Shown here piece by piece: positions 1 through 64,000 of a stretch of DNA of 64,000 nucleotides. Position 1 is the stretch's first letter; each line of letters opens with the position of its first letter. The notes below the pieces were generated by a model. The model made no database searches. It was not told the origin of the DNA and saw only the letters and a list, made by a program, of their open reading frames with translations. The position numbers and the translations under genes are program-made. Source of the DNA: Stenotrophomonas acidaminiphila (GTDB lineage Bacteria; Pseudomonadota; Gammaproteobacteria; Xanthomonadales; Xanthomonadaceae); assembly GCA_002951995.1 (NCBI GenBank), contig CP019797.1:2588501-2652500 (forward strand), written 5' to 3'.

Positions 1-102
1 CCGCGACATCATCTCGGCGACGGTGGCATTGGGCAGCAGCACGCGCTCGGCGCCGGCCTGGATCAGGACGCCACGGACTTCATCGTTGCTTGCATAACTC
101 AT
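1..102 (-). CDS. CheW-like chemotaxis adaptor, N-terminal fragment
   Basis: The first 34 codons of a minus-strand gene are present; the rest lies beyond the left edge. The start is the ATG at 102-100 and the peptide runs MSYASNDEVRGVLIQ, with a hydrophobic beta-strand pattern typical of the beginning of a CheW domain. It lies 25 bp downstream of the CheB-like gene, in the position where Xanthomonadaceae Pil-Chp operons end with a CheW/ChpC-like adaptor linking receptors to the ChpA kinase. The assignment rests mainly on position and this short N-terminus, so the family is an inference. Confidence 0.6.
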   Translation of the reverse strand, partial: MSYASNDEVRGVLIQAGAERVLLPNATVAEMMSR

Positions 103-127
103 GGTCGGTTCCTTGCTCGTGTGCGGC

Positions 128-1480
128 TCAGCCGTAGCTGCGCTGGACCAGCTCGCCAGCGAGGTATTCCGGCGGCCCGGCCGGATGCCCGGCCACGGCC
201 AGCTGGCTGGCGGCTTCGGGGTCATAGCAGCCATCGCCGCTCTGTCCGGCCACCCAGCCGCCGCGCTCGGCGAACGCCAGCGCATCAGGCACCAGCGACG
301 GATCGGCGCCGCTGAGCATGACCACCGCCGAACGTTCCACCGCCAATGCCTGCAGCACCGGCGCGGTGTCGTCGGCGAAGCGCAGGCCGCCGGCCTGCGA
401 CGCCACCCCGACACCGTCCTGCAGCACGTAGACATTGCCGCCTTCCAGCGCCTGCCCGGCCTCGGCCAGGGCGACCGGCAGCACGGCAACACGCGACATC
501 TGCTTGACCAGGTTGGCATAGCGGCCGCCGTCCAGGCGCATCTGCACCAGCACCGGCAGCGGGAAATCCTCAGGCAGCGCGCTCAGCAGGCGACGCACCG
601 CATCCGGGCCGCCGATGCCGGCCAGCAGCAGCACCGCGCCCTGGGCGGCGGCCTCCGCATCCGATTCCAGTGCGACCAGCGAGAACCCACCGGTGTCGAT
701 GGCGTCGGCGGCGTCGGCCGGTGCCTGCGCCACCTCGCCGGCCGACGCGGGCGCCGCGGCGGGCGCGACATAGGCGTCGTCGTCGAGCAGCGACCAGCTG
801 TGGAAACTGCCCGGCAGCGACGGCGCACCGGCCGCGAGCGGCGCCTGGGCGTCGGCCGGTGGCGGCAGTTCGGGCGGCACGGCCGGCGCGGGGGCGGGTT
901 CGGCCCTGGCGGGCGCCATGGCCATCAACTCCTCGAAGCTCAGCACTTCGGGCCGGTCGTGACCGGCTGGCGGCGGCGCATAGAGCGTGTCGACCGGCAC
1001 CTCGTCCAGGTGCTGCGCGGCCTCCTCGACATGGAACTGCAGCGGCGCATCGGCATGGCGCTCGGCCGGGCGCTCGGGCATGCCCGGCTCCGGCAGGGTC
1101 AACGCGTCCTCTTCCTGGCCGGGCGGCAGCACCTGGTCATGGCCGTGCAGCTTGGCGGCGAGATGGCGCGTCCAGCGCTGTGCGTCCCAGCCTTCGCGGC
1201 GCGCGGCCAGCTCGGCCTCCTCGAACATCAGCTCCAGCTGCGGCCCTTCCAGGGCCGGGGCCAGCCGTTCCAGCGCGTCCTCCAGCGCCGGTTCCAGCGC
1301 CACCAGCACCATCGTCGGGCCCAGTGCCTGCAACACGGCCGGGTCCAACGCGCCCGGGTCTTCTTCCAGGACCAGCGCGCCACCGGCGGCGAGCACCGCC
1401 TCGCGCAGGCGCTCGCGGGCGACGCCGGGGCGCGCCAGCAGCGCCACGGGCCGGGCGCTGGGACGGTCACTCGCGGACAC
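128..1480 (-). CDS. chpB: ChpB/CheB-like protein of the Pil-Chp system, catalytic residues lost
   Basis: About 450 residues. The N-terminal third (roughly 5-110) resembles a degenerate receiver domain; a proline/alanine-rich linker follows; the C-terminal 170 residues align by eye with the CheB methylesterase domain. The CheB nucleophile motif GxSTGG reads LAGIGG here (about residues 286-291), the QHM histidine motif reads QMR, and the TGMGNDG aspartate motif reads SGADPSL, so the whole Ser-His-Asp triad appears absent. A true CheB demethylates receptors such as PilJ; this copy is probably structural or regulatory. The start is taken as GTG at 1480, preceded by GGGGA and overlapping the chpA stop by 14 bp; an ATG at 1507 is in frame but lacks a ribosome site. 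Confidence 0.75.
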   Translation of the reverse strand: MSASDRPSARPVALLARPGVARERLREAVLAAGGALVLEEDPGALDPAVLQALGPTMVLVALEPALEDALERLAPALEGPQLELMFEEAELAARREGWDAQRWTRHLAAKLHGHDQVLPPGQEEDALTLPEPGMPERPAERHADAPLQFHVEEAAQHLDEVPVDTLYAPPPAGHDRPEVLSFEELMAMAPARAEPAPAPAVPPELPPPADAQAPLAAGAPSLPGSFHSWSLLDDDAYVAPAAAPASAGEVAQAPADAADAIDTGGFSLVALESDAEAAAQGAVLLLAGIGGPDAVRRLLSALPEDFPLPVLVQMRLDGGRYANLVKQMSRVAVLPVALAEAGQALEGGNVYVLQDGVGVASQAGGLRFADDTAPVLQALAVERSAVVMLSGADPSLVPDALAFAERGGWVAGQSGDGCYDPEAASQLAVAGHPAGPPEYLAGELVQRSYG

Positions 1481-4400
1481 GGGCGATCCCCAGCAGGTCA
1501 TAGACATTACGCATCAGATCCAGCTCCTGGTACGGCTTGCCGAGATAACGCTGCACGCCGATCTCGAATGCGCGCTGGCGGTGCTTGTCGCCGCTGCGCG
1601 AGGTGATCATCACGATCGGCACTTCCTTGTAACGCGGATCGGCGCGCATCGCGGTGGCCAGCTCGTAGCCGTCCATGCGCGGCATTTCGATGTCCAGCAG
1701 CATCAGGTCGGGCACCCGCTCCTCGAGCCGCTCCAGCGCCTCGACGCCATCGCGCGCCGCCACCACTTCGAAGTTGTGGCGTTCCAGCACGCGGCCGGTG
1801 ACCTTGCGCATGGTCAGCGAGTCGTCCACCACCATCACCAGCGGCACATGCCGCTGCTGGCCAACGGCCGCCACTTCCACCGGCTGCTGCGGCTGCGAAA
1901 GGTGGCGGCGCACCAGCGGCGCCACGTCCAGGATCACCACGACGTTGCCTTCGCCGGTGATGGTGGCGCCGTAGATGCCCGGTACCGAGGCGATCTGCAG
2001 GCCGACCGGCTTGACCACGATTTCGCGGTTGCCCAGCACCTGGTCGATCGCCACCGCGGCGCGCAGGTCGCCGGCGCGCACCAGCAGCAGCGGGATCTGC
2101 GGCTGGCCCTCGGCCTTGGCCGCGGCCTGCCCGACCAGCGTGCCCAGGTCGTGCAGCGCGAAGTCCTCGCCGTTGTAGTGGTAACCGCCCTGGCCGGACT
2201 CGAAACGCTCGCGGGCGATGCGGCCGATGCCGCTGACCGATGCCACCGGCACCGCGAAGGTGGTCTCGCCGATGCGCACGAACACCGCCTGGGTGACGGC
2301 CAGCGTCTGCGGCAGGCGCAGGGTGAAGGTGACGCCCTGGCCGCGCACCGAGTGGATGTCCACCGAGCCGCCGAGCTGGCGCACTTCGTTGCGCACCACG
2401 TCCATGCCCACGCCGCGGCCGGCGAGCTGGCTGACCTGCTCGCTGGTGCTGAAACCGGACGCGAAGATCAGGTTGTCCAGGCGCGCATCGTCCAACTGTT
2501 CGCCCGGCTGGATCAAACCGCGCTGCTCGCCGCGGCGGCGGATCGCCTCGCGATCGAGACCGGCGCCGTCGTCGGCCACTTCCAGCACGATTTCCGAGCC
2601 TTCGCGGCGCAGGCGCAGGGTGATCGCGCCCTCCTCCGGCTTGCCGGCGGCCAGGCGCTGCGCCGGCGTCTCCAGGCCATGGGCCACGGAGTTGCGCAGC
2701 ATGTGCTCCAGCGGCGCGACCATGCGATCGAGCACGTTGCGGTCGAGTTCGCCGTGGGTGCCTTCCAGGTTCAGGTGCACCTGCTTGCCCAGTTCCTGCG
2801 CGGCCTGGCGTACCACGCGGCGCAGGCGCGGCACCAGGCCGTCGAACGGCACCATGCGCGCACGCATCAGCCCGTCCTGCAGTTCGGAACTGACCCGCGA
2901 CTGCTGCTGCAGCAGGGCGTCGTAATTGCGCGACAGGTCGTCGAGCACGCCCTGCAGGCCGCCCAGGTCGGCCGCCGATTCGTTCAGGGCGCGGCTGAGC
3001 TGCTGCAGGGTCGAGAAGCGGTCCAGCTCCAGCGGATCGAATGCCTGGTCGGCCTGCTCCTGCTCGCGGCGGTAGCGGGCGACGATCTGCGCCTCGGTTT
3101 CCAGGTCCAGGCGGCGCAGCTGGTCGCGCAGACGGGCGTTGGTGCGGTCCAGCTCGGCCATGGCGCTGCGGAACGCGCCCAGCTGCTGTTCCAGGCGCGA
3201 GCGGTAGATCGCGACTTCACCGGCATGGTTGACCAGGCGGTCGAGCAGGTCGGCGCGGACGCGCACCTGCTCCTGGGTACGGGTCGTGCCTTCCTCGTCG
3301 ACGGCCTGGGCCTCGACCACCGGCGGCGACAACGGCTCGCTGGCGATGGCCGCGGCAGCCACCGGCTGCGGTTCGACCGCGGTCGCCGGCGCTGCAACGG
3401 CGTCGGCGCCGACTTCGATGTCGACTCCGGTGACGGCTTCAATTCCGGCAACGGCTTGGCTGTCCGGCGCCACAACGCCTGCGGCATCGGCCGGCGACGG
3501 CGCTGCCGGATCGGCGGCGGCGCCCGCCGCCTGCCATTCCGGTTCGGCCGCTGCGTCCAGCACCTCGACGGTGGTCGCTGCCGCGGCCTGCGGCGACGGC
3601 GGCACGGCGTCCACCGGCACGGCCGCTTCCAGCGCTTCGCCACCACCGGCCGTACGCAGCTCGAACGCCTCGATGAGGTCGACCGGCATCTGCACCGCGC
3701 GGTGCGCACCGGTACGGATCAGCAACTGGTGCAGGCGGTCGAAACCCCGTTCGAGCAGCTGCACGTCGCCACGGCCGATCTCGGTGCGGCTGGCCGCCAC
3801 CGCTTCCAGCAGCGACTCGATGGCGTGGCCGAGATCGCCGATGGCGTTGATGCCGGCCATGCGCGCGCCGCCCTTGAGCGTATGCAGGTCGCGCTGCAGC
3901 CCGGCCAGCAGCTCGCGGTCTTCCGGCGCCGAGCGCAGCTCGCTGATCAGACGATCGCAATGGTCGAGCAGGTCCTTGCCTTCCTCGACGAAGATATCGA
4001 CCAGTTCGCGGTCGAGATCTTCGAAATCGAGCGGGCCGGCATCGAACGCAGCCGCTTCGGCGGCGACAGCCGGCGCCTCGGCCTCATGCAGCGACGGGGT
4101 CGGCGACGCGGGCTCGACGCGGGCGTCGCTCCCGGCTTCGGCTTCGGCTTCGGCTTCGGCTTCGGCGTCGGCTTCGGCTTCGGCTTCGGCGTCGGCGTCG
4201 TGGATGTCGTGGCGCTCGCCTTCAACTCGCGCTTCGGCTTCGGCTTCAACGTCGGCTCCGGCTTCAACGTCGGCTCCGGCTTCAACGTCGGCTTCGGCTT
4301 CAACGTCGGCTCCGGCTTCGATGCCGGTTTCGGTTTCGGTTTCGGCTTCGGTTTCAGCCTCTACTTCCGCTTCGATGCCGGCTTCAGCTTCGGCTTCTGC

Positions 4401-4976
4401 TTCAATGTCGGCTTCCGCTTCGTTGCCGGCGACGGCCTGGAGCTGGACTGCGCTTTCGGCTTCGCTGCCGGCTTCCGCGCCGCTGTGAACGCTGGCCTCG
4501 GCGTTGCTATCGGCGTCGGTACCCGCCTGGATCCCGAACCGGGCATCCAGCGCCGCGTCGTCGGTGGCGGCCTGGTCCTGGCCGGACGCCGGCGCCAGCG
4601 GCGCGACCTCCAGCGACGGCGGCAGGCCGCCCATGGCTTCATCGGTCGCGGTCGTCGCCACGGCATCGGTCACGGCCTGCGCGTCGTCGTGGCCTGCTTC
4701 GCCCTGCGGCACGGTATCGTCGACCGCCGACGGTGCGGCGTCCACGAACTGGATGCCAGCATCGGCCGCGATGGCATCGCGCTCCCCGGCCTGGCGCGGC
4801 ATGTCCGCGTCGGCCGGCATCGCATCCTGCGCCTGCGCCAAGCCGCTGGCCGATGCGAGCGCCTGCCCGGCGTCATGCGGCAGCGCAGCGCCGGCGTCGA
4901 CGTCAGCCACCGTGTCCTGCAGCGCGCCGGCGCTTTCCAGCCCGGCGTCGGTCGCAGCGGCGAGCGCAGCCTCCAC
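1467..4976 (-). CDS. chpA: ChpA/PilL chemosensory hybrid kinase, C-terminal part (after a frameshift)
   Basis: This frame carries the catalytic half of a very large CheA-type kinase that controls type IV pilus twitching. From the in-frame ATG at 4976, in order: a Glu/Ala-rich repetitive linker (about 180-300), an Hpt domain with [11 protein letters not shown] (His near 365), a dimerization helix region, an HATPase domain with [19 protein letters not shown] and [13 protein letters not shown], a CheW-like regulatory domain, and a C-terminal receiver with VMVVDDS and [11 protein letters not shown]. The upstream part of the same protein is in another frame (4903-8148). Homologous sequence continues in this frame upstream of 4976 (ALQVFEWLEDD), so 4976 is not a natural start. 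The intact gene would span 1467-8148, about 2,227 residues, close to the usual size of ChpA in this family. Confidence 0.85.
4134..4425. repeat. In-frame hexanucleotide repeat encoding a Glu/Ala linker in ChpA
   Basis: GCTTCG and near-copies (GCGTCG, GTTTCG, GCTTCA) are repeated for about 290 bp, with an embedded 18-bp unit containing TCAACGTCGGCTCCGG. On the minus strand it encodes runs of Glu-Ala, Glu-Thr, Asp-Ala and GADVEA units. The tract lies between the phosphotransfer domains of ChpA. A change of whole hexamers would keep the frame and alter only linker length, so the tract is likely variable between strains. It is also a place where assembly could go wrong. Confidence 0.85.
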
Positions 4977-7900
4977 GTCGCCCGTGTCCGCATCGTCCTC
5001 CAGCCACTCGAAGACCTGCAGCGCATCCGTCTCCTCCGCCGCGGGGCGGGCACGGACGCATCCTCTCTGGCGGCGGCGTCATGCGCGGGACATCCGCGAA
5101 CGACGCTTCCAGCAGCGCCGGGTCGAAGTAGGCGGAAAGATCGCCGATGCCGGCCAGTTCCTGCTCCACCGGCAGCGGCGCCGGTGCGGACGCGGCGGGC
5201 ACCGTGGCCGCCGACGGCATGGCATCGGCCTCCTCGTCCAGCTCCTCGTGCACCTGCGGCGGCCACTGCGCCTCGGGCAGGGCGTCGGCCAGTTCGCGCA
5301 GGCGCGCGGCCAGCGGCGCGAACGACGGGATCAGCGGCGACGGTGCCTGCAGCGCGGTGATGGTGGTGGCCACGGCGGTGGCGGCCTCGCCCAGCGCGGC
5401 GACGCCCGCGGCGCTGGGCACCACGGCATTGGCCAGCGAGCGCTTGACGAACGATTCGACCGGCGTGGTGACCGCGGTGATCTCCGGCACCTCGGTCATG
5501 GCGAAGGCACCGCTCATGGTGTGCACGGCGCGCAGCAACTGCTCGCTCACCGGCTGCGGCTGCGACTGCGACTGCGCCAGCCACGCCTGGACGGTGGCCA
5601 GGTGCTGGCCCACTTCGGCTTCGAGGATCTCGCGCAGCACGCTGTCCACCGATGCCGGGGTACCGGCCGCGGCCGCGGCGGCCGGCGCGGCCGCGGCGGT
5701 GGCCGGCGCGGCGGACGCACCGGGAACATGGAACGCTTCCTCGCCCGCGGCCACGCGGTCGGCGATGTCCTGCATGCCGGCCACGTCGGCATGGATGCGA
5801 CCGTTGCCGCGCAGGGCGGCGTTGAACTGCGGCAGCACGTCGTAGGCCTGGCTGACCAGGGTAACCACCGCCGGGCTGACCGGGCGGCTGCCATCGAGCA
5901 CGCGGTTGAGCATGCTCTCGATCTTCCAGCTGAACTCGCCCAGGGTGCGTGCGCCGACCAGGCGGCCACTGCCCTTGAGGGTGTGGAACACGCGCCGCAC
6001 CGGGCGCAGGCGCTCCATGCTCTCGGGCGCGGCGCGCCACGCCGGCAGCAGCCGGCCCAGGTTCTGCAGCTCTTCGTCGAACTCCTCGATGAACACCTCG
6101 CGGATGTCCTGGTCGATCTGCTCGGCGTCGTTGTCGAAGCCGCCATCCACGCCTTCGCCGGCATCGGCCGCGAGCGGCACCACCGGCGCGTCCAGCAGCG
6201 GCGCCGACGCCACATCGGCCTCGGCGGCCTCGGCAGCGAGCGGATCGAAGGACGCGGCGGCCTTGTCCAGCTCGGCCAGGAATGCGGCGATCTCGTGGTC
6301 CGGGGCCGGCGTTCCACCGGCCGCAGCGGCGGCGGTATCGGCTTCGTCCCCGGCGGCCGGCGCGGGTGCGGCGGTGTCGCCGTCGGCGAAGCCGAACGAC
6401 GACGCGTCGAACGACAGCGGCGCCGCGGACGGATCCGGCATGGCCTCGTCCGCCGTCCACGCGGCGGCATCGCCCAGCTCGCCAGCGGCGACGCCCGGCG
6501 CAGCGGCATCCGTGGTAACTGCGTCGCTGGCGTCATCGGCAGCGAACGGCTCCAGCGCCAGCTCGGTGTCGGCAGAAAGATCCAGCGGCGCGACGCTCAA
6601 ATCCGCCTCGGCCGCAGCCGGCAGCCCTTCGGCGGCCACCGGATCGAACGCCCCGAAGCCGTCGCCGGCGTCCCACGACGGCAGCGGCGGCGGTTCCGCG
6701 ACCGGCGCGGTCGACGGCGGCGGCGCATGGATGGCATCACCGAACACCAGGGGCGTGGCGGCGGTTGCGGGCGCCGGTGCGGGCGCCTGCACGGGTGCCT
6801 GCGGCACCTCGACCGGCGGCGGCGCGGCGGCAGCGGGCGCCGCCTCCGCCGCTTCCGGGAAATCGATGGCGAACGCCGGGGCGGCGTCCTCCTGCCGGCC
6901 CGCGGCGGGTACCGGCCAGTAGCGCAGCGCCTCCAGGCTGCTGCGGGTGATGTCCAAGATCTCCTCGCGGCCGGGACGCCGCTCGCGCAGCGCCTCCAGG
7001 TAGTACTCGAGGCTGGCCATGGCGTCGGCCAGCGTGTCCAGCTGGCGCCCGCCGGGGATGCGCTTGCGCCCGATCAGCTCCACGCCGATGTACTGGCGGA
7101 TGCCGTTCATGTAGTCCGCCGGCACCCGCAGGTCGAGCATGCGCAGCGCGCCGGACACCTCGTCGAGCAGGCGCGGCACGTCCTGCAGGCGCGCGTGGTC
7201 CCAGTTGGTCTCGATGAAGGCGACGAACGCCTCGCGCGCGGCGGCGAAATTGGCGATGGCTTCATGCGCCAGCACTTCGACCGTGCGCCGGGTCTCCACC
7301 GCGGCCGGATCCTCGTCGCCTTCCAGCGCGGCGCCAAGGTAGGCGACCTGGTCGTCCAGCGAGGCATCGACGTAGAGCAGCGCCCCGGCGATGTCCAGCA
7401 GCAGGTTGTCGTCGATGGGACGGCTGCCTTCCACCACCTCGCGCAGCGCGTCGCGCTGCTGCGCGACCACGCCGCGGGCCACGCCCAGCCCCATCACGCC
7501 CAGGGTGTCGGACACCGCGCCCAGCTCGTTGACCTGGGTCTGCAGGTCGGCGGTCGCCCCGCCGGTGCGCACGTGCAGGTCCAGTGCGTCCTTGATCCGC
7601 AGCAGTTCTTCCTTGACCGCGTTGCCGACCGTGTCCAGCAGCTCGCGGTTGCGCCCCTGCAGGCTGCCGCGCGCGTGTTCCAGTTCGGCCTCGCTGGCCT
7701 TGCCCGCTTCCGGATCAAACGCCAGCAGCACGCCTTCGTTGATGCCCTCGGCGGCACGCGCGGCGCGGATCTCGTTGAGCAGCGGCAACAGCACGATCGG
7801 GATGTCGCGATGGCCGTTCTGCAGGCGCTCCAGGTAGTCGGGCAGCAGCACGGTGCCGCGCATCAGGGTGGCGCAGGCCTCGTCGCGGTCCGGCACGGCG

Positions 7901-8148
7901 CCCTCGCGCACGGCGTCGGCCAGCAGCTCCAGCTCCTCGGCCACCATCGCCGGGGCATACAGCTCGACCATCCGCAGCGTGCCCTGCACCTGGTGCAGGT
8001 AGCCGGCGCAGAAGCGCATGCGGCTGGCATCGGCCGGGTCCTCGACGAAGTATTCGATCTCGCTGCGCGCCTGGCGCAGGGTCTCGTCCAGCTCCGGCTT
8101 GACCCAGCCCAGCGCCGCGTGGCTCATCGCATCGCGCAAGGTACTCAT
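4903..8148 (-). CDS. chpA: ChpA/PilL chemosensory hybrid kinase, N-terminal part (before a frameshift)
   Basis: The natural start is the ATG at 8148 (MSTLRDAMSH), with GGGAGAG five bases upstream; an upstream in-frame ATG at 8214 has no such site. The N-terminal 500 residues are helical and Hpt-like (WVKPELDETLRQ, CAGYLHQVQGTLRM). Two clear phosphotransfer motifs follow: FHTLKGSGRLVGA (His near 722) and AVHTMSGAFAM (His near 876). Between them lie Ala/Pro/Asp-rich linkers. The last 30 or so residues (after PRMTPPPER) are Arg/Cys/Gly-rich and clearly out of frame. The reading frame moves by one base relative to the downstream half, which could come from one inserted base or two deleted bases between about 5030 and 5085. 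Together the halves form one chpA locus. Confidence 0.85.
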   Translation of the reverse strand: MSTLRDAMSHAALGWVKPELDETLRQARSEIEYFVEDPADASRMRFCAGYLHQVQGTLRMVELYAPAMVAEELELLADAVREGAVPDRDEACATLMRGTVLLPDYLERLQNGHRDIPIVLLPLLNEIRAARAAEGINEGVLLAFDPEAGKASEAELEHARGSLQGRNRELLDTVGNAVKEELLRIKDALDLHVRTGGATADLQTQVNELGAVSDTLGVMGLGVARGVVAQQRDALREVVEGSRPIDDNLLLDIAGALLYVDASLDDQVAYLGAALEGDEDPAAVETRRTVEVLAHEAIANFAAAREAFVAFIETNWDHARLQDVPRLLDEVSGALRMLDLRVPADYMNGIRQYIGVELIGRKRIPGGRQLDTLADAMASLEYYLEALRERRPGREEILDITRSSLEALRYWPVPAAGRQEDAAPAFAIDFPEAAEAAPAAAAPPPVEVPQAPVQAPAPAPATAATPLVFGDAIHAPPPSTAPVAEPPPLPSWDAGDGFGAFDPVAAEGLPAAAEADLSVAPLDLSADTELALEPFAADDASDAVTTDAAAPGVAAGELGDAAAWTADEAMPDPSAAPLSFDASSFGFADGDTAAPAPAAGDEADTAAAAAGGTPAPDHEIAAFLAELDKAAASFDPLAAEAAEADVASAPLLDAPVVPLAADAGEGVDGGFDNDAEQIDQDIREVFIEEFDEELQNLGRLLPAWRAAPESMERLRPVRRVFHTLKGSGRLVGARTLGEFSWKIESMLNRVLDGSRPVSPAVVTLVSQAYDVLPQFNAALRGNGRIHADVAGMQDIADRVAAGEEAFHVPGASAAPATAAAAPAAAAAAGTPASVDSVLREILEAEVGQHLATVQAWLAQSQSQPQPVSEQLLRAVHTMSGAFAMTEVPEITAVTTPVESFVKRSLANAVVPSAAGVAALGEAATAVATTITALQAPSPLIPSFAPLAARLRELADALPEAQWPPQVHEELDEEADAMPSAATVPAASAPAPLPVEQELAGIGDLSAYFDPALLEASFADVPRMTPPPERMRPCPPRGGGDGCAAGLRVAGGRCGHGRRGGCARRCDRRRAGKRRRAAGHGG

Positions 8149-8256
8149 CGCACTCTCCCGTGCAGCATCGTTCGCTTGCCGTCCGGGCGGCCCTGTTGTG
8201 CGGTATGACGACACTTCATCTGCTGGTTCCTTTCCATCCCCGCCCGTTCAACCGGT

Positions 8257-10293
8257 TCAGGCCGGAAGCTTGAAGTCGGCCACCGAACGCCGCAGGTCCG
8301 CCGCCAGCTGGTTGAGCTGGCCCAGCGAATCGGCGGTCTGCCCGGCGCCCTGCGAGGTCTGGCCGGTGATCTGCCGGATCACGCCCATGGTCTGGGTGAT
8401 GTCGGTAGCGGCGGCGGCCTGCTGGTGGGCGGCAATGGAGATGTTCTTGATCAGGGTGTTGAGCGCGTTGGACACGCGTTCGATTTCGGTCAGCGCGGTA
8501 CCCGCGTCCTCGGCCAGGCGCGCGCCCGACACGACTTCGGCGGTGGTCTGTTCCATCGAGGTCACCGCTTCGTTGGTGTCGGCCTGAATGGCCTGCACCA
8601 GGCCCTCGATGCGCCGGGTCGCACCGGAGGTACGTTCCGCCAGTCGCTGCACTTCGTCGGCCACGACCGCGAAACCGCGGCCCGCCTCGCCGGCCGACGC
8701 CGCCTGCACGGCCGCGTTCAACGCCAGGATGTTGGTCTGCTCGGAAATGTCGTTGATCAGTTCCACGATCGAGCCGATCTCCTGCGACGACTCGCCCAGG
8801 CGCTTGATGCGCTTGGAGGTTTCCTGGATCTGGTCGCGGATCTGGTCCATGCCCTGGATCGTCTGGCGCACCACGCCGGCACCCTCGGTGGCGATGACCA
8901 CCGAGCGCTGCGCCACTTCGGCCGACTCGCTGGAGTTGCGCGACACCTGTTCGATGGACGAGGCGATTTCGCCGATGCGGTCCGAGGCGCTGGTGATCTC
9001 GTCGGCCTGGTGGCCGGCCGCCTCGGCCAGCTGCATGGCGGTGGCCTGGGTTTCCTGCGCCGACACCGCCACCTTGCTGGAGATGTCGTTGATGGTGGTC
9101 ACCAGGTGCCGCAGCTCGTCCACGGCGTAGTTGATCGCGTCGGCGATGGCGCCGGTCATGTCCTCGGTCACCGAGGCCTTCACCGTCAGGTCGCCTTCAC
9201 CCAGCGAGCTGATTTCGTCCAGCAGGCGCATGATCGCCTGCTGGTTGCGGCTGTTGAACTCCACCTGGGTCTGGTAGCGCAGTTCCTGCTCGCGCGAGCG
9301 GCTGCGCACCGTGCTCCACACGAAGCCGATGATCGACAGCACCGACAGCGCGCCGAACACCACGCTCCACCAGAAGTTCGGGAAGATGCGGGTGTCGCGG
9401 GTGGAGCCGAACGCGGAAAACGCGTCGAACAGCTTGCGGCTGTTGTCCAGCATGCGGTCCGAACCGCTGGCCAGCGCCGCGGCCGAGGACTGCGCGGCGA
9501 ACAGGTTGCGCGAGCTGGCCAGGATCGCGTCGGCGTCCTTCTTCATCTTGGTCCACTGGCTGGCCGACTGCTCCAGCGCCACCTGCGCGGCGGGGTTGCG
9601 CACCGCGGCGATGCCCAGCTCCTCGCTGCCGTTGCGCAGGCCTTCGAGCACCTGGGTGAACACGGTCATGTCGCGCGCCAGCGCGTCGCCGGCGCCGCTG
9701 GCGCCAGGGCCGCCGGCGCGGATTTCGGTGACGCGGCGGGCCATCGAGCCGACCACCACGACCTGCTGCAGGCCGTTGTAGATCTGGCTGGACTGGGCGC
9801 CACCGGCGGTCATCGCGCGCACCACTTCGTTCAGCTGCGCCTGCAGCTGCGGCACCGCGCCGACGAAGCTGTCGGCGTTGCCGGCCAGCGCCAGCACCGC
9901 GGGCTCGCTGGCCACGATCTGCTCGGCGTTCTTGGACAGCGGCTGCCAGGTCTCGACCAGCTGCCGCAGCGGCGTGGCCACGCCGGCCTCCTGGCCGAAC
10001 CGGCCCTGCAGCTCACCCACGGTGCGGTCGACCCGCGCGCGGGTGTCCTTGAACGCGGCGTAGGCCGCGCGGTTGCCGGCCACCGCCTCGCGGCCCTGGT
10101 TGGCCAGCTGCTGCGACAGCACCTGCAGGTCGGCCGCGCCGGTGCCCGCGCCGGCCAGGCGGCTGCCCTGCCAGGTCGCGACGCCGGTATTGGCGCCGAA
10201 CACGATCATCGACAGCACCAGCAGGCCCAACCAGAAATTGGTACTCACGTTGCCAAGCTTGCTGGTCTTGGCGGCGTCCGGAGCAGTACTCAT
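8257..10293 (-). CDS. pilJ: PilJ, methyl-accepting chemotaxis protein for twitching motility
   Basis: 678 residues. An N-terminal transmembrane helix (about 19-42, [14 protein letters not shown]), a periplasmic type IV pili methyl-accepting sensor region of about 280 residues, a second membrane helix ([19 protein letters not shown]), a HAMP-like segment and a C-terminal signalling hairpin with the diagnostic tip [20 protein letters not shown] and [17 protein letters not shown]. PilJ senses pilus-related surface or chemical cues and passes them through PilI/ChpC to ChpA. It lies between pilI and chpA in the expected order, with a 41-bp gap to pilI and 108 bp to the chpA start. Confidence 0.95.
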
Positions 10294-10334
10294 GTTTCGA
10301 CCTCGGTATCCAATACGGAAAGGCGGGCCCGCAC

Positions 10335-10865
10335 TCAGGCGGCGGCCTGCCGGAATTCAGGCGTGCGCGACAGCAGGGAAAGCGAGAACACCCCCCAGTC
10401 GTGGTCGCCGTCATTGAAGGCGTGCTCGACGAAATGGGCGTAGCGGCCCTGGGCGATGTCGCCGGCCGGCACCCGGGTGGACAGCTCGAAACTACGCTGC
10501 CCGTAGAGCTCGTCGATGCTGATGGCGACGTCGCCGCCGGTCTGGCGCATGATCAGCACCCGGTGGCCTTCCTGCTGGACGGTGCGCTGCCCCTCCAGGA
10601 AGTACTTCAGGTCCACCACCGGGAACAGGTTGCCGCGCAGGTTGCCCACGCCCAGCAGCCAGGGCTGCGCGCCCGGCACCGGGGTCACCGGCGGCATCGG
10701 CACGATCTCGACCACCTCGCGGAAATCGGACACCAGGCGCCGGCTGCCGATGCGGTAGCCCACGCCACGCCACACGTCGGCGGAAAAATGCCGTTCCGGC
10801 AACTGCACCGCGTGCGCCAGGCTGCGCCGCTCATAGGCCTCGAGGATGTCGAAGGGAGATCGCAT
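10335..10865 (-). CDS. pilI: PilI, CheW-type adaptor
   Basis: 176 residues, a single CheW domain ([42 protein letters not shown]). It couples PilJ to the ChpA kinase. The start is the ATG at 10865 ([12 protein letters not shown]), which shares one base with the TGA of pilH (TGATG), indicating translational coupling. A longer open frame upstream is only the shadow of pilH. Confidence 0.93.
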
Positions 10866-11227
10866 CAACCCACCAGTTTGTTGATCCGCGCGATCAGGTC
10901 GTCCTCGCGCGGCGGCTTGACCACGTAATCCGACGCGCCCTGGCGCATGCCCCAGGCCATGTCGGTCTCCATGCTCTTGGTGCTGACGATCAGCACCGGG
11001 ATGCCGCGCGTGGCCTCGTCGCGCGACAGCGCGCGGGTGGCCTGGAACCCGCTCATGCCGGGCAGCACCACGTCCATCAGCACCAGCTGCGGCGCCTGGC
11101 TGCGCGCCATCTGCAGGCCGTCCTCGGCATTGTCGGTGGCGAGCACTTCGTGCCCGGCCTTCTCCAGCCATTGCGTGAACACCGCCCGGTCGGTCGGTGA
11201 GTCCTCGATCAACAGGATTCGAGCCAT
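10865..11227 (-). CDS. pilH: PilH, single-domain response regulator
   Basis: 120 residues, a stand-alone receiver domain beginning MARILLIEDSPTD with the phosphoacceptor aspartate in LVLMDVVLPGMSG, the conserved Ser/Thr in VLIVSTKS and Lys in VVKPPRED. In the Pil-Chp system PilH is one of two CheY-like outputs of ChpA, controlling pilus retraction. It is 15 bp downstream of pilG and overlaps pilI by one base. Confidence 0.94.
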   Translation of the reverse strand: MARILLIEDSPTDRAVFTQWLEKAGHEVLATDNAEDGLQMARSQAPQLVLMDVVLPGMSGFQATRALSRDEATRGIPVLIVSTKSMETDMAWGMRQGASDYVVKPPREDDLIARINKLVG

Positions 11228-11242
11228 GTGCCTTACCCCTGG

Positions 11243-11644
11243 TCAGGCGTTGACGTATGTACGGATGGCGCCCAGCAGTTCTTCGCGGGTGAAAGGCTTG
11301 GTCAGGTACTGCTCGGAGCCGACGATGCGGCCGCGCGCCTTGTCGAACAGGCCGTCCTTGGAGGACAGCATGATCACCGGCGTGGACTTGAACAGCTGGT
11401 TGCCCTTGATCAGCGCGCAGGTCTGATAGCCGTCCAGCCGCGGCATCATGATGTCGACGAAGATGATCTGCGGCTGCTGGTCGGCGATCTTGGCCAATGC
11501 CTCGAAACCGTCGGTCGCGGTCACGACCTCGCAGCCCTCGCGCTTGAGCAGTGTCTCGGCGGTACGGCGGATGGTCTTCGAATCGTCGATGACCATCACC
11601 TTCAACCCTGCGAGTTCCCCACCCGCAGCCATGTTTTCAACCAT
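11243..11644 (-). CDS. pilG: PilG, single-domain response regulator
   Basis: 133 residues, a receiver domain with VMVIDDSKTIRRTAETLL, the phosphoacceptor in IIFVDIMMPRLDGYQ, and the conserved Lys in YLTKPFTREELL. PilG is the CheY-like output favouring pilus extension. The start chosen is the ATG at 11644 (MVENMAAGGELAGLK), with GGGGAAA nine bases upstream, giving the usual family length. The open frame could extend ten codons further to 11674. It is the first gene of the operon and follows the promoter at 11704-11732. Confidence 0.94.
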   Translation of the reverse strand: MVENMAAGGELAGLKVMVIDDSKTIRRTAETLLKREGCEVVTATDGFEALAKIADQQPQIIFVDIMMPRLDGYQTCALIKGNQLFKSTPVIMLSSKDGLFDKARGRIVGSEQYLTKPFTREELLGAIRTYVNA

Positions 11645-11703
11645 TGCGATTTCCCCGGGCGCGCAGCGCGCCATCTGAACGTGGAGCTGCTGCGAAAGCG
11701 GTC

Positions 11704-11732
11704 TATATCCCAGCCCGGCCGCAAACTGTCAA
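11704..11732 (-). promoter_or_regulatory. Sigma-70-type promoter of the pilG-chp operon
   Basis: On the minus strand TTGACA (11732-11727) is followed after exactly 17 bp by GATATA (11709-11704), about 60 bp upstream of the pilG start. The -35 hexamer is perfect; the -10 is a weaker match. No other good promoter is seen before pilG, so the whole Pil-Chp operon probably starts here. Confidence 0.65.
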
Positions 11733-11894
11733 GGGCCGCCGTCAGCGCAGGGCCATCGCCGCCCGCAGTGTGAACCCCATCGCAGTCGCTGCGCGGGGCC
11801 ATTCAGCCCCGCAACGCTCCGGACCGCGCGTGGCGCTGGGCGCCCGTCGTGCCGGGGCGCTACCATCGCCGCCTGACCCGAACGGCCGTGGATC

Positions 11895-12842
11895 ATGCTG
11901 GACGTCATCGTGGTGATGGACCCCATCGCCCAAATCAAGATCGCCAAGGACACCACCTTCGCCATGCTGCTGGAAGCCCAGCGGCGCGGCCACCGCCTGC
12001 ATTACGTGCGCCCCGGCGGGCTGGCGCTGGAGGGCGGCGCCGCGGTGGCCGAGACCGCGCCGCTGCAGGTGCGCGACGACCCGGCCGGCTGGTTCACCCT
12101 GGGCAGCTACACCCGCACCGCGTTCGGCCCCGGCCAGATCGTGCTGATGCGCAAGGACCCGCCGTTCGACGGCGAGTTCCTGTACGACACCCAGGTGCTG
12201 TCGGTGGCCCAGGCCGCCGGCGCCTGCGTGGTCAACGACCCGCAGGGGCTGCGCGACTACAACGAGAAGCTGGCCGCGCTGCTGTTCCCGCAATGCTGCC
12301 CGCCGACCCTGGTCAGCCGCAGCGCCGCCGCGCTCAAGGCGTTCGCCCTCGAGCACGGCCAGGTGGTGCTCAAGCCGCTGGACGGCATGGGCGGGCGTTC
12401 GATCTTCCGCAGCGGCACCGGCGACCCCAACCTCAACGTGATCCTGGAAACGCTCACCGACGGTGGCCGCCGGCTGGCGCTGGCGCAGCGCTTCATCCCC
12501 GACATCAGCGCCGGCGACAAGCGCATCCTGCTGATCGATGGCGAGCCGGTCGACTACTGCCTGGCGCGGATCCCGCAGGGCGACGAGTTCCGCGGCAACC
12601 TGGCCGCCGGCGGCCGCGGCGAAGGCCGCCCGCTGAGCGAGCGCGACCGCTGGATCGCCGCCCAGGTCGGCCCGGAGATGAAGCGGCGCGGCATGCGCTT
12701 CGTCGGCCTGGACGTGATCGGCGACTACCTCACCGAGGTCAACGTCACCAGCCCGACCTGCGCCCGCGAGCTCGACGCCCAGTTCGGCCTGAACATCGCC
12801 GGCCAGCTGTTCGACGCGCTCGAGGCCGGCCTGCGGCGATGA
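11895..12842 (+). CDS. gshB: Glutathione synthetase
   Basis: 315 residues, the usual length for the bacterial enzyme that joins gamma-glutamylcysteine to glycine with ATP. It opens with MLDVIVVMDPIAQIKIAKDT, typical of the family, and has an ATP-grasp fold with KPLDGMGGRSIF (glycine-rich loop) and the metal-binding EVNVTSPTC near the end. It is divergent from pilG across a 250-bp intergenic region. Its stop overlaps the next start (ATGA), so it is co-translated with the TonB-like gene, an arrangement common in xanthomonads. Confidence 0.95.
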   Translation: MLDVIVVMDPIAQIKIAKDTTFAMLLEAQRRGHRLHYVRPGGLALEGGAAVAETAPLQVRDDPAGWFTLGSYTRTAFGPGQIVLMRKDPPFDGEFLYDTQVLSVAQAAGACVVNDPQGLRDYNEKLAALLFPQCCPPTLVSRSAAALKAFALEHGQVVLKPLDGMGGRSIFRSGTGDPNLNVILETLTDGGRRLALAQRFIPDISAGDKRILLIDGEPVDYCLARIPQGDEFRGNLAAGGRGEGRPLSERDRWIAAQVGPEMKRRGMRFVGLDVIGDYLTEVNVTSPTCARELDAQFGLNIAGQLFDALEAGLRR

Positions 12843-13726
12843 GCGTACCCGTGGATGCCCTGCCGCCGCCGGCGCGCATCACCGAGCAGCAACGGCTGGG
12901 CGCCACGCTGACGCTCTCGCTGCTGGTGCACGGGCTGCTGATCCTGGGGGTGGGCTTCGCGGTCGGCGGCAACGCGCCGCTGGTACCGACGCTGGACGTG
13001 ATCTTCAGCCAGACCAGCACGCCGCTGACGCCGGAACAGGCCGATTTCCTGGCCCAGGCCAACCAGCAGGGCGGCGGCGACCACGACACGCCGCAACGGC
13101 CGCGCGACAGCCAGGCCGGCATCGTGCCACGCGCCGATGACGGCATCGCGCCGGTGCCGACGCAACGCCAGGCCGCCGCCGCGCCCCCGCCGCAGGCGCG
13201 CGTGGTCAGCAGCACCCGCGGCGAGGACGTGGTGGCCCAGGCGCAGCCGCAACCGCTGCCCGAACGCCCTGCGCCGGACGCGCCGATGACCGCGCGCGAA
13301 CAGCGCGACGCGGAGATGGCACGGCTGGCCGCCGAGGTGCACCTGCGCTCGGAGCAGTACGCCAAGCGCCCGAACCGCAAGTTCGTCTCGGCCAGCACCC
13401 GCGAGTATGCATACGCGAACTACCTGCGCGCCTGGGTCGACCGCGCCGAGCGCGTGGGCAACCTGAACTACCCGGACGAAGCGCGCCAGCGCCGTCTCGG
13501 CGGCCAGGTGGTGATCACCGTGGGCGTGCGCCGCGACGGCAGCGTGGAAAGCAGCCGCATCCTGCGCAGCAGCGGCACGCCACTGCTGGACGCGGCCGCG
13601 CTGCGGGTGGTGGAGCTGGCGCAGCCGTTCCCGCCGCTGCCGCGCACCAGCGACGACATCGACATCCTGCAGGTCACCCGCACCTGGGTGTTCCTGCCCG
13701 GCGGCCAGCTGCATGACGACCGCTGA
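12839..13726 (+). CDS. tonB: TonB-family energy transducer
   Basis: 296 residues. A short cytoplasmic N-terminus, one membrane helix (about 20-42, LTLSLLVHGLLILGVGF), a long Pro/Gln/Ala-rich periplasmic linker with charged stretches, and a C-terminal TonB domain (YPDEARQRRLGGQVVITVGV, SSGTPLLDAAALRVVELA). TonB proteins pass proton-motive energy from ExbBD to outer-membrane receptors, of which four are encoded in this window. ExbBD are not present here. The start ATG at 12839 overlaps the gshB stop. It may not be the housekeeping TonB, so the symbol is by family. Confidence 0.88.
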   Translation: MSVPVDALPPPARITEQQRLGATLTLSLLVHGLLILGVGFAVGGNAPLVPTLDVIFSQTSTPLTPEQADFLAQANQQGGGDHDTPQRPRDSQAGIVPRADDGIAPVPTQRQAAAAPPPQARVVSSTRGEDVVAQAQPQPLPERPAPDAPMTAREQRDAEMARLAAEVHLRSEQYAKRPNRKFVSASTREYAYANYLRAWVDRAERVGNLNYPDEARQRRLGGQVVITVGVRRDGSVESSRILRSSGTPLLDAAALRVVELAQPFPPLPRTSDDIDILQVTRTWVFLPGGQLHDDR

Positions 13727-13765
13727 GGCGCAGGCGCCGGCCGATGCCGACGCCTGCCGTGGCGC

Positions 13766-15712
13766 CTACTGCGCCGGCGCGAGCAGCGTCTTCTTCCAGA
13801 ACTCGATGCCGGCCCAGAAGATGTAATCGCGGTTCTCGCGCTTGTGGAAGCCGTGGCCCTCGTTGCGCGCCAGCACGTGCCAGGCGTCGCCGCCCTGCGC
13901 GCGCAGCGCCTTGACGATCTGCTCGGCCTCGGAAGCCGGTACCCGCGGATCGTTGCCGCCGGCGGCGACCATCAGCGGAATGCGGATCTTCCCGACATTG
14001 CGCAAGGGCGATATCTCCGCCAGCCGGGCACGCTGGGCCGGATCGCGCTCGTCGCCGTACTCCACCCGCCGCAGGTCGCGCCGGTACGCCTGGGTGTTTT
14101 CCAGGAAGGTGACGAAATCGGAAATGGCGACGGCGCAGCTGGCCGCGCGCAGACGGTCGCTGTAATGCACCGCCGAGGCGTAGCACATGTAGCCGCCGTA
14201 GCTGAAGCCGTAGACCGCGAACCGCGCCGCATCCAATGCCGGATCGGCCGCCAGCGCGTCGATGAACGCACCGATGTCCTTGACCGAGTCCTCGCGCTTC
14301 CACGGGCCGTTGTCCAGGTCCAGGAAGCGGGTGCCGTAGCCGGAGGAGCCGCGCACGTTGGGCAGGAACAGAGCCACGCCGAGCTCATTGAGCAGATAGT
14401 TGTCGGCACCGAGGAAGCCGGGCCGGCTCTGCCCTTCCGGGCCGCCATGGATGTCCATGATCAACGGGCGCTTGCCCGGGAAGCGGGCGGGATCGGGGCG
14501 GTACAGGAAGCCGGACACCTTCTCGCCGTCGAAACTGGCGACTTCCACCCGCTCCGGCTCGCGGTTCCGCTCCAGGTCCAGTCCACCGGCCTCGCTCCGG
14601 GTCCAGCGCCGGACCGCCAGCGTCCGCGCATCGATCGAATAGACGTCGCCGGGCACCTTGGCCGAGGACAGGCTCAGGCCGATCTCGCCCCATGGCGCGA
14701 TCTGCAGCAGCTGGCCGATGCTCCAGTCCAAGACACCGTCGGGCAGGCCGTCGACCTGCCGCAGGTTGGCCCCGGCGCCGTCGCCCACGCGCAGCCGCGA
14801 CACGCCGCCGTCGTTGATCGCATAGACCAGTACCTGCTCGTCGTCCGATACCGCGTAGTCGGTCACGTCCCAGCGCGGTTCGCGGCTGACCGCGGTGAAC
14901 GCGCCGCTGCGCGGGTCCAGCTTGCCCAGCCGGACGAAATCCGAATCGCGGTTGGACAGCACCCAGATCCGGCCGTCGCGGGCATAGCGCGCATCGGCAT
15001 AGGACGCGCGCCCGCGCGCCGGGGTCAGCACCTTCATCGCGCCGCTGCGCAGGTCGACCTCGGCCAGCACGGCGTGGTTGATCGACAGCCGGTTGATGGC
15101 CAGCGCATGCGCGCCGTCGGGCGAGAAGTCGGAAATGTTCCAGCCGCCGCCGCTGACCTGCGCGACCATCCGGTCGCTGCCCGGCCGTGCCGGGTCCAGC
15201 ACGTAGAGGTCCATGTCCGCGCCGTTGCGCCGCGAGGAGGCATACCCGAGCAGGCGCCCGTCACGGCTCCAGCTGCCGAACCAGTTGCGCGAACGACCGT
15301 CGGTCAACAGCTCCAGGCGACCGTCCTTCAGCAGGTACAGCTGGAAGAACTCGTTGCCGCCGATGTCCTTCTGCACCACCAGGTGACCGCTGTCGCCGGG
15401 GGCGTGGCTGGCGAAGGGCACCGGCTCGGCCTCGAAGCTGAGCTGGGTGCGCGCGGCGCCCGGCGACTGCACGCTGTGCAGCTGGTCGGTGCCGCCGAAG
15501 CGGGTCTTGATCAGGGCCGAGCGGTTCTGCGGGTCCCAGCCCAGGAAGGCGGCGCGACGGAATTCCAGGTAGCGGGCGCTGGCCTCGGCGGTCGCCGCGG
15601 GAATGGCCGGAACGCCGTCGGCATGGATCGCCGGCGGCACCGGAACCGCCGCGGCGGCACTGCCGGCGACGGCCAATGCCGCCGCCAGCAGCGCATGGAG
15701 TGCATGATTCAT
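13766..15712 (-). CDS. Secreted S9-family prolyl oligopeptidase
   Basis: 648 residues. A signal peptide (MNHALHALLAAALAVAGSAAAA), a beta-propeller region with WD40-like PD40 repeats (SRDGRLLGY, SPDGAHALAI), then an alpha/beta-hydrolase domain. The nucleophile is in YGFSYGGYM, the aspartate in AAGGNDPRVP, and the histidine in NEGHGFHKREN. It cleaves short peptides in the periplasm. The start at 15712 has AGGAG upstream. It lies only 32 bp downstream of a TonB-dependent receptor on the same strand, so the pair likely imports and digests peptides. Confidence 0.92.
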   Translation of the reverse strand: MNHALHALLAAALAVAGSAAAAVPVPPAIHADGVPAIPAATAEASARYLEFRRAAFLGWDPQNRSALIKTRFGGTDQLHSVQSPGAARTQLSFEAEPVPFASHAPGDSGHLVVQKDIGGNEFFQLYLLKDGRLELLTDGRSRNWFGSWSRDGRLLGYASSRRNGADMDLYVLDPARPGSDRMVAQVSGGGWNISDFSPDGAHALAINRLSINHAVLAEVDLRSGAMKVLTPARGRASYADARYARDGRIWVLSNRDSDFVRLGKLDPRSGAFTAVSREPRWDVTDYAVSDDEQVLVYAINDGGVSRLRVGDGAGANLRQVDGLPDGVLDWSIGQLLQIAPWGEIGLSLSSAKVPGDVYSIDARTLAVRRWTRSEAGGLDLERNREPERVEVASFDGEKVSGFLYRPDPARFPGKRPLIMDIHGGPEGQSRPGFLGADNYLLNELGVALFLPNVRGSSGYGTRFLDLDNGPWKREDSVKDIGAFIDALAADPALDAARFAVYGFSYGGYMCYASAVHYSDRLRAASCAVAISDFVTFLENTQAYRRDLRRVEYGDERDPAQRARLAEISPLRNVGKIRIPLMVAAGGNDPRVPASEAEQIVKALRAQGGDAWHVLARNEGHGFHKRENRDYIFWAGIEFWKKTLLAPAQ

Positions 15713-15744
15713 TTCTGCTCCTTGTCGGTTGGCGGCCGCGCCGC

Positions 15745-18462
15745 TCAGAACGTCACCCGCACGCCGGCGGTGTAGTAGGCCCCCATCACGTCGTAATAGG
15801 GCGAGAACGTCGCGGCGATGGGCGCCTTCTTGTTGAAGACGTTGTTGGCGCTGGCATACAGCTCCACCCTGCCCTCGCCGCCCAGCCGGTAGGCGCCGCC
15901 GACGTCGTAGTACACGTAGCTGCCGATCCGGTTGTTGACGATGTTCTGGTTGCGGTCGTAGTCGCCCGCGGACAGGTAGCGCGCGCGTGCGTTGACCGAG
16001 AACGCATCGCTGTCGAAGGCGATGCTGGACACCGCGCGCCACTTCGGCACGCCCAGGCCGAACGCGTAGCCCTGCGAGCCCACGTACTCCATGCGCTTGA
16101 CCCCGTCGTCGGTGCTCAGGCTGTTGACCCAGGTCGCCAGGGTGCGCAGGCGCAGCCGCCCGGGCACGCCGAACAGGCGCGCGTCGCGGCGGTAGGAGGC
16201 TTCCAGGTCGACGCCGTCGGTCTTGTACTGGGACAGGTTGGTGTAGGTGGAGACGATGCGGGTGATGTTTCCTGCCGCGTCGCGCTCGACCCGGCTGCAC
16301 AGCTCGGCATTGCCGGCGGCACAGCGGCTGAGGATGTCCTGCAGCCCGATCGTGGTGATCACGTCCTTGATGTCGATGTTGAAATAGTCCAGCGACAGAT
16401 CCAACCCTTCGACCGCCCGCGGCGACCAGCTCAGCCCAGCGGTCAGGGTGTCGGCCGTTTCCGGACGCAGCCCCGGGTTGCCGCCACCGTTGCTCAGCGC
16501 ATACACGGTCTGGTTGTTGGTCGGGTCGGTGACGTAACTCCAGCCGGTGGTGGTGGTGGTGAACAGCTCGCCCAGGTTGGCCGAGCGGATATCGCGGGAA
16601 CGGGCGATGCGGCCGCGGAAGCCATCGACGAACTCGTTGGTGAAACCGAGCTTCCACGACCAGATCGAACCGGTGGTGTTGTAGTCGGAGATGCGCGCGG
16701 CCGCGCTCAGCGCCAGGTTGTTCAGGCCGGGCACGTCGCTGACCAGCGGCACCAGCACCTCGCCGAAGGCCTCCTTGACGTTGAACGCGCCTTTCATCGC
16801 ACTGAAGTTGAACGAACGGAAGGCCTTGGCCGCGTCCAGCGCGCCGACACGCTGGTCGATCGCCTCGCGCCGGCCCTCCACGCCGAACGCGACCGAGACC
16901 GCGCCTGCCGGGAGTTCCCAGGGCTCGCCGCGCAGGCTCGCACCGAACACGTCCAGCGTGGTCTTGGCACGCTGCTGCGGGGTGCCGGTCACGTAGTCGA
17001 TGGCCTCCTGCGACGGCGCGCCTTCGCCGAACACGTTGATCGGCACGCAGTGCAGCGCCGGGTTGCCGAGGCTGACGCGGCATACCGGCTTGCCGGTGGC
17101 CGGGTCGATCACCGAATCGATGGCATTGGCCCACGCCTCGCGCAGGATGAACCCCGGCGTATCGAAGTTCGCCTCGGCCTCGCCATGGCTGTAGTACGCG
17201 CTCCAGCGCCAGTCGCCGGCGTAGCCGTCCAGGGCGAGCGTGGCCTGCGTGGTCTTGCGCTCGAAATCGATGTGCGGGTAGTTGATGTCGTTGTTGAAGC
17301 GGCCGATGTTGATCGTCTCACGCCCTTCGGCCAGCATCACATCGCGTACCTGCTGCGGCAGGAAGGCATTGTCGATCTTGACGGTGAAGCCTTCTCCGCG
17401 GTTGTGGTCGCCGAACCAGATGTAGTTGTTGTACATCCGCGAGTGGCGTACTTCGGCGGTCAGGCGCACATCGTCGTTCAGGTCATAACGGCCGCTGGCC
17501 AGCACCGAGTACCGCTTCTGCGGCGCGCTGAGCGGGCTGTAATCGTCGTTCGACGGCCCCTCGCCACCGCTCATCAGCGCGCCGACAACGCGGCCGTACT
17601 GGAAGTCGCGCAGCGAACCATCCGGATTGAACGCCTTGCCCGCCAGCGCGGACGTATCCTCGACACCGCCGGGCAGCTTCCGCGGCAGGATCAGTCCACC
17701 GTACGCTGCATCGGAAAAGCCCACGTCGGGCATCAATTCGAGCTGTTTGCCGTTCGAAAGCGTCGACCAGCGACCGGCGCGGCTGCGCGAACTGCGCGGC
17801 ACGATGCCGTCGTTGTCGAGGAACTCGCCGCCGACCAGGAAATGGCCGCGGCCGTCGGCGAAGTCCGTGCCCCAGGCCGCCTCGAAGCGCTTCTCCTTGC
17901 CATCATTGTAGGTGGACTGCCCGGCCTGGGCGCCGGCCTTGAAGCCGACGAAGTCGTGGTCCAGGGTGATGTTGACCACGCCGCCGACCGCACCCGATCC
18001 CCACGCCGCGGAGGCACCGCCGGTCACCACGTCGACACTTTTGACGACGATCGACGGGATCGTGTTCAGGTCGTTGTCGCTGGAGATGCGGCGGCCGTCC
18101 TGCAGCACCAGGGTGCGCGAGATGCCCAGCCCGCGCAGGTCAACCGGCGCATTGCCGGCACCGGTGTTGGAACCGGTGGTCTGTGGCGAACTGGTCGCGC
18201 GGAACTGTGGCAGGTCGTTGAGCGCGGCACCGATGTTGGTGCGCGAATCGAGTTTCAGCTCTTCGGCGGTGATCGGCAGGGTCGGCGTCGGCGCCACCAG
18301 GTCGGGGCGGTCGATACGCGAGGCGGAGACGCTGACCGTGGCGAGATCGCTGACCTTGCGATCGCTGCCTTCTTCCTTGGCCTGGGCATGGACGTCGGCG
18401 GAGGCGGCCAGGGTGGCCAGGACGCACAACGTCAGGGGATGAAGCGGGAGTGGCTTGCGCAT
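15745..18462 (-). CDS. TonB-dependent outer-membrane receptor, probably for peptides
   Basis: 905 residues. Signal peptide (MRKPLPLHPLTLCVLATLAA...), a TonB-box-like DLATVSVSASRI, a plug domain (LVLQDGRRISSDND, GGASAAWGSGAVGGVVNI) and a 22-strand barrel ending with the usual aromatic terminus (GVRVTF). It belongs to the large receptors with a serine/glycine-rich plug that are expanded in Xanthomonadaceae. The ligand is unknown; the adjacent S9 peptidase gene in the same transcript suggests peptides. The start at 18462 is followed by a clear signal sequence; the frame extends upstream without a sensible start. Confidence 0.9.
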   Translation of the reverse strand: MRKPLPLHPLTLCVLATLAASADVHAQAKEEGSDRKVSDLATVSVSASRIDRPDLVAPTPTLPITAEELKLDSRTNIGAALNDLPQFRATSSPQTTGSNTGAGNAPVDLRGLGISRTLVLQDGRRISSDNDLNTIPSIVVKSVDVVTGGASAAWGSGAVGGVVNITLDHDFVGFKAGAQAGQSTYNDGKEKRFEAAWGTDFADGRGHFLVGGEFLDNDGIVPRSSRSRAGRWSTLSNGKQLELMPDVGFSDAAYGGLILPRKLPGGVEDTSALAGKAFNPDGSLRDFQYGRVVGALMSGGEGPSNDDYSPLSAPQKRYSVLASGRYDLNDDVRLTAEVRHSRMYNNYIWFGDHNRGEGFTVKIDNAFLPQQVRDVMLAEGRETINIGRFNNDINYPHIDFERKTTQATLALDGYAGDWRWSAYYSHGEAEANFDTPGFILREAWANAIDSVIDPATGKPVCRVSLGNPALHCVPINVFGEGAPSQEAIDYVTGTPQQRAKTTLDVFGASLRGEPWELPAGAVSVAFGVEGRREAIDQRVGALDAAKAFRSFNFSAMKGAFNVKEAFGEVLVPLVSDVPGLNNLALSAAARISDYNTTGSIWSWKLGFTNEFVDGFRGRIARSRDIRSANLGELFTTTTTGWSYVTDPTNNQTVYALSNGGGNPGLRPETADTLTAGLSWSPRAVEGLDLSLDYFNIDIKDVITTIGLQDILSRCAAGNAELCSRVERDAAGNITRIVSTYTNLSQYKTDGVDLEASYRRDARLFGVPGRLRLRTLATWVNSLSTDDGVKRMEYVGSQGYAFGLGVPKWRAVSSIAFDSDAFSVNARARYLSAGDYDRNQNIVNNRIGSYVYYDVGGAYRLGGEGRVELYASANNVFNKKAPIAATFSPYYDVMGAYYTAGVRVTF

Positions 18463-18945
18463 GTGTTCGTTACCCGGATTCGCGATGACTGTGGGACGCC
18501 CGCAGGGGGCGTACCGACAGTGCCAACTCGTGAACGAACAAAGCGCAGTGTCTGGGGGAAGACGAATTTCATTGCGCCTGCAACCGGATTTTCCGGCGGA
18601 TCGGGCCCAGCGGCCGGCGCAGCGCCGGGGCGCGCAAACGCCCGCCGCATGGGGCGCGACGCCGCCTGGCCGGATTCGACTTGCGGATCCACCGTCTCTC
18701 GCAGGGTGAACTGCATCACGCTCGACCACGCGACGAAGAGCGGACGGTTTCTTCCGCAACCGCCGCCGTAGCGGCACATATCAGCCGCGACTGCGCGGAT
18801 TTTCCACCTGCATGCAACCTGCGCGGCGTGGCTGCATGGCCTTCTGGCGCGCACAGCGTGGCGTCCACCGCGGCCTGTCCGTGCGGCGATCCGGTATCGG
18901 CGTCACGGTGCGGCTGGGCCACTCCGGCCGCGTCGTACCGCGGGG
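18463..18945. other. Intergenic region, nothing recognised
   Basis: About 480 bp between the receptor start and the 3' end of the amidohydrolase gene, both on the minus strand. It must hold the receptor's promoter, but no convincing -35/-10 pair, Fur box or small gene was found. Several GC-rich inverted repeats near 18590-18660 have no T-tract. Open frames here show no protein-like composition. Confidence 0.5.
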
Positions 18946-20637
18946 TCAGCCCTCGCCGGCCGGCGCCGCGGCGGTGTACACCGGCTCGCCATCGACCCAG
19001 GTGGACAGCACCTTCAATGCGTCCAGGCGACCGCTGGCCGGATCCAGCGGATCGCGATCGAGCACCACGAAGTCCGCGTGCAGGCCGGCGCGCAGGCGAC
19101 CGACCCGGGTCTCGTCATGCCCGGCATACGCCGCGTCGCTGGTGAAGCCACGCAGCGCCTGTTCCGCGCTCAGGCGCTGCTCCGGCTGCCAACCACCCGG
19201 CGGGTGGCCATCGCGGTCCTGCCGGGTCACCGCGGCATACAGGCCCAGCCGCGGATCGACCTGCTCGACCGGGAAGTCCGATCCCAGCGCCAGCCGCGCG
19301 CCGCTGTGCAGGTAACGCTGCCAGGCATAGGCACCCTTGATCCGCTCCGGCCCCACGCGCTGCTCGGCCCAGCCCATGTCCGACGTGGCGTGGGTGGGCT
19401 GCATCGAGGCGATCACCCCCAGCCGGGCGAAGCGCGGGATGTCCTCCAGCGCCACCACCTGCGCGTGCTCCACGCGCCAGCGGTGGTCGTTGCCCTTGTG
19501 TGCGCCCAGCACCTTCTCGTAGGTGTCGAGCACGATGCGGTTGCCGCGGTCGCCGATGGCATGGGTGGCCACCTGCACCTTGCAGCCATCGGCCTTGCGC
19601 ACGGCCACCTCGAATTCCTCCGGCGAGGTCATCAGCAGGCCGCGGTTGTGCGGGTCGTCGCTGTAGTCGGCCAGCAGCGCGGCGCCGCGGCTGCCCAGCG
19701 CGCCGTCCATGAACAGCTTTACCCCATGCATCTGCAGGCGCCCGCCGGGATGGGTGTAGCGCCCGTTGGCGCACAGGTCATCGAGCGCCGCGTTGTTGCC
19801 ATCGGCGTAGGCGTCGATGCGCAGCGGCAATCTGCCCTGGTCGGCCAGCCGCTTCATCACCGCCAGGTCGCCGCGCGACACGCCCATGTCGTGCACGCCG
19901 GTCAGGCCGTTGCTGACCGCCAGTTGCAGTGCAGCCTGCAGGCGCTTTTCGCGCACCGCCGCGTCAGGCGCCGGGATATGCGCGCTGACCAGCGCGGATG
20001 CGGCGTCCACCAGCACCCCGGCCGGCTTGCCGGCGGCATCGCGCAGGATGCGCCCGCCCTCGGGTTGCCAGTCGCCGGACAACGACCTGCCCGCCTTTTC
20101 CGCGATCCGCAGCGCGGCGCTGTTGGCCCAGCCGGCGTGGCCGTCGACACGTTCCAGGTACACCGGTCGTTCGGGGAACGCGGCGTCCAGGTCGGCCGCG
20201 GTCGGGAACGCGGTATCGTCCCAGCGGTTCTGGTCCCAGCCGGCGCCAAGCAGCCACTCGCCCGGCGCCAGCGTCTTCTCGAACGCGCGCAGCCGCTCGA
20301 CCACGTCGGCACGGCTGCGCGCGCCATTGAGATCGGCCTGCGCCAGGGTGTTGCCAAGGCCGACCAGGTGCGCGTGCGCGTCGATCAGCCCCGGCACCAC
20401 CGTGGCCTTGCCGACATCGACCCGCGTGGCCTGCGGATAGCGCTGCAGCAGCGCGGTGCGTTCGCCCACCGCCAGCAGGCGGCCGTCGTCCGTGTCCCAG
20501 GCCAGCGCGCTGGCGGACGGCTGCTGCGGATCGCCGGTGCGGATGGTGTCGGCGAGCAGCACCCGCACCCCGGCCGCGACCGGCGCGACATGCAGGCAGG
20601 GAAGCAGGATGGCGAGACAGGCGGCGGTACGGCGCAT
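18946..20637 (-). CDS. YtcJ-like exported amidohydrolase
   Basis: 563 residues, amidohydrolase family 3. A signal peptide (MRRTAACLAILLPCLHVAP) is followed by the metal-binding GLIDAHAHL, the middle-domain AGWDQNRWD and HAGWANSAAL, then HAIGDRGN, VEHAQV and GSDFPVEQVDP, all typical of the family. These enzymes hydrolyse amide or N-formyl bonds with one or two zinc ions; the substrate here is not known. The start at 20637 follows AGGAG by ten bases. An upstream ATG at 20697 would bury the signal peptide and is not used. Confidence 0.9.
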   Translation of the reverse strand: MRRTAACLAILLPCLHVAPVAAGVRVLLADTIRTGDPQQPSASALAWDTDDGRLLAVGERTALLQRYPQATRVDVGKATVVPGLIDAHAHLVGLGNTLAQADLNGARSRADVVERLRAFEKTLAPGEWLLGAGWDQNRWDDTAFPTAADLDAAFPERPVYLERVDGHAGWANSAALRIAEKAGRSLSGDWQPEGGRILRDAAGKPAGVLVDAASALVSAHIPAPDAAVREKRLQAALQLAVSNGLTGVHDMGVSRGDLAVMKRLADQGRLPLRIDAYADGNNAALDDLCANGRYTHPGGRLQMHGVKLFMDGALGSRGAALLADYSDDPHNRGLLMTSPEEFEVAVRKADGCKVQVATHAIGDRGNRIVLDTYEKVLGAHKGNDHRWRVEHAQVVALEDIPRFARLGVIASMQPTHATSDMGWAEQRVGPERIKGAYAWQRYLHSGARLALGSDFPVEQVDPRLGLYAAVTRQDRDGHPPGGWQPEQRLSAEQALRGFTSDAAYAGHDETRVGRLRAGLHADFVVLDRDPLDPASGRLDALKVLSTWVDGEPVYTAAAPAGEG

Positions 20638-20724
20638 GCGGGGACACTCCTGGCCAACGGGAACGGCGACTATGCCGTCATCGGCCAGGCGTGACAACGA
20701 ACCGCGGGCGCCGTCGGGCGCGGA

Positions 20725-21417
20725 TCAGTCGGCGCTGACGTCCACCCGCACCCGGATGCGTTCGCCCGGGTGGTAGTCGCGGCGGGTGTGGTACTCGCGG
20801 CCGGCGTACTCGTAGGTAACGTCGTAGCCGGCCACCCGTTCGCGCTCGTAGCCATAGCCACCAACATCGCGTTCGGGCTCGCATACGCGCACGTCCGAAC
20901 GGCGGTACAGCGGACGGTTGTTGGCGTCATAGATCGCGCGACCGGCGGCGCCGCCGGCGACGGTACCGATCGCGGTGCCGAGATAGCGGCCATCGCCGCC
21001 ACCGATGCGGCTGCCGATGATGGCGCCGGCCAGGCCACCGATCACCGTTGCCACCTGGCGCCCGCCATCGCTGCCCTGGCGATAGCCGCCATCGCGCCCG
21101 TCGCCATAGTCGCGGATATCGCCACGCTCGCGGCGGTAGCCGTCGGCGTCGTACACGTAATCGCCATCGCTGCGCTCGTAACAGGCGCCCTGGCGGCCGC
21201 CGCCGTCGACGATGATCGGATCCACCCGCACCACCCGGGCATAGTCGTAGACCGGGCCGTTGTCGTCGCGGTCGTAACGGCCATCATCGTCGCGCCACTG
21301 GCCGCTGCTGCCCGGGTAGGGGCGATAGCTGCCGTCGTCGTAGCGCTGCGCCGAGGCGGTGAACGCCAGCAGGCAACCAAAGACCAGGACACCTGCAACA
21401 GGCAATGATCGGGACAT
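20725..21417 (-). CDS. Glycine-zipper 2TM-domain protein
   Basis: 230 residues. A signal peptide (MSRSLPVAGVLVFGCLLAFTA), an Asp/Tyr/Arg-rich central region, and a glycine zipper near residues 120-160 (VIGGLAGAIIGSRIGGGDGR, TAIGTVAGGAAGRAIYD). The C-terminal part (YEYAGREYHTRRDYHPGERI) resembles Rickettsia 17-kDa surface antigen-like proteins. Such proteins sit in the outer membrane or periplasm and often respond to envelope stress. Function is not known. It is 87 bp from the amidohydrolase start. Confidence 0.8.
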   Translation of the reverse strand: MSRSLPVAGVLVFGCLLAFTASAQRYDDGSYRPYPGSSGQWRDDDGRYDRDDNGPVYDYARVVRVDPIIVDGGGRQGACYERSDGDYVYDADGYRRERGDIRDYGDGRDGGYRQGSDGGRQVATVIGGLAGAIIGSRIGGGDGRYLGTAIGTVAGGAAGRAIYDANNRPLYRRSDVRVCEPERDVGGYGYERERVAGYDVTYEYAGREYHTRRDYHPGERIRVRVDVSAD

Positions 21418-21487
21418 GGCGGCCGCACCGGCGTGGGAGATGGACGGATGCTCCGGCGCGGCGCGTGAAACGGCCCTGAACCGGAAC

Positions 21488-21514
21488 GCCGGGGCGGTTG
21501 CGCACCGCCCCGGC
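21488..21514. terminator. GC-rich hairpin downstream of the OsmC gene
   Basis: An 11-bp perfect inverted repeat GCCGGGGCGGT / ACCGCCCCGGC with a 5-base loop lies 8 bp beyond the OsmC stop on the minus strand. There is no T-tract after it, so it may be a weak or Rho-assisted terminator, or a 3'-end stabiliser. Confidence 0.4.
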
Positions 21515-21521
21515 CGACGGG

Positions 21522-21956
21522 TCAGGAGGCGAACTCGGTTTCCAGGCTGATCGGCACCGCGCCGAGCGCCTTGGACACCGGGCAGTTCTGCTTGGCGTCG
21601 TCGGCCACCGCGCGGAACTTCACTTCGTCCATGCCGGGCACCACCGCCTTCACCCTGAGGCGGATGCGCGACAGCTGCGGCCCGCCCTCCATCGACAGGT
21701 CGACATCGGCGCGGGTGTCGAGCGAGCGCGGCGGGAAACCGGCTTCGGTCAGTTTCGCCGACAGCGCCATGGTGAAGCAGCCGGCGTGCGCGGCGGCGAT
21801 CAGCTCCTCGGGATTGGTGCCCTTCTCGTCGCCGAAGCGGCTGGAAAACGCGTAGCGGGTGTTGTCCATCAGGCCGCTCTGCGGCGTGCTCAGCCGCCCC
21901 TGCCCGCTCTTGAGGTCACCTTCCCAGTGCGCGGTGGCGTGACGCGAAATACCCAT
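21522..21956 (-). CDS. osmC: OsmC-family peroxiredoxin
   Basis: 144 residues. It has the two conserved cysteines of the OsmC family, in AAHAGCFTMAL and KQNCPVSKAL, that reduce organic hydroperoxides, and the family pattern TNPEELIAAAHAG. Length and motifs match OsmC rather than Ohr. The start is the ATG at 21956 (MGISRHATAHWEG). A six-codon longer frame starts at 21974, but it lacks family similarity. It is likely a stress-induced thiol peroxidase. Confidence 0.9.
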   Translation of the reverse strand: MGISRHATAHWEGDLKSGQGRLSTPQSGLMDNTRYAFSSRFGDEKGTNPEELIAAAHAGCFTMALSAKLTEAGFPPRSLDTRADVDLSMEGGPQLSRIRLRVKAVVPGMDEVKFRAVADDAKQNCPVSKALGAVPISLETEFAS

Positions 21957-22196
21957 GGCAAGTCTCCTGTGCATGCATTGAAGGTGGCCCCAGCCTAGGC
22001 GAGCGTTCGTTAGCGCCTTGTGCGCCGCGGCGGCATCGCCCCGCGCGCCGGCCAGCGCTGCCGGCCGCGCCCATGCCCGCCGCCATTACCGGCATGCACC
22101 CCCGCGTTTGCCGTGCATTTTCCCGCCGCCGTCGCCCGCGCCGTGGCAAAAGGGCGGCTGGATGCAATTTTTATGGGGTTTTTGTGCCCCGGCCTA

Positions 22197-22225
22197 TTGG
22201 CGATGCACCGCGCATGCCCTACATT
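22197..22225 (+). promoter_or_regulatory. Sigma-70-type promoter of the HU gene
   Basis: TTGGCG (22197-22202) and TACATT (22220-22225) are spaced by exactly 17 bp, 58 bp upstream of the HU start. The upstream DNA contains A/T-rich stretches (CAATTTTTATGG), unusual in this GC-rich window and suggestive of an UP element. Confidence 0.6.
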
Positions 22226-22282
22226 TCGCTTGCCGACGGGGTCGGCACGACCAACAACCATCCGCTCACGGAACAGGAAACC

Positions 22283-22681
22283 ATGGCAAAGACCGCTAAG
22301 AAGGCTGCCCCGAAGAAGGCAGCGAAGAAAGTCGCTACGAAGGCAGCCGCCAAGCCGGCCGCTCCCAAGCCGATCAAGGAAGCCCTGACCAAGTCGGGTC
22401 TGGTTGCACACCTGGCCGAGGCGACCAGCGTCGCCGCCAAGGATGTCCGTTCCGTCCTGGCCGCGCTGGAAGGCGCCGTTGCCGCATCGGTCAACAAGAA
22501 GGGCGCTGGCAGCTTCACCCTGCCGGGCCTGCTGAAGATCACCACCGTGAGCGTGCCGGCCAAGCCGAAGCGCAAGGGCATCAACCCGTTCACCAAGGAA
22601 GAGCAGTGGTTCGCCGCCAAGCCGGCTTCCACCAAGATCAAGGTGCGCCCGCTCAAGAAGCTCAAGGACGCCGCGATCTGA
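22283..22681 (+). CDS. HU-family nucleoid protein with a lysine-rich histone-H1-like tail
   Basis: 132 residues. The first 35 are almost only Lys, Ala and Pro (MAKTAKKAAPKKAAKKVATK...), like eukaryotic H1 or chlamydial Hc tails. The remaining 95 form an HU/IHF DNA-binding domain (IKEALTKSGLVAHLAE, KKGAGSFTLPGLLKI, GINPFTKEEQWFAAKPAST). It compacts DNA. The gene stands alone between its own promoter and a strong terminator. Start ATG 22283 follows GGAA. Codon use is moderate in GC, as expected for a highly expressed gene. This tail-plus-HU form is known in xanthomonads and other beta/gamma-proteobacteria. A SET-domain methyltransferase gene lies 1.7 kb away. Confidence 0.94.
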   Translation: MAKTAKKAAPKKAAKKVATKAAAKPAAPKPIKEALTKSGLVAHLAEATSVAAKDVRSVLAALEGAVAASVNKKGAGSFTLPGLLKITTVSVPAKPKRKGINPFTKEEQWFAAKPASTKIKVRPLKKLKDAAI

Positions 22682-22702
22682 TCCGCGCGCCCTGGGCGAA
22701 AC

Positions 22703-22734
22703 AACGGGACGGCCATGCCGTCCCGTTTTTTTTT
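22703..22734 (+). terminator. Rho-independent terminator of the HU gene
   Basis: A perfect 11-bp stem (AACGGGACGGC / GCCGTCCCGTT) with a 3-base CAT loop is followed directly by a T-run ending at 22734. It begins 22 bp after the HU stop. This is the clearest intrinsic terminator in the window. Confidence 0.95.
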
Positions 22735-23180
22735 GCGCCGTGCACGGCGCTTCCCGGGTCATCGACGGGCAACGCCGGAATCGTCCCGGCGCCCGCCTGC
22801 AAGGCGTCTGCACCAACCCGCGCGGATGCGCGGAGGGGAGATCCAGCCACCGCGCGCAAGCGCCGCCATCACCACGGTGCGTTGCCGGATCGGCAGCAAT
22901 CCGCGGGCGCCGACATGCACCGGGAGCAGCGCTGCCGCGCAGCCGGTGGTTGGAAAGCGCGGGACGTGCCCCCCAACGGACGCCGTGGCCGGCGCCGTGG
23001 ACCGGTGCGCCACGCGGCCTGCGGCACGCCCGCCAGCGATGGCCACGGGGTGCCCGCCGGCACGGGCCGCTGCCCTGCGCGGCGGCCTGCACTGGAACAC
23101 AGCGTCATGGGCTGACGCCTCGCCCCGGCCGCGCGCCGGGCCTATGGTGGTCGCCAAGCCACACGACCCCACGCCACACC
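22735..23180. other. Intergenic region, nothing recognised
   Basis: About 445 bp between the HU terminator and the DUF3861 gene. Open frames on both strands have arginine/alanine/proline-rich shadow composition and no family resemblance. No promoter or RNA gene was recognised. Confidence 0.45.
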
Positions 23181-23486
23181 ATGTCCAGCAGCAAGCACCG
23201 TTACCGCATCACCGTCACGCCGATCGAAGCCGATGGCCTGCAGTGCAGCGGCCGTTGCACCATCGAGTTCGAGCAGCGCAGCCCGCGCGACTGGATGCGC
23301 GAACTGGAGGAGGCCCAGCGGCAGCGGCGCCTGTCCTGCAACGAGGCCGCCGGCGTCGTGGTCGCCACCGGGCTGCTGGAAGCGCTGGCCGCGGCCGCGC
23401 GCGGCGACGGCCACCCGCTGGCCACGCTGCAGCCGGAACTGGACGGACTGATCGCGCGGCTGCGCGCACTGCGCCCGGCGCAGTGA
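23181..23486 (+). CDS. DUF3861 family protein
   Basis: 101 residues, probably cytoplasmic. It starts MSSSKHRYRITVTPIE and has the pattern of DUF3861: a beta-hairpin, a charged helix (PRDWMRELEEAQRQRRL), then CNEAAGVVVATGLLEALAA and a C-terminal helix ending in PELDGLIARLRAL. Function is unknown for the family. It is a single gene; a longer open frame upstream has no support. Confidence 0.75.
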   Translation: MSSSKHRYRITVTPIEADGLQCSGRCTIEFEQRSPRDWMRELEEAQRQRRLSCNEAAGVVVATGLLEALAAAARGDGHPLATLQPELDGLIARLRALRPAQ

Positions 23487-23579
23487 CTGCGGCGACGCCG
23501 TCGCCAGCGCGCTAACCGGCCATTCACCGTTTCCGGGTATCGTGCGTCGCTTCCCGCCGCACTCTCACAGGCCGATACG

Positions 23580-24167
23580 ATGAACCTCCGCACCCTGTTG
23601 CTGCCCGCCGTCGCCTGCGTGGTCCTGGCCACCAGCGCCCATGCCGCGCCGCAGGTCAGCGGCCGCCGGCTCCTGGTCGACGCGGCCGACGTGCAGCACT
23701 ACCTGGACGGCAGTTTCCCGCGGTCGCAGAAGGCACTGGGCGGGCTGCTGGCGATGACCGTCAGCCAGCCGCGGCTCACCCTGCCCGCGGGCAGCCGCCT
23801 GAACCTGCAGTTCGACCTGGCCATGGCCGCCGCCGGCGGCGCGCCGATGCCGGTGGGCAACGTACAGCTCAGCAGCGGCCTGCGCTACGACGCGCAGACC
23901 CGTGGCTTCCACCTCGAGCAGCCGACCGTCGACGCGTTCCGCCCGGCCATGGCCGGGGCCGAACTCGACGCCGGTACCCGCGGCCTGCTCAACACCTGGC
24001 TGGCCGACTACGCGCGCCGCGAGCCGATCTACCGCATCGAACCGGCCATCGCCAACGTGATGGGCGCGCTGCAGGTGAAGTCGGTGGGCATCGAGAACGG
24101 CCGCATCGCGGTGGACTTCAACCAGAACCTGGGCACGCTGCTGCCGCAGGGGCTGCTGGGCAACTGA
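23580..24167 (+). CDS. DUF1439 (YceB-like) exported protein
   Basis: 195 residues with a signal peptide (MNLRTLLLPAVACVVLATSAHA). The mature part resembles DUF1439 / YceB lipoproteins: FPRSQKALGGLLAMTVSQPR, an alternating beta pattern, and a conserved end VKSVGIENGRIAVDFN. E. coli YceB carries a lipobox, but no cysteine at the cleavage site is seen here, so it is probably a soluble periplasmic protein. Related folds bind lipids. Function is unproven. It converges with the SET gene, with a shared hairpin between them. Confidence 0.75.
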   Translation: MNLRTLLLPAVACVVLATSAHAAPQVSGRRLLVDAADVQHYLDGSFPRSQKALGGLLAMTVSQPRLTLPAGSRLNLQFDLAMAAAGGAPMPVGNVQLSSGLRYDAQTRGFHLEQPTVDAFRPAMAGAELDAGTRGLLNTWLADYARREPIYRIEPAIANVMGALQVKSVGIENGRIAVDFNQNLGTLLPQGLLGN

Positions 24168-24224
24168 GGTTCCGCGCGCCTGCGATGACGCGAGGCGCCA
24201 CGAAACGGACGGCCGTGGATGCGC

Positions 24225-24273
24225 GGCTTGCCCCGCCTGGCGCTCCCCGGGGAAGTCCAGCGCGGGGCAAGCC
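24225..24273. repeat. REP-like inverted repeat
   Basis: GGCTTGCCCCGC (24225-24236) and its exact inverse GCGGGGCAAGCC (24262-24273) flank a 25-bp spacer containing CTCCCCGGGGA. The same core GGGGCAAGCC forms the REP array at 44160-44460, so this is a dispersed member of the family, arranged as a facing pair. Confidence 0.7.
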
Positions 24274-24314
24274 CGGCACCTGCGGACCAGCGGGCAGTTC
24301 CACCTGCCGGGAAC

Positions 24315-24342
24315 GAAGAAGGCCGCCGAAGCGGCCTTCTTC
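24315..24342. terminator. Bidirectional hairpin terminator between convergent genes
   Basis: A perfect 12-bp stem GAAGAAGGCCGC / GCGGCCTTCTTC with a CGAA loop sits between the DUF1439 stop and the SET-gene stop. The T-rich outer arm (CTTCTTC) can act as the U-tract in both directions. Confidence 0.75.
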
Positions 24343-24364
24343 ATGTCCAGTCACCCGCTGCCGC

Positions 24365-24838
24365 TCAGCGCTTGGGCTGCAGCATGGTGCCGGTGCACTT
24401 GGGCGAGCCGCAGCGGCACTCCCAGATCTTCTTCAGCCGCGGGGTGTGGCGCTCGGCCAGGGTGATGCCGTAGTTGTAGGTCAGCTCCTCGCCCGGACGG
24501 ATCGCGCGGATCGCCTCGATGAACACCTTGTCCGCGGTGCGGTCGTCGCCCTCGGCCTCTTCGATCAGCGCCTCGCAGTTGGGGTCGCAGCTGTGGTTGA
24601 TCCAGCGCGCGTCGTTGCCCTTGTAGCTGGCATCGATGACGTAATCGTCGTTGAGCGTGAACAGGAAGGTATGCCCGCTTTCCACGTCGCCCGCATCGTC
24701 GGCGTCCACCTCGGCGTGGGTCCGGCGCAGCCCCTTGTACTCGATGATGCGCTCGCCCTTGGCGATGGCCGCCAGCGCGAACACGCCATTGCCGTGGATG
24801 GTGGATTTGCGCGCCTGGATCTTCTTGGGCATGTACAT
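24365..24838 (-). CDS. SET-domain lysine methyltransferase
   Basis: 157 residues. It is a compact SET domain: STIHGNGVFALAAIAKGERI (start of the fold), RWINHSCDPNCEAL (SAM-binding), EELTYNYGITL (catalytic tyrosine region), and a post-SET cysteine motif CRCGSPKCTG. Such enzymes transfer methyl groups from SAM to lysine side chains. The family is found in xanthomonads and in Chlamydia, where NUE methylates histone-like proteins. The start is at 24838 (MYMPKK); the second Met at 24832 is equally possible. The lysine-tailed HU gene is the nearest obvious substrate candidate. Confidence 0.88.
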   Translation of the reverse strand: MYMPKKIQARKSTIHGNGVFALAAIAKGERIIEYKGLRRTHAEVDADDAGDVESGHTFLFTLNDDYVIDASYKGNDARWINHSCDPNCEALIEEAEGDDRTADKVFIEAIRAIRPGEELTYNYGITLAERHTPRLKKIWECRCGSPKCTGTMLQPKR

Positions 24839-24950
24839 GGCCGGGAAACGATGGGAAGGGGGATTCTCGCGCAGTCGCGCAGGCTTCCCAAGCCCGGGGC
24901 GCCACAAGGCGGCCGCTTGACCTGCATCAACGCGGCGGCCGGCGGCCGAT

Positions 24951-24979
24951 TTGAGGCCCCGCGCACAAAAGCGTACAAT
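24951..24979 (+). promoter_or_regulatory. Sigma-70-type promoter of the suf operon
   Basis: TTGAGG (24951-24956) and TACAAT (24974-24979) are separated by 17 bp, 30 bp before the regulator start codon. The Rrf2 regulator encoded by the first gene probably binds here to control its own operon. Confidence 0.65.
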
Positions 24980-25009
24980 TTCGGTCCACATTGATTCCCC
25001 CGCCTTCGC

Positions 25010-25456
25010 ATGCTCCGCGTCACCAAGCTCACCGATTACGCCAGCGTCGTCATGACCGTGCTCGCCACGCGGCCGGACGAGGTCTTGAGCGCGACCGAGC
25101 TGGCCGAGGCCGCCGGGCTCGAACCGCCCACGGTCAGCAAGCTGCTCAAGCCGCTGGCGCAGGCCGGGCTGGTCGAAGGCCTGCGCGGCGTGCGCGGCGG
25201 CTACCGCCTGACCCGCCCGGCCACCGAGATCAGCCTGATCGAGATCGTCGAGGCGATGGAAGGCCCGCTGGCGATCACCGAATGCAGCCAGGGCGAGAGC
25301 CAGTGCGGCATCGCGCGCCAGTGCGGGGTGCGTTCCAACTGGCGGCTGATCAACGACGTGGTCGCCGATGCCCTGCGCGGGGTCACCCTGGCGCAGATGC
25401 TGCACCCCCTCCCACTTGCTGATCGCCGGCGCATCGACGTCAGCATCGTTTCCTGA
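25010..25456 (+). CDS. Rrf2-family regulator of the SUF system
   Basis: 148 residues. A winged-helix domain ([48 protein letters not shown]) is followed by three cysteines in [19 protein letters not shown] that fit Fe-S ligation, as in IscR-type proteins. This is the SUF Fe-S cluster assembly regulator type, which senses cluster status and controls suf transcription. It is the first gene of the operon, 17 bp before sufB. Confidence 0.93.
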
Positions 25457-25473
25457 ATTCCGTAGGCAGCCTC

Positions 25474-26945
<1,472 letters not shown>

Positions 26946-26949
<4 letters not shown>

Positions 26950-27356
26950 GTCGCCTGCCCCTGCTCCTGCTGGCATTGCTGCCGGTCGCTGCCTCGGCCG
27001 CGTCGCCAGGCAAGGCCTGCGACAGTGCCCGCACCCAGCTGGACATCAACGAATGCGCCGCGCGTGAAGCCGACGCCAGCGATGCCGAGCTCAACGCCGT
27101 GTACCGGCAGGTGATGCAGAAGCTGCAGGGCCAGCCGGTGGCCATCGCCAGGCTGCGCGACGCCCAGCGCCTGTGGATCCAGCTGCGCGACGCCGACATC
27201 CAGGCACGCTACCCGGTGGGCAAGGACGAGAACCCGCGCGTCCTGTACGGCTCGATGTACCCGATGCTGTATTCGGCCAACAAGGCCGAGCTCACCCGGC
27301 AGCGCACCGGCTGGCTGCGCGCCACCTTCCTCGATCGCGCCGAAGGCGAGCTCTGA
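26946..27356 (+). CDS. LprI/DUF1311-type exported protein inside the suf operon
   Basis: 136 residues. A signal peptide ([18 protein letters not shown]) is followed by a small helical domain with the family pattern [33 protein letters not shown], and [16 protein letters not shown]. LprI-like proteins inhibit host lysozyme or bind envelope components; here the role is unknown. It overlaps sufB by four bases and is followed by sufC after 39 bp, so it is co-transcribed and probably translationally coupled to a cytosolic Fe-S pathway, although the product is exported. Confidence 0.87.
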
Positions 27357-27395
27357 TCGCCCTGCCCCACATTCAAATTTGAAGACCGCACCCTC

Positions 27396-28159
<764 letters not shown>

Positions 28160-28160
<1 letters not shown>

Positions 28161-29467
28161 TGAGCCCGCTCCTGCAATCGCTGGCCGCCGCGTTCTGCGG
28201 CAACGACGAGCGTCGTGCCGCGCTCGATGCCGCGCTGCGCAGCGGCCTGCCCGCCGCGCGCAGCGAAGCCTGGAAGTACACCTCGCTGCGCCAGCTCGAA
28301 CGCCGCAGCTTCGATGCCGCGCCGCTGCAGGCGCCGGCCATCGACGCCGCACTGCTGGCCGCCATCCCGGCGCCGCGGCTGGTCTTCGTCAATGGTCGCC
28401 CCAGCGACGCCCACAGCGACCTGTCAGGGCTGGACACCGGCGTCCAGGTACGCACGCTGTCGGCGGTACGCCGCGACGAGCCGCTGGCCGCCGGCTTCCT
28501 GGGCCGCCGCTTCGACCGCGCCGAGGAGGTGTTCGCCCAGCTCAACGCCGCGCTCGCCGATGAGGGCGTGCTGGTGCAGGTGGCCGAGGGCATCGCCGCG
28601 ACAACGCCGTTGCACCTGGTGTTCGTCAGCGCGCCGCTGGCCGCCGCGCACGCCGATGCCACGACCGCGGCCGCGACCCGGGATGCGACCGACATCGCCT
28701 GGCATCACCGGCACCTGGTCGAACTGCGCCGTGGCGCGTCGCTGGACCTGGTCGAACACCACCTGCATGCCGGCGACAGCGCGCACCTGGACAACACACT
28801 GGTGCATGTCCACCTGGCGCAGGGCGCGCGGCTCGCGCATGCCCGCGTGCAGGCCGACAGCGCGCGCGCCACCGCGCTGCTGCGCACCGACGCGGTGCTG
28901 GCGCGCGATGCGGAGTACCGCCGCATCGACCTGGAACTGGGCGCCGCGCTGAGCCGCCATGAACTCAACGTGCGCCTGGAAGGCGACAACGCCCTGCTGG
29001 TCGCCAATGGCGTGCTGCTGGGCACCGGCCGCCGCCACATCGACACCCGCCTGGGCATCGAGCACATCGCCCGCGACACCCGCGCCGAACTGCTGTGGCG
29101 GGGCGTGGCGGCCAACCGCAGCCGGGTCGTGTTCCACGGCGGCATTCATATCCGCGAGGGCGCCGACGGCACCGACGCCAACCTGTCCAACAAGAACCTG
29201 CTGCTGTCCGCCGACGCCGAGATCGATACCCAGCCCACGCTGGTGATCGACGCCGACGAGGTCAAGGCCGCGCACGGCGCCACCGTCGGCCAGCTCGACG
29301 CCAACGCGCTGTTCTACCTGCGCTCGCGCGGGGTGCCGGCCGAGCAGGCGCGCGCCATGCTCAGCACCGCGTTCTGCCACGAGCCGCTGGCCGCCGTGGA
29401 CGACACCCTCACCGGGCAGCTGGTCCAGCACCTGGGCCAGGCACTGCACCAGGCAGGCATGGCATGA
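28160..29467 (+). CDS. sufD: Fe-S cluster assembly protein SufD
   Basis: 435 residues. It resembles SufB in its C-terminal half (VVFHGGIHIREGADGTDANL, HGATVGQLDANALFYLRSRG, FCHEPL) and has the N-terminal SEAWKYTSLRQLERR motif of SufD. It completes the SufBC2D complex. It is coupled to sufC upstream and to sufS downstream (ATGA overlap at 29464). Confidence 0.96.
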
Positions 29468-30720
29468 ACCTTTCCTCCCCGCGCCCCCTCCCCGACACCG
29501 GCAGCGCCCCCGACTGGGAGCGCGTGCGTACCGACTTCCCGCTGCTGATGCGCGAGGTCAACGGCAAGCCGCTGGTGTACTTCGACAACGCCAACACCGC
29601 GCAGAAGCCGCTGCCGGTGATCGGCGCGGTCGATGAGTTCTACCGCCGCTACAACGCCAACGTCAGCCGCGCGGTGCACGCGCTGGGGACCGAGGCCACC
29701 GACGCCTACGAAGGCGCGCGCACCAAGCTGGCGCGCTTCCTCAACGTGCGCGCCAACGAGCTGGTGCTGTGCAGCGGCACCACCTTCGCCATCAATCTGG
29801 TGGCCTACTCGTGGGCGCTGCCGCGGCTGAAGGCCGGCGACGTGATCCTGGTCTCGCGCATGGAGCACCACGCCAACATCGTGCCGTGGCAGCTGGTCGC
29901 CGAACGCACCGGCGCCCGCATCCGCGTGGCCGAGATCACCGCGGACGGCAGCCTGGACATGGACGCGCTGCACGCGGCGATGACCGCGGACGTGAAGCTG
30001 CTGGCGCTGACCCACGTCTCCAACGTACTGGGCACGGTCAACCCGGTGCGCGAGATCTGCCGCGAAGCGCGCCGGCGCGGCATCGTCAGCGTCATCGACG
30101 GCTCACAGGCCGCGCCGCACCTGGCGCTGGACGTCGCCGCCATCGGCTGCGACTTCTACGCCGTCACCGGGCACAAGATGTGCGGCCCCACCGGCACCGG
30201 CGCGCTGTGGGCGCGCCGCGAGCTGCTGCAGGAGATGCCGCCGTTCCTGGGCGGCGGCGAGATGATCAAGGAGGTCAGCTTCGACGGCACGGTGTTCAAC
30301 GACGCGCCGCACAAGTTCGAGGCGGGCACCCCCAACATTGCCGGCTTCGTCGGCCTTGGCGCGGCGGTCGACTACCTGGACGGCCTCGGCCGCGACCACA
30401 TCGCCGCCCGCGAACAGCAACTGCTGGCGCACTTCACCGAGGAACTGCAGCGCGTGGACGGCGTGCGCATCTTCGGCACCGCGCCGCACAAGGCGGCGGT
30501 GGTCTCGTTCCTGGTCGAAGGCGCGCATGCGCACGACCTGGCCACCCTGCTCGACCTGCAGGGCGTGGCGGTACGCTCCGGCCAGCATTGCGCGCATCCG
30601 TTGCTGCAGTACTACGGGGTGGCCGCGACCTGCCGTGCCTCGCTGGCGTTCTACAACACGCACGCGGAAATCGAGGCGTTCATGGCCGCGCTGAAGAAGG
30701 TACGCGCCCTGTTGGGCTGA
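29464..30720 (+). CDS. sufS: Cysteine desulfurase SufS
   Basis: 418 residues, a class-II PLP-dependent cysteine desulfurase. The PLP lysine is Lys238 in VTGHKMCGPTGTG, and the persulfide cysteine is Cys376 in VRSGQHCAHPLL, within the short loop typical of SufS rather than IscS. It supplies sulfur for cluster assembly. No sufE gene is adjacent, and none is seen in this window. A REP-like palindrome begins 8 bp after the stop. Confidence 0.97.
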   Translation: MNLSSPRPLPDTGSAPDWERVRTDFPLLMREVNGKPLVYFDNANTAQKPLPVIGAVDEFYRRYNANVSRAVHALGTEATDAYEGARTKLARFLNVRANELVLCSGTTFAINLVAYSWALPRLKAGDVILVSRMEHHANIVPWQLVAERTGARIRVAEITADGSLDMDALHAAMTADVKLLALTHVSNVLGTVNPVREICREARRRGIVSVIDGSQAAPHLALDVAAIGCDFYAVTGHKMCGPTGTGALWARRELLQEMPPFLGGGEMIKEVSFDGTVFNDAPHKFEAGTPNIAGFVGLGAAVDYLDGLGRDHIAAREQQLLAHFTEELQRVDGVRIFGTAPHKAAVVSFLVEGAHAHDLATLLDLQGVAVRSGQHCAHPLLQYYGVAATCRASLAFYNTHAEIEAFMAALKKVRALLG

Positions 30721-30727
30721 GCGTGGA

Positions 30728-30795
30728 GGCGGGGCATGCCCCGCCCGCGGCGTTGCCGTCACGGCATGCGCGGCAGGCCCCGCATCTACAAGGAA
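30728..30795. repeat. REP-like palindrome after sufS
   Basis: GGCGGGGCATGCCCCGCC at 30728-30745 is a perfect 18-bp palindrome, followed by a degenerate second half ending GGCCCCGCATCTACA. The core and the CTAC foot (GTAG on the other strand) match the GTAG REP family repeated at 44160-44460. Such elements stabilise 3' ends of transcripts or uncouple genes; here it separates sufS from the downstream GNAT gene. Confidence 0.7.
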
Positions 30796-30819
30796 ATCCG
30801 GCATCGCTACAATGCGGCG

Positions 30820-31356
30820 ATGGATACCCTCACCTTCCGCAGCGCCACCCCGGACGACGTTCCGGCCCTGATCGAACTGGTCACCTCGGCCTACCGTGGC
30901 GACGCCTCGCGCGTGGGCTGGACCACCGAAGCCGATCTCCTCGACGGCCAGCGGGTGGACGCCGCGGGCCTGCTCGCCGACATCCAGCGGCCGCGCAGCG
31001 TGATCCTGCTGGCCGAACAGGGCGGGCGGCTGCTGGCCTGCTGCCACGTCGCCGACGAGGACGGTCATGGCTACTTCGGCATGTTCGCGGTCAGCCCCGC
31101 GGCGCAGGGCGGCGGGGTCGGCAAACAGGTCATGCAGCATGCCGAGCGGCTTGTCGCGGCGCAGTGGGGGCTGCCGACCATGCAGATGACCGTGATCGAC
31201 TGCCGCGACGAACTGATCGCCTTCTACGAGCGCCGCGGCTATGCCCGCACCGGCATCAAGAAGCCGTTCCCGTACGGCGACGCGCGCTTCGGCCTGCCCA
31301 AACGCGACGACCTGCGCTTCGAAGTCCTGGAGAAGCGACTGGAGCCGGCGGCATGA
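30820..31356 (+). CDS. GNAT-family N-acetyltransferase
   Basis: 178 residues. It starts MDTLTFRSATPDDVPALIEL, has the acetyl-CoA loop region FAVSPAAQGGGVGKQVMQHA and the C-terminal motif LIAFYERRGYARTG. It acetylates an unknown small molecule or protein. The start at 30820 is chosen because upstream in-frame codons encode Arg-rich shadow sequence from the REP element. Its stop overlaps the Rieske gene start (ATGA). Confidence 0.9.
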   Translation: MDTLTFRSATPDDVPALIELVTSAYRGDASRVGWTTEADLLDGQRVDAAGLLADIQRPRSVILLAEQGGRLLACCHVADEDGHGYFGMFAVSPAAQGGGVGKQVMQHAERLVAAQWGLPTMQMTVIDCRDELIAFYERRGYARTGIKKPFPYGDARFGLPKRDDLRFEVLEKRLEPAA

Positions 31357-31685
31357 GCGCGACCTGGACCTATGTCTGCGCCAGCGATGAGCTGCTGCCG
31401 GGCGAGATGAAGACCGCGTTCGACGAGGTGACCGGCGCGCCGATCGTCGTGTTCAACCTGGACGGCGAACTGTACGCGCTGGAAGACCAGTGCACGCACG
31501 AGGAGTTCGAGCTGTCCTCGGGCAGCATCGACCCGGTCGAGGGCAGCATCGAGTGCGTCCTGCATGGCGCCCGTTTCGATGTCCGCGACGGCCGCGCCCT
31601 GTGCGCCCCGGCCTATACCCCGGTGCCCAAGTTCCCGGTCAAGCGCGAGAACGGCGGCATCTGGGCCCGCGACGACCGCGACTGA
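31353..31685 (+). CDS. Rieske-type [2Fe-2S] ferredoxin
   Basis: 110 residues. The two Rieske ligand motifs are CTHEEFELSSG (Cys-X-His) and CVLHGARFD (Cys-X2-His), as in ferredoxin components of non-heme oxygenases. It carries one electron to an oxygenase or to the Fe-S assembly system. Translational overlap with the GNAT gene and a position just after suf suggest that it is a member of the extended suf operon. Confidence 0.93.
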   Translation: MSATWTYVCASDELLPGEMKTAFDEVTGAPIVVFNLDGELYALEDQCTHEEFELSSGSIDPVEGSIECVLHGARFDVRDGRALCAPAYTPVPKFPVKRENGGIWARDDRD

Positions 31686-31733
31686 CCCAGCCGGCACGGC
31701 GCCGGTCGGGGCACCGCGCATGCGTGTGGACAT

Positions 31734-31752
31734 GCGAATCATTATCGTTTAA
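31734..31752. promoter_or_regulatory. Fur-box-like site upstream of the fiu region
   Basis: On the minus strand the site reads ACGATAATGATTCGC, close to the Fur core GATAATGATTATC. It sits about 570 bp upstream of the fiu start and 10 bp upstream of a small open reading frame, and is markedly AT-rich for this window. It is expected to repress the operon when iron is plentiful. Confidence 0.7.
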
Positions 31753-31761
31753 TTTACCGTT

Positions 31762-32196
31762 ATGCATGCCGCCCGCCCCCGCCCGCGCGGCTCCCGCGAC
31801 GGAGCCCCGCCCTGCCTGCCGACCGTTCCGGTGCGGCGGTACTGGCATCTGTGGCTGCTGGCATGCGGCTTTCTCGCCACCTGCCTGGTGGCGGCGCTGG
31901 CCCCTGCGGCTCATGCCGCCACATCGCCCGCCGGCGGCGCGGCCGTTGTCACGTCCGCCGGCCAGCCGGCGGCCCCGGGCGGCCCATCGCTGCACCTGAC
32001 TGCGATTGCCGAAGCCGATGCCGAAGCAGCGACCCGCGTCGCGCGCCCGGCGGCACTGTCGCGCGCGCCCTGGCCGGCATCGCATCCGGCCCGGCCAGCC
32101 ACGCCTCGGCGGATCAAGCCGGCGCCTGCGGCACCCGGCGCACGGGCGTACCGGTCGCCTCCGGGGCATGCGCCCCCTGCGCGCCACCACGGCTGA
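31762..32196 (+). CDS. Hypothetical small exported or membrane protein in the fiu leader
   Basis: 144 residues, family not recognised. A basic, Pro/Arg-rich N-terminus, one hydrophobic segment near 28-50 (WHLWLLACGFLATCLVAALA) ending in an AHA-type cleavage site, then an Ala/Pro/Arg-rich tail. Its start is only 10 bp from a Fur-box-like site, so the mRNA could be nearly leaderless. A protein of similar plan and length (36261-36674) occupies the same place ahead of the second receptor. It may be a real secreted iron-stress protein or part of a long untranslated leader. Confidence 0.4.
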   Translation: MHAARPRPRGSRDGAPPCLPTVPVRRYWHLWLLACGFLATCLVAALAPAAHAATSPAGGAAVVTSAGQPAAPGGPSLHLTAIAEADAEAATRVARPAALSRAPWPASHPARPATPRRIKPAPAAPGARAYRSPPGHAPPARHHG

Positions 32197-32322
32197 GTTC
32201 CGCGCGGCCGGGTCCACCTGCCAAAGGCCGCGCCTGCCTGCTCCGTTCCGCTTCCCGGGCGTCCGCACCGCCGGCGCCCGCGCTGCTGCTTTCATCTTTA
32301 CTTTTCCCGGACATCGTCATCC

Positions 32323-34605
32323 ATGAGCCCCATCAAGACCCGCAAGTACCCGCCGCGTGCCGCCATGCTGGCCACCGCCACCCTCGCCGCCGGCTTCTCG
32401 CCCTTGGCCGCGCAGGCGGCGGACGCTGACGCCGGCGCCGCACAGGCCACCGATCTGGACAAGGTCCAGGTCCGCGGCAGCTGGTTCGCGCCGTCCTCGC
32501 CCAAATTCACCGCCGAACTGCTGGATACGCCCAAGTCGGTGGCCGTGGTCACCGAGAAAACGCTGCAGGAGATCGGCGCCACCAACCTGGTGGACGCGCT
32601 GCGCATGGTGCCCGGCATTACCTTCGGCGCTGGCGAGGGTGGCAATTCGACCGGCGACCGCCCGTTCCTGCGTGGCTTCGATGGGCAGAGCAACATGTTC
32701 GTCGATGGCCTGCGCGACGTCGGCAGCCAGACCCGCGAAGTGTTCGACCTGGAGCAGCTGGAAGTGGTCAAGGGCCCGAGCTCGGCCTACGGCGGCCGTG
32801 ATTCCGGCGGCGGCAGCATCAACCTGGTCAGCAAGACCCCGAAGCTGAAGAACCAGACCAGCGCCAGCATGGGCGTGGGCAGCGACCGCTACGCGCGCGG
32901 CACCGTGGACGCCAACTACGTACTTGGCGACGGCATCGCCGCGCGCCTGAACCTGCTCAAGCACGAGTCCGACATCCCCGGCCGCGACGCCGCCAACGTC
33001 AGCCGCTGGGGTATCGCGCCGTCGATCGCGTTCGGCCTGAACGGGCCGCTGCAGGTGATCGCCAGCCATTACCACCTGGAAACCGACGACCTGCCCGATG
33101 CCGGCGGCTTCCCGTATGCCGACCCGGCCACCGGCACCACCACCGGCCGGCCGCTGGTGCCTGACCGCAACAACTACTACGGGCTGAAGGACCGCGACTT
33201 CCAGCGCACCCGCGCCGACATCAGCACCCTCGATGCCAGCTATGACCTGGGCGGCCACAAGCTGCGCAACATCGCGCGCCTGGGCAACACCAGCAACGAC
33301 TACCTGTGGACCCAGCCGGACGACAGCAAGAACAACCCGAACAAGTACGGCACCCTGTGGCGCCGCACCAACGACCGCGCCATCGACACCCGCACCTTCG
33401 CCGACCAGCTCAGCCTGACCGGCGCCTTCCAGACCGGCGGGCTGAAGCACAGCTACAGCGCCGGGGTCGAGTACAGCGAGGAGAAGAGCAGCAAGGGCCG
33501 CTACCTGATCGGCGGCGGCGGCACCAGCAACGCCATCAATGGCACCCAGGCCTGCCCGACCACCGGCGCGGCGACCGGCTGGAACTGCACCGACTTCTAC
33601 AACCCCAACCCGAACGACCCCTGGGCCGCCACCCACCCGGTCACCCGCAGCGACAAGGCGCTGGACATCCGCCAGACCACGCGCACCGCGTCGGTGTACG
33701 CGTTCGACACCCTCGAACTGAGCCCGCGCTGGCTGCTCAACCTGGGCCTGCGCTGGGACGACTACGACACCGAGCAGGTCACTCCCGTCGCGGGCAAGGC
33801 GCCGACCGTGCTGCGCAACAGCGAGTCCTTCGTCAACTACCAGGCCGGCGTGGTGTTCAAGCCCACGGCCAACGGCAGCATCTACCTGTCCTACGGCACC
33901 TCGTCCACGCCGCCGGGCATGGACAGCGGCGAAGGCAACGACGCGATCAGCGCCGCCATCCAGAACCTCAAGCCGCAGGAGACCAGGAACTACGAGCTGG
34001 GCACCAAGTGGGACCTGTTCGGCAACCGCCTGAACCTGACCGCCGCGCTCTTCCACACCGAGGTGAACAACGCGCGCGTGGTGGTCGACAGCGGTGACAC
34101 CCGCAACGCCGGCCGGAAGGCGATCAACGGCGTGGAGATCGGCATCAACGGGCAGATCAGCGAACGCTGGAGCGTCGCCGGCGGCTACACCTGGATGGAT
34201 TCGGAGCTGAAGGACAACGGCTACGTCTGCTCGGTGCCCAGCCGCAGCGGCTGCCCGGCGCCCGGGGTGTGGATCGTCTCGCCGAACAACGGCAACGTCT
34301 TCCCCAACACGCCGCGGCACGCGGCCACGCTGTGGACCACGTATGCGCTCCCGTTCGGCCTGACCCTGGGCGGTGGCGCCAGTTACGTGGACAAGCAGTA
34401 CGGCGACGTCGCCAATACCAAGTGGATCCCGGCCTACACCCGCTGGGACGCGATGGCCAGCTACGCCCTGCAGGACAACATCAGCCTGCAGCTCAACCTG
34501 CAGAACCTGACCGACAAGGTCTACTTCACCAAGGCCTATTCGTCGCACTACGCGAGCATCGCGCCGGGGCGTTCGGCCACGCTGGCGCTCAACGTCAGGT
34601 TCTGA
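32323..34605 (+). CDS. fiu: Fiu-like catecholate siderophore TonB-dependent receptor
   Basis: 760 residues. Signal peptide to about 31, TonB-box-like LDKVQVRGSWF, a plug with VDALRMVPGITFGAGEGGNS and DRPFLRGFDGQSNMFVDGLR, and a barrel with the siderophore-receptor motif ALQDNISLQLNLQNLTDKVY ending LALNVRF. It resembles E. coli Fiu and Pseudomonas PiuA, which import ferric monocatecholates. A Sel1 protein and a PiuC hydroxylase gene follow, the same order as in the Pseudomonas piuA locus. A Fur-box-like site lies upstream. Confidence 0.92.
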   Translation: MSPIKTRKYPPRAAMLATATLAAGFSPLAAQAADADAGAAQATDLDKVQVRGSWFAPSSPKFTAELLDTPKSVAVVTEKTLQEIGATNLVDALRMVPGITFGAGEGGNSTGDRPFLRGFDGQSNMFVDGLRDVGSQTREVFDLEQLEVVKGPSSAYGGRDSGGGSINLVSKTPKLKNQTSASMGVGSDRYARGTVDANYVLGDGIAARLNLLKHESDIPGRDAANVSRWGIAPSIAFGLNGPLQVIASHYHLETDDLPDAGGFPYADPATGTTTGRPLVPDRNNYYGLKDRDFQRTRADISTLDASYDLGGHKLRNIARLGNTSNDYLWTQPDDSKNNPNKYGTLWRRTNDRAIDTRTFADQLSLTGAFQTGGLKHSYSAGVEYSEEKSSKGRYLIGGGGTSNAINGTQACPTTGAATGWNCTDFYNPNPNDPWAATHPVTRSDKALDIRQTTRTASVYAFDTLELSPRWLLNLGLRWDDYDTEQVTPVAGKAPTVLRNSESFVNYQAGVVFKPTANGSIYLSYGTSSTPPGMDSGEGNDAISAAIQNLKPQETRNYELGTKWDLFGNRLNLTAALFHTEVNNARVVVDSGDTRNAGRKAINGVEIGINGQISERWSVAGGYTWMDSELKDNGYVCSVPSRSGCPAPGVWIVSPNNGNVFPNTPRHAATLWTTYALPFGLTLGGGASYVDKQYGDVANTKWIPAYTRWDAMASYALQDNISLQLNLQNLTDKVYFTKAYSSHYASIAPGRSATLALNVRF

Positions 34606-34617
34606 TCCCGGGACACG

Positions 34618-34644
34618 GACGGCGGCAGGTCTGCTGCCGCCGTC
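34618..34644 (+). terminator. Hairpin after fiu
   Basis: An 11-bp perfect stem GACGGCGGCAG / CTGCCGCCGTC with a 5-base loop starts 13 bp after the fiu stop and is followed by TTCGCCTTTCC. The T-tract is poor, so it probably attenuates rather than fully stops transcription into the Sel1 and piuC genes. Confidence 0.5.
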
Positions 34645-34702
34645 TTCGCCTTTCCGGCAGGCCCGTCTTTCCTCCAAACGCCAAGCCCGATCGAAGCCAC
34701 CG

Positions 34703-35428
34703 ATGTCCGCGTCCTCCCGCCCCTTCCTCGATGCCGACGCGCTGGCCGCGCGGCTGAGCACGGACCCGCACGCGGCCTTCGCCGATGTCCGCGCGGCCGC
34801 CCAGGGCGGACTGGTCGCCGCGCAGCTGCTGCTGGCGCAGATGTACATGGACGGCAAGGGCGTGGCGCGCGACGCCGAAGCGGCATTGCTGTGGTACGCC
34901 ACCGCGGCCAACAACGGCGATGCGCTGGCGATGAACATGCTCGGCCGCTGCCACGAACTGGGCCAGGGCACCGCGCACGATCCGGCACTGGCTGCCGTCT
35001 GGTACCGGCGCGCGGCCGAGGCCGGGCTGGACTGGGGCATGTACAACCTGGCCAACCTGCTCGCCACCGGCCGCGGCGTGGCGCAGGACCGCCGCCAGGC
35101 GCTGGCGCTCTACACCCGCGCCGCCCACCTGGGCCACGCCAAGTCGATGAACCTGCTGGCGCGCCACTTGGAAGACGGGCTGGAGACCGCGCGCGACCCG
35201 CAGGCGGCGCTGGACTGGTACCGGCGCGCGGCCGAAGCCGGGGACTTCCGCGGGCAGGCCAACTACGCCTCCATCCTGTTGCAGCAGGCGCGCATCGACG
35301 AAGCGCTGCACTGGCTGCGGCTTGCGCTCGCCCACGGCAGCCCCGCGTTCATGGCGCATATCGTTCCGCAACTGGCCGCCTCGCCGCACCCCCGGGTACG
35401 CGCGCTGGTCGACTCTCCCGCAGACTGA
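34703..35428 (+). CDS. Sel1-repeat tetratricopeptide protein
   Basis: 241 residues, made of about five Sel1-like repeats ([58 protein letters not shown] and others). No signal peptide is seen, so it is probably cytoplasmic. Sel1 proteins act as adaptors. A Sel1 gene is a regular neighbour of piuC next to Fiu/PiuA receptors, where its exact job is not known. Confidence 0.92.
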
Positions 35429-35439
35429 GGAAAGCCCCG

Positions 35440-36117
35440 ATGCTGCTGCATATCCCCAACGTGTTGACACCGGCGCAGGTCGCCGGCTTCCGCGCCCGGC
35501 TCGACGCCGCGCAGTGGATCGATGGCCGCCAGACGGTGGGCCACCTCGGCGCCCAGGCCAAGCGCAACGAGCAGTTGCCGGAAGATTCGCCGCTGCGGCG
35601 CGAGCTGGGCGAGACCCTCCTGCTGGCACTGGCCAGGCACCCGCTGTTCTTCAGCGCCGCGCTGCCGCTCAAGTACCTGCCGCCCCGCTTCAACCGCTAC
35701 ACCGGTGGCGGCACCTACGGCTTCCATGTCGACGGCGCGGTGATGAACCTGTCCCAAGGCGAACAGCTGCGCTCGGACGTGTCGTGCACGCTGTTCCTCA
35801 ACCCGCCGGACGAGTACGACGGCGGCGAGCTGGTCATCAGCGACACCTATGGCGAGCACGCGGTGAAGCTGCCGGCCGGCGACCTGATCCTGTACCCCTC
35901 CAGCAGCCTGCACCAGGTGACGCCGGTGACCCGTGGCGCGCGGCTGGCGTCGTTCTTCTGGGTGCAGAGCATGGTCCGCGACGACACCCGGCGGCGGATG
36001 CTGTTCGAACTGGACAGCTCCATCGAGACCCTGCGCCAGGGCAACGCAGATGCCGGCGCGGTGCTGCAGCTGACCGGCGTGTACCACAACCTGCTGCGGC
36101 AATGGGCCGAGGTCTGA
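35440..36117 (+). CDS. piuC: PiuC/YbiX-type PKHD hydroxylase
   Basis: 225 residues, a Fe(II)/2-oxoglutarate-dependent dioxygenase. The HxD pair is in [10 protein letters not shown], the distal histidine in [10 protein letters not shown], and the 2-oxoglutarate arginine in [13 protein letters not shown]. It lies 11 bp after the Sel1 gene and is iron-regulated with the receptor in pseudomonads. The natural substrate is not established. Confidence 0.93.
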
Positions 36118-36157
36118 CGGTGCGGTGGGCGGGTTGATCCACGTCAACCCGGCTTTA

Positions 36158-36182
36158 AATGAAATGAATTCTTATTTGCATC
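36158..36182. promoter_or_regulatory. AT-rich Fur-box-like site ahead of the second receptor unit
   Basis: AAATGAAATGAATTCTTATT and flanking bases form an AT-rich inverted-repeat region centred on GAATTC, about 80 bp before a small open reading frame and 610 bp before the receptor at 36790. The match to the Fur consensus is weaker than at the two neighbouring sites. Confidence 0.5.
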
Positions 36183-36260
36183 GGATAACGAATCCCAACT
36201 ACAATTGCGCAACGCCGCCGGCCCGTTGATCGGCGGCCACTGACGCCTACCGGGGATCCG

Positions 36261-36674
36261 ATGCACCACCTGCTCCGCCGCCGCTGCCTGTCCGCCCTTG
36301 CGCCCCTGCGCAACGGCCTGCGCATGCCGCTGTGGGGGTTGATGGTCCTGTGCCTGCTGCTGGGCCCTGCCGGCACCGGCCAGGCGCATATCGCGCCCGC
36401 GACCCGGGCGCCGTCGGCCGCCGTCGGCGCAGGCGAGGAAACGCCCGCGGGCGAGACGGCCGCGCAGGAAACACCCGCCAAACTGCGCCGCGTGGCCACG
36501 CTGCAGGCGCCGCGCGCGGCCTGCCTGCGCGCCGCGCCGCCACGTCCCGTGGCATGCGCAGTGGACAGCGCATCGACCCTGACGTCCGCCCTGCCGGCGG
36601 CTTCGCCGGCGCCCCCGGCCGCCCTGCCCAGGCACTGGCGGTCGCAGCGCAGCCAGGCGCCCCCGCCGCGCTGA
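36261..36674 (+). CDS. Hypothetical small exported or membrane protein ahead of the second receptor
   Basis: 137 residues, not recognised. A basic N-terminus (MHHLLRRRCLSALAPLRNGL), one hydrophobic segment (MPLWGLMVLCLLLGPAG) followed by a possible signal cleavage site GQA-H, then an Ala/Pro/Glu-rich tail with two Cys. GGGGATCCG eight bases upstream could serve as a ribosome site. Its plan and place match the open frame at 31762-32196, which argues for a real pair of small iron-regulated proteins, although the sequences share little identity. Confidence 0.45.
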   Translation: MHHLLRRRCLSALAPLRNGLRMPLWGLMVLCLLLGPAGTGQAHIAPATRAPSAAVGAGEETPAGETAAQETPAKLRRVATLQAPRAACLRAAPPRPVACAVDSASTLTSALPAASPAPPAALPRHWRSQRSQAPPPR

Positions 36675-36789
36675 GCCGTCGCCGCGCGGCCACGCCGCGC
36701 CTGTTCCACCGACCCTTCCGTCGCTGCCATGGCGCCCGTGCGCCAGCGGCCCGCCGCACCCTTCTCCATTCCGTTCCCGAGGTCTTCCC

Positions 36790-39216
36790 ATGGCTCTGCG
36801 CCATCGTTTCCGCGCGCCCGCCGCGCGCACTTCCCTCGCCCTGGCCCTGCTCGCCGCGCTGCCGGCGCTGGCCCACGCCTCCGGCGCCCCCGCCGCGCAA
36901 CCGTCCACGCTGGACACCGTCGTGGTCACCGCGTCCGGCTTCGAGCAGAAGATCACCGACGCGCCGGCCAGCATCTCGGTGATCACCCGCGAGGACCTGG
37001 CCAGGCGCCCCTACATGACCCTGCTGGACGCGGTGCGCGACCTGGAAGGCGTGGACGTGGGCGAGACCCGCGACAAGACCGGCCAGGGCACCATCTCCAT
37101 GCGCGGCATGGGCGCGGACTACACCCTGATCCTGGTCAACGGCCGCCGCCAGAACAACCACGGCGACATCTACCCGAACAACTTTGGCGGCAACCAGTTC
37201 AACCACATCCCGCCGCTGGACGCGATCGAGCGCATCGAGGTGATCCGCGGGCCGATGTCCACGCTGTATGGCGCCGACGCCATGGGCGGGGTGATCAACA
37301 TCATCACCCGGCGCACCCTCGACAGCTGGCACGGCTCGGCCAGCATCGCCCGCACCGTCGAGACCGACGACGCGTTCGGCGACGACAGCACGGTGGACTT
37401 CTTCGTCACCGGGCCGCTGCTGCCCGGGGTACTCAACCTGAGCGCGCGCGGCAGCTGGTACGAACGCAAGGCTTCCAACCCGACCTACGCACCGGCCACC
37501 GATCCGGCCGGCGGCCTGCACACCCGCCCGCTGGGCTTCGGCAGCGGCGGCAAGACCGTGGACAACACCAACAAGGCCGGCGGCATCACCCTGGCGTGGA
37601 TGCCATCGGACAACCAGACCCTGTCGCTGGACTACGACACCTCGCGGCAGACCTACGACAACAGGATCAGGATCAACGACAGCGGCGTGGAGGAATACCC
37701 CGTCGGCACCGTCGACAACATCAACAGCATCTGGCGCGCCTCCAACTACTGCAGCGGCGCGAGCGGCGCCAACGCCGCCGCCTGCCGCGCCAACGGCGGC
37801 ACCTGGGCGCGGCGCGCCGACCCGCGGGTCGGCTACAGCGCGTCGCAGGCGTTCACCCGCGATGCCTGGGCGCTGACCCACGAAGGCCAGTGGGACATCG
37901 GCAACAGTTTCGTCTCGCTGGCGCGGGTGGCCACCAACAACGATGGCCGCACCCTGCCGTTCACCGTGGCCGAGCGCGAACGCCTGCTGGCGATGATCGA
38001 CGGCACCGGCGCATATGCCGGCATGGGCCTGGCCGAGCGCCGCGCGCTGGCCGAGTCCACCTTCCTGCCGCGCCCCAAGCGCACCCTGGAGAGCGCGCAG
38101 TACACCCTGGACGCCAAGCTTGACGTGCCGTTCCAGGCCGCCGGCGAGCACACCCTGGTGGTCGGCACGCAGGTCATCCGCGGCGATCTGACCGACGGCG
38201 TGTTCGGCACCGAGAAGGGCACGCCCGGGCTGAAGCAGGAGCACGACATGTACTCGCTGTTCGTCGAGGACAACTGGAAGGTGAGCGCGCCGCTGACCCT
38301 CACCGCGGGCCTGCGCTACGACGACCACAAGGTGTTCGGCGACCACCTGAGCCCGCGCCTGTACGGTGTCTATGCGCTGGGCGAGCAGTGGACGATCAAG
38401 GGCGGCGTCAGCACCGGCTTCAAGACCCCCAGGACCACCGACCTGTACGACGGCGTCATCGGCTTCGGCGGCCAGGGCACGCTGCCGTTCTTCGGCAACC
38501 CGGACCTGAAGCCGGAAACCAGCACCAGCACCGAGCTGGCGGTGTACTGGCAGCACCCGCGCGGCCACAACTTCAACGCCACGCTGTTCCACAACCGCTT
38601 CGACGACAAGATCGACAGCCAGCCGTGCGGCGCCGGCCTGGCCCTGCGCTGCACCAGCAGCGGCGAGTACGCCGAACTGGGCTATTCGAGCAGCAGCCGC
38701 ACGGTCAACATCGACGAAGTGGTGATCCAGGGGGCCGAGCTGGCCGGGCGCTGGCAGATCAGTGATGCCTTCGGCCTGCGCGCCAACTACACCTTCACCG
38801 ACAGCGAGCAGAAGAGCGGCGCGGAGAAGGGCCTGCCGCTGGGCAACAGCGCCCGGCACATGGCCAATGCCACGTTCGACTGGCAGGCCAGCGACCGCCT
38901 GAGCCTGTTCCTGACCGCCGAGGCGCGCTCCAGGCGCTACCGCGGCGTCAGTGCCGTCACCGGCAAGGAGCTGTACTACAAGGACTACACGGTGCTGCAC
39001 CTGGGCGCGTCGTTCGAGGCCACCGGCTGGCTGACCTTCAACGCGCGCATCAACAACCTGCTCGACCGCGACTTCACCACCTACCAGACCACGTTCACCG
39101 ACCTCAACGGCAACGGCATCTACGGCGACGTGACCAATGAGGTGCTGTTCGAGGACGACTACAACAACAAGGACAAGGCGCGCAGCGTCTGGCTGAGCAT
39201 GAACCTGCGCTTCTGA
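36790..39216 (+). CDS. TonB-dependent siderophore receptor (FepA/BfrA-like)
   Basis: 808 residues. Signal peptide ([18 protein letters not shown]), TonB-box-like [13 protein letters not shown], a plug with [36 protein letters not shown] and [19 protein letters not shown], then a barrel containing [16 protein letters not shown], ending WLSMNLRF. The plug and barrel resemble FepA- and BfrA/PirA-type enterobactin-like receptors; the ligand is inferred only by class. It is followed by the PepSY-TM/DUF2271/DUF4198 genes, so ferric siderophore taken up may be reduced at the inner membrane. Confidence 0.92.
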
Positions 39217-39270
39217 TCCGCCCTGGCGGGTGGCGCCCCACCCGCCGAGGCCGGGATACAGAGCGATACA

Positions 39271-39290
39271 AATTGCGAATCATTCTCATC
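39271..39290. promoter_or_regulatory. Fur-box-like site upstream of the PepSY module
   Basis: Read on the minus strand it gives GATGAGAATGATTCGCAATT, containing GAGAATGATTCGC, a strong match to proteobacterial Fur sites. It lies 39 bp before the GTG start of the PepSY-TM gene and so probably controls the whole reductive module to 44105. Confidence 0.75.
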
Positions 39291-39328
39291 AATGTTCTAA
39301 TTCCATCTCTTTCCCCCGCACCACGCCC

Positions 39329-39976
39329 GTGTCCGCCGAACGTTCCCCCGCCGATCTCGTCCAGCAGCAGGCCAGCCGCGGCTTCTGGCTGCGCACGCTG
39401 CACCAGTGGCACTGGATCAGCTCGGCGGTCTGCCTGATCGGCATGCTGCTGTTCGCCGCCACCGGCATCACCCTCAACCATGCCGGCAGCATCGAGGGCG
39501 CGCCGCAGGTGACCAACCGCCAGCTGGAACTGCCGCCGCCGCTGCTGCAGGTGCTGGCGGCGCCGCACGCCGATGGCAATGCGCCGCTGCCGGCGCGGGT
39601 CGCCGACTGGCTGGCGCGCGAACTGGACGTGGCCATCGGCGGGCGCGCGGCCGAGTGGTCGCCCGAAGAGATCTATCTGTCGCTGCCGGGCCCCGGCAGC
39701 GACGCCTGGCTGAGCATCGACCGCGAGACCGGCGCGGTGGAGTTCGAACGCACCCGCCGCGGCTGGGTGTCGTACTTCAACGACCTGCACAAGGGCCGCA
39801 ACGCCGGCGCCGGCTGGGGCTGGTTCATCGACCTGTTCGCGGTGGCCTGCCTGGTGTTCTGCATCACCGGCCTGTTCCTGCTGCACCTGCATGCGCGGCA
39901 GCGGCGCATGACCTGGCCGCTGGTCGGCCTGGGCCTGCTGGTGCCGCTGCTGATCGCCCTGCTCCTCATCCACTGA
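39329..39976 (+). CDS. PepSY-associated transmembrane protein (siderophore reductase-type)
   Basis: 215 residues. Membrane helices at about 28-50 ([19 protein letters not shown]), 168-190 ([21 protein letters not shown]) and the C-terminus ([17 protein letters not shown]), with a periplasmic PepSY-like domain between the first two. Histidines in TLHQWHW and LNHAG could bind heme. Such proteins sit with flavoreductases and act in iron reduction. No ATG fits; the start is GTG 39329 ([14 protein letters not shown] as translated). Confidence 0.88.
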
Positions 39977-40002
39977 ACACGCTTCCCCTACGGAGTCGCA
40001 CC

Positions 40003-40521
40003 ATGCGCGTCACCCTCACCATCGCCCTGAGCGGGCTGCTCGCCGCCGCCCCGGCGGCCTACGCCGCGAGCCTGGACATCAACGTCGAGATCCCCCGGCT
40101 CAACGTGGCCGAGTACCACCGTCCCTACGTGGCGGTGTGGGTCGAGGATGGCGCGCAGAAGTCGGTGGCCAACCTGTCGGTGTGGTACCAGCAGACGTCC
40201 AACGCCGAAGGCCATGGCACCAAGTGGCTGCCCGACCTGCGCCAGTGGTGGCGCAAGAGCGGCCGCACCCTGCAGGTGCCGGTGGACGGCGTGACCGGGC
40301 CGACCCGCCCGGCCGGCAAGCACGCGCTGAGCTTCAGCGACAGCCAGCCGCAGCTGCGCAACCTGCCCGCCGGCCAGTACACCCTGGTGGTGGAAGCGGT
40401 GCGCGAGGTCGGCGGCCGCGAGCTGCTGAAGATCCCATTCGAGTGGAAGGGCAAGGCCGCCACCGGCAGCGCCCGCGGCCAGAGCGAACTGGGCCTGGTC
40501 ACCCTCGCCACCAAGCCCTGA
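40003..40521 (+). CDS. DUF2271 periplasmic protein
   Basis: 172 residues with a signal peptide ([21 protein letters not shown]). The mature domain has [35 protein letters not shown] and [15 protein letters not shown], typical of DUF2271. Genes of this family recur between PepSY-TM and DUF4198 genes near iron receptors. Function is not known; a flavin- or metal-related periplasmic role is inferred from context. It is 26 bp after the PepSY gene. Confidence 0.85.
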
Positions 40522-40545
40522 CCTTCCGGACAAGGAGAAACCCGC

Positions 40546-41399
40546 ATGAAACACACCACGCTGCTCGCCGCGCTGATCGCCGCCTCGCTTCCGTTCTCCG
40601 CCCTGGCCCACAAGCAGTGGCTGCTGCCCTCGGCCACCGTCGTCGCCGGCAACGATGCCTGGGTGACGGTCGACGCCGCGGTGTCCAACCAGCTGTACTA
40701 CCCCGACCACGTGCCGATGCGGCTGGACAACGTCAGCATCGCCGCGCCCGACGGCAGCACGCTGCAGCCGCAGAATCCGGCCACCGGCAAGTACCGCAGC
40801 GTGTTCGACGTGCCGCTGGCGCAGGAAGGCACCTACCGCATCGTCAACCTCAACCGGGGCCTGTCCGCGCGCTGGGATACCCCGAAAGCCTGGCCGCGGC
40901 CAAGGACAAGCCGGCGGCCGGCGGCATGGGCGGCGCCCGTGGCGGCTTCCTGCGCAACGCCACGGCCGAGGACCTGGCCACCAAGATTCCGAAGGACGCG
41001 CAGAACCTGCAGGTCACCGAAGGCATCGGCCGGGTGGAGACCTTCGTCACCAAGGGCAAGCCGAGCACCGTCGCTGCCACCGGCAAGGGCCTGGAACTGG
41101 TACCGGTGACCCACCCCAACGACCTGTTCGCCGGCGAGGAAGCCACGTTCAGGCTGGTGGTCGACGGCCAGCCCGCCAGCGGGCTGGAGGTGGAAATCGT
41201 GCGTGGCGCCACCCGCTACCGCAACGCCCAGGACGAGATCAAGGTGACCACCGGCGCCGACGGCAGCTTCAAGGTGACCTGGCCGGAGGCGGGCATGTAC
41301 TGGCTGGAAACCTCGACCAGCGATGCCAGGACCAGCGCGCCGCAGGCCAAGCAGCGCCGGCTGAGCTACGTCGCCACGCTGGAAGTGCTGCCGCAGTAA
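40546..41399 (+). pseudogene. DUF4198 periplasmic protein, interrupted by a frameshift
   Basis: The first frame runs from ATG 40546: signal peptide ([21 protein letters not shown]), [22 protein letters not shown] and [13 protein letters not shown], typical of DUF4198. Near 40873 the frame is lost, and the rest of the protein ([58 protein letters not shown]) continues in the next frame to the TAA at 41399. Adding one G to the GGG in TGGGATAC restores a 284-residue protein reading [13 protein letters not shown]. The family binds metals or carries nickel/cobalt-type transport domains; here it belongs to the iron module. Likely a sequencing slip. Confidence 0.8.
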
Positions 41400-41532
41400 G
41401 GCAGCGGCACGTGCCGGGGAGCCACGGGCAGGCCGTCGCCGCGGCGGCCGCCCAGCTCCCCGGCCCGCGCCTGCACGGGGACCGGCGCGGCCGCCGGCGC
41501 CCCTCTTCTTTCCCCTGTCCGCATCCCCTTCC

Positions 41533-42501
41533 ATGTCATCCGACATCGCCGCACTCGGCGGCCACACCATGGGCACCACCTGGAGCGTCAAGCTGGTGGC
41601 GCCGCGCGACCGCGACCTGCATGCGCTGCATGCCGGCATCCAGGCGCAGCTCGACCGCGTGGTCGCGCAGATGAGCACCTGGGCGCACGATTCGGATATC
41701 AGCCGTTTCAACCGCGCGGACCGCGGCCACTGGCAGCCGCTGCCCGACGATTTCTGGCAGGTGTTGCAGGCCGCGCGCAGCGTCGCCGAACGCAGCGAGG
41801 GCGCCTTCGACCCTACCGTCGGCCCGCTGGTCGGGCTGTGGGGGTTCGGCGCCGATGCACGCGGCCAACGCCCGCCCGACGCGGCGCAGATCGCCCGTGT
41901 CGCCGCGCAATGCGGCTGGCAGCGGCTGCGACTGGACGCGCAGGCGCAGGCCGTGCTGCAACCGGGCGGCCTGCAGCTGGACCTGTCGGCCATCGCCAAG
42001 GGCTACGGCGTGGACCTGGTCAGCCGCTGGCTGCGCGCCCAGGGCATCGAAGCGGCGCTGGTCGAGGTCGGCGGCGAACTGCATGGCCGCGGCCGCAAGC
42101 CGGACGGCCAGCCGTGGCGCGTCCTGGTCGAATCGGCACCCGACGAGGATGCCGGCAGCGGGCAGCCGCCACGCGTGCTGGCACTGGACGACCTGGCCGT
42201 GGCCACCTCCGGCGACCACTGGCACCGCTATGAACACGACGGGGTGAGCTACAGCCACACCCTGGACCCGCGCCGGCAGGCGCCGGTGACCAGTGCCGCC
42301 GCGGCGGTCACCGTGCTCCACCGCGAGGCGATGCTGGCCGACGCCTGGGCCACCGCGTTGACGGTGATGGGGGCCGACCAGGGCTGCGCGTTCGCCGATG
42401 CCCACGGCCTGGCCGCGCGCTTCCTGCAGCGCGGCGCCGATGGCCCGCTGGAAACGTTGTCGCGCGGCTTCCGGCAGCAGCTGGACGCGGGCAACGCATG
42501 A
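41533..42501 (+). CDS. apbE: FAD:protein FMN transferase (ApbE)
   Basis: 322 residues, an ApbE domain without a clear lipoprotein signal. Key motifs: GHTMGTTWSVKL, MSTWAHDSDISRFNR, GAFDPTVGPLVGLWGFG, LSAIAKGYGVDLVSRW, VEVGGELHGRG, ATSGDHWHRY and the metal-binding DAWATALTVMG. ApbE attaches FMN to threonine in target proteins. It overlaps the flavoreductase by four bases, so a flavinylated redox partner in this electron chain is likely, although no canonical target motif was noticed in this cluster. Confidence 0.94.
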   Translation: MSSDIAALGGHTMGTTWSVKLVAPRDRDLHALHAGIQAQLDRVVAQMSTWAHDSDISRFNRADRGHWQPLPDDFWQVLQAARSVAERSEGAFDPTVGPLVGLWGFGADARGQRPPDAAQIARVAAQCGWQRLRLDAQAQAVLQPGGLQLDLSAIAKGYGVDLVSRWLRAQGIEAALVEVGGELHGRGRKPDGQPWRVLVESAPDEDAGSGQPPRVLALDDLAVATSGDHWHRYEHDGVSYSHTLDPRRQAPVTSAAAAVTVLHREAMLADAWATALTVMGADQGCAFADAHGLAARFLQRGADGPLETLSRGFRQQLDAGNA

Positions 42502-44105
42502 ACCATCCGGGCTCGATGCGCACCATCGCCGGCAATGCCGTGGTCATCGCCGCGCTGCTGGCCATCGCCGGACTGCTGCTGCGCCTGCACCTGGGCCAGG
42601 ACGGCTGGCAGCCCACGCCGCTGCCGGCGCGGCGCTGGATCGCGCTCGCCGCGGTGCTCGGCTACGTGGCAGGGTGCCTGGCGCTGTGGTGGCGCGCGCG
42701 CCCGCGCCCGGACGAGCCCGGCGACAGCGGCGAACCGCCGCTGCTGGTGGCCTGGGCCAGCCAGACCGGCTTCGCCCGGCAGCTGGCCGGGCATACCGCG
42801 CAGAGCCTGCGCGATGGCGGTTGCCGGGTACGCCTGCGCGCGCTCGACCAGGTCGATGCGGCGCTGCTGGCCGGTACCCGCAAGGCACTGTTCATCGCCA
42901 GCACCACCGGCGAGGGCGATCCGCCCGACCACGCCCTGGCCTTCCTCGGCCAGGTGATGCGCCAGGCGCCGGCGCTGCCGGCACTGCAGTACGCGGTGCT
43001 GGCGCTGGGCGACCGCAGCTACGCGGACTACTGCGCGTTCGGCCACCGGCTCGACGACTGGCTGCGCGGACAAGGCGCGCAGCCGTTGTTCGATACCGTG
43101 GACGTGGACAATGCCGATCCGGCCGCGCTGCGCCACTGGCAGCAGCTGCTCGGCCAGTTCGGCGACGGCCGCGTGCAGGCCGACTGGAGCCCGCCCGATT
43201 ACCAGCCGTGGGTGCTGCGCGCACGGACGCGGACCAATCCGGGCAGCGTCGGCGGCCCGGTGTTCCAGCTGTGCCTGCAACCGGCCGACGGCGCGCTGCC
43301 CGCCTGGCAGGCCGGCGATATCGCCGAAATCGGCCCACGGCACGCGCCGGCCACGGTCGAACAGTGGATGCGCGCGCACGCGCTCGATCCGGCGACAACG
43401 CTGGCCGATGGCCGCGCGCTGCGTGAACTGCTGGCCGCGGCCAGGCTGCCCGAGGCGATCGATGGCAGCGCGCCCGAGGCGATCGCGGCGGCGCTGCAGC
43501 CATTGCCGCACCGGGAATACTCCATCGCCTCGCTGCCCTCGGAGAACCACCTGCGGCTGCTGCTGCGGCGGCAGTCGCATCCGGACGGCACTCCGGGCCT
43601 GGCCAGCGGCTGGCTGTGCGACCACGCCGCCATCGGCGCGCGCATCGACCTGCGCCTGCGCGCCAACCCCAACTTCCACCCGCCGGCCGGCGACGCGCCG
43701 CTGGTGCTGATCGGCAACGGCACCGGCATCGCCGGCCTGCGCGCGCACCTGCGCGCACGCATCGACGCCGGCGCACGGCGCAACTGGCTGCTGTTCGGCG
43801 AACGCCACCGCGCCCACGATTTCCACTTCGGCGACGAGCTGGAGCAGTGGCGTCGCGATGGCGGCATCGAACACCTGGATACCGTGTTCAGCCGTGATGG
43901 CGGGCCCCATCGCTACGTGCAGGACGTGCTGGCCGCGCAGGCCGGGCGATTGCGGCGCTGGGTCGACCACGGCGCCACCGTGCTGGTCTGCGGCAGCCTG
44001 CAGGGCATGGCGCCGGCGGTGGACGCGGTGATCGCACAGGTGCTGGGGCACGAACGCAAGGAACAACTGGTCCGGGAACGGCGCTACCGCCGCGATGTTT
44101 ACTGA
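42498..44105 (+). CDS. Membrane-anchored CysJ-like flavoreductase
   Basis: 535 residues. Two N-terminal membrane helices (about 12-30 and 46-65), a flavodoxin domain (LLVAWASQTGFARQLAGH, STTGEGDPPD, VLALGDRSYADYC), and an FAD/NADPH module (REYSIASLPSEN, LIGNGTGIAGLRAHLRA, VLVCGSLQGMAPAVD). It resembles the alpha subunit of sulfite reductase but is anchored in the membrane and lies with PepSY-TM, not with cysI, so it probably passes NADPH electrons toward ferric siderophore. The start ATG 42498 overlaps the apbE stop. Confidence 0.92.
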   Translation: MNHPGSMRTIAGNAVVIAALLAIAGLLLRLHLGQDGWQPTPLPARRWIALAAVLGYVAGCLALWWRARPRPDEPGDSGEPPLLVAWASQTGFARQLAGHTAQSLRDGGCRVRLRALDQVDAALLAGTRKALFIASTTGEGDPPDHALAFLGQVMRQAPALPALQYAVLALGDRSYADYCAFGHRLDDWLRGQGAQPLFDTVDVDNADPAALRHWQQLLGQFGDGRVQADWSPPDYQPWVLRARTRTNPGSVGGPVFQLCLQPADGALPAWQAGDIAEIGPRHAPATVEQWMRAHALDPATTLADGRALRELLAAARLPEAIDGSAPEAIAAALQPLPHREYSIASLPSENHLRLLLRRQSHPDGTPGLASGWLCDHAAIGARIDLRLRANPNFHPPAGDAPLVLIGNGTGIAGLRAHLRARIDAGARRNWLLFGERHRAHDFHFGDELEQWRRDGGIEHLDTVFSRDGGPHRYVQDVLAAQAGRLRRWVDHGATVLVCGSLQGMAPAVDAVIAQVLGHERKEQLVRERRYRRDVY

Positions 44106-44159
44106 CGGACCCGCATGAAGCGGGGAGCGGCGGGGCCGCCTGCCGGGACGTGAGGGGGT

Positions 44160-44460
44160 AATGCCCCTGCGGGGCAAGCCCCGCCTCTACGATCCGCATC
44201 AACACAGGACCGTGGTGCCGGGCGTGTCCGGCACATGGCTTTTCCGGTAATGCCACATGCGGGGCAAGCCCCGCCTCTACCATCCACATCAACACAGGAC
44301 CGTAGTGCCGGGCGTGTCCGGCACGTGACTTTCCCGGAAATGCCGCATGCGGGGCAAGCCCCGCATCTACGATCCGCATCAACACAGGACCGTGGTGCCG
44401 GGCGTGCCCGGCACATGGCTTTTCCGGTAATGCCGCATGCGGGGCAAGCCCCGCCTCTAC
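44160..44460. repeat. Tandem array of 90-bp units with GTAG-type REP palindromes
   Basis: GGGGCAAGCC recurs at 44171, 44261, 44351 and 44441, and AACACAGGAC at 44201, 44291 and 44381, so the period is exactly 90 bp for about 3.3 copies. Each unit holds a hairpin GCGGGGCAAGCCCCGC with a CTAC foot (GTAG on the minus strand) and a second hairpin with 7-bp arms, GTGCCGG / CCGGCAC. This is the layout of the GTAG REP elements of stenotrophomonads. The stretch between the flavoreductase and DUF1801 genes is otherwise non-coding. The last CTAC supplies the stop of the DUF1801 gene. Confidence 0.92.
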
Positions 44461-44843
44461 GGCAGCAGCGCCATCCACTGCCTGATCAGCGCCACCACTG
44501 CGGCCTGCCTGGCTTCCAGTTCGGCGGCATCGCGGAATTCGAGCAGGGCGCGGTCCGGCGCCAGCCAGGTGAGCAGGCCGTCCGGATCGGCGATGGCGCC
44601 CACCGGCAGGCTGCGCTTCTGCGTTCCCAGGTGCAGGATCAGGCGCACCACGTCGGGCCGGCGCAGCTGCATCGTCGCGAAGTGCCCGCGGCTGCGGAAG
44701 CTGGGGGCATTCCACTTGACCTCGTCGCGGATCGCCGGATCCACCGCCAGCAGCAACGCACGCAGCGCGCGGATCACTGCCAGCCGCGGGTGATCGAGCG
44801 CATCGATGAAGGCATCGACGTCCTTGCCATGGGTCTTGTCCAT
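44457..44843 (-). CDS. DUF1801 family protein
   Basis: 128 residues, cytoplasmic. The pattern VDAFIDALDHPRLAVIRALR, IRDEVKWNAPSFRSRGHFAT and LILHLGTQKRSLP fits DUF1801 (YdhG-like), function unknown. The stop codon TAG is part of the GTAG foot of the neighbouring REP, so the end of the gene may have been set by REP insertion. Confidence 0.85.
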   Translation of the reverse strand: MDKTHGKDVDAFIDALDHPRLAVIRALRALLLAVDPAIRDEVKWNAPSFRSRGHFATMQLRRPDVVRLILHLGTQKRSLPVGAIADPDGLLTWLAPDRALLEFRDAAELEARQAAVVALIRQWMALLP

Positions 44844-44917
44844 CGTCGCTCCCGGCGCTGCGGCCAGACGCCATCATCGGCCGCCGCGCACGCGGCTGTC
44901 CACGCGCCGCGGCCGCC

Positions 44918-45517
44918 TCAGGCGACGTGCGCGGCCGGCGAGACCCGGATCGCCAGCAGCTCGCCGGCACCGTGCAGCGCATGCCGCCGGCGCTCGCCGG
45001 CCCCCAGCCAGGCGCTGTCGCCGGCCTCCAGCGGCGGCAGCATCGGGTCCTCGAACGCCGCCTGCCCGGCCAGCAGGTGGATCGCCCACGCCACCTGCGG
45101 CTCGCAGAAGAACAGCATGCTGCCGACCAGCGGCCGGTGCAGCAGCTCGGCACGCAGGTCGGCGCGACGCCACATCAGGTTGAAATCGCGGGTCGGGCCA
45201 TCGACCAGTTCGCCGTCCAGCGCGTCCTCGCCGGCGAACCGCAGCCGCTGGTAGGGCGGCAGCAGGGTTTGGCAGCGGCCATCGGCGAAGCGCAGGCGCA
45301 GACCCTCGCCTTCGAGCAGCACCAGTTCGCGTTCGATGCCGGGAAACGCGGAAAACGCCGCGTCGTGTTCGATCTCGGCGATGGACAGGCGCAGCTGCCA
45401 CGGCTCCTGCGCCGGCAGGCGCAGGATCTCGCGGGTCCAGCCCAGGCCGTTGCGCCACCGCTCGCGCTGGTAATCGGCGGCCGGAATCACCCGGGAAGGC
45501 GTCGTCAGGATATCCAT
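44918..45517 (-). CDS. HutD/Ves-family cupin protein
   Basis: 199 residues, starting MDILTTPSRVIPAADYQ. It has the HutD pattern QRERWRNGLGWTREILR, WQLRLSIAEIEHDAAFSAFPGIER and GPTRDFNLMWRRAD, a double-stranded beta-helix. HutD is linked to histidine use and Ves to cold-response regulation, but no hut genes are here. It is 113 bp from the oligomer hydrolase gene and on the same strand. Confidence 0.88.
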   Translation of the reverse strand: MDILTTPSRVIPAADYQRERWRNGLGWTREILRLPAQEPWQLRLSIAEIEHDAAFSAFPGIERELVLLEGEGLRLRFADGRCQTLLPPYQRLRFAGEDALDGELVDGPTRDFNLMWRRADLRAELLHRPLVGSMLFFCEPQVAWAIHLLAGQAAFEDPMLPPLEAGDSAWLGAGERRRHALHGAGELLAIRVSPAAHVA

Positions 45518-45630
45518 CGGCGCATGATGCCACGCCGCGACGATGGCGCCGCCACGACAGTGGCGGCGATCCGCATGCTGCGTGCCGCGCAGGACCGGCG
45601 CGGCGATGCCCACGCCTGCGTGCGCGTCGC

Positions 45631-47463
45631 CTACTCCGGCAGCGCCAGGTTCTCCGCGGACAGCGGCTTGCCCATGCGCGGCGTGGTCTGGATCACCGCG
45701 TCGGCCGGCAGTGGCGTGCCCTTGTCCAGGCGCGCCTGCACGCGGTCCAGCGCAGCATGCACGTAGGGCAGCAGCGGCAGGTAGCGCGCGCCGTAGTCGG
45801 GCAGCCCGAGGAAGCCGTCGAAGTGCTGCACATGGCGTACCTGCCAGTAGTTCACCTCGCGCCCGGCGGCCTTGGCCGCGGCCACGTACGGCGCGCTGCT
45901 GAACGCCGGCGGGATCAGGCCGTCGTCGGTGCCGTGCACCACCATCACCGGCAGGCCGCTGCGCGGCAGCCCGGCGCGGGTGGCCTCGATCCCGGCCTGC
46001 ACCCGGCGGGCATCCTCGCCCTGCCCGTCCCACAGGGCGCGCAGGCACTTCAACCCGGGATAGGTCAGGTCCGGCAGCCGCACCTTGCTGTCGAGCAGGC
46101 CGACCCCGGCCCCCGGCGGGATGCCGCTGCCATCGGCGATCCACGCCGCGCGTTCGGCGGCGGTGGCCGCACGCGGCGAAAAATCCGGGTTCTGCGCGGC
46201 GAAGCTGAAGCCGCACGGATGCTCACCCACGCCATAGCGGCCATAGGCCGAGGCATAGCCGGCGGCGACCGCGCGCCACAGGTCGAAGCCGGTGGACAAC
46301 GCGCCGGCACGCAGCGCAGCGTCGGTCCAGCCCTTGCCGAGCATCAGTTCGTAAGCCGACCGGGCCTGCGCCGCCGGCGTGGCGCCGGCGATGACGCCTT
46401 CGGCCGCCAGCGTGGCGCAGCGCACCGTGGCAGCGGTCTGCAGCGCGGCGGTCAGCGGCGGCTGCGGCAGGTCGGTCATGTGCAGTTGCGCGCACGGCAT
46501 CAGCAGCGCCGCCTCGGTGGCGTAGTCGTACAGCGCGCGCACACCGGGGCCACTGGACAGCACGCTCGGTTCGCCGGCAACCACCGCGTCCAGCCAGTCG
46601 CCCTCCATCTCCGCCGCGCGCAGCACCGCGCCGCCGCCGTTGGAGATGCCCACCGCGATCACGCGGGTGTTGGCGAAGGTGAACGGCGCGGCCTGCGGGA
46701 AGGCCTGGTCCAACGCCAGCAGCGCGAACTCGGCCGCCTGCTTCACGTGACGGCCCCAGTCCGCTTCCGGGTTGTCCCGCGAATGGGCGTGCTTGAACGC
46801 CACGCCGGACGCATTGACCGGCGCATCCGGCACGAAGGCCAGGTCGGCGGCCTCGCCGAGCGCGCCGACCATGCCGTTGGCACGCACGCCCATCTGCGCA
46901 TCCAGGTCGAAATAGTCGCTGCCCGCGCCCTTGTCGGTGTAGACCACCGCGCAGCCGCGCGGCAGGCCCCAGGCCGCCGCCACCGACACCGCGCCGTAGA
47001 TGCCGCGCGAACCCGACGCCGGTGCCACCAGCACGCAGCGCCGGCCGCTGTCGAAGTTGTCCGGCACCTGCGCCAGCACGCGGTGCGGCTGGTGCGCGCC
47101 GGGCAGGCGCGCATAGGCCGAGTACTCGCGCCCCGGCACCGGGGCCAGGTCGCCGAACAGATCGCCATAGCCACCGCCCGGGGCCAGGTCGGCGATGCCG
47201 CGCCAACTGCCCCACAGCGCGCGCCGGCGCAGTTCCTCCACGGTCGGCGCATTGGCATCGGCGAATGCCGGCGGCGCCAGGCTGCGCAGCCCGGCCAGGC
47301 CGAGGCCGGCGGTCAACAGGTCGTCGTTGCCGCGATGCTCGCTGCGCAGTTCGTTGCTGAACATGGAAGACTCCACGGACTTGGACGCAGGGCCGCTGGC
47401 GCACGACGCCAGGCCGAATCCGACGATGAGGCCGCAGGCGGCGCGCAGGAGGGAAGTAGTCAT
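45631..47463 (-). CDS. D-(-)-3-hydroxybutyrate oligomer hydrolase
   Basis: 610 residues, a lipoprotein-like signal (LIVGFGLASCASG) followed by the 3HB-oligomer hydrolase family fold: LVAPASGSRGIYGAVSVAAA, VGISNGGGAVLRAAEM (nucleophile serine), GTDDGLIPPAF and HVQHFDGFLGLPDYGARY (histidine region). It cuts soluble oligomers of 3-hydroxybutyrate, from polyhydroxybutyrate breakdown, to monomers. The location would be outer membrane or periplasm. It is divergent from the 3HB dehydrogenase gene, with a shared regulatory region of 113 bp. Confidence 0.93.
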   Translation of the reverse strand: MTTSLLRAACGLIVGFGLASCASGPASKSVESSMFSNELRSEHRGNDDLLTAGLGLAGLRSLAPPAFADANAPTVEELRRRALWGSWRGIADLAPGGGYGDLFGDLAPVPGREYSAYARLPGAHQPHRVLAQVPDNFDSGRRCVLVAPASGSRGIYGAVSVAAAWGLPRGCAVVYTDKGAGSDYFDLDAQMGVRANGMVGALGEAADLAFVPDAPVNASGVAFKHAHSRDNPEADWGRHVKQAAEFALLALDQAFPQAAPFTFANTRVIAVGISNGGGAVLRAAEMEGDWLDAVVAGEPSVLSSGPGVRALYDYATEAALLMPCAQLHMTDLPQPPLTAALQTAATVRCATLAAEGVIAGATPAAQARSAYELMLGKGWTDAALRAGALSTGFDLWRAVAAGYASAYGRYGVGEHPCGFSFAAQNPDFSPRAATAAERAAWIADGSGIPPGAGVGLLDSKVRLPDLTYPGLKCLRALWDGQGEDARRVQAGIEATRAGLPRSGLPVMVVHGTDDGLIPPAFSSAPYVAAAKAAGREVNYWQVRHVQHFDGFLGLPDYGARYLPLLPYVHAALDRVQARLDKGTPLPADAVIQTTPRMGKPLSAENLALPE

Positions 47464-47496
47464 GTCCCCACACTAGCAGAGCGCCCCGCCCGGCCC

Positions 47497-47512
47497 ATCG
47501 TACTTTCGTACC
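47497..47512. promoter_or_regulatory. Motif ATCGTACTTTCGTACC in the 3HB divergent promoter
   Basis: The site lies between the oligomer hydrolase and 3HB dehydrogenase genes. Its sequence matches 13 of the first 15 positions of ATCGTCCGTTCGTACA at 61360-61375, in the divergent promoter of the receptor and GntP permease. It contains a GTAC-TTTC-GTAC direct/inverted element. A shared regulator is inferred; its identity is not known. Confidence 0.55.
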
Positions 47513-47576
47513 ACGCGGCGCTTACGTTCCGGCTGCTACGTTCTGCAGCCTTTCCCCACTGTTTGACGGAGTTCCC

Positions 47577-48374
47577 ATGGACCGCTTCCTGCAGGGTCGC
47601 ACCGCGCTGGTCACCGGCAGCACGTCGGGCATCGGCCTGGCCATCGCCCAGGCACTGTCCGCCGCCGGCGCGCGCGTGGCGATCAACGGCCTGGGCACGG
47701 CCGAACAGATCGACGCCGCGCTGGCCGGCGTCGCCGCGGCCGGCGGGCAGTCGCGCCATTTCGGCGCCGACCTGCGCAATCCGGCCGAGATCGAGGCGAT
47801 GATGGCCGCGGTGCAGGACTGGGGCGCGCTCGACGTGCTGGTCAACTGCGCCGGCATCCAGCATGCCGCGCCACTGGCCGAGCAGCCCGCCGGCAAGTGG
47901 GACGACATCATCGCCATCAACCTCAGTGCCGCCTTCCACACCATGCAGCAGGCGCTGCCGGGCATGGCCGCGCGCGGCTACGGCCGGGTGGTCAACATCG
48001 CCTCGGTGCACGGGCTGGTGGCATCGAAGAACAAGGCGCCCTACGTGGCCAGCAAATTCGGCATCGTCGGCCTGAGCAAGGTGGCCGCACTGGAATACGC
48101 CGCCGCCGGCAGCCGCGACAGCGGCGGGGTCACCGTCAACTGCGTGTGCCCGGGCTGGGTGGAAACGCCGCTGATCGAGCCGCAGATCCAGGCCCACCGC
48201 CACGGTGGCAGCCGCGACGACGGCGTGCGCGCCCTGCTCGAAGAGAAGCAGCCCAGCCTGCGCATGTCGCTGCCCGAGGACATCGCCGCGATGGTGGTGT
48301 GGCTGTGCCGCCGCGAAGCGCACAACCTCACCGGCGCGGCGCTGCCGATGGACGGTGCCTGGACCGCGCAGTAA
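47577..48374 (+). CDS. bdhA: 3-hydroxybutyrate dehydrogenase
   Basis: 265 residues, a classical short-chain dehydrogenase: NAD-binding TGSTSGIGLAIA near 13, NCAGIQHAAP, catalytic Tyr-Lys in YVASKFGIVGL, and the C-terminal IEPQIQAHRHG and LTGAALPMDGAWTAQ typical of 3HB dehydrogenases. It oxidises D-3-hydroxybutyrate to acetoacetate in the cytoplasm. It pairs with the divergent oligomer hydrolase. The start is ATG 47577. Confidence 0.95.
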   Translation: MDRFLQGRTALVTGSTSGIGLAIAQALSAAGARVAINGLGTAEQIDAALAGVAAAGGQSRHFGADLRNPAEIEAMMAAVQDWGALDVLVNCAGIQHAAPLAEQPAGKWDDIIAINLSAAFHTMQQALPGMAARGYGRVVNIASVHGLVASKNKAPYVASKFGIVGLSKVAALEYAAAGSRDSGGVTVNCVCPGWVETPLIEPQIQAHRHGGSRDDGVRALLEEKQPSLRMSLPEDIAAMVVWLCRREAHNLTGAALPMDGAWTAQ

Positions 48375-48494
48375 GCGCATGGCGGCGCAACCTGCCGGGC
48401 ACCGCGGCCGCGCCGGCGGCGCCGCTGCCGGCCGGGGTGCGCCACCGCCACACATTGGCCGACAATGCAGGCATCACCCGCCCCTTCCTGCCCC

Positions 48495-49160
48495 ATGCCC
48501 AGCCTGCTGATCGCCGACGACCACCCGCTGTTCCGCGCCGCGCTGCGCCAGGCCGCGGGCGAGGCGGTGGCCGACCTGCAGGTGCGCGAGGCCGAATCGC
48601 TCGAGGGCGTGCTGGCGGCGCTGGACGCCGCGCCCGATACCGACCTGATCCTGCTCGACCTGCACATGCCCGGCAACCACGGGCTGGCCGGGCTGGCGGC
48701 GATCCGCGCCCAGCACCCGGGGGTGGCGGTGATCGTGGTGTCGGCCAACGACGACCCGCGCGTGGTGCGACGCGCGCTCGACCACGGCGCCGCCGGCTAC
48801 CTGCCCAAGAGCTCGGGGCTGAACGAACTGCGCGAGGCGATCCGCAGCGTCATGGCCTGCGAGCAATGGCTGCCGGCGTCGCTGCGCGCGGCGGTGGCGC
48901 GGGCGCAGTCCTCCAGCCACGACAGCGAACTGGCCGCACGCCTGGCCAGCCTGTCGCCGCAGCAGTTCCGGGTACTGGCGCTGGTCGCCGAGGGCCTGCT
49001 CAACAAGCAGATCGCCGACCGCCTGGACGTGCAGGAACGCACGGTCAAGGCGCACCTGTCGGCGATCTTCGAGCGCCTGGGCGTGCGCAACCGCACCCAG
49101 GCCAGCGTGGTGCTGCGCGAACTGGAACTGAGCGACCCCAGCCGCCAGAGCGACCTGTAA
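48495..49160 (+). CDS. NarL/LuxR-type response regulator (CrbR-like)
   Basis: 221 residues. Receiver domain (LLIADDHPLFRAALRQ, phosphoacceptor in LILLDLHMPGNHG, conserved Ser in IVVSAND and Lys in YLPKSSG), and a C-terminal LuxR helix-turn-helix (LSPQQFRVLALVAEGLLNKQIADRLDVQERTVKAHLSAI). The start is ATG 48495 (MPSLLIADDH). No kinase is adjacent, but an SSS-type hybrid kinase at 55454-58795 is the likely partner. CrbR-type regulators control acetate use in other gammaproteobacteria. That it controls 3HB genes is inference. Confidence 0.93.
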   Translation: MPSLLIADDHPLFRAALRQAAGEAVADLQVREAESLEGVLAALDAAPDTDLILLDLHMPGNHGLAGLAAIRAQHPGVAVIVVSANDDPRVVRRALDHGAAGYLPKSSGLNELREAIRSVMACEQWLPASLRAAVARAQSSSHDSELAARLASLSPQQFRVLALVAEGLLNKQIADRLDVQERTVKAHLSAIFERLGVRNRTQASVVLRELELSDPSRQSDL

Positions 49161-49193
49161 CGCGCGGCGCGCAGGTACGCGCCGCGCCACCGG

Positions 49194-52100
49194 TCATGCC
49201 GCTGCCTGGCGCTGGCGCCGCCGCGACAGCAGCGCGTAGTACAGCAGCGGAATCACCACCAGGGTGAGCACGGTCGACACCAGGATGCCGAAGATCAGCG
49301 CGATCGCCAGACCGTTGAAGATCGGGTCGTCGAGGATGAAGAACGCACCGGCCATCGCCGCCAGCGCGGTGAGCGCGATCGGCTGCGCGCGCACCGCGCA
49401 GGCATCGATAACCGCCTGCTCCAGGGTCTGCCCGCGTTCGACCAGGTGGTTGATGAAATCCACCAGCAGGATCGAATTGCGCACGATGATGCCGGCCAGC
49501 GCGATCATGCCGATCATGCTGGTCGCGGTGAACTGCGCCCCGAGCAGCGCATGGCCCGGCATCACCCCGATCACGGTCAGCGGGATCGGCGCCATGATCA
49601 CCAGCGGCACCGCGTAGTTGCGGAAGTACGCCACCACCAGCAGGTAGATCAGCACCATGCCGGCGGCATAGGCGATGCCCATGTCGCGGAAGGTCTCGTA
49701 GGTGATCTGCCATTCGCCGTCCCACTTGATGCCGAAGCCGGCGCCGTCGGTCGGCTGGCGCACGAAGAACTGCGCCAGGCGCTGGCCGTCGATGGCGTGG
49801 TCGCCGACCTGGCCGACCAGGTCGAACATGCCGTACAGCGGGCTGTCGATGCTGCCGCTTTCGTCGCCCATCACGTACACCACCGGCAGCAGGTCCTTGT
49901 GCTGGATCGCGCCATCCCAGGGCGCGCGCCGCACCGTCACCAGCTCCGACAACGGCACCAGCTGGCCGTTGCCGCCGCCTACCCGCAGCGCCAGCACGCC
50001 GTCGAGCGTGGCCTGGCCGCTGGCCGGCAGCCGCAGCCGGATCGGGCGCGGGTACAGCGAGCCGCTGTCGATGACATGGCTGGCGTCGCTACCCGACAGC
50101 CCGGCGGCGATGGTCTGCACGATGTCCGCCTGCGACACGCCCAGCCGCGCCGCGCGCTCGCGGTCCACCACCAGCACCTCGCGCGCGGCATCGGCCTCGA
50201 CGCTGCTGTCGACGTCGACGATGCCGTCGGTGTCGAGGAAGCGCTGGGTCAGCGCGCGCCCGATCTGGCGCAGGCGCGCATGGTCCGGGCCGTACAGCTC
50301 GGCCACGATCGGCGACAGCACCGGCGGTCCCGGCGGCACTTCCACCACCTTCACCGAGGCACCATGGCGGCGTCCGATCCGCGCCACCTCCGGGCGCAGC
50401 GCCACGGCGATGTCGTGGCTCTTGCGGCTGCGCGCGTGGCGGTCGACCAGGTTGACCTGCAGGTCGCCGGTGTTGGCGCCCTCGCGCAGGTAGTACTGGC
50501 GCACCAGCCCGTTGAAATTGATCGGCGCGGCGGTGCCGGCGTAGCCCTGGTAGTGCAGCACCTCCGGGGTGCGGTCGAGCACGCCGGCCAGTTCGGCGAG
50601 CACCGCGTTGGTGGCCTCCAGGGTGCTGCCTTCGGGCATGTCCACCACCAGCTGCAGTTCGGACTTGTTGTCGAACGGCAGCATCTTCAGCACCACCAGG
50701 CGGAACACCGCCAGGCTCGCGGCCAGCGCCACCAGCACGGCCATGGCCAGGAACAGCCAGCGCCGCCGGCGCGCGGCGCCGTCACCGGCCAGGAACGGCG
50801 TCATCACCCGCACGAACACGTGGTGCAGGCGCGCGGCCATGCCGCCTTCGACATGGCCGTGGGCACCGGCCACCGCTGCGCCGGCATGGCGGCGCAGCAG
50901 CTTCAGCGACAGCCACGGCGTGACCACCAGCGCGATCAGCAGCGACAGCACCATGCCGACCGAGGCATTGATCGGGATCGGCCGCATGTACGGCCCCATC
51001 AGGCCGCTGACGAAGGCCATCGGCATCAGCGCGGCGATCACGGTGAAGGTCGCCAGGATGGTCGGCCCGCCCACTTCGTCGACCGCCGGCGGGATCGCCT
51101 CGCGCAGGGTCTTTCCGCCCTGCGCCATGTGCCGGTGGATGTTCTCCACCACCACGATGGCATCATCGACGAGGATGCCGATCGAGAAGATCAGCGCGAA
51201 CAGCGACACCCGGTTGAGGGTGAAACCCATGGCCCAGGACGCGAACAGCGTCACCGCCAGGGTCAGCACCACCGCCGAACCGATCACCAGCGCCTCGCGG
51301 CGGCCCAGCGCGAACAGCACCAGCAGCACCACCGAACCGGTCGCGAACACCAGCTTCTTGATCAGGGTCTGCGCCTTGTCGCTGGCGGTCGCGCCGTAGT
51401 CGCGGGTGACGGCCACTTCCACGCCCTCGGGAATGACCTGCCCGCGCAGCGCCTCGATCCGCTCCAGCACCGCGCCGGTGATGTCGGCCGCATTGCTGCC
51501 CGGCTGCTTGGTGATGGCCAGGGTCACCGCCGGCGCCACGCCGGTGCGCGGGCCGGCGCGCCCGGGCGGCGCGCCGTGCCAGACATAACGCGACGGCAGG
51601 TCGGTGGCATCGCTGACCGTGGCCACGTCGGCCAGCCGCACCGGCTGCCCGCCGTCCACCCCCAGCACCAGCCCGGCCACGTCGGCGCGGTCGGCCAGGA
51701 AGCGCCCGGCGCTGACCTGCACCACGCCGTCGCCACCGATGCGTTCGCCGGCCTGGCGCGCCAGGTTCGCCGCCTGCAGCGCCGCGGCCAGGTCGTTCAC
51801 CGCCAGGCCATGGGCGGCCAGGCGCGCCGGATCCAGCGTCACCATCATCGCCCGCTCGGGCGCGCCGATGGTGTAGACGTCACGGGTTCCGGGGATGTGC
51901 TTGAGCTCGGTTTCCAAGGTATGCGCGACCTGGGACAGTTCCAGCGCGCCACGCCCGCCGGCACCGCGGTCCGCCGCCGTCGGCGCGGGCGCATCGGCCC
52001 ACAGCGTCAGCGCCATCACCGGCACGTCGTCGATGCCGCGGGGCTTGATGATCGGCTGGCCGACGCCCACGTCCGGCGGCATCCAGTCCATGTTCGAGAA

Positions 52101-52469
52101 CACCTTGTCGTACAGGCGCACCAGCGCCGCCTGCCGCGGCACGCCGACGTCGAACTCCACGGTCAGCACCGCCAGCCCCGGGCGGCTGACCGAATAGGTG
52201 TGCTTGACCTGCTCGATCCCGGCCAGCCGGCGCTCCAGCGGATAGGCCACCAGCTGCTCCACCTGGCGCGCGTCGGCGCCGGGGAACGGCACGATGACGT
52301 TGGCCATGGTCACGTCGATCTGCGGCTCTTCCTCGCGCGGGGTGATCGCCACCGCGACCAGGCCCAGCAGCAACCCCAGCAACGCCAGGATCGGGGTCAG
52401 CGGGTTGTCCTGGAAAATGCGGGCCAGGCGGCCGGAAACACCCAGCCGCGGCGTATCGTGCGGCGCCAT
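49194..52469 (-). CDS. RND efflux pump inner-membrane transporter
   Basis: 1,091 residues, full length for an RND permease. It starts with a short cytoplasmic end (MAPHDTPRLGVSGRLARIFQ), and has the proton-relay FSIGILVDDAIVVVENIH in helix 4, repeated halves of about 12 helices, and two large periplasmic loops. The sequence is of the HAE-1/multidrug branch, without the Met-rich copper motifs. The adaptor gene is directly upstream in the transcript (1 bp away), and a DUF2892 gene leads the operon. No outer-membrane channel gene is present. Confidence 0.93.
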   Translation of the reverse strand: MAPHDTPRLGVSGRLARIFQDNPLTPILALLGLLLGLVAVAITPREEEPQIDVTMANVIVPFPGADARQVEQLVAYPLERRLAGIEQVKHTYSVSRPGLAVLTVEFDVGVPRQAALVRLYDKVFSNMDWMPPDVGVGQPIIKPRGIDDVPVMALTLWADAPAPTAADRGAGGRGALELSQVAHTLETELKHIPGTRDVYTIGAPERAMMVTLDPARLAAHGLAVNDLAAALQAANLARQAGERIGGDGVVQVSAGRFLADRADVAGLVLGVDGGQPVRLADVATVSDATDLPSRYVWHGAPPGRAGPRTGVAPAVTLAITKQPGSNAADITGAVLERIEALRGQVIPEGVEVAVTRDYGATASDKAQTLIKKLVFATGSVVLLVLFALGRREALVIGSAVVLTLAVTLFASWAMGFTLNRVSLFALIFSIGILVDDAIVVVENIHRHMAQGGKTLREAIPPAVDEVGGPTILATFTVIAALMPMAFVSGLMGPYMRPIPINASVGMVLSLLIALVVTPWLSLKLLRRHAGAAVAGAHGHVEGGMAARLHHVFVRVMTPFLAGDGAARRRRWLFLAMAVLVALAASLAVFRLVVLKMLPFDNKSELQLVVDMPEGSTLEATNAVLAELAGVLDRTPEVLHYQGYAGTAAPINFNGLVRQYYLREGANTGDLQVNLVDRHARSRKSHDIAVALRPEVARIGRRHGASVKVVEVPPGPPVLSPIVAELYGPDHARLRQIGRALTQRFLDTDGIVDVDSSVEADAAREVLVVDRERAARLGVSQADIVQTIAAGLSGSDASHVIDSGSLYPRPIRLRLPASGQATLDGVLALRVGGGNGQLVPLSELVTVRRAPWDGAIQHKDLLPVVYVMGDESGSIDSPLYGMFDLVGQVGDHAIDGQRLAQFFVRQPTDGAGFGIKWDGEWQITYETFRDMGIAYAAGMVLIYLLVVAYFRNYAVPLVIMAPIPLTVIGVMPGHALLGAQFTATSMIGMIALAGIIVRNSILLVDFINHLVERGQTLEQAVIDACAVRAQPIALTALAAMAGAFFILDDPIFNGLAIALIFGILVSTVLTLVVIPLLYYALLSRRRQRQAAA

Positions 52470-52470
52470 G

Positions 52471-53544
52471 TCAACGCTCCCCGCGGGCAGCGGCCAGCGC
52501 CTGCATCGCCGCCAGTGGATCGGCGGCGATGCGCTCGCCCGCCGCGAGCCCGGCGATTACCTCCACCTGGTCGCCGCGACGTTCGCCCAAGCGCAGCTGC
52601 CGCAGCGACGGCCGGCCATCGGCCAGCACGTAGACGGCATCGACCTCGCCCCGCCGCAGCAGCGCCGAGACCGGTATCTGCGGATACGCGCCGCCCTTCA
52701 CCGCCGGGAACACCACCCGCACCGTATTGCCGGGCACCGGCGCTGCCTCCAGCACCGGCAGCAGCACCCGCACCTTCACCGCATGGGTTGCGGCATCGGC
52801 GGCCGGGAATACCGTCACCTGCGCCGCGTCGACCTGGCGCCCGTCGTCCAGCTGCAGCCGGGCCACGGCATCGGCACGGATCGCATCGGCCTCGGACTGC
52901 GGCACGCTGACTTCCACGCGCAGCGCATCGGGCGCGAACACCGTCATCAGCGGCTGGCCCGGGTTCACGCTCTCGCCGGGCTCGACGTCGCGGCTGCTGA
53001 CAATGCCGGCATACGGTGCGCGCACCAGGGTGTAGCTGCCCTGCTGGCCTGCGCTGGCCAGTTGCGCGCGGGCCGCATCGCGCGCGGCCACCGCCGTGTC
53101 GCGCGCGGCGCGGGCACGGTCCAGCTGCGCCCGCGACACATACTGGCCCTGCGCCAGGTCGGCATGGCGGCGATAGTCGAGCTCGGCCTCGCGCGCGGCG
53201 GCCTCGGCGGCACGCACCTGCGCACGCGCCGCGTCCACCCCCGCCTGCTGTTCGACCGCGGTCAGCCGCAACAGCACCTGCCCGGCGGCCACCCGGTCAT
53301 CGACATCGGCCTCCACCTGCGCCACCCGCCCGCTGGTCTGCGCCGACAGCGTGGCCTGGCGCACGGCCTCCACTACGCCATCCCAGCCGCGCCCTTCGCT
53401 GGCGTCGGCGGCCCGCACTTCGATGCTGGACAGGCCCTCGACCCTGATCGGGGCAGGCTGAGGCTGGCCCCCGCCGCAGGCCGCCAAAGAGGCGGCCAGC
53501 AGCAGGGCCAGGGCATGGCGCGGGCGCAGGGTGTTCTGTTCCAC
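52471..53544 (-). CDS. RND efflux periplasmic adaptor lipoprotein
   Basis: 357 residues. A lipobox in LLAASLAACGGG, a beta-barrel/lipoyl arrangement (VEADVDDRVAAGQVLLRL, APYAGIVSSRDVEPGESVNPGQ) and a coiled-coil hairpin (ARAQVRAAEAAAREAELDYR...). It links the inner-membrane pump to an outer-membrane channel. The start is GTG 53544, with AAGG upstream. It follows the DUF2892 gene by 9 bp. Confidence 0.92.
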   Translation of the reverse strand: MEQNTLRPRHALALLLAASLAACGGGQPQPAPIRVEGLSSIEVRAADASEGRGWDGVVEAVRQATLSAQTSGRVAQVEADVDDRVAAGQVLLRLTAVEQQAGVDAARAQVRAAEAAAREAELDYRRHADLAQGQYVSRAQLDRARAARDTAVAARDAARAQLASAGQQGSYTLVRAPYAGIVSSRDVEPGESVNPGQPLMTVFAPDALRVEVSVPQSEADAIRADAVARLQLDDGRQVDAAQVTVFPAADAATHAVKVRVLLPVLEAAPVPGNTVRVVFPAVKGGAYPQIPVSALLRRGEVDAVYVLADGRPSLRQLRLGERRGDQVEVIAGLAAGERIAADPLAAMQALAAARGER

Positions 53545-53553
53545 GGCGCCGCC

Positions 53554-53757
53554 TTACTTGAACGCGCAGCCGCCGGGCACGCCCAGCCTGCGGAACACGA
53601 TGGCGGCCGGGCAGAAGCCGGTGACGCTGGCCTGCAGCAGGTTGGCGCCGACGAACACGGTGAGCCACAGCCACAGCGGCGATACGAAATGCGCGAGGGC
53701 GACGCTGGCGAGGACCATCACGCCGGCGAAGGCAAGGACGGCACGGTCGAGGTTCAT
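53554..53757 (-). CDS. DUF2892 small membrane protein
   Basis: 67 residues with two membrane helices (RAVLAFAGVMVLASVALAH; LWLWLTVFVGANLLQASVTG) and a conserved FCPAAIVFRRLGV, as in YgaP-like and other sulfur-linked DUF2892 proteins, which often accompany rhodaneses. The start is ATG 53757 (MNLDRAV). First gene of the leftward operon. Confidence 0.88.
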   Translation of the reverse strand: MNLDRAVLAFAGVMVLASVALAHFVSPLWLWLTVFVGANLLQASVTGFCPAAIVFRRLGVPGGCAFK

Positions 53758-53809
53758 ACGGATTCTCCTGGGCTGCACGGGACGGCACGGATGCCGGGTT
53801 GCGCTGAAC

Positions 53810-53830
53810 ATTAGCATTTACTAATATTAG
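53810..53830. promoter_or_regulatory. AT-rich inverted repeat, likely ArsR/BigR-type operator
   Basis: ATTAG-N6-CTAAT followed at once by ATTAG, so that CTAATATTAG is itself a palindrome, lies midway between the divergent DUF2892 and rhodanese genes. It is strikingly AT-rich for this DNA. BigR/SqrR-type repressors bind such AT-rich inverted repeats, and a regulator of this type is encoded 410 bp away. Confidence 0.75.
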
Positions 53831-53854
53831 CGTCAACTGATATAAGGAACCGCC

Positions 53855-54244
53855 ATGCCCGCCTCCATCAACGACCTGGTCGCCGCCGCCCGCGCCCGCA
53901 TCCGCGAGGTTTCCCCGCAGCAGGTCGCCGCCTGGCCAGCCGGCAGCGTCGCGATCATCGACGTGCGCGAGCCGGACGAGTACGCCGCCGGCCACCTGCC
54001 CGGCGCGGTCAACATCCCGCGCGGGGTGCTGGAGTTCCGCATCCACGCCCACCCGGCGCTGGCGTGTTCCACCAGCCAGGAACTGACCCGCCCCGACCGT
54101 CCACTGCTGCTGTACTGCCTGACCGGCGGCCGCTCGGCACTGGCCGCCGACAGCCTGCGCCAGCTCGGCTTCAGCGACGTGCGTTCGCTTGCCGGCGGCG
54201 TCAACGCATGGCGCAATGATGCGCTCCCGCTGGAACAGGAATGA
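53855..54244 (+). CDS. Rhodanese-like sulfurtransferase
   Basis: 129 residues, a single rhodanese domain: IIDVREPDEYAAGHLPGAVN and the persulfide cysteine Cys88 in LLLYCLTGGRSALAAD. It transfers sulfane sulfur in the cytoplasm. It is the first gene of the rightward unit and overlaps the ArsR gene by four bases. Confidence 0.93.
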   Translation: MPASINDLVAAARARIREVSPQQVAAWPAGSVAIIDVREPDEYAAGHLPGAVNIPRGVLEFRIHAHPALACSTSQELTRPDRPLLLYCLTGGRSALAADSLRQLGFSDVRSLAGGVNAWRNDALPLEQE

Positions 54245-54600
54245 TGATGGCCGATACCGCTTCCCGCCCGCCGTTCGACGTGACCGCGATGCGCGCGCAT
54301 GCCGGCGACGCCGCGCAGCTGCTCAAGGCGCTGGCCAACGAGAACCGGCTGCAGGTGCTGTGCCTGCTGGCCGAGGGCGAGCGTTCGGTGGGCGAGATCA
54401 ACGCCCTGCTGGACCTCAGCCAGTCGGCGCTGTCGCAGCACCTGGCGGTGCTGCGCGAGGAAGGCCTGGTGCTGACCCGGCGCGAGGCGCAGACCATCGT
54501 CTACGCGCTGGCCGATGGCCCGGCGGCGGCGGTGATGCACACCCTGCACGGCATCTACTGCGGCCGCCCCGCGACCCGCGGCAAGGCGGGCAAGCCATGA
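54241..54600 (+). CDS. BigR/SqrR-type ArsR-family persulfide-sensing repressor
   Basis: 119 residues. ArsR winged helix (LLKALANENRLQVLCLLAEG, LSQSALSQHLAVLREEGLVLTRR). It has just two cysteines, Cys41 and Cys107, at the positions of the reactive pair of SqrR (C41/C107) and BigR (C42/C108), and no metal-site motif. In those proteins persulfide links the cysteines and lifts repression. Its location between two rhodaneses supports this. The ATG at 54241 overlaps the rhodanese stop. Confidence 0.9.
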   Translation: MMMADTASRPPFDVTAMRAHAGDAAQLLKALANENRLQVLCLLAEGERSVGEINALLDLSQSALSQHLAVLREEGLVLTRREAQTIVYALADGPAAAVMHTLHGIYCGRPATRGKAGKP

Positions 54601-54967
54601 TCACGCTCCTGCGGCCCCTGTTCGGCCGTCGCGGCGGGCAGCTCACGGCGCATGAAGCGCGTGCGCGCATGCAGCGTGGCGCGGTGCTGGTGGACGTGCG
54701 CGAAGCGGCCGAGTTCGCCCGCGGCCACGCGCCCGGCGCACGCCTGCTGCCGCTGTCGCGCATCCGTGCGGGCGCGGCCGGCGCACTGGAGAGCCTGGAC
54801 CTGCCCGGCGCCCCCGCGAACTGCTGCTGATCTGCCACAGCGGCATGCGTTCGCGCATCGCCCAGGCGGCGTTGGCAGGGCACCCGCGCGTGCGCTGCGT
54901 CAACGTCGCCGGCGGCATGCAGGCCTGGGCCGCCGCGGGCCTGCCGACCACACCCCCGCAGGGCTGA
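54597..54967 (+). pseudogene. Second rhodanese-like gene, frameshifted
   Basis: Starts ATG 54597 (MITLLRPLFGRRGGQLTAHE, overlapping the ArsR stop) with VLVDVREAAEFARGHAPGAR. The frame then ends early at 54830, but the next frame gives RELLLICHSGMRSRIAQAA with the persulfide cysteine, ending at TGA 54967. One extra C in the CCCCC run at about 54809 would restore a 123-residue rhodanese. The interruption is more likely a missing base call than a real mutation. Confidence 0.85.
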
Positions 54968-55077
54968 CCACGCGTTACCGGCCCTTCCTGCACAGCGGCG
55001 CCCGGCGCCGATGCCTGTTCCCACCACGCCGGCAATCGCCGGGCACCGTTCCCCTTCCCTTCCCGAGGAGCAAATCC

Positions 55078-55434
55078 ATGAGCGCCACCCCGTCCTACAC
55101 CGAACTGACCCGCGACATCTCGCGCAACCTCACCCCGCTGCGCACCCACAACGCCGATGTGATGCAGGGCTTCGGCGCGCTCAGCAAGGCGGCAATGGCG
55201 GCCGGCGCGCTGGATGAGAAGACCAAGGAGCTGATCGCCATGGCGATCGGCGTGGCCAACCGCTGCGATGGCTGCCTCGGCTTCCATGCCAAGGCGCTGG
55301 TCCGGCTGGGCGCCACCCCGGAGGAGTTCCGCGAGATGCTCGGCGTGGCGGTCTACATGGGCGGCGGCCCGTCGTTGATGTACGCGGCCAACGCGCTGGC
55401 GGCGTTCGAGGAATTCAGCACCGCCCAGGGCTGA
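55078..55434 (+). CDS. AhpD-like carboxymuconolactone decarboxylase-family protein
   Basis: 118 residues, helical, with the CxxC active-site motif NRCDGCLGFHAKAL, which in AhpD-like proteins reduces peroxides. Other family features are MQGFGALSKAAMAAGALDEK and LGVAVYMGGGPSLMYAA. The start ATG 55078 follows GAGGAG. It lies just after the persulfide genes and faces the sensor kinase gene. Confidence 0.92.
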   Translation: MSATPSYTELTRDISRNLTPLRTHNADVMQGFGALSKAAMAAGALDEKTKELIAMAIGVANRCDGCLGFHAKALVRLGATPEEFREMLGVAVYMGGGPSLMYAANALAAFEEFSTAQG

Positions 55435-55453
55435 GCACGTCTCACCGCGCGCG

Positions 55454-58400
55454 CTATGGCCGGGCCAGCGCGCGCGCGGCCAGCAGCCGGTCCATGATCG
55501 ATTTCAGCGCGAGCGGCCGCACCGGCTTGTGCAGCAGGGTCAGGCCCTGCTCCAGCACCTCGCGGCGGGTGGCCAGGCTGTCGTCGGCGCTGAGGATCAG
55601 GGTCGGCCGGGTGCCGAAGCGCGCCCCCAGCCGCGCCTGCAGCGCGGTGCCGGTGTCGCCGTCGTCCAGGTTGTAGTCGAACAGCCACAGCGCCGCCGGC
55701 GCGGCCTGCATCGCCGCGACCGCAGCCGCCTCGGCCGACGCCTCGGCGACGTCGTAGCCCCAGCCGCGCAGCAGCGCCGCCAGCCCGGCCAGCGCCGCCG
55801 GGTCGTTGTCCACCACCAGCACCCGGACCGCACCGCGCGCCGCCGGCTCCGCCGGTCCCGGCGGCGGCGCCGCCGGCGTGGACACCGGCAACGCATCCAC
55901 CGCCACCGAGAACACCGTGCCCCGGCCGAGCGTGCTGCGCAGCCGCAGCGGCGCCTGCAGCAGGCCGGCGATGCGGTCGGCGATGGCCAGGCCCAGGCCC
56001 AGCCCCTGACCGCCGCTGTCCTCGCCACGGCGGAACTCCTCGAAGATGCGCCGCTGCTCGGTCGCGGCGATGCCCGGCCCGGTGTCGTGCACCTCGATGC
56101 GCAGCCGTCCGCCCTCGCGGCGCACGCCCAGCAGCACGCCGCCGCGCGCGGTATAGCGCACCGCATTGGCCAGGAAGTTCTGCAGTACCCGCCGCAGCAG
56201 CTGCGGGTCGCTGTTCACCCAGGCCCGGGTCGGCACGTAGCGGAAGCCCAGCCCACGCGCCGCCGCCAGGGCACGGAACTCGGAGGCCAGCGGGTCGAGC
56301 ACCTCGGCCAGCGGCATCCCGCGCGGCTGCGGCACCAGCCCGCCGGCCTCCAGCCGCGACATGTCGAACAGGCCGGTGAGCAGCTGCGTGGTCGAATCCA
56401 GAGCGCCGCGGATCTGCGCCACCGCCTGCCGCTGCGACGGCGCCTCGACCTGCTGCGCCAGGGTGTCGGTGAACAGGTGCGCGGCATGCAGCGGCTGCAG
56501 TAGGTCATGGCCGATGGCGGCCAGGAACCGGCTCTTGGCGTCGTTGGCGCGCTCGGCCTCGCGCTTGGCCGACTCCAGCAGCGCGGTGCGCTCGCCCACC
56601 CGCTGCTCCAAGGTCTCGTTGCTGCGCATCAGCTCCTGTTCGGTGCGGCGGAACTCGGTGACGTCGGTGAAGGTGGCCACGAAGCCGCCACCGGGCATCG
56701 GATTGCCGCGGATCTCGACGATGCGGCCGTCCGGGAACACCCGCTCGGTGAGGTGCGCGGTGCCGGCGCGCATGAACGCCAGGCGCCGGTCCACCGCACG
56801 CTCGTCGCTGCCACGCTGCGGCAGCGCCTGCAGCGCCCAGCGGGTCAGGTCGACGATCGGCCGGCCCACCTGCAGCAGTTCATCGGGAAAGCCGAACAAC
56901 TGCGCATACGGACGGTTCCAGGCCACCAGCCGCTGCTCGCGGTCGATCACGCTGATGCCCTGGCTCATGTTCTGCAAGGCCGCCTGCAATACCTGCTGGT
57001 TGAAGCGCAGGTCCAGCGAGGCCTCGCTGACGATGGCCGCGACCGTGGCCAGTTCGCCACTCTCGCGGCGCGCGGCGTCGAGCAGCAACCGCGCCGACGC
57101 CGCGCCGAGCACCGCGGACAATTCGCGCTCGATGCTGGCCTCGGTCGCCGCCGGCACCGGCCCCTGCCGCGGTGCGTCGGCCAGCAGCCGCTGCACCTTC
57201 TCCCACGGCAGGAAACGGCGGCCGGCGTCGCGCAGTGCGTCCGCGTCGAGGTTGCGCCGGGTGCGGTCGGGCGTGTCGCGGCGCCAGGCCATCACCAGCA
57301 GCGTCACCGCGGTGCCGACGAACAGGCTGGCGCCGACCGCGCGTCCCAGCGGGCTCCAGCCGGTCAGCCCGAACAGCGCCTCGGGCGCCAACCAGCGCCA
57401 GCCCAGCGGCCCGTGGGCAAGCCAGGCCGGCACCCTGCCGCTGCTCTCCAGCAGGGTCGGCAGCAGCAGCACCCAGGCCCAGGTGGCGAAACCGGCCAGC
57501 ACCCCGGCGATGGCCGCGCGCGGCGGCGTCTGCGGCCGCCAGATCGCGAACCCCAGCACCGGCACCAGCGTGGCCATCGCCGAGAACGAGATCGCACCGA
57601 TGTCGGCCAGTACGTTGCCGCCGCCGATCGAACGGCTGTAGCCCCAGGCCAGCAGCATGATCACGCAGATGCCGGCGCGCCGCAGCCACACCAGTTCGCG
57701 GCGGTGGTCGCCGCCGGCGCGGGCCCAGGTACTGCGCAGCAGGCCCGGCGCGAACCAGTGGTTGCCGATCATCAGGCTCAGGGTCAACGTGCTGACCACC
57801 ACCATGCCGGTGGCCGCGCTGAGCCCGCCGAGGAAGGCGAACAGCGCCACCCCGGTGTGCCCGGCGGAGAACGGCAGGGCCAGGGTGTACATGTCGCTGG
57901 GCACGCTGTCGCCCAGCAACGCGGTGCCGGCACGCGCCAGCGGCAGGATCGGCAGCGCGATCAGCAGCAGGTACAGCGGGAACAGCCAGCGCGAGGTGCG
58001 GATGTCGGCCGGGTCGCGGCACTCGACCACGCCGACGTGGAACTGGTGCGGCAGCAGGAACATCGCCAGCGCGCCGAGCAGCACCAGGGGCATGAAGCCG
58101 CCGGCCGGCGCATCCGCCACCGGCGCGGGCGGCGGCACCGCCACCGCATCCAGCCCGAACCAGACGAAGGCGCCCAGCGCCAGCATCGCGCCCAGCTTGA
58201 ACAGCGACTCGGCGGCCATCGCCAGCACCAGCCCGCGGTTGTGCTCGGACACGTCGGCGCGGCGCGCGCCGAACAGCATCGCGAACAGCGCCATCGCCAG
58301 CGCCACGTAAAGCGCACTGTCGCGCCAGGGCGCGGCGTCCACCGCATCGGCCGAGCGCAGGGTGAGCATGGCAAAGCTCATCGCCACCGCCTTGAGCTGC

Positions 58401-58795
58401 AGCGCGATGTAGGGAATGAGCCCGAGCGCGGCGATCAGCGTCACCGTCGCCGCCAGCCAGGCGTCGCGCCCCAGCCGCGCAGCGATCAGGTCGGCCAGCG
58501 AGGTCGCGTTGGTCTCGCGCGCCAGCCGCACCAGGCGCACCATCATGCCGATGCCCAGCGCGTAGAACAGGATCGCGCCGACGAAGGTCGGCGGCAGCGG
58601 CCAGCCATAGCGCGCGGCCTGGGTGACCGTGCCGTAGAACGTCCACGAGGTGCAGTGCACCGCCAGCGACAGCGCGTAGACATGGCGCCAGTGGCGCGCG
58701 AACACGGTGGGCCGGCGTTCGCCATAGAGCGCGACGCCGAACATCAGCACCAGCCAGGCCACTCCGGCCAATGCCACCGTCACCAGACTCAACAT
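55454..58795 (-). CDS. SSS-type hybrid sensor histidine kinase (CrbS-like)
   Basis: 1,113 residues. The N-terminal half is a sodium/solute symporter-like domain of about 13 helices (from MLSLVTVALAGVAWL), followed by a PAS domain (LVAWNRPYAQLFGFPDELLQ), a His-kinase dimerization helix with phospho-His at 763 (IGHDLLQPLHAA), HATPase (LANAVRYT, VHDTGPGIA, GLGLGLAIA) and a C-terminal receiver (VLVVDNDP, LFDYNLDDGDTG). The domain order is that of CrbS/CbrA-type kinases that sense carbon sources. The likely partner regulator is at 48495. Confidence 0.92.
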   Translation of the reverse strand: MLSLVTVALAGVAWLVLMFGVALYGERRPTVFARHWRHVYALSLAVHCTSWTFYGTVTQAARYGWPLPPTFVGAILFYALGIGMMVRLVRLARETNATSLADLIAARLGRDAWLAATVTLIAALGLIPYIALQLKAVAMSFAMLTLRSADAVDAAPWRDSALYVALAMALFAMLFGARRADVSEHNRGLVLAMAAESLFKLGAMLALGAFVWFGLDAVAVPPPAPVADAPAGGFMPLVLLGALAMFLLPHQFHVGVVECRDPADIRTSRWLFPLYLLLIALPILPLARAGTALLGDSVPSDMYTLALPFSAGHTGVALFAFLGGLSAATGMVVVSTLTLSLMIGNHWFAPGLLRSTWARAGGDHRRELVWLRRAGICVIMLLAWGYSRSIGGGNVLADIGAISFSAMATLVPVLGFAIWRPQTPPRAAIAGVLAGFATWAWVLLLPTLLESSGRVPAWLAHGPLGWRWLAPEALFGLTGWSPLGRAVGASLFVGTAVTLLVMAWRRDTPDRTRRNLDADALRDAGRRFLPWEKVQRLLADAPRQGPVPAATEASIERELSAVLGAASARLLLDAARRESGELATVAAIVSEASLDLRFNQQVLQAALQNMSQGISVIDREQRLVAWNRPYAQLFGFPDELLQVGRPIVDLTRWALQALPQRGSDERAVDRRLAFMRAGTAHLTERVFPDGRIVEIRGNPMPGGGFVATFTDVTEFRRTEQELMRSNETLEQRVGERTALLESAKREAERANDAKSRFLAAIGHDLLQPLHAAHLFTDTLAQQVEAPSQRQAVAQIRGALDSTTQLLTGLFDMSRLEAGGLVPQPRGMPLAEVLDPLASEFRALAAARGLGFRYVPTRAWVNSDPQLLRRVLQNFLANAVRYTARGGVLLGVRREGGRLRIEVHDTGPGIAATEQRRIFEEFRRGEDSGGQGLGLGLAIADRIAGLLQAPLRLRSTLGRGTVFSVAVDALPVSTPAAPPPGPAEPAARGAVRVLVVDNDPAALAGLAALLRGWGYDVAEASAEAAAVAAMQAAPAALWLFDYNLDDGDTGTALQARLGARFGTRPTLILSADDSLATRREVLEQGLTLLHKPVRPLALKSIMDRLLAARALARP

Positions 58796-58979
58796 GCGCA
58801 AGCAGTCCCCGTATGCATGGCGGGCAGGATACGGCGCACGCCCCGCGTGGCGGAACCGCGCGGACCCCGGCCCGGCGGCGGCACGGTGGCCGGCGCCCCT
58901 GCGCGCCGCGCGCCGGCCCCGTGCGCGGCATGCGGCCGCGCCCCGCCACCGCCACGCCGCGGCTGCGGGCCCGCGCACG

Positions 58980-59010
58980 AAAAAGCCCTCCCTGCGGGCG
59001 CAGGGAGGGC
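58980..59010 (-). terminator. Rho-independent terminator of the 3HB-linked receptor
   Basis: A perfect 11-bp stem GCCCTCCCTGC / GCAGGGAGGGC with a 4-base loop, followed on the minus strand by a run of five T, lies 26 bp past the receptor stop. Transcription running left from the receptor should stop here. Confidence 0.85.
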
Positions 59011-59036
59011 CGGGTTGCGGAACTGCGGCACGTGCC

Positions 59037-61274
59037 TCAGAAGTTGTAGCGCAGCGACATGTACCAGTTGCGCGGCAGGCCGTAGTAGGCGGTCTGGATG
59101 TTGCCCACGCTGGCGAACTCCTGGCCTTCGGTCTTGTATTCCTTGTCGGTCAGGTTGCGCACGCCGGCACGCACCTGCCAGGCCATCTGCGGCGAATCCC
59201 ACACGCCGTAGACGCCGAGCAGGGTGTAGGCGTCCTGGCTCAGCACCGCGCGGTTGTCCACGCTCAGCCAGGTCTTGCCGCGGTAGGAGACATCGCCACC
59301 GAAGGTCAGGTTGCCGTTGTCGCCCAGCGAAAACACGTGCTGCAGGGCCACGCGCGCGGTCCAGTCCGGCGAGAACGGCACGTGGTCATGGCTCACGTTC
59401 GGATCGAAGCCCGGGTACGAGGGATCCAGGCGGAAGTCCTCGAACTTGTCGTACTTGGCGTCCATCCAGCCGATCTGCGCGCTCAGCGTGGTGGCCTCGC
59501 CCAGCAGCGCACTGCCCTCCAGCTCGATGCCCTTGATGTTGAGCTTGGCCGCGTTGAGCACCGGGAAGGTGCCCACGTCCTGCGAGACGCGCGCCTGGAA
59601 GTCGCTGTAGTTGCTGTAGAACGCCGCCGCGCTGCCACGGAAGCGGCGGTCGGCCGAGCTGCCCTTCAGGCCGAGCTCGTAGGTCCACACGTATTCCGGA
59701 TCGAACTTGGCGTGCTGGGTGTCGTAGCGGGTGTTGGCGCGGCCGTTGAAGCCGCCGGACTTGAAGCCGCGGTTGGCCGACACGTAGCCCATCAGGTTGT
59801 CGCCGAACGCCTTCTGCAGGCTGATCGACGGGGTGACCGCGGTCCACGAGGCGTTGGCGGCAAAGGCCACGGTTTCGTTCAGGGCGGTGAACGGTGCGCC
59901 CCAGAAGGTGCTGGTGGAACGGGCGTAATCCTTCTTGTCCTTGGTCCAGCGCACGCCCGCGGCCACGGTCCAGCTCGGCACGAACTCCCAGTTGAGGTGG
60001 GCGAAGGCGGCGTTGGAGGTGGTGGTCAGGTCATCGTTGATGGTGCGCAGGAACGGCACCTTCGCCCCCAGGAACGAGAACAGGTCGTCGGCATAGGCCT
60101 CCTGGTAGGACGGGACGTTCTCCTTCATGTAGTACGCGCCGAAGGTGGCGTGCAGGTTGGAGCCGTTGTCGTAGTGCAGCTGGAATTCCTGGCTCTTCTG
60201 GTCCTGGTCCAGCGCGACCAGCACGTCGCCCAGCTCGTACTCGGAGGCGTCGATGTCGATGTACGACTTGGTCTTGAGCTTGCGGTAGGAGCTGATGCTC
60301 TTCAGCGTCCACTGCGCGTTGATGTCCCAGTCCATCGCCAGCGATGCACCGGAGTGCTTCAGGTACTGGCCCTCGCCGTTCTTGAACGAAGTCAGGGCGC
60401 GACGGTTCCACTCGCCGGTCTCACCGGGCTGCAGCACGATCACGCCGGCCGGCGCGAGGCTGGTCTGGCGCAGGTCGGCCATCGGCCGGCCCAGGGTCAG
60501 CGCGGCGTCCTGCTTGGTGGTGTCCAGCGACAGCGTGGCACGGAAGCTGTCGGTGGGGTTGAAGGCCATCTTGAAGCGCAGCGCCTCGGTGTCGTCGTCG
60601 TTGTAGCGCTTGCCGGTCTCGGCGTCCTTGACGTAACCGTCGTTGGTGATCTTGGCACCGGCGATGCTGGCGGCGATGGTGTCGCTGAGCTTGCCCGAAA
60701 CGTAGAAGCGGCCTTCCAGGCGGCCGTAGTCACCCGCGGTGACTTCCACCGCGCCGCCCTCGTTGTCGAACGGATTCTTGGTGGTCAGCTTGATCGCGCC
60801 GCCGGTGGAGTTCTTGCCATACAGCGTGCCCTGCGGGCCGCGCAGCACTTCCAGCTGCTGGATGTCGAACAGCGAGAACAGCGCGCCGTTGATGCGCGAG
60901 TAGTAGACGTCGTCGACGTACATGCCCACGCCCGGGTCGAACGTCTGCAGCGCGTCCGGCTGGCCGATGCCGCGGATGAACACGTTGACGCTGTTGGCCG
61001 AGCCGCGGCCCTGGGCGATGTTCATGTTCGGCACCGCGCCCTGCAGGCCTTCCACGGTGGAGGCCTGCAGGTCCTTGATCTGCTCCTCGCCGAACGCCGA
61101 CACCGCCACCGGCACGTCCTGGATGGACTCGGCGCGACGCCGCGCGGTCACGGTGACTTCGTCCAGCTGGGTGGCCTGCTGGCCGGCCGCCGGCTGCTGT
61201 TGCTGGGCCTGCACGAATGCGGCCGGGGCCAGCAGTGCACAGCCCACGGCCATGCTCAGATACTTGCGCTTCAT
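59037..61274 (-). CDS. TonB-dependent receptor, likely for 3HB-related or other carbon source
   Basis: 745 residues. Signal peptide (MKRKYLSMAVGCALLAPAAF), TonB-box-like LDEVTVTARRRAESIQDVPV, plug (VFIRGIGQPDALQTFDPGVG, MYVDDVYYSRINGAL, GPQGTLYGKNSTGGAI) and barrel ending NWYMSLRYNF. It belongs to the iron-complex/carbohydrate receptor class common in xanthomonads and sphingomonads; the ligand is not readable. The start at 61274 has GGAGGGAG upstream. It is divergent from the GntP permease with a shared motif, so a role in uptake of the permease's substrate or of its oligomers is inferred. Confidence 0.9.
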   Translation of the reverse strand: MKRKYLSMAVGCALLAPAAFVQAQQQQPAAGQQATQLDEVTVTARRRAESIQDVPVAVSAFGEEQIKDLQASTVEGLQGAVPNMNIAQGRGSANSVNVFIRGIGQPDALQTFDPGVGMYVDDVYYSRINGALFSLFDIQQLEVLRGPQGTLYGKNSTGGAIKLTTKNPFDNEGGAVEVTAGDYGRLEGRFYVSGKLSDTIAASIAGAKITNDGYVKDAETGKRYNDDDTEALRFKMAFNPTDSFRATLSLDTTKQDAALTLGRPMADLRQTSLAPAGVIVLQPGETGEWNRRALTSFKNGEGQYLKHSGASLAMDWDINAQWTLKSISSYRKLKTKSYIDIDASEYELGDVLVALDQDQKSQEFQLHYDNGSNLHATFGAYYMKENVPSYQEAYADDLFSFLGAKVPFLRTINDDLTTTSNAAFAHLNWEFVPSWTVAAGVRWTKDKKDYARSTSTFWGAPFTALNETVAFAANASWTAVTPSISLQKAFGDNLMGYVSANRGFKSGGFNGRANTRYDTQHAKFDPEYVWTYELGLKGSSADRRFRGSAAAFYSNYSDFQARVSQDVGTFPVLNAAKLNIKGIELEGSALLGEATTLSAQIGWMDAKYDKFEDFRLDPSYPGFDPNVSHDHVPFSPDWTARVALQHVFSLGDNGNLTFGGDVSYRGKTWLSVDNRAVLSQDAYTLLGVYGVWDSPQMAWQVRAGVRNLTDKEYKTEGQEFASVGNIQTAYYGLPRNWYMSLRYNF

Positions 61275-61359
61275 TGGTCTCCCTCCTCCCGGGTATGACA
61301 CGGCGGCACACGGATGCCGCCCACGTAGCGCACGTTAACGGGGCGTTAGGAGCCGGCGT

Positions 61360-61375
61360 ATCGTCCGTTCGTACA
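61360..61375. promoter_or_regulatory. Motif ATCGTCCGTTCGTACA in the receptor/permease divergent promoter
   Basis: The 16-bp site matches 13 of the first 15 positions of ATCGTACTTTCGTACC in the 3HB hydrolase/dehydrogenase region. It lies 86 bp before the receptor start and 63 bp before the permease start. Finding the same motif in two divergent promoters supports a common activator. Confidence 0.55.
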
Positions 61376-61437
61376 GTGGGCCGGGCCGGGCCGGCTCCCG
61401 ATACTCGCCGGCATCGTGTCTGGCCGGGGAGCCGTGG

Positions 61438-62843
61438 ATGTCGTTTCTGATCGTACTGGCGGCGCTGTGCTTCCTGATGTTCGTGGCCTACCGCGGCTAC
61501 AGCGTGATCCTGTTCGCGCCGGTGGCGGCGCTGGGCGCGGTGCTGCTGACCGACCCGACGCTGGTGCAGCCGATGTTCACCGGCCTGTTCATGGACAAGA
61601 TGGTCGGCTTCCTGAAGCTGTATTTCCCGGTGTTCCTGCTCGGCGCGGTGTTCGGCAAGCTGATCGAGATCTCCGGCTTCTCCAAGTCGATCGTCACCGC
61701 CACCATCCGCCTGGTCGGCGCACAGCGCGCGATGCTGTCCATCGTGCTGGTCTGCGCGCTGCTGACCTACGGTGGGGTGTCGCTGTTCGTGGTGGTGTTC
61801 GCGGTCTACCCGTTCGCCGCCGAGCTGTTCCGCCAGAGCAACATTCCCAAACGGCTGATCCCGGGCACCATCGCGCTGGGGGCGTTCACCTTCACCATGG
61901 ACGCGCTGCCGGGCACGCCGCAGATCCAGAACATCATTCCGGCCTCGTTCTTCGGCACCACCGGCTGGGCCGCGCCCTGGCTGGGGGTGATCGGCACGGT
62001 CGTGATCCTGGTGCTGGGCATGAGCTACCTGGAATGGCGCCGGCGGGTCGCCATCGCCCGCGGCGAGGGCTACGCCGGTACCGACGAAGCGCTGCGCAAC
62101 GAGCCCGAGCCCTTCAGGGGCGACCGCCTGGCGCACCCGCTGCTGGCGGTGCTGCCGCTGCTGCTGGTGGGCGTGGCCAATTTCCTGTTCACCCGCTGGA
62201 TCCCCGGCTTCTACGGCGAAAGCCAGTCGTTCGTGCCCGCGGTGATCGGCAACCCGCGCCGGTGGTGCAGGAGGTGTCCAAGGTCGCCGCCATCTGGGCG
62301 GTGCAGGGGGCGCTGCTGCTGGGCATCCTCAGCGTCGTCGCGCTTGCCTGGAAGCCGGTGGTGGCGGCCTTCGCCGAGGGCACGAAAGCGGCGATCGGCG
62401 GCGCCATGCTGGCGTCGATGAACACCGCCTCCGAGTACGGCTTCGGCGCGGTGATCGCCGCCCTACCCGGCTTCCTGGTCGTGGCCAACGCACTGGGGTC
62501 GATCCCCAACCCGCTGGTCAACGAGGCCATTTCCGTCACCGCCATGGCCGGCATCACCGGCTCGGCGTCGGGCGGCATGAGCATCGCCCTGGCGGCCATG
62601 GCCGACAGCTTCATCGCCAACGCGCAGGCCGCCGGCATCCCCATGGACGTGCTGCACCGGGTGGCGGCGATGGCGTCCGGCGGCATGGACACCCTGCCGC
62701 ACAACGGCGCGGTCATCACCGTGCTGGCCGTGACCGGCCTGACCCACCGCCAGTCCTACAAGGACATCTTCGCCATCACGATCATCAAGACCCTGGCCGT
62801 GTTCGCGATCATCGGCGTGTACTACGCCACCGGCGTGGTCTGA
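61438..62843 (+). pseudogene. GntP-family permease, interrupted by a frameshift
   Basis: The first frame runs from ATG 61438 (MSFLIVLAALCFLMFVAYRG) through the GntP features GAFTFTMDALPGTPQIQNII and FFGTTGWAAPWLG to about 62255. The second frame then reads APVVQEVSKVAAIW, NTASEYGFGAVIAALPGF, GITGSASGGMSIALAA and MDTLPHNGAVITVL to TGA 62843. One added C (AACCCCGCG instead of AACCCGCG) joins both into 468 residues, the normal length for a 12-helix GntP permease. Family members import gluconate or 3-hydroxybutyrate. Context favours 3HB. The break is probably a sequencing slip. Confidence 0.85.
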
Positions 62844-63222
62844 GACAGGGGCACCCGCGCCACACGGGCGCTGACCGGCGGCTTTGCGCAGTCAACCGCG
62901 CTCGTCCCCCGGGGGCAGCATCAACTCGATGGGGTCGTGCCACAGGGCGCAGGACCCGCGCCGGTCGCGCTTCGCGGCGGGCCTGCCACAGCGGGACAGG
63001 GCGACCGCTGGTCGGGCATGGATCGGGGCGGTCCGGCATTTCCGGCCACTGCGAGGAGGCTGAGGCCACTGTGCGGTCGCAGGACGCAGCCGGGCCCGGT
63101 GCGCGGGACGGGGCATCGACCTTGATTGCATGGCCGGCAGAACGCCCTGTCCGGGCGGGCGGCGGGCGGTGACCGGGAATGCCGCGGCCTAATGCCAAGC
63201 CTCGGCGGTCCGCCACGGCCGC
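62844..63222. other. Intergenic region, nothing recognised
   Basis: About 380 bp between the permease stop and the ComEA-side terminator. Open frames here look like shadows, rich in Arg, Pro and Ala. No promoter, RNA or repeat was recognised. Confidence 0.5.
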
Positions 63223-63267
63223 AAAAAGAATCGCCCGGCTGCACGTCACTGTGCAACACCGGGCGAT
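63223..63267 (-). terminator. Rho-independent terminator of the ComEA-like gene
   Basis: On the minus strand ATCGCCCGG pairs with CCGGGCGAT, with an inner TGCAC/GTGCA stem, and is followed by TTCTTTTTGC. It is about 105 bp past the stop of the gene at 63374. Confidence 0.8.
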
Positions 63268-63373
63268 ATTCACGTCCTTGTAGGCTTCCTGCCTCTCCCC
63301 TGCCTCCTGGCTATGCGGGGTTCTCCGTGTGGCCGTCGTCCAGACGGCGCACATAACCGCGATTCCTTTCCGC

Positions 63374-63706
63374 TCAGCGTCTTTCGACCGGTTTGGCCGC
63401 TGCCGGCTTGGCAGGCCTGGCGGCGGAGGCGGTTCCTGCGCCCACGCCGATCAGGTCACGATTCCGTTCGACCGTCTTCAAACCGATGCCTTTCACCAGT
63501 GCCAGTTCCTCGACACTCTTGAAAGGGCCGTTCGCCTGCCGGTATTCGACGATCGCCTGCGCCTTGGCGGCGCCGACATTCACCAATACCTGGTCCAGCT
63601 CCGCCGCGGTGGCGGTGTTGATGTCGACCTTGTCCGTGGCATGCGCCGATGCGGTCAACAACAACGCCAGAACCAGTGACTTCAGCATCACGGTGAAACG
63701 CTTCAT
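63374..63706 (-). CDS. ComEA-like helix-hairpin-helix exported protein
   Basis: 110 residues. Signal peptide (LKSLVLALLLTASAHA), then DKVDINTATAAELDQVLVNV, AQAIVEYRQANGPFKSVEELALV and KGIGLKTVERNRD: the double helix-hairpin-helix of ComEA, which binds DNA in the periplasm during uptake. A Lys/Ala/Pro tail ends the protein. The start ATG 63706 follows AAGGAGT. With type IV pilus genes elsewhere in the window, natural transformation is possible. Confidence 0.9.
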   Translation of the reverse strand: MKRFTVMLKSLVLALLLTASAHATDKVDINTATAAELDQVLVNVGAAKAQAIVEYRQANGPFKSVEELALVKGIGLKTVERNRDLIGVGAGTASAARPAKPAAAKPVERR

Positions 63707-63833
63707 CGCTGCAACTCCTTGTGGCTTGGACTGGAATGCCGGCAGTCCCGCCGGCCAGTCCAGTGTTCCGCGCCACATGAACACAGCCTATCCGCCGCGC
63801 CTTCACACCGCAGCCGGCAAACCGCCCGATTCC

Positions 63834-63853
63834 TTGTAGGAAAATTCCTACAA
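63834..63853. promoter_or_regulatory. Inverted repeat TTGTAGGA-N4-TCCTACAA in a divergent promoter
   Basis: A perfect 8-bp inverted repeat with a 4-base AAAT centre lies between the ComEA-like gene and the M20 peptidase gene. A -10-like TAGAAT (63865-63870) follows, so the repeat would cover the -35 region of the rightward promoter. It has the form of an operator; the regulator is unknown. Confidence 0.6.
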
Positions 63854-63906
63854 GACGGACGGCGTAGAATGGGCGCATCTGAAACCTTCGCAACCGGAGT
63901 TCCCGA

Positions 63907-64000
63907 ATGGACAGCGCCAAGCTCGGCCAATTTCTCAGTGACAAGTGGGACAGCGACATCGTCCCGCAGCTGGTCGACTACATCCGCATCCCCAACAAGT
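63907..64000 (+). CDS. M20-family peptidase, N-terminal fragment
   Basis: 31 codons from ATG 63907 (MDSAKLGQFLSDKWDSDIVP) to the right edge. The sequence ...LVDYIRIPNK is the typical start of M20/M25 dipeptidase-like enzymes (the 'YIRIPN' strand). The metal-binding part lies outside the window, so the assignment is from the N-terminus only. Confidence 0.65.
   Translation, partial: MDSAKLGQFLSDKWDSDIVPQLVDYIRIPNK

Follow-up and report, generated by a model that had tools for sequence, protein, structure and literature searches.

A candidate CrbS2/CrbR2 regulon for 3-hydroxybutyrate oligomer use with paired inverted-repeat operators in Stenotrophomonas acidaminiphila

Within the window, which is the 64,000-nucleotide stretch of Stenotrophomonas acidaminiphila DNA analyzed here, two closely similar 15-mers are likely to be paired operators of a self-contained CrbS2/CrbR2 regulon for the use of 3-hydroxybutyrate (3HB) oligomers. 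These oligomers are water-soluble fragments of PHB. Comparison of sequences establishes the conservation of the operators and of the gene cluster, the geometry of the promoters, the paralogy of the regulators, and the fact that regulator and operators have been lost, and have changed, in parallel.

The first 15-mer, ATCGTACTTTCGTAC, lies at positions 47497-47511 of the + strand in the short divergent intergenic region between a 3HB-oligomer hydrolase gene and a probable 3HB dehydrogenase gene followed by crbR2. The second, ATCGTCCGTTCGTAC, lies at positions 61360-61374 of the same strand in the short divergent intergenic region between the genes for a TonB-dependent receptor and a permease. 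As the earlier note had described, the two copies differ at 2 of 15 positions. The corresponding inverted repeats, TCGTAC-TTTC-GTACCA (operator 1, 47498..47513) and TCGTCC-GTTC-GTACAG (operator 2, 61361..61376), are both conserved in relatives, and the consensus site is the inverted repeat TCGTAC-N4-GTACGA. A search of the complete genome, a single contig of 3,660,864 bases, with ATCGTNCNTTCGTAC returned only these two copies at 0-1 mismatch, matches that alone prove little because the pattern was built from the two copies themselves. At exactly two mismatches, 37 further matches were found, all of which were examined, and none (0/37) is accompanied, on one side or the other, by a -10-like element at a distance of 29-33 bases from the would-be dyad; candidates with up to two mismatches to the strict pattern were therefore rejected as additional sites in this genome. 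Taken alone, the bare pair of sites is statistically marginal, and the best 15-mer shared by the real pair of regions (14/15) is a different, GC-rich stretch rather than the motif. When both intergenic regions were shuffled with preservation of dinucleotides, 15 of 400 shuffled pairs shared a 15-mer with at least 13 of 15 identities, which for these two regions alone is the result that favors a chance likeness of two GC-rich promoters. However, that explanation, to which we assign a negligible probability, is refuted by conservation of the sites at fixed places throughout the family.

This conservation is the decisive evidence for regarding the motif as a real regulatory site. Among the best-scoring 30 loci for each gene, a copy with at most one mismatch is present in all 30 hydrolase upstream regions (own genome included), and a copy with at most two mismatches is present in 20 of 30 permease upstream regions. 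The other 10 permease promoters lack a copy within two mismatches of the strict pattern, and most of these retain the core GTACCTTCG. Using the pattern ATCGTMCNTTSGKAC, which was widened after the sites of the relatives had been inspected, we found 143 matches in 198 family genomes, as opposed to 2 for the reversed control pattern, and 129 of the 143 fall at the two divergent promoters of this cluster. Assignment was based on 142 typed hydrolase rows (138 genomes), 4 hand-added genomes (G073, G135, G154, G187), and 43 permease rows, and it placed 95 matches before the hydrolase gene and 32 before the permease gene, with identical orientation in all 127. The 16 matches that were initially unassigned comprise 2 at clusters whose hydrolase is either truncated where the contig stops (G161) or matched only in part (G100) and 14 elsewhere in the family. 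Twelve of the latter fall within open frames that were called mechanically and span 150 aa or more, some of which will be spurious, the DNA being GC-rich, and 2 lie outside such frames (L220, L221). The claim of the earlier note that a shared motif links the two promoters is thus borne out as a conserved site, and the motif is not randomly distributed in either the genome or the family. In some genomes (e.g., G040, G048, G150, G156), the part of the cluster with the hydrolase and the part with the permease are widely separated or occupy different contigs. Hydrolase relatives were found in 6 of the 274 genomes of a class sample, with 3 outside the family and 3 in family members, and the stretches fetched around the 3 extra-family relatives contained neither CrbR2, CrbS2, nor the motif.

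The inverted repeat is positioned at about -42 relative to predicted transcription starts, which is the geometry of an activator site. Predicted -10 elements occur in the hydrolase promoter (TAGTGT within TGCTAGTGT, 47470..47475, - strand), the dehydrogenase/crbR2 promoter (TACGTT, 47537..47542, + strand), and the receptor promoter (TAACGT, 61332..61337, - strand), and a -10-like element is predicted in the permease promoter (GATACT, 61400..61405, + strand). Across the family, a TANNNT spaced 30-32 bases from the dyad is found for the hydrolase at 41 of 44 loci, for the dehydrogenase/crbR2 at 33 of 44, and for the receptor at 27 of 30, whereas shuffled controls gave means of 2.2, 2.3, and 0.9 and maxima of 7, 7, and 4, respectively. 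These counts cover 44 of 46 hydrolase rows and 30 of 34 permease rows; the identical rows L204 and L205 were dropped from the former, and L098, L099, L146, and L204 were left out of the latter as misfits to the core pattern. No TANNNT faces the permease in any of the 30 loci; GANACT is present there in 23 of 30, a pattern that was picked after viewing the alignment and counted without a shuffle control. The dyad center consequently precedes the predicted start by approximately 42 bases in three directions, and the fourth, that of the permease, has a looser element. Because this distance separates the dyad center from the predicted starts on either side, a single site could activate both divergent genes. 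The hydrolase ATG comes 6 bases after the -10 element in the window and is located exactly 6 bases beyond it in 33 of the 41 loci with TANNNT, which predicts a leaderless hydrolase mRNA.

The LuxR-type gene at 48495 and the kinase gene at 55454-58978 represent, by paralogy, a second CrbS/CrbR pair. CrbR2 (48495..49160, + strand, frame open from 48465) is a response regulator and candidate activator that contains receiver and LuxR/GerE domains, and its closest NCBIfam model is ErdR (NF041830), which it matches with 217.3 bits, below the cut-off of 390; the acs-linked CrbR, with 241.6 bits, is likewise under this cut-off. CrbS2 (55454..58978, - strand, true start probably near 58800) is a hybrid kinase with PAS_7, HisKA, HATPase_c, and Response_reg domains. 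No Pfam family was found in its first 626 residues, and residues 64-511 match the SLC5-STAC chain of the CbrA structure PDB 10ED (E 7.3e-48), which assigns an SLC5 transporter-like domain. The kinase gene, the CrbS/CrbR paralogy, and the inverted-repeat -42 activator geometry are all absent from the earlier note. The canonical CrbS/CrbR pair sits near acs at a separate locus, and CrbR2 and CrbS2 are 46% and 45% identical to its members.

Based on this paralogy and the ErdR match, CrbR2 might own the sites and yet respond to acetate or another general short-chain acid, with the cluster as an offshoot of the acetate response, and passages of PMC5715377 and PMC8402216 describe control of acs/actP by the known CrbR in acetate use. 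However, we consider this reading unlikely: the genome retains the separate pair at acs, CrbR2 and the acs-linked CrbR fall in two fully supported groups, and 28 of 30 acs promoters bear a different, TTCGCCATTGGTCGAA-like motif. The 2 acs promoters without it belong to the two acs loci that lack a nearby CrbR1 gene. The family acs motif and the operators described here have the center C[A/T]TTGGT in common in many copies, whereas the outer operator arms and the recognition helix differ between the CrbR2 system and the acs-linked system. No position in the window comes within 2 mismatches of the acs-type motif derived from family acs promoters, and on these grounds the possibility that the operators are canonical ACTU-type sites of the acs-linked CrbR was rejected.

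We also examined how closely CrbR2 accompanies the sites. Among 198 genomes, a CrbR2-type protein (at least 54% identical) and the hydrolase occur together in 134, the hydrolase alone in 8, CrbR2 alone in 6, and neither in 50, in counts that are uncorrected for relatedness. Another 12 loci that have CrbR2 in the vicinity of the hydrolase were picked for having no exact pattern match, and all 12 sites scored 18.8-28.7 bits, relative to a background maximum of 6.0 bits in 3000 draws. Of the 8 hydrolase-only genomes, all but G007 and G073 were examined for sites; five near-complete genomes with the hydrolase and without CrbR2 gave site scores of -4.3 to 7.5, with a decayed remnant where the site is expected in 2 of them, and in G120 (76% complete) the site is present and CrbR2 was not found. 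Two genomes, G088 and G114, carry CrbR2 on other contigs, and their sites are weak, at 7.5 and 2.7 bits. In a variant clade, CrbR2b, the recognition helix is altered in 4 of 4 clusters and both operators in all four read G[T/G]ACCTAGGT[A/C]C. All 16 of the 16 directions have a -10-like element (12 TANNNT, 4 GANACT) at a spacing of 30-32 bases from the dyad. The regulator and both operators thus changed together in this clade. Taken together, co-occurrence, parallel loss, and parallel change make CrbR2 the best candidate to read both operators, which is the role that had been suggested for the LuxR gene at 48495. The genome encodes more LuxR-type regulators, and binding by CrbR2 is deduced from comparison, such that a different regulator might bind the sites; we regard this as very improbable, given that regulator and operators were lost and changed in parallel and that, among the window proteins tested, an ArsR-type regulator is present in 1 of 20 clusters as opposed to 20 of 20 for CrbR2.

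Those 20 clusters, from 19 genera, were chosen for having the hydrolase and permease within 20 kb, and all contain CrbR2, CrbS2, and a TonB receptor. The gene set fits the use of 3HB oligomers, as judged from profile matches. The hydrolase (45631..47463, - strand) matches PF10605 with 436.4 bits (cut-off 27), and by visual inspection a lipobox-like LASC closes its N-terminus; a sequence search found no relatives among solved structures at E 0.001. The probable 3HB dehydrogenase (47577..48374, + strand) is an SDR that scores 274.7 against NF009093 (cut-off 258) and 277.3 against TIGR01963, below 307.05. In the interval from operator 1 to crbR2, 5 of the 20 clusters carry a dehydrogenase of the window type, 7 carry an SDR approximately 37-42% identical to it, and 8 carry neither, with the site immediately before crbR2 in 7 of these 8. 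The only one of the 7 that was profiled, from L093, is a 3HB dehydrogenase by TIGR01963 (358.6 bits, cut-off 307.05). The TonB-dependent receptor (59037..61301, - strand, true start probably the ATG near 61274) matches PF00593 and PF07715 with 134.9 and 65.5 bits. Because the receptor splits into two unlike types, with 17 of 20 clusters carrying one just 30-34% identical to that of the window, orthology does not reveal its ligand. The GntP-like permease gene (61438..62843, + strand) is frameshifted near 62255 in the window and intact in relatives. Read from 61438 up to the frameshift region, the frame scores 20.2 bits against GntP PF02447, under the cut-off of 22.5, an intact relative has no Pfam or NCBIfam match at E 0.001, and several relatives carry the NCBI name GntP family permease. 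The genome also encodes a scoA/pcaI-type CoA-transferase subunit, which agrees with such a substrate; no PF10503 depolymerase was found in it, which counts against the reading. An scl-PHA depolymerase-like gene is present in 4 of 4 CrbR2b clusters, either next to the permease gene or on the opposite side of operator 2 (profile-tested in L146 only), which supports PHB or 3HB as the substrate. Of the complete 3HB path proposed by the earlier note, the hydrolase and the dehydrogenase thus fit the use of 3HB oligomers, as does the depolymerase of the variant clusters, and the permease frame is broken in this strain. The family names may be misleading and the substrate another ester or hydroxy acid, in that the names depend on profile matches, the structure search gave no relative for the hydrolase and the profile search no model for the intact permease at E 0.001, and two receptor types exist. 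However, the strong match of the hydrolase to its family, the occupation of an equivalent place by two 3HB-dehydrogenase-like enzymes that are approximately 40% alike, and the depolymerase in the CrbR2b clusters render such a substrate rather improbable.

In the mechanism that we propose, CrbS2 is a membrane kinase that would sense a metabolite of the pathway through its transporter-like domain and phosphorylate CrbR2, a dimer of which would bind TCGTAC-N4-GTACGA. One site may then turn on both divergent genes by a class II mechanism, with the activator adjoining the -35 region. From operator 1, CrbR2 would activate the oligomer hydrolase in one direction and the 3HB dehydrogenase and crbR2 in the other, which would form a positive loop, and from operator 2 it would activate the receptor one way and the permease the other. 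To judge from the gene neighborhood, oligomers may enter through the receptor; their hydrolysis would occur outside the cytoplasm, and the permease would bring in 3HB where its gene is intact. With moderate confidence, we suggest that this system is an undescribed SLC5-sensor two-component branch that is dedicated to 3HB and its oligomers and has its own operator code, in which one site near -42 serves both arms of each of two divergent promoters, and that one branch of the same genus has jointly recoded the regulator and both operators beside a PHB depolymerase and an acyl-CoA ligase. If so, a further class of carbon source would be added for SLC5-type transporter-kinases, few of which are characterized, and a regulator could be named for the uptake of fragments of PHB, which is both a natural storage polymer and a bioplastic. 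The joint shift of the recognition helix and both operators would furthermore offer a natural experiment on how duplicated regulators gain separate DNA codes.

In Pseudomonas aeruginosa, bdhA and permease genes presumably neighbor the gene for HbcR (PA2005). HbcR, with RpoN, controls (R)-3-hydroxybutyrate catabolism, as listed in PMC8694187; like the system proposed here, it places 3HB catabolism under dedicated regulation, but it is an enhancer-binding protein that works with sigma-54 and not a CrbR paralogue. The TonB-linked uptake that the earlier note considered undescribed has a partial precedent in Alteromonas macleodii MASE_06600, a TonB transporter that is enriched under carbon limitation, adjoins a PHB depolymerase, and has PHB as its predicted substrate, and for which the relevant passages of PMC7190382 describe no regulator or operator. 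No link between CrbS/R and 3HB was found in open-licence literature: hydroxybutyrate has zero mentions in the main text of PMC5715377 and PMC8402216, and in the portions of PMC8871633 and PMC8694187 where both 'hydroxybutyrate' and CrbR/CrbS/MxtR occur, the passages are unrelated. A close known system is the CrbS/CrbR (MxtR/ErdR) acetate system, which also pairs an SLC5-type hybrid kinase with a LuxR-type response regulator. Sections of those first two papers describe its activator site, the ACTU motif, as an inverted repeat of imperfect symmetry that immediately precedes the promoter, with reported positions -52 to -36 for acs of P. fluorescens. The predicted activator sites here are likewise inverted repeats directly ahead of their promoters, whereas CrbR2/CrbS2 lie away from acs, where another pair sits, and have 3HB genes as targets. 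RpuS/RpuR of Sinorhizobium fredii is similarly an SLC5/STAC kinase-regulator pair that serves one carbon source and its transporter through its own DNA motif; in contrast, it is alphaproteobacterial and concerns pyruvate and MctP, and the portion of PMC9100948 that describes it mentions neither a TonB receptor nor a polymer-derived substrate. Finally, CrbS2 matches the SLC5-STAC structure of the CbrA transceptor, which, according to the pertinent part of PMC13022988, differs from CrbS2 in that it recognizes histidine and has CbrB as its partner.

Operator 1 (window 47498-47513) lies between the hydrolase gene and the genes encoding the predicted 3-hydroxybutyrate (3HB) dehydrogenase and CrbR2, and operator 2 (61361-61376) lies between the receptor and permease genes. 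An earlier note had claimed a motif shared by these two regions and called for a genome-wide search; both copies were found where it placed them, and in the one-contig genome of 3.66 Mb, of which the window covers bases 2,588,501-2,652,500, they are the sole sites with zero or one mismatch. When the two intergenic regions were shuffled, 15 of 400 trials shared a 15-mer with at least 13 of 15 positions alike, and the top-scoring 15-mer of the real pair is another, GC-rich stretch (14/15). The bare pairwise match is weak evidence; we consider the pair real because it is conserved across relatives. Among the best-scoring 30 loci for each gene, a copy with at most one mismatch is present in 30/30 hydrolase upstream regions and a copy with at most two mismatches in 20/30 permease upstream regions. 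A pattern widened from the sites of relatives, ATCGTMCNTTSGKAC, yielded 143 matches in 198 family genomes versus 2 for the reversed pattern. Ninety-five matches are upstream of the hydrolase and 32 upstream of the permease, with identical orientation in all 127, and 2 more lie at clusters in which the hydrolase is cut off (G161) or matched in part (G100). Twelve of the remaining 14 fall within called open frames.

The architecture of the site, two inverted copies of TCGTAC separated by 4 bases, is evident from variants such as TCGTACTTATGTACGA. The sequence TANNNT starts 30-32 bases from the dyad centre in 41/44 loci on the hydrolase side, 33/44 on the dehydrogenase/crbR2 side and 27/30 on the receptor side, where shuffling gives averages of 2.2, 2.3 and 0.9, respectively. 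On the permease side TANNNT occurs in 0/30 loci, and GANACT, a pattern picked after looking, is found at equal distance in 23/30. From the spacing of these -10-like elements, the operator centre falls at about -42 with respect to each of the two divergent genes, which is the placement of a class II activator. The genome also has 37 two-mismatch sites, and at none of them is a -10-like element correctly spaced. The hydrolase ATG and its conserved -10 element, mostly extended (TGCTANNNT), span window 47461-47475 and recur in relatives; because the ATG follows the -10 element by exactly 6 bases in 33/41 loci, we predict a conserved leaderless hydrolase mRNA.

The LuxR-type gene (48495-49160, plus strand) and the hybrid kinase gene (55454-58978, minus strand) appear to be a second CrbS/CrbR pair, CrbR2 and CrbS2. 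The other pair is at acs (G000:C1:3506000-3520000), with CrbR1 directly downstream and CrbS1 a few kb further, and these proteins are 46% and 45% identical to CrbR2 and CrbS2, respectively. A single, fully supported branch separates the two CrbR types in a tree of 60 sequences. Their recognition helices differ (VSEAT.KAH.TAILRKLG versus.[QS]ERTVKAH..AIFE[RK]LG in most sequences), and 28/30 family acs promoters carry a distinct inverted repeat with a shared CTATTCGCCATTGGTCGAA; the two promoters lacking it belong to the only two acs loci with no CrbR1 gene in the stretch examined. The acs motif and many sites here have the centre C[A/T]TTGGT in common, whereas their outer arms differ. Residues 64-511 of CrbS2 match the SLC5-STAC part of the solved CbrA structure, and a Pfam search of that region found no family.

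CrbR2 is the candidate reader of the operators. In the 198 genomes, of which 142 have the hydrolase and 140 the permease, counts with shared ancestry left in give 134 genomes with both the CrbR2 type and the hydrolase, 8 with the hydrolase only, 6 with CrbR2 only and 50 with neither. Five near-complete genomes keep the hydrolase and are missing CrbR2 and the permease; upstream of it they score at best -4.3, -3.6, -3.6, 6.5 and 7.5 bits against a background maximum of 6.0 bits in 3000 draws, and the two highest mark decayed operator remnants at the expected place. Loci L225 and L227, from genomes without CrbR2, show such a remnant beside a retained hydrolase. Another 12 loci that have CrbR2 close to the hydrolase were selected for the lack of an exact pattern match, and by comparison all 12 score 18.8-28.7 bits. 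The exceptions are G120 (76% complete), which has the site and in which CrbR2 was not found, and G088 and G114, which have weak sites and CrbR2 on other contigs; the hydrolase-only genomes G007 and G073 were outside this comparison.

Four clusters encode a long-branch variant, CrbR2b, with the recognition helix changed to VQLRTVKAHMTRIM[EG]RLG: those of G071, G124 and G179 and the second of two diverged copies in G029 (L146, ~30 kb away from the other copy). In 4/4 of these clusters the two operators conform to G[T/G]ACCTAGGT[A/C]C, and the TANNNT/GANACT-type element is retained at 30-32 bases in 16/16 directions. Alongside the changed regulator and operators, L146 carries an acyl-CoA ligase gene and a short-chain PHA (PHB) depolymerase gene that adjoins the permease (NF050058, 279.8 bits, cut-off 150). 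Loci L143-L145, from same-genus genomes without a hydrolase match, retain CrbR2b, CrbS2b and the receptor, and have depolymerase relatives across operator 2, divergent from the receptor, which are cut by the stretch end and known by similarity only. The ligase gene is near crbR2b in 4/4 variant clusters and divergent from it in L143-L145.

Twenty clusters from 19 genera, chosen for a hydrolase and permease at most 20 kb apart, all also contain CrbR2, CrbS2 and a TonB receptor. The interval from operator 1 to crbR2 holds the window-type dehydrogenase in 5/20 and an SDR ~37-42% identical to it in 7/20; the one such SDR tested (L093) scored 358.6 bits against TIGR01963 (cut-off 307.05). The other 8 have neither, and in 7 of those 8 the operator is directly 5' of crbR2, which makes crbR2 autoregulation the simplest reading. 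In some genomes (e.g., G040, G048, G150 and G156) the hydrolase and permease halves are far apart or on separate contigs. The window cluster also encloses genes (49194-55434) absent from most of these relatives: the RND pump, with its membrane-fusion protein, and the ArsR-type regulator gene have counterparts in 1/20 clusters each, and the rhodanese and carboxymuconolactone-decarboxylase-like genes in 0/20, which puts them outside the conserved set. Two unlike TonB receptor types, ~62-81% or ~30-39% identical to the window's, occupy the receptor slot (59037-61301, minus strand; L055-L104), with identity of only 30-34% in 17/20 clusters. The permease frame (61438-62843, plus strand) is broken near 62255, where it differs in length by one base from a copy in the same genus; the frame is intact in relatives, and the break reflects either recent loss in the strain or a sequencing error.

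The hydrolase (45631-47463, minus strand), whose closest named relatives are from Stenotrophomonas (S. acidaminiphila 97%, S. nitritireducens 93%), matches PF10605 strongly, and its lipoprotein-like N-terminus suggests that it probably acts outside the cytoplasm. 3HB oligomers would cross the outer membrane via the receptor and be cut by the hydrolase, and 3HB would be taken in by the permease and converted to acetoacetate by the dehydrogenase; a scoA/pcaI-type CoA-transferase subunit is encoded elsewhere in the genome. The receptor's role, like the ligand of CrbS2, is one that we infer. Depolymerase genes in the variant clusters support PHB/3HB as the putative substrate. No depolymerase of PF10503, the sole such family searched, was found in the genome itself, consistent with scavenging of products released by other organisms.

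CrbS/R is an acetate system and RpuS/R a pyruvate system, and in the open-licence literature we found no paper tying a system like either to 3HB. Earlier reports predict TonB-linked PHB use in Alteromonas (PMC7190382) and assign 3HB catabolism in P. aeruginosa to a different dedicated regulator, HbcR (PMC8694187). Two defining features of the CrbS/R acetate system, the link to acs and an ACTU-type motif, were looked for here and are missing. The window system would nevertheless work like CrbS/R, and its operator centre near -42 is close to the position of ACTU in P. fluorescens acs, reported as -52 to -36 (PMC5715377).
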